DNA of 33,155 nucleotides, taken from NCBI GenBank assembly GCA_017508425.1, contig JAFVYZ010000049.1, forward strand, positions 1 to 33,155. The letters are read 5' to 3'. This DNA is from Clostridia bacterium. Lineage in GTDB: Bacteria > Bacillota > Clostridia > Oscillospirales > CAG-272. Under the pieces are notes generated by a model that was given only the letters and a program-made list of their open reading frames with translations, made no database searches and was not told the DNA's origin. Below, in pieces: positions 1 through 33,155 of the stretch; the stretch's first letter is position 1; every line of letters starts with the position of its first letter. The position numbers and the translations under genes are program-made.

Positions 1-249
1 GCCAAGAAACTTATAGTGCGCTTTTTTCGCCGGGGCAATGGTGTTCCCCTTTTCGGACCCCACCTTGATCTCCTGGGCAGCACTCCCGTCCTCGCTCTTG
101 TAGCAGTAAACGGTATGCGTGTTGCCCTTACTGCCGCCGCCCGCATTGTTGCTTTCACCGCCGCCACCGCAGGCGGCAAAAGCAAATACGCTGCACAGCA
201 GCAAAAGCAAGGCCGGTATTATCATCATTCTTCTCAATCTCGTATTCAT
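1..249 (-). CDS. Lipoprotein with InlB-type repeat start (3' end outside window)
   Basis: Only the first 83 codons are present; the gene runs off the left edge. The product starts with a basic, hydrophobic signal peptide and a clear lipobox ending in FAAC, followed by a Gly/Ser/Asn-rich spacer, so it should be lipidated and held on the outer face of the membrane. The visible end (HTVYCYKSEDG... HYKFLG) has the form of the start of an InlB/Listeria-Bacteroides repeat and resembles the same segment of the upstream gene (YTLYCYDEEEGE... YYAFLG), so the two look like tandem paralogs. A GGAG site lies six bases before the ATG. It follows the upstream gene after 26 bases and is probably in the same transcript. 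The surface ligand is unknown. Confidence 0.75.
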   Translation of the reverse strand, partial: MNTRLRRMMIIPALLLLLCSVFAFAACGGGGESNNAGGGSKGNTHTVYCYKSEDGSAAQEIKVGSEKGNTIAPAKKAHYKFLG

Positions 250-275
250 CACAAACTCCGTTTTATCCTCAGGTT

Positions 276-1517
276 TTAAATGCTTTGCCATACGGCATAA
301 AGGTCCATATTTCCCATCGTGCCCGAGGGCAGGTAAAAGAACACGCGGCCCGTGCCGTCGCTTTTCTCCGACCAACCAACGTGCTCAAAGCCATCACGCG
401 TCAGTACAGGCAGGCGGTCGCTATATCCGTAACGGTATGTAAGCGGGGCGCAAGCTTGCTCACATCCCGTATGAAAGGTTATAGTATAGTCAATGGGCAC
501 GAATTTCGCATAATAGGTATGGGCAAGCGCATCAAAGGAAACGTGGGTGAGCGGATTTCCCGAACAGCTTTCATTCGAATACCATCCGTCAAAATCGTGC
601 GCCAATCTTGTGGCGTCGGGAAGCGCGGCAAGCGAGCCGCCGGCATCGATGATCTTTACCGTACGCACGTCATTTTCGCCATACACAAAGCGTACGTTTT
701 TATAGCGCTGCCACGAGGCGTAAAGACGCAAGCGTCCGGTCACGGGGGCGGTATATTCGATGTATTCATAAGGACTGGTGGACCACCCGATGATCTCGTA
801 GCCGCCAACCGTATCGTCCTCCCAATACGGGGTAAAGTCAAGGACCGTACCGTGCTCGACCGTGAGGACCACCGTCTTCATCGTGCCGTTGTTGTAATCC
901 AAGATCACCTCAAAGGCCTTTTTTCGATATTTTGCGAAAAGAACGATCTCGCGAGTTTCATGGTCCGCATAAACATTACGTGTGGGAGAAAACTGCTCGT
1001 AATTGACCTGCCCCTCCTCGTCGGTATAACAGTCACCGTACTGCGAATACCATCCCAAGAATTCAAGCGACTCATCAGCGGGCGTGGGTATGGGGGGCGT
1101 CAGTGTCCACGCGTCAACACAAATGGGTGCCGTATCCAAGACCCCCTCGGAGAATGTGCCGCCATCGGGGTCAAAGCGCACCGTGTATGGGATCGCCTCA
1201 AATTTGGCGTAGACCGTAATGTCCCGATCGATCAAAAATTCCTCGACCTGTGCGCCCTCGGCATCAAAGACCTGGATCCCCTCGGCGGTGTAATAGCCAA
1301 GGAAGGCATAATATCTTCGATAAGGACAAGTGACGGTATTGTCCGTCTTGCTCTCGACCTTCACCTCGGTCGGCTCGCCCTCCTCCTCATCATAGCAGTA
1401 GAGCGTATATCCCTGCGCCTGCTCCTCCAGTGCGTTTATCAAGCGAAAAAAACAACCCGTCAACGTCAAGCAGCAAAAAAGCAGTAGGAACACCCCGCAA
1501 ATTATTTTTTTCTTCAT
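276..1517 (-). CDS. Surface lipoprotein made of InlB B-type repeats
   Basis: A 413-residue lipoprotein. I placed the start at an internal ATG because GGAGG sits nine bases before it and the protein then begins directly with MKKK plus a hydrophobic signal peptide and lipobox LTGC; the longer frame adds 12 unlikely residues. After the lipidated Cys come about five beta-rich units of 65-85 residues (roughly 35-105, 107-195, 200-270, 275-340, 342-411). Each has the InlB/Flg_new pattern: a VxFxxxGG-like first strand, a central GW(Y/S) and a final LYAxW or YAKF strand. Such repeats occur in surface proteins that bind polymers or host molecules; no catalytic domain is visible. It is transcribed from a near-consensus promoter ahead of a structured leader and precedes a similar lipoprotein gene. 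Confidence 0.8.
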   Translation of the reverse strand: MKKKIICGVFLLLFCCLTLTGCFFRLINALEEQAQGYTLYCYDEEEGEPTEVKVESKTDNTVTCPYRRYYAFLGYYTAEGIQVFDAEGAQVEEFLIDRDITVYAKFEAIPYTVRFDPDGGTFSEGVLDTAPICVDAWTLTPPIPTPADESLEFLGWYSQYGDCYTDEEGQVNYEQFSPTRNVYADHETREIVLFAKYRKKAFEVILDYNNGTMKTVVLTVEHGTVLDFTPYWEDDTVGGYEIIGWSTSPYEYIEYTAPVTGRLRLYASWQRYKNVRFVYGENDVRTVKIIDAGGSLAALPDATRLAHDFDGWYSNESCSGNPLTHVSFDALAHTYYAKFVPIDYTITFHTGCEQACAPLTYRYGYSDRLPVLTRDGFEHVGWSEKSDGTGRVFFYLPSGTMGNMDLYAVWQSI

Positions 1518-1532
1518 TACCGCAATCCTCCC

Positions 1533-1561
1533 ACGCTCACGTGCATCACGCACGTACGAGC
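1533..1561 (-). other. Stem-loop in the 5' leader of the InlB lipoprotein gene
   Basis: The leader between promoter and start contains a nested inverted repeat: CGCTC/GAGCG outside and ACGTGC/GCACGT inside, around a five-base loop. A smaller GCGCG/CGCGC stem lies just upstream. There is no T-run, so it is not a simple terminator. It ends about ten bases before the GGAGG site and could affect mRNA stability or translation. No known riboswitch class was recognised. Confidence 0.4.
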
Positions 1562-1604
1562 GTTCGACGCGCGCAAAACACGCGCGCTAAATATACTTAC
1601 TGCA

Positions 1605-1634
1605 ATTATATCATAGATAAAATTACAATGTCAA
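1605..1634 (-). promoter_or_regulatory. Sigma-A promoter of the InlB lipoprotein genes
   Basis: Minus strand TTGACA, 18-base spacer, TATAAT. Both hexamers are perfect; only the spacer is one base longer than ideal. It would start transcription near 1598, about 80 bases before the chosen ATG. Confidence 0.8.
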
Positions 1635-1662
1635 TAACTTTTCCAAAACTGGCGAAAAATGT

Positions 1663-1697
1663 AAAAGGGAGAGAGCCAATCGGGCACTCTCCCTTTA
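1663..1697 (-). terminator. Rho-independent terminator after the Lys-rich membrane protein
   Basis: Minus-strand stem AAAGGGAGAG/CTCTCCCTTT with an inner GCC/GGC pairing, followed by TTTTACATTTTT. It lies directly after the stop codon of the upstream gene and separates it from the next promoter. Confidence 0.75.
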
Positions 1698-1704
1698 TTT
1701 TGTA

Positions 1705-3804
1705 TTACCAAATGGAACCGATTCCCGACGCGATCCTTTCGTTGGTGCGCGCACCGCGATAATTTACATACACGGTAAACGTACCCTCAGACGTCATGTC
1801 GGTAATGAAGAAAAGGCTATGAACGGGGGTCGAAAAATCCGACACACCGTCCATCACGTCACGCACCTCTGCACCGTTATCACTGACGGCCAGCAGGCCC
1901 TGCGTGCGGTAAAAGCAAAACAGATCGTCGGCCGTGACCTGCAAGGAGCCCGGAACAATGCCATCGCAAAGGCGCGTGGCACCCGTTTCGGCACGCCATA
2001 CGTAAAGTGCGTTTTCAAGCCCTGTGAACATCACACGGCTGCCGTCCACGTTAGTACAATACTCCCTGACGTTCCACTCAATGCGCGTCGCTTCGGTCTT
2101 GCCCGCTTTCACGTGATAAAGATCACGTGTCGAGCCGCTTTTGAGAAAATAAACGCCCTTGCTCGTCACGGTCACGGTTTCGGCACCGTCCATGTAATCC
2201 ACGTCCACCAGGTTGCCCTTTCGGTCAAGATAGGTGAGCATCTTACCCGTGCCGACGGCGTGTGAAAAGTAATTTTTATAAAAGCTTCCGAGCATAAATT
2301 GCGTACCGTTCGCTATTTTTCGCGACGCCACACGGCGATTGGGCAAAAGTTCAAGATACTCGGTGCTCGTAGCACCCACGATCTGACGGCGCTCACCCGA
2401 GGCAAACAGCGCGGTGCCGCCGTTTTCGGTAAAGAGAAGCTCGGTGAAATCACGGTTGAAAATCAACGAATCAAGATCGGGGGCAGCAGCGCACTTGATC
2501 TTTTGCGCCTTTTTGCTGTCAAACACATAAAGGCCGCCTTCCGCGTCGGTATAATACACATACCTTGAAGCATCGCAAATGGCCACGGGGGAAAGCCCTG
2601 CCGTGCCCTCTATGTAAGGGCGATTGCCCGAGTAGGATTCGATACGCAAATGTGCGGTGCCCGCATCGTCCAAGGATACAAAGGCGAGCTCCTTGCCGTT
2701 GGCGGAAAGACAATAGGCACTTGACGTGCAATTTTGAGAGATCAAGGACGGCGTATCCTTCTTCCCCGTTGTGCGATAATACAGCGAGGAGGGCGATGTG
2801 CGGTAAGACAGCGCCGACCCATCGGCGGAAAGAACAAAGTCGAGCACACCTTCAGCCACGGAGATCACATTTTTGCCTCGGATGAGATAAAGCGAGGTTC
2901 CGATCATCGCGGCGCAGGTATCACCGCGCCCGTTGTCGGAGCGAGCGGTTAATGCACCCGGGGCCTCTCCTCTAACGGTCCCCTCCACCACGATCAGGGT
3001 CTTGGATTCAGCCGGCACAAAAAGGAAGCTCACCGATGAGGTCCTCTCCACGTACGGAACGGGGCGCACGACATAAATCACCGCGGATACAATAAGCACA
3101 AGAGCGATCACCGCGATCACGCCGACGCGCAGGAAAAAGCTTTTCACCATACGCTCGGGGAAATCCAGCGAGGGATGCGCATCGGAGATCTCACGGTCAC
3201 CGACACGGACCAAAGCACCCGTGGGCAGGGCGACCGGTACAAACGAGGGCTCGCCGCCCTGAGGCTCCGCGGCATTCTTTTCGGGTGTGTACACCGGCTC
3301 CTTTGGAGCTTCCGAGTCGTGTTTCCCTGCATCATTTAGAGGTACCGTGGGCTTTTGGGGTGACTTTTTCGCACCCGTTGTCGTTTTTTTCTTTACCGTT
3401 GTCGCGGGTCCCTTCTCCGACGTCAACCTTTTTGACGCCGTCCCGGTGCCCGTTTTGGGTGTGGTTTCACTTCCGAAGGAGGTGCTTTTTTTGGCCGTGC
3501 CGGTGCCCGTTTTGCGCGCGGCTCCGCTTCCGGAGGAGGTGCTTTTTTTGGCCGTGCCGGTGCCCGTTTTGCGCGTGGCTTCACTTCCGGAGGAGGTGCT
3601 CTTTTTGGCCGTGCCGCTGCCACTCTTCGCAGACGTGCCCGCTTGGGTCGCCGACTTCCCGGAAGCGGTCTTGGTGCCCGTGGCACTACCCGAAGACTTT
3701 TTGGCGGCGGAGGCGGAGGTCGTCTTTTTTGCACCCGTTTTGGGCTTTTCCTTCACCCCTTGCTCCTGCTCATTGCCTGTTTTCTTAGTAGCCGTAACAC
3801 TCAC
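1705..3804 (-). CDS. Membrane protein with repetitive Lys/Thr/Ala-rich tail and propeller-like outer domain
   Basis: Up to 699 residues. Residues 1-150 are low complexity (Lys, Thr, Ala, Ser, Gly) and include three copies of a 19-residue unit containing KTGTGTAKKSTS. Residues 150-220 are a Pro/Glu-rich linker. One membrane helix lies at about 220-248 after a short Arg/Lys-flanked stretch. The remaining 450 residues are beta-rich with recurring strand pairs (YYRTTGKKD, YVYYTDAEGG, LYVWRAETG), like a WD40/TolB-type propeller. With no signal peptide and a single helix, the basic tail should lie inside the cell and the propeller outside. The start is uncertain: the first possible codon is a GTG with no clear ribosome site, while a second GTG 48 bases downstream (position 3756) has AGGAG six bases ahead. 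Function unknown; the tail resembles histone-H1-like or nucleic-acid-binding tails in composition only. Confidence 0.65.
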   Translation of the reverse strand: MSVTATKKTGNEQEQGVKEKPKTGAKKTTSASAAKKSSGSATGTKTASGKSATQAGTSAKSGSGTAKKSTSSGSEATRKTGTGTAKKSTSSGSGAARKTGTGTAKKSTSFGSETTPKTGTGTASKRLTSEKGPATTVKKKTTTGAKKSPQKPTVPLNDAGKHDSEAPKEPVYTPEKNAAEPQGGEPSFVPVALPTGALVRVGDREISDAHPSLDFPERMVKSFFLRVGVIAVIALVLIVSAVIYVVRPVPYVERTSSVSFLFVPAESKTLIVVEGTVRGEAPGALTARSDNGRGDTCAAMIGTSLYLIRGKNVISVAEGVLDFVLSADGSALSYRTSPSSLYYRTTGKKDTPSLISQNCTSSAYCLSANGKELAFVSLDDAGTAHLRIESYSGNRPYIEGTAGLSPVAICDASRYVYYTDAEGGLYVFDSKKAQKIKCAAAPDLDSLIFNRDFTELLFTENGGTALFASGERRQIVGATSTEYLELLPNRRVASRKIANGTQFMLGSFYKNYFSHAVGTGKMLTYLDRKGNLVDVDYMDGAETVTVTSKGVYFLKSGSTRDLYHVKAGKTEATRIEWNVREYCTNVDGSRVMFTGLENALYVWRAETGATRLCDGIVPGSLQVTADDLFCFYRTQGLLAVSDNGAEVRDVMDGVSDFSTPVHSLFFITDMTSEGTFTVYVNYRGARTNERIASGIGSIW
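3424..3640 (-). repeat. 57-bp in-frame tandem repeat in the Lys-rich tail
   Basis: Copies begin near 3481, 3538 and 3595 (period exactly 57 bases, 19 codons), with partial copies on both sides. The core, read on the plus strand, is GGTGCTTTTTTTGGCCGTGC. The copies are nearly identical at DNA level, which points to recent expansion; the repeat number may vary between strains without shifting the frame. Confidence 0.85.
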
Positions 3805-3833
3805 CCCACTTTCATTTAGACATTATTTATTTT

Positions 3834-3862
3834 ATTTTAGCATAAAAGAACAAGAATTGCAA
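3834..3862 (-). promoter_or_regulatory. Sigma-A promoter of the Lys-rich membrane protein
   Basis: Minus strand TTGCAA, 17-base spacer, TAAAAT. The leader to the first GTG would be only about 23 bases. The -35 box lies just beyond the terminator of the upstream Mur ligase gene. Confidence 0.6.
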
Positions 3863-3876
3863 TAGAAAAGATAAAG

Positions 3877-3910
3877 AAAACCGTACGGAGAGCTTATCTT
3901 CTCCGTACGG
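3877..3910 (-). terminator. Terminator overlapping the stop codon of the MurE-like gene
   Basis: Minus-strand stem CCGTACGGAGA/TCTCCGTACGG with the TAA stop in its loop, followed by TTTTCTTT. The 5' arm is the last codons of the ligase gene, so the end of translation and the terminator overlap. Confidence 0.8.
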
Positions 3911-5336
3911 CATCGAGGAGCACCTCCTTGTCCGAAAAAAGCTCGGACACGCCCGAAATCAGCTGTGTTTCATCATACGCCTTGCCAAGCACCAGCAAAG
4001 TATCTCCTGCGCGAAGCTCCTCGGCGGCACGGCACAGGGCCGCATAGCGCGAGGGCAATGCCAAAAAGCGACCGGTATCGGCAACATCCGCCACCATATC
4101 GCGAAGAATGCGGGGCACCGGCTCACTGTCGGGATCATCGGCGGTAAAATAGGCAAAATCCGCACCCGTAACGGCCGCTTTTCCCAAGGGAGCGCGACGG
4201 GCAAATGCACGCCCACCCACCGAGCCGAGCACCACGGAAAGCCTGCCGGGCGTGATCCTGCGCAATGAAGAAAGCGCATACGTAAGATCCTCGGCCTCAA
4301 AGGCGTTATCCAGGAAAATGCGCGCGCCGCCCACCTCGCAAACGCATTCCAAGCGGTAGGGCGTTGAGGCGGTGAAAAAGCCCTCTGCGATCTCGCCGAG
4401 CGACATCCCTGCCGCAAGGGCAAGGGCTGTGGCCGCGGCGGCATTTTGCGCGGCGTGGAGGCCGACGCAAGGATAAAAAACCGTTTCACGCTGCCCGTCA
4501 AAGGTCAGCGAAAAGGCAGTACAGGGCGGCTCGATCTGCACAAGGTATGGATTTTCCACCCCAATATCACCCTTATCGCCAAACGTGACGCACCGTTTCA
4601 CCGCACAAGGCACCGAAAGCCCCGCGGGCAAAAATCCCAGCGGTGCGCCTGCATCAAACAGCTTTTGCGTCGCCGCACGGTACGCCTCCGTGTCGCGATA
4701 CAGTCCCCTTACGCTCGCGCGAGATGATAAGGACGTGCACAAAAGGGCGGCAAACGGTATTGCTTTTTCACTATGATGAGCCAGCATATAGGCCGAAAAC
4801 TCCAGCAACACGAATTCCACTTTTTTGCGGCGTGCCGCGCGAAGCATACGCTGAATATCGGCAGCAGTCGGCGCGGTCTTTATCGGAGTAACGACATCCC
4901 CGAGAAAAAAGGCATCGGTCGTTAGGGCCGCCACGCTTTTCCCTGCTCCTGACAAAAGATCCAAGGCCAGTCGTATCACCGAGCTTTTGCCGTGCGTGCC
5001 GGTGATTCCAAACACCGTCATAGACCTTGCGGGATACCCGAAACAGCGAGCGGCAAGATCCCCCAAATACGCCTCCGGATCCTCGGTGATGTACACGGCC
5101 GCATCCTCGGGCAGTCCAAGGCCCCTTTGTGCCAAAAATAGGCGACAGCCGCGCGCATACGCCGCGGCAGCACTGCTGTGGCCGTCCCTTACGGGTGTTT
5201 TAAGGCACACGTAAAGCGTATTCGCCCCTGCATCCTCAGGGGCGCTCACCACATCGGTGACGTTTAGATCATACGAGGAAAGCGCGCCCCTATTTCTTTC
5301 AAATGAAAACGGCTCAAAAAGCTTATCGGCTCTCAT
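3894..5336 (-). CDS. MurE-like Mur ligase paralog with altered active-site motifs
   Basis: A 480-residue protein of three-domain Mur ligase architecture, most like MurE (UDP-MurNAc-tripeptide synthetase). The ATP loop is intact (GITGTHGKSS, residues 110-119). GLHAAQNAAAA (292-302) matches the G-x-HNxxNxxAA region, and the C-terminal domain keeps DTLLVLGKAYDETQ. Several hallmark residues differ: the usual EVSSH is EFSAY (179-183), the lysine normally carbamylated for metal binding aligns with Thr223, YAHTPD is replaced by NAFEAE, and the DNPR motif that reads diaminopimelate aligns with DDPD (400-403). It may use another amino acid or amide donor, or be non-catalytic. The start follows the upstream stop after one base with GGGAG seven bases ahead, so the two genes are translationally coupled. 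The housekeeping murE is presumably elsewhere. Confidence 0.75.
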   Translation of the reverse strand: MRADKLFEPFSFERNRGALSSYDLNVTDVVSAPEDAGANTLYVCLKTPVRDGHSSAAAAYARGCRLFLAQRGLGLPEDAAVYITEDPEAYLGDLAARCFGYPARSMTVFGITGTHGKSSVIRLALDLLSGAGKSVAALTTDAFFLGDVVTPIKTAPTAADIQRMLRAARRKKVEFVLLEFSAYMLAHHSEKAIPFAALLCTSLSSRASVRGLYRDTEAYRAATQKLFDAGAPLGFLPAGLSVPCAVKRCVTFGDKGDIGVENPYLVQIEPPCTAFSLTFDGQRETVFYPCVGLHAAQNAAAATALALAAGMSLGEIAEGFFTASTPYRLECVCEVGGARIFLDNAFEAEDLTYALSSLRRITPGRLSVVLGSVGGRAFARRAPLGKAAVTGADFAYFTADDPDSEPVPRILRDMVADVADTGRFLALPSRYAALCRAAEELRAGDTLLVLGKAYDETQLISGVSELFSDKEVLLDAVRRR

Positions 5337-5337
5337 A

Positions 5338-5694
5338 TCACATCTCCCTTAACAGATCTTCGGCATGGCGCACAATAAAATGCGCCTCAAGCGTCCTGTG
5401 GTTTCGTGCCACAAATTCACCGTACGCACGGTCGCATTCAATGAGCAGCGGGAGCCTGAGACCGCACTCCGCATCCAAATCGAGCAAGATGGCAAGCAAC
5501 ACCTCATCGGAAAGCGTCGGAGGAGCCGAAATCACGCGCACATCAGGCAAAAAACGGAGCGTGAGAGCCCTTTTTCCGGTCAGGACCGTGCTCCCGACTC
5601 CGTATTTCTTTTCCATATGACGCACACACGTATGCGCCTCGGTGTTGGCCCCAAGTATGATCGGAAACAGGCAATCGCCCAGCGCCTCTCTCAT
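5338..5694 (-). CDS. Stand-alone pre-ATP-grasp domain, D-aspartate-ligase-like
   Basis: 118 residues starting at an ATG with GGGGAG ahead of it (a longer frame exists, but the promoter at 5728-5756 would not serve it). The sequence FPIILGANTEAHTCVRHMEKK and LPLLIECDRAYGEFVARN closely follows the N-terminal Rossmann-like (pre-ATP-grasp) domain of D-aspartate ligases and related carboxylate-amine ligases. In those the matching motifs are VILGxDxxAYxxAR and LLIGCGDxYVELxxxN. The ATP-binding and catalytic lobes are absent: the gene stops and the MurE-like gene begins one base later. It could be a decayed ligase or a small partner of the Mur ligase. D-Asp ligases act on peptidoglycan precursors, so the pairing fits a cell-wall role; this is inference. 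Confidence 0.6.
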   Translation of the reverse strand: MREALGDCLFPIILGANTEAHTCVRHMEKKYGVGSTVLTGKRALTLRFLPDVRVISAPPTLSDEVLLAILLDLDAECGLRLPLLIECDRAYGEFVARNHRTLEAHFIVRHAEDLLREM

Positions 5695-5727
5695 CCCGTC
5701 ACTCCCCTTTCCTCTTTTGCTATTCTT

Positions 5728-5756
5728 ATTATACTCCGAATAATGGGCCAAAACAA
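5728..5756 (-). promoter_or_regulatory. Promoter of the pre-ATP-grasp/Mur ligase pair
   Basis: Minus strand TTGTTT, 17-base spacer, TATAAT. It predicts a leader of about 25-30 bases to the chosen ATG, supporting the shorter start. It is back-to-back with the acetyltransferase promoter. Confidence 0.65.
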
Positions 5757-5784
5757 GCGAAATTTGGCGATTTCAAAAATTCTC

Positions 5785-5813
5785 TTGCGAGTTTTATAAA
5801 AAAAGAGTATAAT
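5785..5813 (+). promoter_or_regulatory. Promoter of the GNAT acetyltransferase
   Basis: TTGCGA, 17-base spacer, perfect TATAAT; start predicted near 5820, about 25 bases before the ATG. Confidence 0.7.
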
Positions 5814-5844
5814 AAACGAGAAGGACCCCAAAGGGAGAGGCGAT

Positions 5845-6438
5845 ATGAAAAAGGAAAACCTATTACATATATTTTCACACATGCCAAAGCTTGAGACCGA
5901 GCGGCTTTTTCTACGCCCGATGCGCGTATCGGATGCGCCGGATATGTTTGAATACGCGAGCGACCCCGACGTCACGCGTTACCTCTTGTGGCGGCCGCAC
6001 GCGGACATCGGCCACACACGCTCATACCTTGAGTATCTCGGCGGCCGTTACCGCCTCGGCATGCACTACGAATGGGCGGTCATTTTAAAGGCCGAGAGCC
6101 GTATGATCGGCACCTGCGGCTTTGCCTCGATCGATTGCCCGAACAACAAGGCCGAGATCGGTTACGTCTTAAATCCCCGTTACCGTGGGCAAGAATTGAT
6201 GCCCGAGGCTGTAAAACGCGTGCTGGCCTTTGGGTTTGACGTGTTAAATCTACACCGTATTGAGGCGCGTTATATGATCGGCAACGATGCCTCGCGCCGC
6301 GTCATGGAAAAGGTGGGAATGACCTTTGAGGGCGTGGGGCGCGACGCCCTTTTGGTAAAAGGGGCATACCGCGACATCGGCACCTGTGCCATTTTGGCCA
6401 ACGAGCACCGACAGCAAAAGCTAAAAAACGATGGGTGA
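5845..6438 (+). CDS. GNAT acetyltransferase, RimJ/RimL type
   Basis: 197 residues with the whole RimJ/RimL-like GNAT fold. LETERLFLRPMRVSDAPDMF marks the N-terminal strand and helix, EIGYVLNPRYRGQELMPEAV (about 118-137) is motif A with the acetyl-CoA pyrophosphate loop R-G-Q-x-x, and NLHRIEARYMIGNDASRRVM plus EKVGMTFEG form the conserved C-terminal half. Members transfer acetyl from acetyl-CoA to the N-terminus of a protein or to small amines; the acceptor here is unknown. AGGGAGAGG lies just ahead of the ATG. It is a single-gene unit with its own promoter and a shared bidirectional terminator. Confidence 0.9.
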   Translation: MKKENLLHIFSHMPKLETERLFLRPMRVSDAPDMFEYASDPDVTRYLLWRPHADIGHTRSYLEYLGGRYRLGMHYEWAVILKAESRMIGTCGFASIDCPNNKAEIGYVLNPRYRGQELMPEAVKRVLAFGFDVLNLHRIEARYMIGNDASRRVMEKVGMTFEGVGRDALLVKGAYRDIGTCAILANEHRQQKLKNDG

Positions 6439-6478
6439 ACGGTGGCACTTGCCGCAATTCAATACGGCAACTGCAACA

Positions 6479-6514
6479 AAATAGCGGCAAACGTGCACCG
6501 TTTGCCGCTATTTT
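6479..6514. terminator. Bidirectional terminator between convergent genes
   Basis: Perfect 11-base stem AGCGGCAAACG/CGTTTGCCGCT with a five-base loop, ATTTTT on the plus side and TATTTTG on the minus side. It serves the acetyltransferase and the pseudo-ABC gene. Confidence 0.8.
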
Positions 6515-7159
6515 TCAGTTTACCTCAACAATTTTGGCACCTGCCGCCTCGGCGAGCTCTGCCTTGTCGGCGGTGGTATAAAAGATCATCGTTAACTTCA
6601 GCGCCTCAAGCGATGCCTTCAGTGCCTCGCTGATCCCCTCGTGATACTCGGGATGGGTGATGGAAAAGATGTTTTCCATCACGACCATGCGCGGCGATCT
6701 CGTTGCGGCGGCGCCAAGCGTCACACGCACCTTCTGCTGGCTCGACAGTGCCCTTGGCTTGCGCTCGATCAGGTGCGAAAAGTCAAGCAGCTGCGCCGCT
6801 TCGCGCACGCTACGGTCGATCATTTTCTGCGGCATTTTTCTCTTTTTAAGCGGCGCGACAAAGCCCTTGATCACAGGCTTTTTGGGGTGGAATCCGAGCG
6901 CATGATCCTCATCACAGGGAATAAATTCCACGCCATAATCGGCCAGCTTACCCTTCGCGAACAAATGATCACCGAAATAGATCTCACCGCCAACGACCTT
7001 TGCCTTGCCGGAAAGCGCCGCGATCGCAAGCGGAGCCCTCTCGCCCACGAGAACCACCACGTCACCGCCGTTTATTTCAAGTGAAAAATCGGTCAATTCT
7101 TTACCCTTTAGGGTCTTTTTGCCTTTTACGTGCAAATTTTTAATGGTTAAAACAGACAC
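6515..7159 (-). CDS. Degenerate ABC-ATPase-like protein (pseudo-ATPase)
   Basis: 214 residues from a GTG preceded by GGGGG at eight bases; an in-frame TTG two codons upstream is too close to that site. The layout is that of an ABC nucleotide-binding domain: LTIKNLHVKGKK...LTDFSLEINGGDVVVLVGE, then an ALSSQQKVRVTLGAA signature region (137-151) and RMVVMENIF (157-165) in place of Walker B. The Walker A loop GxxGxGKST is replaced by GERAPLAIA, LSGGQ is LSSQQ, and the Walker B Asp-Glu pair is replaced by Met-Glu-Asn. ATP hydrolysis is therefore unlikely. It may be a regulatory partner of the neighbouring ABC-permease fusion, but it has its own strong promoter and is separated from that gene by a terminator. 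Confidence 0.65.
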   Translation of the reverse strand: MSVLTIKNLHVKGKKTLKGKELTDFSLEINGGDVVVLVGERAPLAIAALSGKAKVVGGEIYFGDHLFAKGKLADYGVEFIPCDEDHALGFHPKKPVIKGFVAPLKKRKMPQKMIDRSVREAAQLLDFSHLIERKPRALSSQQKVRVTLGAAATRSPRMVVMENIFSITHPEYHEGISEALKASLEALKLTMIFYTTADKAELAEAAGAKIVEVN

Positions 7160-7188
7160 GGTCAATACCCCCTTTTGTCTTTTACTCT

Positions 7189-7217
7189 ATTATATACCCC
7201 ATCCCCTCGCTTGTCAA
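7189..7217 (-). promoter_or_regulatory. Consensus promoter of the pseudo-ATPase gene
   Basis: Minus strand TTGACA, 17-base spacer, TATAAT: full consensus. It begins immediately after the T-run of the terminator of the upstream ABC gene, so the pseudo-ATPase is strongly and independently expressed. Confidence 0.85.
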
Positions 7218-7249
7218 GAAAAAAACGCCGTGCACAGCACGGCGTTTTT
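7218..7249 (-). terminator. Terminator of the ABC transporter fusion gene
   Basis: Perfect 13-base stem AAAAACGCCGTGC/GCACGGCGTTTTT with a three-base loop, followed on the minus strand by more T. Confidence 0.85.
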
Positions 7250-7264
7250 GTGTTGTTTGATGAA

Positions 7265-10200
7265 TCAGCGATCCTTGATCGCGTCAACGGGCTTCTTTCT
7301 CGCAATGGCATTGACAGGCAGGAAGGAAGCAAGAAGTGCCACCAGGACACTCACACCCAGCATCAGAACGATCTGACGCACGCCGACGTTAAGGAGCGTG
7401 ATGTTGATGCCCGAATTACGCATCCAGGTGTTCAGACCTATGGTGGTCGCGACAAGCGCTACGATCGCCATCACAAAATTGATCAAAGCAATGAGCAGCG
7501 CCTCACTGAAGAAGATCTTGAACACGTCAGAGGAGCGTGCACCTACGGCGCGCAGGATGCCGATATCACGCTTCTTGTAAGAGATCGAGGTTGCGATAAA
7601 GTTCATCAAGAGAAGTGCCGAGAAAAGCGCAAATCCAAGACCCACGTAGAGGAAGATCTTCGCGCCCTCCTCAATGAAGTCATTGAAGTTGGAGAGCGTA
7701 TTCATCACGGCGTTCTGCATCTGGAACTGAAGACCGGCCTCGCGGTCATAGGACATGGTAACCAGCTTTTCCACGATGCTGCGATCCGACGCGGCAAGGG
7801 GTGCAAGCGCGAAGGACCAGATGCCCTCATCGTGGGGCTCCACGGTTTCCTTGTAGGCGTGCTCACCGGCCTCGGCCTCGTACCAGGTCATATAATCGTT
7901 GTAAAGCGTGTCGTTAATGACCAGATCGGAATAATAGCCGTTCTTATCCTCAAAGGTACCGACGATCTTGAAATCATATGCCTTGACGGTTTCTTTGGTG
8001 CCGTTCTGATGATTCTCAACAATGCGCTCAAAGGTCAAGCGTCCCATAAGCTCCGCCTCGGTCTTGCCCGAAATCTTGAGGACCATTCTCGTGCTCATTG
8101 AACCCAAATCGGCCTGCGTTTTCGCGCCCGCAACATAGGGCTCATAATCTTCATACTCGGACCAGGAGAGGAAATACTGCAAATAGAATTGCTGTGCCCA
8201 ATAAGGCTTGCAGAACTCGACTCCCTTTGGATCGTCAAAGGTGTCAGAAAAGGACTCCCATTCTTGGGGCGTGACGTCAAGCGCCTCGCACGCGAGCAAA
8301 TCCTCCACAAAGCGGTCATTGTTAAGGAAATAGTTATTGGCTACAAGATCCTTGCGGCCATAGACCTCACGCAAAAAATCATTGAAGTGGCTAAAGGAGT
8401 AGCGCTCACTGGTATCATTTTCGTTGAAGCTGGCAAAGAAATTCGCAAAGCGATGACCCAAGACATCAAGATCCTCTGCGTCAAAGCTCGTGCCAAACAT
8501 CTGGTTGATCTGCGTCACAAATTTCTTGTACGCGTTGGCGTTTTCGTTCCAAAGGGGCTCCCAGTTGATCAGCGGACCTCCAAAGGAGGGATCGAACTGA
8601 AGGTTACGTATCTCGGTGCCGTCCGCACCGAAGTAGAACCAGCGAAGCGCCTGTTCGCAGGAGGCAACATCGGTGATCGTGCCCGTATAATCGGCACAAT
8701 TGTCTCTGAAATAATCAGCCACGAATGTCACGGCATTTTCCTTGGCCGCTGCCAACGGGATCTGCGATTCGAGGTGCTCGCGACGGAAGGCCGAGAGCAA
8801 ACGCTCGTTATAGTTTTGATTGGGATCAGTCTTGGCCCACGCGCCGGCGCCAAAGCAAGCGTCTACGTAAGCCCCCATCTGCTCGGCGGTGATGGTAATA
8901 TTAGCATCGTATGCCTGCATATCGCGCCACATCTGTCTGGAAACAACGATCTCATTCGCGCCAAGCACGTCGCGCGGCGTGCCATCAAGCCACGTGATCT
9001 TCAGTGCCGAGAGCGCATCGCTCTTGGCGACGTTATAAATGGTTCTCGTGTAGCTGGCGCCGTTGTCGCCACCTGACATGCCGGGGATAAAGGTGACCCC
9101 ACCGCCGCTAATGCCGCCGATGATGACGTCGCGCTTGCCGTCGCCTGCATTCTCATCGCCATCATCCGAGAAGCGGCTGATGAGCAGGTGGGTCGAGGAG
9201 TTATAGCCGTGCATATACGTGCCGATCTGCTTGCGCGACACAAAGGTGTTCTCGGCGATCTTAACGATATCTGCGCTCTTCACAAACCCAAGGGCGTGGA
9301 AGCTGTACAAAAGCACATTTTCAAGCTCAGCACCCAGCACCATATCGGTAATGCCATTGCCCTCGTTATTGTTGCCCGACTCATGATTGGGCATAAACGC
9401 TTCATAGCGTGCATAATCAAAGCCCGTGTCGATCACGCCGACCACGGTAAAGAAGAACTCGTAGCCGCCGCTGTTTGACTGGAAGCGGAGCTTTTTGCCG
9501 AGAATGGACTTCTCGCCCTCGCCCTCCTTTTGAAGGGCCCCCGCCTCAACGCGCTCGGTTTTGTTCCCCGATTCATATTTGAAGCCAAATTCATTCAGCT
9601 GACGGAACAAAAGCTCGCTGATCGCGATCTCACCCTCCTTTTCGGGCAAGCGTCCCGAAACAGTAAGACCTGCGTGGGAGATCATCTCCGCGCTCATATC
9701 GGTCAGGCCCGCCATTTTACCCGTGTAAACCTGGCTGCTCTGATAATTGATGAAGTTATTACTCATCGAGAAGCCGCTGTTCCATTGATCGGAGGCACCC
9801 GTGTAAACGGGCACAAAATCAAGGCCCACCTGGGTCTTGAGATACTCGATATCGGCATCATTGAGTGCCGCGGTATCGTAGCTGATGTAAACGTCGCCGT
9901 CACCGTACTCCATCGTGCGGCGCACGCCCAGCTTCATCGCGGCGTAATGCACGTTGGAGTCGATGATTGACTCGGTGGCGGCATTGATCTTCTCGTAGGC
10001 CGCCATGGTATCAGCAAGACCGAACATCGCAAAAGCGACAAGCGAAAGAAGGATCGTCATCACCAGGCGGAACTTTTTGTGCTTCAAGCCCGATGCGCCC
10101 ATCTTGACGGCATTCTTCATCGGGAGCCTTGAGCGAATGAATTTCGACTCGTGCTTCTCGTAGGATCTTGTTTTGATATCCTCTTCAGGCTTGGTGTGCT

Positions 10201-11092
10201 CAAACACCGTCGTCGAGCCATCCTTACCGATACCGGCCGCGGAGCGAAGCTCCTCGTTGACGCGCCCGTCACCTGACAAAAGCACGTCGCCGTTGGCCTT
10301 GGCAAGGTAGGCGTTGATCATATCCAGATCCTTGGCGGTGAGCTTATAGCCGCTCTCGATGCGCAGGATATTGTCATTGATGCGGTGCACACCGTCGCTG
10401 ATCTTTTCGGCCATGTGGTCATGCTTGGTCACGTCCTCGATGATCTTGCCGTCGGCCAGCTCCACAATACGGTCAGCATAACGCTCAGCAAAATCACGGT
10501 CATGCGATACGATCAGCACGAGCTTGGTTTTGGAAAGCTCCTTTAAGGTATCAAAAATTTGCTTACCTGTGTTAGAGTCAAGCGCACCCGTGGGCTCGTC
10601 GGCCATGATGATCTGCGGCTCTTTTACCAGCGCACGCGCGATCGCCACGCGCTGCTTCTGACCGCCCGAAAGCTCGTTGGGCTTGCGGTGCGCGTAATTC
10701 AGAAGATCGACCGACGCGAGGATCTCATTTATCTTCTCCTCGGTGGCTTTTTTGCCCTGGAGCTCAAGCGCAAGGCCGATATTTGCGCCGACGGTAAAGT
10801 CGTCAAGCACGTTATACTCTTGGAAAATAAAACCGATGAACGTGTTACGATAGGCGTCAAAATCTGAGCCTTGGAAATCGTTGGAGGATTTCCCCTTAAT
10901 GATAAATTCACCGCTGTCGTAGCTGTCAAGACCGCCCATGACGTTGAGGAGCGTGGATTTACCACTACCCGACTTACCGAGAATAAACACCATACCCTGC
11001 TCGGGGAAATTGATGCTTACGTTGTCAAGGGCCTTTACCTCCTCGCCCGTTTTGGAGCGATAGATTTTTGTCACGCCTCTTATTTCAAGCAT
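7265..11092 (-). CDS. ABC transporter, fused ATPase and FtsX-type permease with very large outer domain
   Basis: 1275 residues from an ATG with AAGGAGG eight bases upstream. Residues 1-230 are a complete MacB/LolD-type ATPase: Walker A GKSGSGKST, signature LSGGQKQRVAIARAL, Walker B IIMADEPTGALD and SHDRDFAE. A linker leads to one membrane helix at about 335-357, then roughly 780 extracellular residues, then three helices at about 1144-1168, 1189-1217 and 1237-1261 with the FtsX features SYKKRDIGILRAVGA and NAIARKKPVDAIKDR. Such transporters move lipids, lipoproteins or peptides, or transmit force or signals across the envelope rather than import nutrients. The outer domain is far larger than in MacB. 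It is a single-gene unit, and no two-component sensor typical of Bce-type peptide resistance lies beside it. Confidence 0.9.
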   Translation of the reverse strand: MLEIRGVTKIYRSKTGEEVKALDNVSINFPEQGMVFILGKSGSGKSTLLNVMGGLDSYDSGEFIIKGKSSNDFQGSDFDAYRNTFIGFIFQEYNVLDDFTVGANIGLALELQGKKATEEKINEILASVDLLNYAHRKPNELSGGQKQRVAIARALVKEPQIIMADEPTGALDSNTGKQIFDTLKELSKTKLVLIVSHDRDFAERYADRIVELADGKIIEDVTKHDHMAEKISDGVHRINDNILRIESGYKLTAKDLDMINAYLAKANGDVLLSGDGRVNEELRSAAGIGKDGSTTVFEHTKPEEDIKTRSYEKHESKFIRSRLPMKNAVKMGASGLKHKKFRLVMTILLSLVAFAMFGLADTMAAYEKINAATESIIDSNVHYAAMKLGVRRTMEYGDGDVYISYDTAALNDADIEYLKTQVGLDFVPVYTGASDQWNSGFSMSNNFINYQSSQVYTGKMAGLTDMSAEMISHAGLTVSGRLPEKEGEIAISELLFRQLNEFGFKYESGNKTERVEAGALQKEGEGEKSILGKKLRFQSNSGGYEFFFTVVGVIDTGFDYARYEAFMPNHESGNNNEGNGITDMVLGAELENVLLYSFHALGFVKSADIVKIAENTFVSRKQIGTYMHGYNSSTHLLISRFSDDGDENAGDGKRDVIIGGISGGGVTFIPGMSGGDNGASYTRTIYNVAKSDALSALKITWLDGTPRDVLGANEIVVSRQMWRDMQAYDANITITAEQMGAYVDACFGAGAWAKTDPNQNYNERLLSAFRREHLESQIPLAAAKENAVTFVADYFRDNCADYTGTITDVASCEQALRWFYFGADGTEIRNLQFDPSFGGPLINWEPLWNENANAYKKFVTQINQMFGTSFDAEDLDVLGHRFANFFASFNENDTSERYSFSHFNDFLREVYGRKDLVANNYFLNNDRFVEDLLACEALDVTPQEWESFSDTFDDPKGVEFCKPYWAQQFYLQYFLSWSEYEDYEPYVAGAKTQADLGSMSTRMVLKISGKTEAELMGRLTFERIVENHQNGTKETVKAYDFKIVGTFEDKNGYYSDLVINDTLYNDYMTWYEAEAGEHAYKETVEPHDEGIWSFALAPLAASDRSIVEKLVTMSYDREAGLQFQMQNAVMNTLSNFNDFIEEGAKIFLYVGLGFALFSALLLMNFIATSISYKKRDIGILRAVGARSSDVFKIFFSEALLIALINFVMAIVALVATTIGLNTWMRNSGINITLLNVGVRQIVLMLGVSVLVALLASFLPVNAIARKKPVDAIKDR

Positions 11093-11123
11093 TTGATGTA
11101 CCTCCTTGGTAACATATAAGTAA

Positions 11124-11152
11124 ATTATATATGATATCAAACCATTTTTCAA
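11124..11152 (-). promoter_or_regulatory. Promoter of the ABC transporter fusion gene
   Basis: Minus strand TTGAAA, 17-base spacer, TATAAT. It supports the start at 11092, because the longer open frame would begin upstream of the transcript. Confidence 0.8.
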
Positions 11153-11159
11153 GTACTAA

Positions 11160-11204
11160 TATTAAAAACGCACCCGTTTGCGCGTATTTTGCGCAAGCGG
11201 GTGC
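11160..11204 (-). terminator. Terminator of the NSS symporter gene
   Basis: Minus-strand 14-base stem GCACCCGCTTGCGC/GCGCAAACGGGTGC (one G-T pair) with a seven-base loop, then GTTTTTAAT. Confidence 0.8.
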
Positions 11205-11210
11205 AAATTT

Positions 11211-12611
11211 TTAGCGGAAGAAGTTCACGACCGAATATACCAGCAGGATCGAAATGATCACCGGCAGCACGTAGGTCATATAATAGGTCATCCAGCGCGG
11301 CATCTTCAGGCCCTCGCCGGCATTGAGCTCATCCATAAAGCCCTTGCGGCCCCAGCCAAAGCGCGTGGTGCAAAATAGCACGTAAACAAGGCTGCCGAGG
11401 GGCAAAAGAAGGTTAGAGACCACAAAGTCCTCCATATCAATGAAGTCCTTGCCGAACATCACGTCCTTCACACCACTCCAAATATTGCAGCCGAAAATGG
11501 CGGGGAGCGTCAAAACAAGCAGCAGCGCCACGTTAACGACCGCAATGGTGCGGCGATCAAGACCCGTGAGCTCGAGCCAGAAAGACATAATATTTTCAAA
11601 CACGGCAATGACGGTGGAGAGTGCCGCAAAAAGCAGGAACAAAAAGAAGAGTGCGCCGATAATGCGCCCGACAACGGGGCCCATCGAATTGAAAATACCC
11701 GCAAGCGTCGTGAAAAGGAACCCGGCACCGGCCTGGTCCACCCCGATCGTACCACCGGGATTAAAGGTAAAGAAGGCCGGGAAAATGATCAAGCCTGCCG
11801 CAAGTGCCACAAACGTGTCAAGACCTGTAATGGTAATGGACTCGCCGAGCAAGGAGCGCTTCTTATCAATGTAGCTGCCGAAGATGGCGATCGAGCCAAT
11901 ACCTACCGAAAGGGTAAAGAACGCCTGACCCATTGCGGCGGTTACGATCTCCCCAAGGCGACCCTGCTTGATGGGCTCGACGGAGGGCACAAGGTAAAAC
12001 TTGAGTCCTTCTGCCGCACCGTCCATGGTGAAGGCGTAAACAGCAAGACCTAAAATCAGCGCAAACAAGGCGATCATCATCACCTTTGTGATGCGCTCTA
12101 CGCCCTTTTGGAGTCCGAAGGAGCAAACGGAAAAGCAAACGACAATGATTCCTGCCGTTGTAGCGATGAGGAGCCAGGGCTTTGAGAGGATCCCCCCGAA
12201 AAACGCCCCCAGAGCCGCCGTATCGGCACCGTAGCTCATCACCTCGCCGCCCGAAAGGAACTGCCAGAAATAGATGAGCATCCACCCAACGATCACGGTG
12301 TAAAACATCATCAACAGATAGTTGCCGGCAATACCGAGGTATTTCATCAGGTGCCATTTTTGCCCGGGCTTTTCCATCACATCGAACGAGGAAGCAATGC
12401 TGCGCTGGCTGGAGCGGCCGACGGCCAATTCACAGCACATAACGGGAATACCGAGCGCAAGCAAAAAAGCAAGATAGATCAAAACGAACAGCGCACCGCC
12501 GTAAGCACCCGTTATGATCGGGAAACGGTACACGTTACCAAGTCCGATGGCACACCCCGCCGAAATAAGCAAAAACCCAAGACGGGAGCCGAATTTTTCT
12601 CTTTGTTCCAT
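11211..12611 (-). CDS. Sodium-dependent NSS/SNF-family amino acid or amine symporter
   Basis: 466 residues, almost entirely membrane helices (about 11-12). The N-terminus SAGCAIGLGNVYRFPII is the unwound first helix of LeuT-fold NSS transporters, where the main-chain breaks bind Na+ and substrate. Further family landmarks are GIPVMCCELAVGR (helix 2), GQAFFTLSVGIGSIAIFGSY (helix 6 region) and the helix 8 segment ALSTVIAVFENIMSFWLE. Members couple Na+ entry to uptake of amino acids such as tryptophan, tyrosine, leucine or alanine; the substrate here cannot be read. AAAAGGA precedes the ATG at a normal distance. It has its own strong promoter and terminator. Confidence 0.93.
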   Translation of the reverse strand: MEQREKFGSRLGFLLISAGCAIGLGNVYRFPIITGAYGGALFVLIYLAFLLALGIPVMCCELAVGRSSQRSIASSFDVMEKPGQKWHLMKYLGIAGNYLLMMFYTVIVGWMLIYFWQFLSGGEVMSYGADTAALGAFFGGILSKPWLLIATTAGIIVVCFSVCSFGLQKGVERITKVMMIALFALILGLAVYAFTMDGAAEGLKFYLVPSVEPIKQGRLGEIVTAAMGQAFFTLSVGIGSIAIFGSYIDKKRSLLGESITITGLDTFVALAAGLIIFPAFFTFNPGGTIGVDQAGAGFLFTTLAGIFNSMGPVVGRIIGALFFLFLLFAALSTVIAVFENIMSFWLELTGLDRRTIAVVNVALLLVLTLPAIFGCNIWSGVKDVMFGKDFIDMEDFVVSNLLLPLGSLVYVLFCTTRFGWGRKGFMDELNAGEGLKMPRWMTYYMTYVLPVIISILLVYSVVNFFR

Positions 12612-12645
12612 AAAACATCCTTTTCTTTATAATATATTTGAAAAC

Positions 12646-12674
12646 ATTATACTCCGTTTTCCCCAAAAAGTCAA
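12646..12674 (-). promoter_or_regulatory. Promoter of the NSS symporter
   Basis: Minus strand TTGACT, 17-base spacer, TATAAT. It lies just after the original stop codon of the sodC remnant. Confidence 0.85.
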
Positions 12675-12684
12675 TTCCTTTGTC

Positions 12685-13006
12685 TTATTTTATCCACTCT
12701 ATTTCTCCGCAAGCGATCCTCGCCCCCCGCGTTGCCTGCGGGCTGGGTGGTAAAATCGTCAAGCCCTGCGTGTATGATCACCGCTTTGCCAACGATCTCC
12801 CGCACCGTAATGCGGTTTGTAAGAACTGCCGAAAATGCATATCCGTCAGCACCGAAAAGCGGCGGCAGATCTCCCTTGTGGTAGGGGTGCGCACACCCCG
12901 TGGGATCATAGTGACCGCCCGCCGCGCCAAAGGGATCACTCCCGCTGACCTCGCACCGCGCTCCCTCGTGGATATGAAAAGCAAAAAATGCGCGATTTCT
13001 CGCGCA
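12685..13006 (-). pseudogene. sodC: Remnant of a Cu/Zn superoxide dismutase gene (N-terminus lost, frameshifted)
   Basis: Reading the minus strand from about 12991 gives the C-terminal half of a Cu/Zn superoxide dismutase with its metal ligands. FFAFHIHEG holds the two copper His, AGGHYDP the bridging His, CAHPYHKGDLPPLFG the zinc His and Asp, and VIIHAGLDD the last copper His. Cys of ARCEVSG and Cys of the late IACGEI would form the family disulfide. Two lesions are visible. The N-terminal strands are missing, with a TGA stop about a dozen codons ahead of FHIHE. A run of six G (12723-12728 on the plus strand as C) shifts the frame just before the end: removing one G gives AGARIACGEIEWIK and a proper TAA. 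No start codon or ribosome site exists. It looks like a decaying gene, though the shift alone could be a homopolymer error. Confidence 0.85.
12983..13006 (-). terminator. Terminator-like hairpin at the sodC truncation point
   Basis: Minus-strand stem TGCGCGA/TCGCGCA closed by a GAAA tetraloop, followed by TTTTTT. The T-run is also the two Phe codons of FFAFHIH. No minus-strand gene lies upstream that would need it. Confidence 0.6.
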
Positions 13007-13124
13007 TCACAACAATATCAGTATAACACACTTTTTACCGTTTGTAAACCCCCAAAATATACAAAGTACACATTTTCTCCTTATTAAATAAATTTTTGTT
13101 GTTTATTTCTTACAAATTGCCATA

Positions 13125-13153
13125 TTGCAAAGTGCCAAAAAGTGTGATATACT
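13125..13153 (+). promoter_or_regulatory. Promoter of the orphan transcription unit
   Basis: TTGCAA, 17-base spacer, TATACT; start predicted near 13160. Confidence 0.7.
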
Positions 13154-13183
13154 AAAAGCGAAGAAAAGAGGAGGTACGGTCCG

Positions 13184-13402
13184 ATGAAAACCTGATTCCC
13201 CGGTTCTTACCGAAAAAAAGCATCTCGAAAAAATGAGGTATACGCCAATGAGAAGCTAAAAACAACCGATCTTATATGAAGGGTTGGCCGGAATTTTGCG
13301 ATCTTACGTGTGTGTGTGAAACCAGAGAGAAAGCGGCAAAAGGAGTGCCAATATAGATTGTGAGTGGTATATAAGAGATTGCACGAAGCTCCCTTAAGAT
13401 AA
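13184..13402 (+). other. 73-codon frame interrupted only by three TGA codons
   Basis: Starting at the ATG behind the perfect AGGAGGT site, the frame has TGA at 13193, 13277 and 13361 and no TAA or TAG until 13400. The conceptual product is rich in Lys and Arg (segments FPGSYRKKASRKNEVYANEK and RVCVKPERKRQKECQYRL). The second TGA overlaps the ATG of the next small frame (ATGA). TGA is used as a real stop throughout the window, so general recoding is excluded. A decayed gene or chance is most likely. Confidence 0.25.
13276..13356 (+). CDS. Possible 26-residue Cys-containing peptide
   Basis: ATG to TAG, 26 residues, with three Cys in a tight cluster (FCDLTCVCETRE). It lies inside the orphan transcription unit. 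No clear ribosome site precedes it, but its ATG overlaps a TGA of the upstream frame, the usual sign of translational coupling. There is no precursor-peptide family I recognise and no modifying enzyme beside it. Tentative. Confidence 0.2.
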   Translation: MKGWPEFCDLTCVCETREKAAKGVPI

Positions 13403-13564
13403 GATCAACACCCCCTTCACCCTTTTAAGATTCGCATTACACCAAAAACCGGGTTGTTCTCCCTTAAGAACTGTAAAGTGTGTTTTAAGCGTTGTGAAGC
13501 AAACGAAAAAGGGTAGATCATAGAAAGAGAGGATTACAAAAGATGTTAGATATCAAGAGTGAAC

Positions 13565-13617
13565 AGAAGTGACCCTTGGTCGATGGGTAAGCCGCGATCA
13601 AGGGTCACTTCTTTTTG
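13565..13617 (+). terminator. Strong terminator of the orphan transcription unit
   Basis: 18-base stem (one G-U pair) built from AGAAGTGACCCTTG and its complement, 12-base loop, then CTTTTTG. Confidence 0.85.
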
Positions 13618-13629
13618 CGCTTGATTTTA

Positions 13630-13677
13630 AAAAGGACCCCCCGTCGGTGGTAAGCCACCGACGGGGGGTTGTTTTTA
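13630..13677. terminator. Bidirectional terminator ending the lipoprotein operon
   Basis: Perfect 15-base stem ACCCCCCGTCGGTGG/CCACCGACGGGGGGT with TAAG loop; T-rich on both sides (TGTTTTTAT plus strand, CCTTTTTAA minus strand). It backs up the orphan unit and ends the three-gene lipoprotein operon. Confidence 0.85.
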
Positions 13678-13681
13678 TAGA

Positions 13682-16381
13682 TCAATGCCCTACCTTGTCG
13701 CCAAAGAGGGTGGTGTTGGTATCCATAAGATTGCTGTCGGTCTTCAGGCGTGTGTGACCGCCGACGATGCCGCCGACATGGGAGCTGCCCGATACCTCGG
13801 CAGTGTTTTCGCAATAGGTAACCTCAACGTAGCCGTAGCCGTCATAATAGGAGCTATATCTGTCAGGCCCTAAAACATAGCCAAAGATGCCGCCAACATA
13901 GCTATCGCCCGATACTGCACTATTATTTTTGTTACCCGATACTGCGCGGGAATAATTATTATTATTTTTTTCTACAGAGAAACGGATATATCCGGCAATG
14001 CCACCTGTATAGTCGGCGCCGCCGATCGTCCCGTAGTTCTCGTTGTCGTTGAGCTCGTTGTTTTTCTCAAACCACACAAATCCCGCAATACCGCCCACGT
14101 ACTGACCGCCCGTGGAAACGGCAATATCGCTGTTGTTTACGCACGAGAGTGCGCCCTTGCAGTAGCCCGCAATGCCACCGACGTACGCCATGCCGGTGCC
14201 ACCCTCAACGATCATGGCAGTGGAAATAAGCGTGCCGTTGTTGGTGCAGCTTTCAAAAATACCGCCGCGCCCTGCAATGCCGCCAACATAGCCCTTGCCC
14301 GTAATGGTATTGTTGTTGGTTGCGAGCTTGATGTTGGCACCCTCGCCGTCACCCACAAAGCTACCGACGTAATGGCCGCCCGTCACGTCCGCATTGTTGG
14401 TACAAACGGTCAACGTTTCAAGCCGGATGGCAAGCCCCACAAGACCACCTGCATAGTCGCCCGTCGCTGTCACCTCGCCGTCGTTATCACACTCCGAGAC
14501 GCTAAAATAACCCAGACCATTATTATAAGAGCTATATTCATCCGCACCGACAAGTGAGCCAAATAGACCACCGACGCAAGTCGTACCTGTAATCATGCCA
14601 CTGTTGGAGTTATCACGAAATGTGTATGTGAAATCGCTACCTGTTTTGACCAAAAACATGGTCGCATAACCGGCTATGCCACCCACACTATCCGCACCCG
14701 TTACAGACCCAATATTCTCGTTGCCGTTGATAAGATCGTTCCCGCCGACCTGCAAATAACCGACCAAGCCACCGACGTAAGAGCCTGCGTTTGCGACCTC
14801 AATATCTACGGTGTTTTTCGCGTTATTAAGGCCCGTGCAGTAACCGGCAATACCGCCCACGTAGCTTCTGTTCTTGCCGTCCTCAACGATAATTGCGGTA
14901 GAAACGATGTCACCGCTGTTCGTTGCGGTATCGATCTTGCCGGCATACCCCGCAATGCCGCCCACGTAGCCCTTACCCGTGATCACGCTGGTGTTGCTTG
15001 CGATCTTGATCGCAGTATCGGGCGCCTTACCAAGATAGCCGCCCACGTAATGACCACCCTCGACGTTTGCCTTGTTTTCACTGACCGCAATTTCAGTCAG
15101 TCTTTTAGCGAAGCCGATGATGCCACCTACACAGTCGCCTGTAGCTTTGACCTCACCGCTGTTCACAAACACCGAAATGGTGAAATAGCCAACGCCATTA
15201 TTGTAGGAGCTATATTTCTCAGCCGGTGAAACATTACCGACAACGCCACCAACATTTTCCTTACCATAGACCGAGTTTTTATTGGTCTGCTCGGAAATAG
15301 AATAGGTAAAATCAGAGCTCGTTTTGACCACCGCGCTCGTGAGCATACCAAAGACACCGCCGACGTTCGTCGTACCCGTGACCTCACCCGTATTAACATT
15401 CTTTTTGGCACTGTCGTTGCCATCTACCATCAAGGTGCCGGCAATACCGCCGACGTTCTCCTTGCCAAGAACGGTGGCTCGGTTTTCACAGCTATGGATC
15501 TCACCGCAATCGTTGTAGCCGACTAGACCGCCCACGTGGCTGTAATACTGTGCCGAAACCTCGCCCTCAACAATGACGTGCTCAATCCTGCCCCGGTTGG
15601 TGCCCGCAAGAATGCCCGCCTTGCCCGCATCACCGCGCGAGGAAACCGTGCCCACGACCGTAAGGTTGGAAACCATGCCCTTGAGCACGCCGAAAAGGCC
15701 AATGCTCTCGGTATTCGTGGAGCTTACGGTAAGGCCCGTGATCTTATGCCCGGCGCCCGAAAGCGAGCCGGTAAAGTCCTCAATGGGTGCCCAATTTTCG
15801 ACGTCCGAGAGGTCAATATCATGGGCAAGTTCAAAGGCATCGCCCGAGCCGGCAATGGCCGCAAGCTCCGCCGCGGTCGAGATCTTCTTGGCCGCAAACT
15901 TGGTTTGATCAAGCAGGGCGATGATCTCCTTTGCTGCATCCTCGGGATTTTCCGCAAGGCAGCAGTAAATGTCAAGCTTTTCGATATGGTTGACGTAATT
16001 GCCACTCATAAAGCCCTCATCCAGGGAGTAGTAATAGGTTTTGCCGTCCACCGTCACGGTTGCATGCTCGGTGACGGTTTGTGTGCCGCCGTAAGAATAT
16101 TGATATGCCACCGCATCAGCCGTAAGGCCCACCAAAATGGGACCGGTATAATTGTCGGAACAAAGCAATCCCACCGCGGCGATACCGTTGTTAACCTTAA
16201 TGTAGTCTCTGCTCTTGACGGTTACGAGCTTTGCGCCCTTCTCGGATACGTAAAGAATATCCTCGGCAGAATAGATGCTACCGCTTCCGTCGTCATCCTC
16301 GTCACCGCCGCTGCAGCCAACGAGTGCCACGGAGGAAAGAAGGAGCAACAGCGCCAAAAGAACAAATCCTAATTTTTTCAT
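13682..16381 (-). CDS. GLUG-repeat surface lipoprotein
   Basis: 899 residues. The start (ATG with AGGAG nine bases ahead) gives a signal peptide and lipobox ALVGC, then an acidic Gly/Asp/Ser linker. Residues about 25-155 form a separate domain with no recognised family. From about 170 to the end the protein is a continuous run of GLUG-type units (motif VGGIAGY or VGGLVG preceded by short strands and Asn/Gly turns), which fold as a right-handed beta-helix. Blocks are duplicated internally: the KYSSYNNGVGYFTISV and YSSYYDGYGYVEVT segments recur at least three times. GLUG proteins are generally surface adhesins or polysaccharide-associated. It is the last gene of the operon. Substrate unknown. 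Confidence 0.85.
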   Translation of the reverse strand: MKKLGFVLLALLLLLSSVALVGCSGGDEDDDGSGSIYSAEDILYVSEKGAKLVTVKSRDYIKVNNGIAAVGLLCSDNYTGPILVGLTADAVAYQYSYGGTQTVTEHATVTVDGKTYYYSLDEGFMSGNYVNHIEKLDIYCCLAENPEDAAKEIIALLDQTKFAAKKISTAAELAAIAGSGDAFELAHDIDLSDVENWAPIEDFTGSLSGAGHKITGLTVSSTNTESIGLFGVLKGMVSNLTVVGTVSSRGDAGKAGILAGTNRGRIEHVIVEGEVSAQYYSHVGGLVGYNDCGEIHSCENRATVLGKENVGGIAGTLMVDGNDSAKKNVNTGEVTGTTNVGGVFGMLTSAVVKTSSDFTYSISEQTNKNSVYGKENVGGVVGNVSPAEKYSSYNNGVGYFTISVFVNSGEVKATGDCVGGIIGFAKRLTEIAVSENKANVEGGHYVGGYLGKAPDTAIKIASNTSVITGKGYVGGIAGYAGKIDTATNSGDIVSTAIIVEDGKNRSYVGGIAGYCTGLNNAKNTVDIEVANAGSYVGGLVGYLQVGGNDLINGNENIGSVTGADSVGGIAGYATMFLVKTGSDFTYTFRDNSNSGMITGTTCVGGLFGSLVGADEYSSYNNGLGYFSVSECDNDGEVTATGDYAGGLVGLAIRLETLTVCTNNADVTGGHYVGSFVGDGEGANIKLATNNNTITGKGYVGGIAGRGGIFESCTNNGTLISTAMIVEGGTGMAYVGGIAGYCKGALSCVNNSDIAVSTGGQYVGGIAGFVWFEKNNELNDNENYGTIGGADYTGGIAGYIRFSVEKNNNNYSRAVSGNKNNSAVSGDSYVGGIFGYVLGPDRYSSYYDGYGYVEVTYCENTAEVSGSSHVGGIVGGHTRLKTDSNLMDTNTTLFGDKVGH

Positions 16382-16408
16382 AATGAAGCTCTCCTGTTGT
16401 AATTTGTC

Positions 16409-19400
16409 TCAATCCGTTACCGGAATGGGGTCTGTATCGATCGTCGTGACGTTGCCTGCGGCATCGGTCACGGTCAAGGTATATACCACCGTGCCGCCCA
16501 CCGTGATCTCACCTGACTTCAGCGTCGTTCGCACCGACAAGGTCTTGCCGAAGCTATCCGTCGCCACGGGGTTCAAAAGTGCATTTTCCACGTAATCGGG
16601 CAAAAGCGTTTTGGGCGTCAATGCCGTATTGGGACCCGTCACGTAGAAATAAAAATTGGTATAATATTTTTCCGAAATATTGCTGCTGTTGCGATAGCTT
16701 GAAACACAAATGATATCCCCAGCCTTCGCCGTAAAGGTCACCGAGCTATAGGTGGTGGAGCGCGCCATGGTCTTCGCCAGCACCCCCGCACCGGTCGTTT
16801 GATTATAAATGGCAACGTGCGTACCGTAAGAGTAATCGTTTGAGCCATTCTTATAATAAATGGTATAGGTGCCGTCGGCAGGGATGCTGAAATAATCGTA
16901 TCTGTACTTATCAAACAGCGACGTACCCTTCGTGGAGAAGGAGTACGAGCCGCTGACATTATTGTTCGCCGTTACAATATCCAACGCGAAATTACCATAG
17001 CCACTTGTGGTGGGCTGATACCACCCCGCGTAAAGGGTGAAGCTTCTGACGATATCGGTGGTGAAGTCATAGGGCTTGCCCGTGCAAGCGGCGTCAAGAT
17101 ACCAGCCGCGGAACACATACCCTTCTCGCGTGGGTGCTGCGGGATAAACAAGGCCCACCGTTTCCGTCACCGTTTGCGGTGCAAGCGACCCCTCACCGCC
17201 ATTGAGGTCAAACGTGACCGTCACACCCTTGCCGTCAATGGAAAGATATTCCTCACGGCTGATGCTGTTGCAGTTGTACTGCAGATCTGGGGTGGCATGC
17301 ACCTTGACGGTAAAGTAGCGAACATCCGTGTTCCCGTACTCATCCACAATGGATGCGGTAATGACCATTTCCTCACCCGCCACTTGTGCGCCCGAATAGA
17401 TGCTGACTGTAACCGTAAGCTCATTGCCCGAGGGAATGTCGGTGGCGGCAATACCAAGAAGCATCGCGCTGACGGTGTCACTCACCTTGATATCAAGTCT
17501 GCCTGCCATATCGATATAAGGCAAAGCATTCGGCACGTACGAATTACTGTAAGTACCAACAAAGCGGTAGTAAGCGCTCTGACCACCGTAATTAAGAGAG
17601 TTTCGGATCGTCACGCGCGAGGCCGATCTGCCGATCATGGTACCGATATCAGCGTTACCGCTTATGTCGCCCAGATTTTCGCACGAGGTGATCTCAATCG
17701 CGACGTTTGACCAGCCTACAAGACCGCCAACGTATTGCTGGCCCATCACGCTGCCTTGATTTTTACTGTATTCGACCTTGCCGGCATTGATAAAGCCCGC
17801 AAGACCCGCAACGTAATTTTCGCCCGTCACGTTGCCGCTGCTGATACTTTCAACGATCGACGCGTCGATGCGACCCACAAGACCGCCAACGTAGTTTTTA
17901 CCCGACACGTTACCGTTGCACTCGGAATTACTGATGTTGCCCGTAGCCCAGCCTGCAAGACCGCCGACGTAATGATCCGTGGCAACGATATCCACCACGC
18001 TCTTGCCGCCCGAAATGGCACCGCATTTGCCTGCAAGGCCGCCTACGTACGTGCGCGCCTCGCTGTTTTCGGTGAAAAATCCACTCGCAAGAACGCTGCC
18101 GTAGTTCTCACAATCCACAAGCTTAGTCGCATAACCCTGGCCGATAATACCGCCGACAAAGGCCGTACCCGACACGGTGTTATTATTAATGGCACCCGTA
18201 ATGGTGACGGTACTCGTCAGATACCCGACATACCCGCCAACACCGTAAACGCCCGTGACGTCCGCAAGGCTCTCCACGGCAATGATCTCACAGTTCGAGC
18301 TGAGCTCACCCACAAGACCACCTGTGTCATCCTTACCACTCACGGTACCGTTGTTCTGACAAATTTCAATTTTTGCGCCCGACATTGAGCCTGCAAGACC
18401 GCCGACCTCAGCGCCTGCACCCGTGACGTTGCCGCTATTGGTCGAGGTCATCAGCGATCCGTACAGGCGCCCGACAAGACCGCCAACAGCGGAAGCACCC
18501 GAAACGGTGCCCTCGTTGATCGAGCCCTTAAGGTCGCCCTCGCAATAGCCCGCAAGGCCACCCACGCGATTGCCCGTAGCCGTCAGATTGACGGTGTTTT
18601 TACCATCCTCAATACCCTTGCAGTAGCCCGCAAGGCCACCAAGATAGCTGTGCGGCTTTCCGTCCTCGGTGACAGTGCCCGTAGAAATGACCTCTCCGTG
18701 GTTTTCACACCCCGTCAGCTTGCCGCCGCATTTACCGACAATACCGCCAACGTACGCGCGGCCCGTGATGGTCGCCGTGTTTTTGTAAAGGGTAAGATTG
18801 CCCGAGGTGTAGCCGAAAAAGCCACCCACGTAATAACGGCCCGTGACCGCTGCCACATTGTTATCCCCCGAGCTGCTACCCGTAGAATAGCCCGCAACGC
18901 CGCCGACGTAGTCGCCTCTGCTCTCAACATCGCCCATGTTTTTACTGTTTTCAATCGTAGCGCACGTGCGGCCGAACAAGCCGCCGAGATAATCGCCGTC
19001 GGCCGTGATCTTGGCCTTGTTCTCAACGCCGCTTGCCGTGCCGTAGGCATCACCCACGATACCGCCAACGTAAGACTTGCCCGAAACAGCACCCTCGTTA
19101 ATGCACGAAGCGACCTCGCCCCTGCATTCACCAACGATGCCGCCCGTGTAATCGCCCGCCGTGATCTCGGCAAGATTCTTACAGCCCTCAATGAGAGAGC
19201 GATCGGTGCTCTTGCCCGCAATACCACCCACACGAGTGGCATATTTGGCATTCACCGTGCCCGACACGGTCACGTCGCCGATCGTACCCTGATTGGTACC
19301 GGCCACGATACCGATGCCCGACTTGTTGCTCATCGCCGTCACGGTCACGTTTTCAAAATGAATATCGTAGACCTCGCCCGTAAGGGTGCTGAAAAAGCCG

Positions 19401-19945
19401 AGGTTATCTGCATTGGCATTCAGCGTAAAATTGGATATTTTATGCCCCGCACCGTCAAGATAGCCCCCAAATTCAATGGACGACCAAACGGCACCGTCAA
19501 GATCGATATCGGCATTCAGCTGATAGGCCCCGTCCTTACCGTTAAGGCCCTTGAGCTCCTCAACCGTGCCGATCTGCTCGGCCGTAAAGGTGATGGTGAC
19601 CGTATTGCTTTCGGCAACCACCTTGCCGTTCTCTATATAAGAGAGCTTGATCGACACCGTGCCGGGGGCACCGGCCGTAACGTAGGTGTCAAACCAATGT
19701 CGATCATTGAGTCGGTGATTAAACTTGACTCTGGCGGTATTCTCACCTACGACCTCATATTTAATGTTATCCTGATAAAAGGGCTCGAAGCTGGCGGATT
19801 TGTCAAGAAAGACCTCCTCACCGACCTTGGCACTCTCCCCGATCGATATGGTGATCGTGCGGTCGCCGCCCTCCTCATCGTTCGAGCAGGCCACCATTCC
19901 CACCAAAAGCAGGAGCATCAGGAGCACCCATCCTATTTTCTTCAT
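16409..19945 (-). CDS. Large GLUG-repeat lipoprotein with InlB-type repeat and C-terminal beta domain
   Basis: 1178 residues. The signal peptide ends in lipobox GMVAC followed by an acidic linker. Residues 30-120 look like an Ig-like beta domain. From about 170 to 790 there is a long beta-helix of GLUG units (VGGLAGYCEG, VGGIVGDAYG and similar). A linker domain follows, then one InlB-type repeat at about 915-985 (VTFDLNGGEGS ... FRGWYLDAACTG ... LYAGW). Next is a beta-sandwich region of about 120 residues (FSIPADGTYTIYYKNG, CBM or pre-peptidase-like), then a final Ig-like segment (VYTLTVTDAAGNVTTI). It is a likely surface binding protein, sharing the GLUG part with the downstream gene 27 bases away. 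Its ribosome site (AAGAGA) is weak, so it may be made less than its neighbours. Confidence 0.85.
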   Translation of the reverse strand: MKKIGWVLLMLLLLVGMVACSNDEEGGDRTITISIGESAKVGEEVFLDKSASFEPFYQDNIKYEVVGENTARVKFNHRLNDRHWFDTYVTAGAPGTVSIKLSYIENGKVVAESNTVTITFTAEQIGTVEELKGLNGKDGAYQLNADIDLDGAVWSSIEFGGYLDGAGHKISNFTLNANADNLGFFSTLTGEVYDIHFENVTVTAMSNKSGIGIVAGTNQGTIGDVTVSGTVNAKYATRVGGIAGKSTDRSLIEGCKNLAEITAGDYTGGIVGECRGEVASCINEGAVSGKSYVGGIVGDAYGTASGVENKAKITADGDYLGGLFGRTCATIENSKNMGDVESRGDYVGGVAGYSTGSSSGDNNVAAVTGRYYVGGFFGYTSGNLTLYKNTATITGRAYVGGIVGKCGGKLTGCENHGEVISTGTVTEDGKPHSYLGGLAGYCKGIEDGKNTVNLTATGNRVGGLAGYCEGDLKGSINEGTVSGASAVGGLVGRLYGSLMTSTNSGNVTGAGAEVGGLAGSMSGAKIEICQNNGTVSGKDDTGGLVGELSSNCEIIAVESLADVTGVYGVGGYVGYLTSTVTITGAINNNTVSGTAFVGGIIGQGYATKLVDCENYGSVLASGFFTENSEARTYVGGLAGKCGAISGGKSVVDIVATDHYVGGLAGWATGNISNSECNGNVSGKNYVGGLVGRIDASIVESISSGNVTGENYVAGLAGFINAGKVEYSKNQGSVMGQQYVGGLVGWSNVAIEITSCENLGDISGNADIGTMIGRSASRVTIRNSLNYGGQSAYYRFVGTYSNSYVPNALPYIDMAGRLDIKVSDTVSAMLLGIAATDIPSGNELTVTVSIYSGAQVAGEEMVITASIVDEYGNTDVRYFTVKVHATPDLQYNCNSISREEYLSIDGKGVTVTFDLNGGEGSLAPQTVTETVGLVYPAAPTREGYVFRGWYLDAACTGKPYDFTTDIVRSFTLYAGWYQPTTSGYGNFALDIVTANNNVSGSYSFSTKGTSLFDKYRYDYFSIPADGTYTIYYKNGSNDYSYGTHVAIYNQTTGAGVLAKTMARSTTYSSVTFTAKAGDIICVSSYRNSSNISEKYYTNFYFYVTGPNTALTPKTLLPDYVENALLNPVATDSFGKTLSVRTTLKSGEITVGGTVVYTLTVTDAAGNVTTIDTDPIPVTD

Positions 19946-19969
19946 CGTAGTTCTCTTTTCTTTAAAAAA

Positions 19970-22075
19970 TTACAGCGCGCTCCAGATTCGGTTTTCAATA
20001 TCACACCAGCCGGGAGCCGTCTTGTAGGCGTTCAGAACGTCTCTGGTGTGATCCACCTGAATGCCGTAGTTGGCATCAACACCGGCAAACACACCCGTGC
20101 CGAGCGTCGGGGGCTCACATCTCACCACCACGGTAGTAAGAGCCGCGCAATTCGCAAACGCGCCATCGCCGATCGCGGTTACGTGACGCGGGATCGTTAC
20201 CTTCGTCACGGCCGTGAAGGAAAACGCGTTCTCGCCGATCTTCACAATGTTATGCGCGCTGATCGCCTCGGGGATCACCACCTCGGTATCGGTACCGAAA
20301 TACTGCTTGATGGCGTATCCGCCCGTGACCTCCTCCACGGCAAAATCACCGAAGATATTACCAAGCGAGGAAATACGGGAGGAAAGCGTACGCCAGCCGT
20401 TACTGGTCTGATAATTACGTACCATAGAGCTGTTTACATAAACGGCAAAGGTATCGGAGAAGCCCGAAAGTGCCGTATCGCTGAGCGTGGGGACCTTGGT
20501 AAGCTCCAGCTTCAATGCCTTGAGATTGGCGCACCCGGCAAACGCGCGCGCGTTGATGGTAAAGGTAGCCGCCGTGCTTGAGATGGTCACGTTAACAAGC
20601 TTGCGGCAATTTTCAAATGCACCCTCCTCAATCGTCGTTAGCCTGCTGCCACCGAGCACGATCGAGGTAATATTCGCACTGCTGAATGCGTAAGCCTGTA
20701 CCTTGACGGTGTCGGGATCAAGCGTATATGTCGTACCCGTCTTTGCAATAGGATACTGCACCAGATAGGCAGAGGTGCCGACCTTCGAGTAAAGTACGCC
20801 GTCGATCACCTTGTATTTCTCGTTACTTTCATCGACCTCAAAGGCGGCAAGCGACTTCATATCACGGAAGGCACCTGCGCCAATGCTTGAGACCTTGGCG
20901 GGAATCATCACAGCCGTAACAGACTCACAGCCGGCAAAGGCATCCTTGCCAATGGTGGTAACCTTTTGAGGAATAATGATGCTCTTCAATGCCACACAAC
21001 CCTTAAAGAGATTTTGCGGCAGGGTTTCTATGCCCGAGGGCAATACAATGCGCTCAAGGGCAGTACAGCCCTCAAAGGCGCCGCTATCAAATTCGGTAAT
21101 GGTCTGAGGCAACAGGATCTCGCGCACGGTGGTCGAAACGATTTTGCCCACACGCGTGACCTTTTTGTTGTAATAGGAGCTCGGCACCACCAAGCGCACG
21201 GCGTTGCCGACGCCCGTGTAACCAACCTTATATTCACGATCGTAATTGATGCTCGTGAACGTGAGGACCGCGTTGCTCCCCTCCTCAAACTTGGCATAAA
21301 GCGTCACGTTTTCCTCCGAGGAGGCTGGTACGGTATAGGGGAACTCCATCGGATAGAGCCGATCCTCATCAAAGCACCACGCAACCAAGCAGCTGTTATC
21401 CAGCGTACTGCCCGGCAGCTCGTAGATCACCGTGCCCGCCGTATAGGTCACACTCTTGACGGCGGTACCTTCACTGACAAATTGATAGGTGATCTTCTTT
21501 GCACCGAAGCGGGCGTACAGCGTAACGGTACCCTCGTTACCGGGGGTAAAGTGACGGTCGGTAAAGGTTTCGATACCCGACAGGGGCTTACCGTCACTGC
21601 CGGTGATCTGCTTGCCCTTTTCCTTTTCGGTAAACCAACCGACAAAGGAAAGCCCCTCCTTGACAAGCACGGGGAGCTGACCGATCTCAGCATCATAGGT
21701 TACACCCATATTCTCGGTGATATCACCGCCCGTAGCATCGCAATAATCAAAAATCAACACGTAGTTGTTCGGAATAAAGCGGGCATATATCTTGCTGGAA
21801 TTGCCACTCTTCCAAGTCTCGCCATTGCTTTTTCCCTGCGCATTGGTATAGGCGGTGCCGCCCTCCTTGGCACTGTACCACCCAAGGAAGGTATAACCCG
21901 TTTTAGTGGGCACGCCAAAATCATAGCTGCTGCCGACCGTAACCGTGACCTTCTCTCGAAGCGAGTCCCCATCGTAAAGCCCTACCTCCTCACTGCCGCC
22001 GCAGGCTGTCAGTATAACACCTACTGCAAGCAGTAACAAACACGCAAAGCACACCATTGCCGTCTTTTTGAACAT
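19970..22075 (-). CDS. BspA-type leucine-rich-repeat lipoprotein with InlB-type repeats
   Basis: 701 residues, first gene of the lipoprotein operon, with GGAGG seven bases before the ATG. The signal peptide ends in lipobox LTAC, then GGSEE. Residues about 40-265 hold three InlB-type units (GYTFLGWYSAKEGG, LSFVGWFTEKEKG, LYAKF ends). About 285-690 is a BspA/LRR_5 solenoid with the typical pattern LPxxIxxIxxxAFxGCxxLxxIxIP (for example VTTIGKDAFAGCESVTAVMI) and the BspA-type insert EKYKVIDGVLYSKVG. BspA-like proteins bind host matrix proteins or co-aggregate with other bacteria. The three-gene operon therefore seems to display a set of binding proteins on the cell surface. Confidence 0.9.
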   Translation of the reverse strand: MFKKTAMVCFACLLLLAVGVILTACGGSEEVGLYDGDSLREKVTVTVGSSYDFGVPTKTGYTFLGWYSAKEGGTAYTNAQGKSNGETWKSGNSSKIYARFIPNNYVLIFDYCDATGGDITENMGVTYDAEIGQLPVLVKEGLSFVGWFTEKEKGKQITGSDGKPLSGIETFTDRHFTPGNEGTVTLYARFGAKKITYQFVSEGTAVKSVTYTAGTVIYELPGSTLDNSCLVAWCFDEDRLYPMEFPYTVPASSEENVTLYAKFEEGSNAVLTFTSINYDREYKVGYTGVGNAVRLVVPSSYYNKKVTRVGKIVSTTVREILLPQTITEFDSGAFEGCTALERIVLPSGIETLPQNLFKGCVALKSIIIPQKVTTIGKDAFAGCESVTAVMIPAKVSSIGAGAFRDMKSLAAFEVDESNEKYKVIDGVLYSKVGTSAYLVQYPIAKTGTTYTLDPDTVKVQAYAFSSANITSIVLGGSRLTTIEEGAFENCRKLVNVTISSTAATFTINARAFAGCANLKALKLELTKVPTLSDTALSGFSDTFAVYVNSSMVRNYQTSNGWRTLSSRISSLGNIFGDFAVEEVTGGYAIKQYFGTDTEVVIPEAISAHNIVKIGENAFSFTAVTKVTIPRHVTAIGDGAFANCAALTTVVVRCEPPTLGTGVFAGVDANYGIQVDHTRDVLNAYKTAPGWCDIENRIWSAL

Positions 22076-22121
22076 TCTATAACCTCCGCAAACGCTTGCA
22101 CGCGTTAATATTTATAATTAC

Positions 22122-22150
22122 ATCATAACATAAATAAAAAATAAAAACAA
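22122..22150 (-). promoter_or_regulatory. Promoter of the three-lipoprotein operon
   Basis: Minus strand TTGTTT, 17-base spacer, extended TGT-TATGAT. A small AACGC/GCGTT hairpin (22091-22106) lies in the leader just before the GGAGG site. Confidence 0.6.
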
Positions 22151-22201
22151 TAATTTTGCAAAAATTTCATAAATAAGAAATATTTTGCCAAAACGTACGG
22201 T

Positions 22202-22230
22202 TTGACACACGAAAACTTGCATGATATAAT
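22202..22230 (+). promoter_or_regulatory. Full-consensus promoter of the aldo/keto reductase
   Basis: TTGACA, 17-base spacer, TATAAT: a perfect match, divergent from the lipoprotein operon promoter. Confidence 0.9.
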
Positions 22231-22262
22231 AAAACAAAAACACACTGCAAAGGAGGACACCC

Positions 22263-23261
22263 ATGTCTTACCTTCCCAACGAAAAAAGATACGAGAAAAT
22301 GACCTACAACCGCTCGGGCGCGAGCGGCCTGAAGCTGCCTGCCGTGTCCCTCGGGCTCTGGCACAACTTCTCCTCCAGTGACAATTTCTCAAACATGAAG
22401 TCACTTTGCCATACCGCCTTTGATCTTGGCATTACGCATTTTGACCTTGCCAACAACTACGGGCGCCCCGAGCCGGGGAGCGCGGAGAGCAACTTCGGTA
22501 AAATTTTAAAGGAGGGGCTTGGCGCTTACCGCGACGAGCTCGTGATCAGCACCAAGGCCGGCCACCCCATGTGGGAGGGCCCCTACGGCGACCACGGGAG
22601 CCGCAAATACCTGCTCGCAAGTCTTGATGCGAGCTTAAAGCGCATGGGGCTTGACTACGTGGATATTTTTTACCACCACCGCCCTGACCCCGATACGCCG
22701 CTTGAGGAAACGATGGGCGCGCTCGACCAAGCCGTGAAGAGCGGCAAGGCCCTTTACGTCGGTCTTTCCAATTACGACGGGGAGCGTATGACAAGGGCCG
22801 CCGAGATCCTCTCTGACCTCAAATGCCCCTTTATCATCAATCAAAACCGCTACTCGATCCTCGATCGCAGGGTCGAGCAAAACGGATTGCTTGACGCCGC
22901 CCTGCGCGAGAACAAGGGCGTGATCGTATACAGCCCCTTGGCACAGGGGCTCCTCACCGACCGCTACCTCAACGGCGTGCCCGAGGACAGCCGTGCACGC
23001 TCGGGCAGTATCTTTTTGAACGAAAAGCTCATCACCGAAAACACACGCGAAAGGATCGGAGCATTGAATGAAATTGCCGCCGCACGCGGCGAAAGCCTCG
23101 CGCAAATGGCGCTGGCGTGGGTCCTGCGTGCCCCTGCCGTTACGAGCGTTTTGATCGGTGCCTCCAAGGCCGCGCAGATCTGCGAAAACGTTAAGGTACT
23201 AAATAGCGCCCCCTTCAGCGCCGAGGTGCTGGCAAAAATTGATGAGATTGCCCTCGGTTAA
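22263..23261 (+). CDS. Aldo/keto reductase, YghZ/Gpr type (L-glyceraldehyde 3-phosphate reductase-like)
   Basis: 332 residues with AAAGGAGGA six bases before the ATG. The TIM-barrel AKR tetrad is complete: Asp in THFDLANNYG, Tyr in NNYG, Lys in VISTKAG and His in DIFYHHRPD. The NADPH-binding end is also present (SPLAQGLLTDRYL, VLIGASKAAQI). The N-terminus YNRSGASGLKLPAVSLGLWHNF and HTAFDLGITHFDLANNYG are typical of the YghZ/Kv-beta-like AKR14 subgroup, which reduces L-glyceraldehyde 3-phosphate and toxic aldehydes such as methylglyoxal. A very strong promoter suggests constant high expression. It is a single-gene unit. Confidence 0.9.
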   Translation: MSYLPNEKRYEKMTYNRSGASGLKLPAVSLGLWHNFSSSDNFSNMKSLCHTAFDLGITHFDLANNYGRPEPGSAESNFGKILKEGLGAYRDELVISTKAGHPMWEGPYGDHGSRKYLLASLDASLKRMGLDYVDIFYHHRPDPDTPLEETMGALDQAVKSGKALYVGLSNYDGERMTRAAEILSDLKCPFIINQNRYSILDRRVEQNGLLDAALRENKGVIVYSPLAQGLLTDRYLNGVPEDSRARSGSIFLNEKLITENTRERIGALNEIAAARGESLAQMALAWVLRAPAVTSVLIGASKAAQICENVKVLNSAPFSAEVLAKIDEIALG

Positions 23262-23280
23262 GCCCAAAACGGTATGAAAA

Positions 23281-23315
23281 AAGCCGCGAAAGCAGTTTGC
23301 TTTCGCGGCCTTTTT
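23281..23315. terminator. Bidirectional terminator between reductase and redox operon
   Basis: Perfect 12-base stem GCCGCGAAAGCA/TGCTTTCGCGGC, three-base loop, CTTTTTC on the plus side and TTTTTT on the minus side. Confidence 0.85.
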
Positions 23316-23317
23316 CG

Positions 23318-24589
23318 TTATTCCATCGTGCGGTAATCAAGCACGGGCCAGTCGGCAGGCGGATCGCCAAGATCGGGCACGTCAAGGAGCACGCCCCCCC
23401 GAAGCGCGGACTCGTGCGCGATAAGCCCCGGGATATTGTACCTTGCCGTCGCCCAGATGTTGGTGGGCGAGAGCTTGCCCGTTTCGTAGGCACGGCAAAA
23501 ATCGTCAATGAGGAACTGATGCGTGCCGTTGTGGCCGTTCTTTTGGCCCTCAAACTCACGCGGCAATCTCTCGGTGGGCTGAATGGGCGCCGTTTTCTCG
23601 GTGCCCGAAAAGCCCTTGGCGTCGGCCAGGAGCTGGATCGCCTCGTCGTAATTTTCGTTAATCGCCTCAAAAACTGCCTTTGGCTGCAGCCTTTCCGTCA
23701 CGTCGCGCATCTTCACATGCCCCGGACGGTCGGGATCCCACGTAGCTTGATGGTGGCGTGCAACGGAAAATTCGTAGCCGCCCTCCGAGCCGAAAAACTG
23801 CGAAATATAGGTCTCGGGAGCGTGCCAGCCAATGCAACGGTTCTCGCTGATCCTCGCCACACCTCCGTTTGAAAGCTGAAGCAGCATCATCTCACAGGAG
23901 AAGGGGTTGTTGTAATGATTTTGCCCATCTGTGCCGTAAATATCGGTACGAGGGCTTTTTGCAAAGCCAACGGCAGCGACCTTTTTGGCATAGACGCCGG
24001 GCATGGCACTCAGGACCATCGAGGTCGAGTGCGTAGGGTAAAAGAAGGGGGGCACGCCGGCAAATTTGCGCCAATCGTCACCACCCGAGCTCTTGAAGCT
24101 CTCCTCCATATTGCGGATATCGTGGTTGTACTGCGCCTCGGCGTAAACGAATTTACCGAAGGTGCCCTTTTTGAACTCCTCACGGCAGTAAATGGCGGCA
24201 GGGCGATAAAAGCCGGTCTCGCCCATTGAGTACGTCAGGCGCGTTTCGCGCACCAGGCGCTCGATCTCCATAAGCTCCTCGACCGACACGGCACCCGGCA
24301 CTGCCGAATACACGTGCTTACCGGCCTTCAGGGCCGCGATCACCATCGGACCGTGCATTTCGCGCGGCGTGAAGATGGCCACGGCGTTGATCTCCTTGGC
24401 ACTCAGCGCGTATTCAAAGCTTTCACAGCGCAGCACGCCGAAGCGCTCGGCAAAATCCTCTTCCCGATCCTTTCTCTTATCGCAAACGTAAACCGCCTCG
24501 ACCACGGGGTGGGCCTTAAAAAGCGGCACGAAGAAGCGCGAAAAGCGCCCACAGCCAATGACGGCAATTCTCATTTTTTCTCTTGTCAT
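23318..24589 (-). CDS. Gfo/Idh/MocA-family NAD(P)-dependent oxidoreductase, last gene of the redox operon
   Basis: 423 residues. The N-terminal Rossmann fold is clear (RIAVIGCGRFSRFF, residues 7-20), followed by NAVAIFTPREMHGPMVIAALKAGKHVY. The usual catalytic EKP motif reads AVP (96-98), so the conserved lysine is absent. The C-terminal half has the usual alpha/beta dimer domain with FYPTHSTSMVLSAM and a long HNGTHQFLIDDFCRA helix. Members oxidise or reduce sugar, inositol or related hydroxyl groups with NAD(P). Its ATG overlaps the stop of the upstream gene by four bases (ATGA), with AAGGAG six bases ahead, so it is translated together with the hydrolase. Confidence 0.88.
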   Translation of the reverse strand: MTREKMRIAVIGCGRFSRFFVPLFKAHPVVEAVYVCDKRKDREEDFAERFGVLRCESFEYALSAKEINAVAIFTPREMHGPMVIAALKAGKHVYSAVPGAVSVEELMEIERLVRETRLTYSMGETGFYRPAAIYCREEFKKGTFGKFVYAEAQYNHDIRNMEESFKSSGGDDWRKFAGVPPFFYPTHSTSMVLSAMPGVYAKKVAAVGFAKSPRTDIYGTDGQNHYNNPFSCEMMLLQLSNGGVARISENRCIGWHAPETYISQFFGSEGGYEFSVARHHQATWDPDRPGHVKMRDVTERLQPKAVFEAINENYDEAIQLLADAKGFSGTEKTAPIQPTERLPREFEGQKNGHNGTHQFLIDDFCRAYETGKLSPTNIWATARYNIPGLIAHESALRGGVLLDVPDLGDPPADWPVLDYRTME

Positions 24590-26076
24590 ATCTTACTCCT
24601 TTTTCCAAGCACGTCGGCGGACATTTTGGCAAATACGTACTGCCCCGTGCCCGTTACGTGCATCGAGGCCTCACCCTCGCCAAAGGCCAGGGTCACGTGA
24701 AGCTTGCCGGCGTAGGTATCGGTCACCTGCAGCAGGATCATGAGGGTATTTTCGTCCACGAAGGCCGCCGAGGCCATCGCGTCGTACGCACCCACCTCCC
24801 ACACGCCCATGCGATCGGCACGCGCACGCTCACCAAAGGAAAATTTCGTTTTTTTGTGAAAGCCAAGGCCAAACTCAAACCCGAGGGGCTTGCCGTCCCT
24901 GACGAAATCAAGGCGACCGCCCTCCCCCTCAAAGCACACCGAGAAGCGCTCAATGCCGAGCGCATTTCCAAAAACGCTCTCAAAGCTCGCACCGTTTACG
25001 GTGCTTTTGAGGGGGCTCTCGACACTGCCGCGCTGTACTCGAAGCGCGCGCGACCCCTCATAGGCCGTAAGCGCCGCCTGTGCCACGGGGTCCACCTCGC
25101 CGCTTTTTTTGTCAAACAGCGGTAGCAGCAGCGTTGCAAAGCTGTGGTAAATAAGCTCCGGGGCGGCGCCGGCGCCCTGATCGTCGGCGTTGATCACCAG
25201 CGTCACGTCACGGTGCTTATCGTAAAGCGCCAGCTGATCGCCCGCGCCCACGAGCGCGAAGCCCACGGGGGTGATCCACGTAAGGTACCCGTAGCCCGAG
25301 TTTTTCAAGGGCCCGACGCCTGCGTAAACGTCGTTATGGGTCATCGGCGAGATGGCGTCGCGCATAAAGCGCGCATCAATATACTGCTTGCCGCCGACGT
25401 TGCCCTCACAGGCAAACAGGCGCGCGAGGATCAAAAGATCGCGCGTGGTGCACATCACGCCCGAGTCACCCACGCCATGCCCACCGGGCTCCTTTAAAAC
25501 GTAGCTCTCCTTTGAGAACCCGAGCTCCAGCAAGACCTTTTCCTTTAAATAGGTGAGAAAATCCTGCCCCGTCAGGCGCTCAATGATGACGCCGAGCAAA
25601 AAGGAGCCGATGCTGTCGTAGGTGAAGTAGGAGCCGGGGGCCTTGGCGCTTTTTTGCGTGTAATAGGCCTCGACCCTGGTTTTGAATTTGCCCCACCACG
25701 CCACGTTGGTGGTGATATTGCTCTTCATTTGAAGCATATCGCGCACGCGACAACGGGTGTAAAGGCCATCGTTCGTATTTTCGTTCAAAAATTCGGGGAA
25801 ATAGTCGATAATGACGTCGTCAAGACAGAGCAGTCCCTCGGTCACGGCTACGCCCACGGCGGCGCTGACGAAGCTTTTGGATACCGAATACTGTCGGTGC
25901 AACGTCGCCGCCTCAAAGGGCTTGTAATAGGCCTCGTAAACGACGTCGTTGCCTCGCGCGATCAGGAGCGAATGGGTGAAAAACCCGACGTCGTCAAGGG
26001 ATTTTACAAACGAAAGCAGATCCGCCGAGGCAACGCCTGCCGCCTCGGGCGCGATCCTTTTCAACGCCAATGCCAT
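24586..26076 (-). CDS. SxxK serine hydrolase (beta-lactamase/class C PBP-like esterase family)
   Basis: 496 residues from an ATG one base after the upstream stop with GAGG ahead; a longer TTG frame is less likely. The nucleophile motif is S64-V-S-K67 in RQYSVSKSFVSAAVG. The second motif YxN is replaced by Y-D-S in YFTYDSIGSFLLGVIIERLTG. The third region AGDQLALYDKHRDVTLVINAD matches the G-x-GQ strand of this family. A C-terminal extension of about 170 residues is beta-rich. There is no signal peptide, so it should be cytoplasmic. Family members hydrolyse esters, amides or D-amino-acid peptides. Its place between the [4Fe-4S] proteins and the oxidoreductase suggests it trims an ester or amide from the pathway compound (inference). 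Confidence 0.85.
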   Translation of the reverse strand: MALALKRIAPEAAGVASADLLSFVKSLDDVGFFTHSLLIARGNDVVYEAYYKPFEAATLHRQYSVSKSFVSAAVGVAVTEGLLCLDDVIIDYFPEFLNENTNDGLYTRCRVRDMLQMKSNITTNVAWWGKFKTRVEAYYTQKSAKAPGSYFTYDSIGSFLLGVIIERLTGQDFLTYLKEKVLLELGFSKESYVLKEPGGHGVGDSGVMCTTRDLLILARLFACEGNVGGKQYIDARFMRDAISPMTHNDVYAGVGPLKNSGYGYLTWITPVGFALVGAGDQLALYDKHRDVTLVINADDQGAGAAPELIYHSFATLLLPLFDKKSGEVDPVAQAALTAYEGSRALRVQRGSVESPLKSTVNGASFESVFGNALGIERFSVCFEGEGGRLDFVRDGKPLGFEFGLGFHKKTKFSFGERARADRMGVWEVGAYDAMASAAFVDENTLMILLQVTDTYAGKLHVTLAFGEGEASMHVTGTGQYVFAKMSADVLGKRSKI

Positions 26077-26077
26077 A

Positions 26078-27037
26078 TCAATCCTCACGCTTGCCCGTTT
26101 CAAACTGACGGGTCGAAAGCTGCCAATCGGGCTTTTCGCGGAAAGGGTGGTTGAATTTTTTGGTCAGCACACCCTTCGCCTCCAGATGGATGTAGCAGGC
26201 GCGGTCGCAGGCGCGGCCGCAGATCGAGGTGCGATAAAAATGCTTTGCCGGGGGGTAAAAATAGATCTGATCGAGCACGTCCTTGGCGCTCTCGGCGTCA
26301 AAGCGAGCGCGGCCGTTGATGATATCCATTCTTGTTTCGGCAGGATAGTCGGGGAAGGCCTCGGGGGGCATAAAGGGGTTCTTGGTGCCGTTGGCACCGC
26401 TGTAATACACGGCGCACTGCCAGCTGTTGAGTTTGCCCGTGTCGTCGATCGCGCCACCGTGGCAGGCCTTGATGCACTCGCCGCACCCATCGCACAGCGA
26501 CGGGGTGAGCATGGGCGTGGCCTCAAGCTCCATATCGGTCAAAATAAAGCAGTAGCGGATAAAGGGGCCGTATTCGGGCGTCAGGAGCGAGCCGATCATG
26601 CTTCGCTCGCCAAGGCCGCACTTGACGGCACAGCCAAGAAAGTCCAGCTGTACTTCCTTCGTCACACCGCGATAAACGTCGCTGTACTGCATTTCGGGGT
26701 TGGTTTCGTTCTCCCCCTCCACGATCAGAGGGCTCTTGCGCTGAGGCAGGGCGATATATCCCTCCTGCTCAATGAGATTCGACACGCGCAAAAGCGCCAT
26801 GGGCATCACGGTCTCCTCTAAGTTTTCAACGCCCATCGTGGTGTATTGGTAGTAGGTCGTGCCCTCCTCCACGCCGCGATAAATGCCGCGAAGCACGCGA
26901 AAGCCAAGACCGATGACGGTCTTCACCCCCGGGAAAAGGCGGAACACGGGGTCTTTTTTCTCGAAGCGATCGGCCGGGGCAAAGCCCACGATATCAGCAT
27001 CGCATTTTTTAGCCAGCGCGATGATCTGCTCTCTCAT
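26078..27037 (-). CDS. QueG-like double [4Fe-4S] protein, third paralog of the operon
   Basis: 319 residues from the ATG overlapping the upstream stop (ATGA) with GGAGGGG five bases ahead. The N-terminal half has the QueG/reductive-dehalogenase-like cofactor domain pattern (CDADIVGFAPADRF, KTVIGLGFRVLRG, KCGLGERSMIG, LTPEYGPFIRYCFILTD). Cluster ligands are C182-x2-C185-x2-C188-x3-C192 followed by His instead of the usual Pro, then C208 in SWQCAVYYSGA, then C273-x3-C277-x3-C281. That makes eight Cys for two [4Fe-4S] clusters in the same order as epoxyqueuosine reductase. QueG uses cobalamin and electrons to remove an epoxide oxygen. The paralog probably performs another reductive step; cobalamin binding is not proven by sequence. 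Confidence 0.8.
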   Translation of the reverse strand: MREQIIALAKKCDADIVGFAPADRFEKKDPVFRLFPGVKTVIGLGFRVLRGIYRGVEEGTTYYQYTTMGVENLEETVMPMALLRVSNLIEQEGYIALPQRKSPLIVEGENETNPEMQYSDVYRGVTKEVQLDFLGCAVKCGLGERSMIGSLLTPEYGPFIRYCFILTDMELEATPMLTPSLCDGCGECIKACHGGAIDDTGKLNSWQCAVYYSGANGTKNPFMPPEAFPDYPAETRMDIINGRARFDAESAKDVLDQIYFYPPAKHFYRTSICGRACDRACYIHLEAKGVLTKKFNHPFREKPDWQLSTRQFETGKRED

Positions 27038-27942
27038 AGCTTCCCCTCCTCCTTCAAGTGCTTGTAGCACGCCACCTCGCAGGCCTTGCCGCAAAGGCAA
27101 GCCACATACCCGAGGTGCGTGTTGGGTAAAAATTTCAGCGACGGGAAGAGTGCCTTGGCGCTCTCGGCGTCAAATCGCTTCTCGCCATCAAGGATCGCCT
27201 CACGCTCGGGGTGATCCTTCAAAAAATCATCGGTCATAAAGGGGTTTGACCTGTGCGCACCGCGATAATACACGCTGCACTGCCAGCTATCAACACCCGT
27301 ATTGGGGTCAATGGCACGGCCGGGGCAGGCCGAAAGGCATTTGCCGCACCCGTCGCACAGCGCCCCCCCAAAGGGCGCGTCGGTTTCAAGCGGCATATCG
27401 GTGATGATAAACACCCAGCGCATAAAGCTACCGTATTTCGGCGCGATCACCTTGCCGTGGAGACCCACGCTGCCAAGGCCGCACACCTCGGCCGCCTTGC
27501 CAAAATCAATGAGCACGTCGGGGGTGGCCTTACCCTCGGCCACGGGCGAGGCAAACTCGAGCTCGTACACACGACTGACCTCGGGGTTCATCGACTTATC
27601 GCCCTTGGCGCGAAAGCCGGGGACGCTGCGTTGCAGGCACGCGTCGTACCCACAGTCCTCGATCATCGCGCCCATTTTCAAAAGAAAGATCTCGGCGAAG
27701 CTCTCGTCGTTGTATTTCACCCCAAGGTTTGCGTAATTAAAATATTGATTTTTTTCGGCCATGGCCATATAAAGCCCCCTTGGCACGGGCAGGCCGAAGC
27801 CGATGATGCAGGTAGCGTTCGGCAAAATCTGCAGCGGGTCGCGCTGAAGCGCCTCGCCCCGAAAGTGCTTGATATCGCCGATGCCGCACACGGCGGCGCC
27901 GAGCTCAAGCGCTCTTTGCTTGATCATTTGAGCTGTTATCAT
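27034..27942 (-). CDS. QueG-like double [4Fe-4S] protein, second paralog of the operon
   Basis: 302 residues, started at the ATG overlapping the cupin stop (ATGA) with AAGGAG seven bases ahead. It is built like its two neighbours: ELGAAVCGIGDIKHF and ATCIIGFGLPVPRG at the N-terminus, VCGLGSVGLHGKVIAPKYGS, then VFIITDMPLE. Cluster ligands are C196-x2-C199-x2-C202-x3-C206-Pro, C222 (SWQCSVYYRGA) and C284-x3-C288-x3-C292. The 5-Cys plus 3-Cys order is that of QueG (COG1600). It is the closest of the three to the third paralog (shared NPFM, RFDAESAK and ACYxHL segments), so those two look like a later duplication. The shortest of the set; substrate unknown. Confidence 0.8.
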   Translation of the reverse strand: MITAQMIKQRALELGAAVCGIGDIKHFRGEALQRDPLQILPNATCIIGFGLPVPRGLYMAMAEKNQYFNYANLGVKYNDESFAEIFLLKMGAMIEDCGYDACLQRSVPGFRAKGDKSMNPEVSRVYELEFASPVAEGKATPDVLIDFGKAAEVCGLGSVGLHGKVIAPKYGSFMRWVFIITDMPLETDAPFGGALCDGCGKCLSACPGRAIDPNTGVDSWQCSVYYRGAHRSNPFMTDDFLKDHPEREAILDGEKRFDAESAKALFPSLKFLPNTHLGYVACLCGKACEVACYKHLKEEGKL

Positions 27943-28301
27943 CCTAAAACTCCTTCTTCGGGGTGCGGATCGCGCACCTCGGTATTTTCCTTGCTCGTAT
28001 TGCTGTGCTCCACCACGAAAAGCAGAGCGTCGGGGGTCGTTTTTACGTGGTGCCACGTCGCCCTTTTGACGTTATAGGCGCGCCCCCTTTCAAGGGCCGT
28101 GGCACACTCCCCCTCATCCTCGATCGTGTAGATCGTGGCGCCGCCCTCGATGAGGACGAACACCTCGTCGGTTTCAAGGTGGCGCTTAAAGGTTTTCTTC
28201 TCCCCGTACTCCTCACTGTGCGTAATGAAGGCCGTTTTAAACCCGGGGTAAGTGGTTTGCAGGCAAAAGCCCTTTTTACTGACGGTACTGATCTCGATCA
28301 T
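27939..28301 (-). CDS. Small cupin-domain protein
   Basis: 120 residues with one double-stranded beta-helix. The first cupin motif is KRHLETDEVFVLIEGGATIYT (His41, Glu46, Gly53) and the second is RGRAYNVKRATWHHVKTTPDALLFVVE (His84 and His85). The first motif has one His rather than HxH, so metal binding may be incomplete. Such small cupins act as isomerases, epimerases, dioxygenase relatives or ligand-binding stabilisers. It overlaps both neighbours by four bases (ATGA) and is embedded between the first and second QueG-like genes, so it must work in the same pathway. The reaction is unknown. Confidence 0.8.
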   Translation of the reverse strand: MIEISTVSKKGFCLQTTYPGFKTAFITHSEEYGEKKTFKRHLETDEVFVLIEGGATIYTIEDEGECATALERGRAYNVKRATWHHVKTTPDALLFVVEHSNTSKENTEVRDPHPEEGVLG

Positions 28302-29380
28302 CGGTCCATCTTCCAGGGCTTGGCGGTGTGGCGCAAGGGGGATTTGAAGCGCCCCTCCATACAGCCGCCCTTCTTTTCAAGCATGCTGACGCAAGCACGG
28401 ATACAGCCGCCGCACTTGGCCATATTGTAGCCGACCCAGCTGGGGAAAAATTTTTCAAGTGCGGTATAGACCTTCATAACCTCTTTTTCGTCTGCCTTGT
28501 CGGTGACGCCCTCAAGGAGGTCGAGCATGCCTCCCTCGTTTTTGTCAAACACCTCCTTGGGCACAAAGGGGTTGTAATAACGGCCCGCGTGGGTATAAAA
28601 GGCGTAGCAGCGCCACATATCAATGTCGCCCCACTCGCACTTTTTGCCGGCCACCTCAACCGAAATGGTCTTGCCGGAATTGATCGCGGGGATGCAGCCG
28701 CCGGGGCATTCCCTGACGCACGCACCGCACTTACGACAAAGCGGCTCACCCGAATACATCTCGTCGTATTCAAGCTCGGCGTCGGTAAAGATAAACGCCA
28801 CACGCTGAAGGGGCCCGAACTCGGGGGTCAGGAGCATCTTGCTCCAGCCGATCTCGCCAAGGCCGCACGCAACGGCCGCAAGACGGAATTGAAACTGAAG
28901 ATCCGGCGGCTGCTTACCCTCCTCGGCAGGCCTTGTGAACTGCACGCTTCGGTGGTGCGCGGTCTTGGTCTTGGCGTGCTTGCTGATCTCAATTTGCTCC
29001 TCGGGCGAAAGGGTGTTGCCGGGCGTGCCGTCCATATCGGAAACGGCGCCGCGCGCACCCGTGTTACGGTACACGAACGCCTCGTACCCGGCGTCCTCGA
29101 TCACCTTGCCGACGTGGTAAAGCACGGCCGGGGCGTGGATCTCGTTGATGCCGCCATAGGCCATCGAGGGGTACTGATAAAACTGCGTGCCCTCCTCAAT
29201 GCCGCGCTGAACGCCGCGCGGAATGCGAAAGGCCATGGCAATGCAGCTCTTGGCGCGTGGGAACAAAAACTGCGGGTTCATCACGTCGGGCGCGCCCGAA
29301 AAGCGCGACAGGGGGCCGATGCCGCAAAGATCCGCCCCTGCCTCAAAGGCCGCCTCCTTAATCATTTTGCTGGTAAGCAT
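28298..29380 (-). CDS. QueG-like double [4Fe-4S] protein, first paralog of the operon
   Basis: 360 residues, the longest of the three. The start lies 23 bases inside the upstream gene and has GGAGG six bases ahead. Landmarks are AGADLCGIGPLSRF, AKSCIAMAFRIPRG, ACGLGEIGWSKMLLTPEFGP and VAFIFTDAELE. Ligands are C215-x2-C218-x2-C221-x3-C225-Pro, C258 (MWRCYAFYTH) and C323-x2-C326-x3-C330. It carries two inserts absent in the other paralogs: about 25 residues near 110-140, and about 20 residues (around 232-252) between the first cluster and Cys258. It is the most QueG-like in its second cluster spacing (CxxCxxxC). The partner insertions suggest a different substrate or partner from the other two. 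Confidence 0.8.
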   Translation of the reverse strand: MLTSKMIKEAAFEAGADLCGIGPLSRFSGAPDVMNPQFLFPRAKSCIAMAFRIPRGVQRGIEEGTQFYQYPSMAYGGINEIHAPAVLYHVGKVIEDAGYEAFVYRNTGARGAVSDMDGTPGNTLSPEEQIEISKHAKTKTAHHRSVQFTRPAEEGKQPPDLQFQFRLAAVACGLGEIGWSKMLLTPEFGPLQRVAFIFTDAELEYDEMYSGEPLCRKCGACVRECPGGCIPAINSGKTISVEVAGKKCEWGDIDMWRCYAFYTHAGRYYNPFVPKEVFDKNEGGMLDLLEGVTDKADEKEVMKVYTALEKFFPSWVGYNMAKCGGCIRACVSMLEKKGGCMEGRFKSPLRHTAKPWKMDR

Positions 29381-30365
29381 AATTCTCCTCCAATTTCACA
29401 AACGCGTTTTCGGCGTTTTGATAGATCAATTTTCCATTTTCAACAACGCGCTCGATCCTGCCGTTTTCGAGCACGTAAGGGTATATCGTGCCTGCGTGAT
29501 TTGGCTCAAGCAGCTCTGCCATATTGCCGCAGTAGCTCTTTTTTTCAATATAAGCGCGAAGGACGCGCTCGGGGCGCTCGTGTACGCGCGTCGCCAGCTT
29601 CATCGCGGGGGTAAGGTGCTCAAAAAGCTCCACGTCCTCGGGGCGCACGTAGTTTGTCGCGTCAAGCAAGCCCGCCTTGTTTTTGGCAAGATACGGTCTG
29701 CAAAGCCCCTCAAACTGATACCCGTTATCCATTTTTGAAGCCCCTGCCTCATGTGCCACCAGATTGTCGTGGAAGGTGTGTGCCGCGCAATCGTTGAGAC
29801 ACCCGCTGTTGGCGAGCAAATACATTTCCTTGCCGTTTTGGTCACACCAATCGCGCAACACCTGCAAGGCGTTTAGATCACGATTCAGCTCCCGCTTGAC
29901 GTAAAAGCTGTCAAAAAGCTCGGATACGTACTCCATGCCCTTTACACTGCCAACACCCATATTGACCGAGGCACGCACGTCAAGCTCCTTAAAATTTTGC
30001 TTTAAAAATTTTGCAACAAGCGGCGAGGTTGTCGTAACCGACGCAAGAGAAAAATGAGAAGCTATGTATTCTACCGTTTCACCGACCGTCACAAAAAACG
30101 ACTTGGATTGTGCGACGTCGCCGTAGCAATTGGCATTAAAAAGCAAATTAAAGGCAAGCCCCTCGCCATGCAAATAGGCAAGATCTCGCAGCTGCTTTGC
30201 CTGTGCCTCCCAGGGTGTAAGAGATGCGACCCGCGTTTGCGCGTTGCGGCCGCTGGGGGCGGCGCCCCACGAAAAATAGACCTCCCAAATATCCTTTTTC
30301 AGGCGCACAATTTCTTTTAGAAATTGGTCCGTAGCGCCCGTGGTATATCCAACCGAAAATTTCAT
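29358..30365 (-). CDS. U32/UbiV-like TIM-barrel protein, first gene of the redox operon
   Basis: 335 residues from an ATG with GGGGGG five bases upstream; a longer frame adds ten residues that precede the predicted transcript start. It has the rhythm of a TIM barrel (MKFSVGYTT, WEVYFSWGA, GLAFNLLFNANC, SVTTTSPLVAKFL, LDVRASVNMGVGS, DSFYVKREL, EMYLLANSGCLNDCAAHTFHDN). The cysteine set C80, C174, C189-x3-C193 and C222 resembles U32-type proteins such as UbiU/UbiV, TrhP and RlhA, which carry a [4Fe-4S] cluster and support oxygen-independent hydroxylation. If that holds, it would add an oxygen function that the QueG-like enzymes then process. The family call is moderate; an amidohydrolase-like or radical-SAM-like barrel is less likely (no CxxxCxxC). 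Confidence 0.55.
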   Translation of the reverse strand: MKFSVGYTTGATDQFLKEIVRLKKDIWEVYFSWGAAPSGRNAQTRVASLTPWEAQAKQLRDLAYLHGEGLAFNLLFNANCYGDVAQSKSFFVTVGETVEYIASHFSLASVTTTSPLVAKFLKQNFKELDVRASVNMGVGSVKGMEYVSELFDSFYVKRELNRDLNALQVLRDWCDQNGKEMYLLANSGCLNDCAAHTFHDNLVAHEAGASKMDNGYQFEGLCRPYLAKNKAGLLDATNYVRPEDVELFEHLTPAMKLATRVHERPERVLRAYIEKKSYCGNMAELLEPNHAGTIYPYVLENGRIERVVENGKLIYQNAENAFVKLEENYAYQQND

Positions 30366-30386
30366 GATATCCCCCCTTTTATCTTG

Positions 30387-30415
30387 ATTATACATGAAGC
30401 AGCATCATTTTCATA
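30387..30415 (-). promoter_or_regulatory. Activator-dependent-looking promoter of the redox operon
   Basis: Minus strand perfect TATAAT at 30387-30392, but the -35 region 17 bases upstream is poor (TATGAA). An inverted repeat ATGAA...TTCAT spans 30394-30414, exactly over spacer and -35. A weak -35 covered by a dyad next to a divergent AraC-type gene suggests activation by that regulator. Confidence 0.45.
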
Positions 30416-30455
30416 GCAAAAAAACAAAGCGAAAGCATAACAAAACAAATTTTTC

Positions 30456-30484
30456 TTGATTTTTCGGGAGCCCTGTGCTACAAT
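30456..30484 (+). promoter_or_regulatory. Promoter of the AraC-type regulator
   Basis: TTGATT, 17-base spacer, TACAAT; start near 30491, some 24 bases ahead of the chosen ATG. Confidence 0.7.
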
Positions 30485-30514
30485 AAAGCCGAGAACATGA
30501 AAAAGGAGCACGCC

Positions 30515-31357
30515 ATGACGCTTGAAAAGCTAAACCCCTTTATTCGCCACGCACAGCTTCACGCCTATCATCACGCCACGCGCGAGGACAGCATTTGCTA
30601 TGACTGCCGCCTGTTTTACGCCAAGCAAGGGTGCGGAAGCTTCCACGTAAACGGGGAAATTCACCCGTTTAACCCGGGTACCTTGATCTTTTTACCCCCG
30701 AGAAGCGAATACCGCTTCTCCTTCCCCGAGGGGGTGCCGATCGGCTTTTACGTATTAAACTTTGACCTGACCAGCGAGTTTTCAACCCTCTCCAAAAGTC
30801 TTGGCATTGCAACGAGGAGCACCTTTGACGCCCAAAAGCTCCCCGTCTACGAGCTGCCCGAGGAGCTTTCAAATATAATTATTCAAAGAAACGCGACCAC
30901 CGTTCTCGACCCGATCGAGCGTTGCATCCGCCTGTTTTTGCGAAAGGATAGCTACTATAAGCTCTTTGCATCGGGGTACCTCAAGCTGGCGCTCATACAG
31001 CTTTTGTGCGAGCAACGGGGCGAGAAAAGCGATTATCGCCTGGTGGAGGGCGTGCTTGAATACATCCGCGAGCATTACCAAAGCCCCGAGCTTAACAACG
31101 ACGCGATCGCCGCGCATTTCAGCTATCACCCCTATTATCTGAGCGACCTCATCAAGCGCCACACGGGCAGGACCCTGCACCATCACCTGATCGAGTACCG
31201 CCTGCACATGGCGCGCCACTACCTTGCCACCACCAACCGGAGCGTTGCCGCCGTGGCCGAGGAGGTGGGCTTTGCCTCCTACACCTATTTTATTAAAAAG
31301 TTCCGCGAGCGCACGGGCATAACGCCCCTGCAATACCGCAAAAGCATGGTAATATAA
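30515..31357 (+). CDS. AraC-family transcriptional regulator (cupin sensor plus two HTH)
   Basis: 280 residues. I chose the second ATG because AAGGAG lies six bases before it; the first ATG (30497) lies almost at the transcript start. Residues 1-130 form the AraC sensor cupin (GCGSFHVNGEIHPFNPGTLIFLPP). After a helical linker, residues about 175-275 carry the paired helix-turn-helix domain: SPELNNDAIAAHFSYHPYYLSDLIKRHTG for the first and SVAAVAEEVGFASYTYFIKKFRERTGITPLQYRK for the second. It is divergent from the seven-gene redox operon with about 150 bases between the starts, so it is the likely local activator responding to the pathway substrate. Confidence 0.92.
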   Translation: MTLEKLNPFIRHAQLHAYHHATREDSICYDCRLFYAKQGCGSFHVNGEIHPFNPGTLIFLPPRSEYRFSFPEGVPIGFYVLNFDLTSEFSTLSKSLGIATRSTFDAQKLPVYELPEELSNIIIQRNATTVLDPIERCIRLFLRKDSYYKLFASGYLKLALIQLLCEQRGEKSDYRLVEGVLEYIREHYQSPELNNDAIAAHFSYHPYYLSDLIKRHTGRTLHHHLIEYRLHMARHYLATTNRSVAAVAEEVGFASYTYFIKKFRERTGITPLQYRKSMVI

Positions 31358-31380
31358 AGGTTTATACGGCCGCGCATGAA

Positions 31381-31420
31381 AACAGGACGAAGAATTTTGG
31401 CAATTCTTCGTCCTGTTTTT
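31381..31420 (+). terminator. Terminator of the AraC gene
   Basis: Perfect 16-base stem AACAGGACGAAGAATT/AATTCTTCGTCCTGTT, five-base loop, TTTTTAAC. Confidence 0.85.
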
Positions 31421-31451
31421 AACAAACACTATATTAGCTATAAGCGATGAG

Positions 31452-31586
31452 GCGCGCTTGCGCTTGTCGTTATGAGCTTGCTTCGCAAGCGTTATGATAT
31501 GATTGCTTTGCTTTTAACTGCACCGCGGTGCATCATAACTGCGCAAAGCGTATCATGGCTCTAAGCTCGCCGCAGGCGATCATAAC
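31452..31586. repeat. Hairpin array 1 (variable stems, GTTATGA/TCATAAC linkers)
   Basis: Short stems with different sequences: GCTTGC-ttc-GCAAGC (31476-31490), the 14-base palindrome TGCACCGCGGTGCA (31519-31532), TCGCC-gca-GGCGA (31567-31579), and GCTTTGC (31504-31510) pairing with GCAAAGC (31543-31549) around the central palindrome. They are separated by a constant linker: GTTATGA left of centre (31469, 31491) and its reverse complement TCATAAC right of centre (31533, 31580). The whole array is a dyad centred near 31526. It fills the gap between the AraC terminator and the stop codon of the serine hydrolase. Confidence 0.75.
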
Positions 31587-31589
31587 TCT

Positions 31590-32723
31590 TTAAAACGTGA
31601 GTCCCGGGGACTCGTCTCTCGTACCGAAGGGGATGTCGATCTTCTCGCCGCGCAGGTCGGCGCAAAGCGCGTTATAGATCCACTGCCGCAAATGGCGGTT
31701 GGGGGCCTTTAACACGTGCTGTGCATAGTAAAAGGTCATATTATTGACCGGATCGACCGAGGCGTATGCGCCTGCGGCGCCGCTCCAGCCAAAATCGGTG
31801 CAGGTATCCCGGTACGGCGTGCGCATGCCAAGGCCGTATCCAAGACCGGGCTTCCATTTATTGAAGGGAACATGCTGCTCGGGCGTCAGGCGATCGGTTG
31901 CCATCATGGCGATCGTTTCCTTTTTTAAGATCACGTCGCCGATGCGCAGGGCCTCCAAAAACTTGATGTAATCCTCCACCGTGGAAATGCAGCCGCCACC
32001 ACCGCCGGCAAATTCCTTGCCGAGATGACACCAGAATCGCCACACGGGCACGTACTCACCGGTTTGCGCATCGTATTGATATTGCTTGGCAAATCCCTCC
32101 CAATCCTCGATCGGATGCAGGAAGGTCGAGTGATCCATGCCAAGGGGCTCAAAAATATGCTTCTTGATGTAGCATTCGAACTTCTCGCCCGAAATAACCT
32201 CAATAAGGGCGCCCAGCACATCGTGCGCAAAGCTGTATTTCCAACCCTCGCCCGGCTCGTATTCAAGCGGAACCTTGGCGAACATATTGATCGTCTCTAC
32301 CGTGGGGCAGTTGTTGCCGGGGATAGCATAGTACTCCTCAAGCACGGGGTCGTGCATGGCGTAGCCCATGCCTGCGGTCATCTCAAACAAATGCTTGATC
32401 TTGATGGGGTTTTTGGCTTTTCTCACCCCGTCCTCGGTCTTTACCGTCATTTCGGCAAAGGCAGGCAGGTAATCACAAAGATGATCCTCGAGCGAAAACA
32501 AGCCCTTTTCCCACAGCTGCATCGCAGCGGCGCAGGTGATCAGCTTGGAGCAGGAATAGATGTGATATTTTTCCTTTCCGCTCATGGGGATCTTGTTCTC
32601 GGGGTCGGCGTAGCCGCCCATGTGCCTGAGGATACACTCACCGTCCTTATAAACGATCAGGTCAAAGCCGGGAATACCCATATCAAGGAAATGCTGACAT
32701 AGCGCTTTGGTTTGTTCAAACAT
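31590..32723 (-). CDS. SxxK serine hydrolase (beta-lactamase-related esterase family)
   Basis: 377 residues from an ATG with GGAGG seven bases ahead; the longer frame would start upstream of the predicted transcript. Motif one is S57-C-S-K60 in YHIYSCSKLITCAAAM. The second motif position reads Y163-S-F (WKYSFAHDVLGALIEVISGE) where the family has YxN. The third region is DFGWSGAAGAYASVDPVNNMTFYYAQ, matching the (H/K)xG strand as GWSGAAG. No signal peptide, so cytoplasmic. Such enzymes cleave esters, beta-lactam-like amides or D-peptides. It is only distantly like the hydrolase in the redox operon. It forms its own transcription unit and is flanked on both sides by hairpin arrays. Confidence 0.88.
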   Translation of the reverse strand: MFEQTKALCQHFLDMGIPGFDLIVYKDGECILRHMGGYADPENKIPMSGKEKYHIYSCSKLITCAAAMQLWEKGLFSLEDHLCDYLPAFAEMTVKTEDGVRKAKNPIKIKHLFEMTAGMGYAMHDPVLEEYYAIPGNNCPTVETINMFAKVPLEYEPGEGWKYSFAHDVLGALIEVISGEKFECYIKKHIFEPLGMDHSTFLHPIEDWEGFAKQYQYDAQTGEYVPVWRFWCHLGKEFAGGGGGCISTVEDYIKFLEALRIGDVILKKETIAMMATDRLTPEQHVPFNKWKPGLGYGLGMRTPYRDTCTDFGWSGAAGAYASVDPVNNMTFYYAQHVLKAPNRHLRQWIYNALCADLRGEKIDIPFGTRDESPGLTF

Positions 32724-32789
32724 AAAAGAGCCTCCAATATCCGTTCGTTTCACAAGAAGCTGAAAAAGCGGCGTTTGTGATTTCAAAAC

Positions 32790-32818
32790 ATTATAACATA
32801 ATTTTATAGATAAAGCAA
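32790..32818 (-). promoter_or_regulatory. Promoter of the flanked serine hydrolase
   Basis: Minus strand TTGCTT, 17-base spacer, extended TGT-TATAAT; start near 32783, 60 bases before the ATG. It lies between hairpin array 2 and the gene. Confidence 0.75.
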
Positions 32819-32851
32819 GAGTTTAAGCAAGAAAGAGGACTTGCCCCGCTT

Positions 32852-33046
32852 TCGGCACGCGGTGCCGACAATCACGCCAACGGCGTGTATATCATCAATT
32901 CCACAGGAATTGCATATCATCAATGCAAAGCATTGTATATCATCAAGCCGCAGGTAAGATGCACGCCGGAGCGTGATGATATACTCGCCAAAGGCGAGAT
33001 GATATCCACGACTGCGTCGTGATGATATGCCAAGCCTGCGGCTTGG
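32852..33046. repeat. Hairpin array 2 (variable triloop stems, ATATCATCA/TGATGATAT linkers)
   Basis: Eight perfect hairpins and one degenerate unit. In order: TCGGCAC-gcg-GTGCCGA, CACGCC-aac-GGCGTG, AATTCC-aca-GGAATT, AATGC-aaa-GCATT, a degenerate CAAGCCGCAGG, CACGC-cgga-GCGTG, CTCGCC-aaa-GGCGAG, CACGAC-tgc-GTCGTG, CCAAGCC-tgc-GGCTTGG. Stems differ in sequence; loops are nearly always three bases. The linker is constant: (T/C)ATATCATCA three times on the left (32888-32945), TGATGATAT or AGATGATAT three times on the right (32974-33029). The switch in orientation is at about 32946-32973. The degenerate unit is an 11-base inverted copy of the last hairpin. No gene lies within. Confidence 0.85.
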
Positions 33047-33051
33047 ATAAA

Positions 33052-33085
33052 ACACAAAAGGCACCCGATTGGGTGCCTTTTGTGT
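33052..33085. terminator. Terminator next to hairpin array 2, probably for a gene beyond the right edge
   Basis: Perfect 15-base stem ACACAAAAGGCACCC/GGGTGCCTTTTGTGT with GATT loop; A/T-rich arms give a T-run in both directions. The last 70 bases of the window (33086-33155) hold no complete gene; a minus-strand frame ending at a TGA near 33125 could be the tail of an off-window gene. Confidence 0.75.
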
Positions 33086-33155
33086 TTGGTGCGGGTATCG
33101 CATTATGACCCAAAACAACAATTCATGGAGAAAAACTTATTTTACACTTCTTGCC

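Follow-up and report, generated by a model that had tools for sequence, protein, structure and literature searches.

A conserved operon placing RdhA/QueG-type paralogs beside a protein of predicted U32 fold and a divergent AraC gene in a Clostridia bacterium

QueG, the epoxyqueuosine reductase, and the reductive dehalogenases (PceA, NpRdhA) are Class III cobalamin enzymes; the respiratory-type dehalogenases are marked by a twin-arginine signal and by a membrane-anchor gene beside the catalytic gene. A QueG study (PMC4646009) gives a DYH motif as a feature of QueG and is the source for an electron path through the clusters to a base-off cobamide in QueG and the dehalogenases. The U32 oxidases, according to a review (PMC11574389), have four conserved Cys and a [4Fe-4S] cluster and use prephenate as organic oxygen donor, their chemistry being described there as still unproven. 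For the U32 family (5d88; UbiU/UbiV, TrhP, RlhA), PMC6747719 quotes the Cys spacing CX6CX15CX3/4C or the UbiU/UbiV patterns, and in the UbiUVT system of anaerobic ubiquinone hydroxylation it has a U32-type protein working with a partner iron-sulfur protein. The locus described here resembles UbiUVT in this pairing, but the partner there is a second U32 protein, whereas the neighbour here is an RdhA/QueG-type protein. By the features tested, the locus is neither QueG nor a respiratory dehalogenase; it shares their core fold, as predicted for one of its proteins, and has an unusual U32-fold partner.

The locus lies in the window, a stretch of 33,155 nucleotides from a Clostridia bacterium of the order Oscillospirales. 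Start codons of the minus-strand genes were picked by ribosome-binding-like sequence upstream, and the three RdhA/QueG-type genes are referred to as Q1, Q2 and Q3 (Q proteins). The features were:

23318-24589, minus strand: Gfo/Idh/MocA protein, sugar-dehydrogenase-like (PF01408, 74 bits); optional accessory
24586-26076, minus strand: serine hydrolase of beta-lactamase fold (PF00144, 91 bits); optional accessory
26078-27037, minus strand: Q3, RdhA/QueG-type double-cluster paralog, 319 aa
27034-27942, minus strand: Q2, RdhA/QueG-type double-cluster paralog, 302 aa
27939-28301, minus strand: small cupin, 120 aa (Cupin_2 score below cut-off); optional accessory
28298-29380, minus strand: Q1, RdhA/QueG-type double-[4Fe-4S] protein, 360 aa, the most conserved of the set
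29358-30365, minus strand: U32-like gene; its 335-aa product is a predicted TIM barrel with invariant Cys at positions 80, 189, 193 and 222
30366-30496, no strand: AraC/U32 intergenic region, 131 bases, with promoter-like sites in both directions
30497-31357, plus strand: AraC-family regulator, 286 aa (PF12833, PF02311), divergent from the operon

The U32-like gene and Q1 overlap by 23 bases, four junctions are ATGA overlaps (Q1/cupin, cupin/Q2, Q2/Q3 and hydrolase/Gfo/Idh/MocA), and the hydrolase gene follows Q3 after a 1-base gap. With the coordinates recomputed, the seven genes, their order, all junctions and the divergent AraC gene agreed with an earlier note made from the letters of this DNA. 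The AraC gene starts 131 bases from the U32-like start. Between them lie a minus-strand promoter-like site (30414-30387, 10/12 consensus), which slightly enters the longer U32 open reading frame, and a plus-strand one (30456-30484, 9/12 consensus). Between the operon end and a convergent aldo-keto reductase gene, a hairpin (23283-23309) combines a stem of 12 pairs with a plus-strand T-run. Such sites are consensus matches only: the scanned region held 8 promoter-like sites vs. 3.9 in shuffles and 16 terminator-like sites vs. 13.2. Rfam gave no match in the window at gathering score.

Of 295 genomes of the order searched, 20 encoded the U32-like protein, with no second representative from the family to which the window belongs, and 20 of the 23 places that encode it adjoin a Q gene. 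The three exceptions were a gene without a Q nearby whose contig ends about 500 bases past it (G027), another (G261:C229) whose genome holds a Q1-Q2-Q3 set on another contig, and a distant U32 relative with no Q recognised nearby (G292). A Q profile matched 26 of the 295 genomes, 18 of which were among the 20 U32 carriers while 8 were not, and the more distant U32-like relatives of the order often have a single Q. In a phylum sample of 398 genomes, only the window's genome and one other were found, the other also with the pair. Among viral contigs, none of 18 pattern-matching stretches encoded a U32-like relative, and plasmids gave no match to Q1. A literature search by titles and abstract openings, with most subscription journals outside its scope, found no description of this gene set.

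A genome collection scan yielded 420 stretches encoding U32-like relatives. The locus counts given here refer to the best 80 of these, which are biased towards the window's type, and the picking of open reading frames favours matches to the window's proteins. All 80 were metagenome-assembled genomes; a goat, sheep, deer or buffalo gut site was named in 47 of their record titles, and two (L115, L130) belonged to Lentisphaerae or Victivallales. Order and strand of U32-Q1-Q2-Q3 were kept in 61 of the 64 loci with at least 4 kb downstream, a recurrence that places the four-gene order above chance; the exceptions had Qs across the AraC gene (L081), no recognised Q (L090) or U32-Q1-Q2 (L130). Rather than usually occurring apart, the genes thus travel together, in keeping with the single pathway, or one functional unit, proposed for them. 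A divergent AraC gene lay immediately upstream in 61 of the 75 loci with at least 1.3 kb of upstream sequence, so that control by this regulator, as previously suggested, is plausible.

Each of Q1, Q2 and Q3 has the eight Cys for two [4Fe-4S] clusters in the QueG order: C215, C218, C221, C225, C258, C323, C326 and C330 in Q1; C196, C199, C202, C206, C222, C284, C288 and C292 in Q2; and C182, C185, C188, C192, C208, C273, C277 and C281 in Q3. Mapping these positions bore out the observation that all three paralogs keep the eight Cys and that the spacing of the second cluster differs, its motif being Cx2Cx3C in Q1 and Cx3Cx3C in Q2 and Q3. The eight were invariant in 72/72 Q1, 69/69 Q2 and 67/67 Q3 proteins, and the four of the U32-like protein in 81/81, counted after dropping proteins under 330 (Q1), 280 (Q2), 290 (Q3) and 290 (U32) residues. 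In four of the seven pair-type Q proteins compared (L029, L047, L049, L050), Glu replaces one second-cluster Cys.

The statement that these proteins are not QueG was upheld: against TIGR00276 (QueG, cut-off 200 bits) Q1, Q2 and Q3 scored 28.1, 48.7 and 28.9 bits, PF08331 had no match in them at E up to 0.1, and the DYH motif was absent from all three. A further difference from QueG is that a single operon, next to a divergent regulator gene, carries three paralogs. The cut-off is strict in this order, because its own short QueG-like genes miss it too (0 of 59 genomes above it), including one elsewhere in the same genome. Scores against TIGR02486 (reductive dehalogenase, cut-off 160.35 bits) were likewise low, at 38.8, 44.6 and 38.5 bits, and no twin-arginine pair (RR) was present in the first 40 residues of Q1-Q3. 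PceA-type dehalogenases were nevertheless the best PDB matches by sequence and fold, with QueG fitting the Q1 fold about equally. The structure model called for earlier was obtained for Q1 and, at fold level, predicts the RdhA/QueG-type Class III core (cobamide-domain plus double cluster), with both cluster motifs present in the protein; at this level, the refuting outcome named in the earlier note, models that lack a cofactor pocket and both cluster sites, did not arise for Q1. Profile alignment to E. coli QueG spanned only QueG 146-224 (the cofactor-domain end into the first cluster region) and so did not reach the corrin-facing Tyr of QueG/RdhA, which no other profile alignment placed either.

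With E values up to 0.1 allowed, the U32-like protein matched none of the families in Pfam, PF01136 (Peptidase_U32) included, or in NCBIfam, and the label 'U32/UbiV-like' therefore rests on its predicted structure, a TIM barrel of U32 fold. In a profile search, 5d88 came up with no better than E 0.019, and hhalign to the TrhP-like protein of the same genome, which has two canonical U32 genes elsewhere, was not significant. Its Cys spacing, CXnCX3CX28C, matches none of the spacings quoted in PMC6747719. Of the label given by the earlier note, the U32 part is thus backed by the predicted fold, whereas the Cys spacing is not that of UbiV; the likeness drawn to proteins that hydroxylate without oxygen extends as far as the fold.

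B12 use by the host cell is likely, since its genome has a MetH-like open reading frame with a DxHxxG motif, which we take to be a sign of such use. PF01497 (B12-uptake-type binding protein) had no match in this genome, which is 83% complete, and no cobalamin riboswitch was found in it. Cobalamin riboswitches were dropped as a marker of B12 dependence because they were not enriched, occurring in 13 of the 20 U32 carriers vs. 181 of the 295 genomes of the order.

The members of the set differed widely in conservation. Mean pairwise identities, calculated without seven pair-type loci, were 0.84 for Q1, 0.66 for Q2, 0.64 for Q3, 0.55 for the U32-like protein and 0.33 for AraC. The identity and distance analysis dropped proteins of at most 220 residues, matches of at most 100 bits and genes at least 5 kb from the U32-like gene. 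Distances of Q2 and Q3 were correlated at 0.89; those of U32 and Q1 at 0.83, a value that dropped to 0.40 once the seven pair-type loci were removed. A tree built from 43 Q domains gave one clade each for Q1, Q2 and Q3 and joined Q2 and Q3 as sisters (100/99), the placement of Q1 relative to the others being unresolved. The Q set (A2) comprised 39 chosen Q proteins, and the U32 set (A1) the window protein and 20 of 22 relatives, with the distant G292 protein and the G243 protein left out.

Within the same order, the Q profile also found a wider family. It includes two-gene QA+QB sets; L136 and L137 encode proteins of 299-308 and 591-597 residues with three Q domains, two of them fused, and five loci (L132, L138, L139, L140, L145) encode proteins of 738-808 residues with two Q domains. 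Such multi-Q sets and fusions suggest that Q domains work in multiples. The fused domains were rejected as orthologs of Q1, Q2 or Q3, as the tree places them on other branches, and a complex of the window's own Q proteins is therefore indicated indirectly. Several of these wider-family sets had one second-cluster Cys replaced or unaligned. Among the regulator-like neighbours scanned at multi-Q loci, two AraC-type regulators were found on L132 and one on L138; a 250-residue neighbour on L139 matched nothing in the scan.

Not every locus has the optional accessories: of the 64 loci whose downstream sequence spans 4 kb or more, 25 had the cupin, 5 the hydrolase and 24 the dehydrogenase. The hydrolase matched 6-aminohexanoate-dimer-hydrolase-like chains in the PDB, and the Gfo/Idh/MocA protein matched DgpA, sugar 3-ketoreductase and GH109-type chains. 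EKP is the usual motif of the Gfo/Idh/MocA family at one site, where the window's protein reads SAVP. The latter thus resembles the DgpA-type glycoside dehydrogenases in its PDB matches but differs in this motif, [SC][AS]VP replacing EKP in 27/27 orthologs, the window's included. Among the neighbours covered by general Pfam scans, none was named as a DgpB/DgpC component. Single relatives carried other accessories in the Pfam scan (GH3, DUF5696, EamA transporter, aldose epimerase, radical SAM). Six of the 8 pair-type loci listed (L042 among them) had an AraC-like gene close to the pair. Of ten neighbours scanned at ten such U32-like loci, one was AraC and nine were mutually unlike, revealing no common pathway. 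Accessory genes of relatives and the DgpA-like protein with [SC][AS]VP hint faintly at a glycoside-linked small molecule, a substrate class that can be put only weakly because the accessories vary widely and the pair-type neighbours share no pathway.

Taken as a whole, we give an even chance to an AraC-induced, cytoplasmic, anaerobic system for the reduction of a small molecule, in which Q1-Q3 would form one heteromeric Class III-type cobamide reductase with the U32-like protein as partner. Each Q protein would have a cobamide-binding domain and two filled [4Fe-4S] clusters; Q1 would form the core that faces the substrate, and the sisters Q2 and Q3 an accessory pair. If the set works as QueG and the dehalogenases do, the two clusters would pass electrons to a base-off cobamide, from which they would reach the substrate. 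The U32-like protein would be the regular partner of Q1, its four Cys binding a single [4Fe-4S] cluster, and may either deliver electrons or handle an oxygen function on the same substrate. In the likely net reaction, two electrons would be used to cleave a C-O (or C-X) bond reductively, and the hydrolase, cupin and sugar-dehydrogenase-like proteins may release the substrate from a conjugate, perhaps a glycoside, or trim it. Several results weigh against this reading: cobalamin riboswitches are not enriched in carriers, the Q proteins lack the DYH motif, the U32-Q1 correlation drops without the pair-type loci, and at some loci the U32-like gene has no recognised Q nearby.

We regard as unlikely the three related reductive steps of the earlier note, in which each Q would work independently and have its own intermediate within a shared pathway. 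Each paralog could be a complete enzyme since it keeps all eight Cys, and the second-cluster spacing does set Q1 apart from Q2/Q3; however, there are loci with a single Q beside the U32-like gene. In addition, Q2 and Q3 are co-varying sisters, Q1 is far more conserved and related systems have fused multi-Q proteins, three findings that one multi-subunit enzyme fits at least equally well. The Q proteins would most likely constitute one reductase. We attach still less probability to their being electron carriers or B12-processing proteins for a U32-like enzyme as the real catalyst, because Q1 is the most conserved member (0.84 vs. 0.55 for the U32-like protein), as one would sooner expect of a catalytic core than of a carrier.

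Two further readings draw on the described relatives. The targets of QueG (PMC4646009) and of several U32 oxidases (PMC11574389) are tRNA or rRNA, and an RNA-modification system akin to both could be imagined. It is nonetheless improbable in view of the divergent AraC gene, the patchy occurrence within the order, the accessory sugar and hydrolase genes, and the presence elsewhere in the genome of both the canonical U32 genes and the short QueG-like gene. A reductive dehalogenase system for organohalides would account for the PceA-type best matches, but with 38-45 bits against a cut-off of 160, no N-terminal twin-arginine pair and a fold that QueG fits about equally well, we consider it very unlikely.

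A broader proposal, to which we give a low probability, would be a heteromeric cobamide enzyme coupled to a U32 iron-sulfur protein that performs an undescribed anaerobic reaction and is a recurring trait of herbivore-gut Clostridia. An example would be the reductive ether or hydroxyl cleavage of a plant aglycone in which the U32 partner either takes up or supplies the oxygen function. Class III cobalamin enzymes (QueG, dehalogenases) and U32 oxidases are classes with few solved reactions, and they are regular neighbours here. Since the adjacent regulator offers a way to find the inducer, and the smallest set to express is the two-gene core, the chemistry is directly testable.

Beside the operon, the window holds the following genes:

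31590-32786 (-), second beta-lactamase-fold hydrolase, adjoining the divergent AraC regulator gene
22263-23261 (+), aldo-keto reductase, converging on the operon
13682-22075 (-), three large proteins of 899, 1178 and 701 aa

The nearest match of the hydrolase was methyl acetate hydrolase AcmB, at 111.6 bits far under the cut-off of 550. The aldo-keto reductase reached 429 bits with the L-glyceraldehyde 3-phosphate reductase model, near its cut-off of 448. Judged by eye, the large proteins have lipoprotein-like starts and repeat-like sequences.

A short QueG-like gene scoring below the QueG cut-off was located in genome G000 (C47:58570-59196). Across genomes of the order, such short genes gave matches in 31 of 59, none of the 59 having one above that cut-off. 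The distant U32-like protein of genome G292 (L030:9337-10476) matched TrhP weakly (19.5 bits vs. a cut-off of 534), and no match to Q, the RdhA/QueG-type double-[4Fe-4S] proteins, was found in that genome at E 1e-20.

Members of the Q superfamily were also found as two-gene QA+QB sets on stretches L132, L133, L134, L135, L143 and L144, within which no U32-like match was detected. Single chains with two Q domains were encoded at:

L136:959-3675, adjoining a third, single Q
L137:415-3094, adjoining a third, single Q
L132:9845-12169
L138:5003-7429
L139:2629-4935
L140:3249-5465
L145:5880-8189

Among those compared (all except L145), a cysteine of the second [4Fe-4S] cluster was often substituted or unaligned. 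In the pair-type Q proteins of L029, L047, L049 and L050, encoded singly beside a U32-like gene, glutamate replaces one second-cluster cysteine, and this cluster could consequently be site-differentiated.
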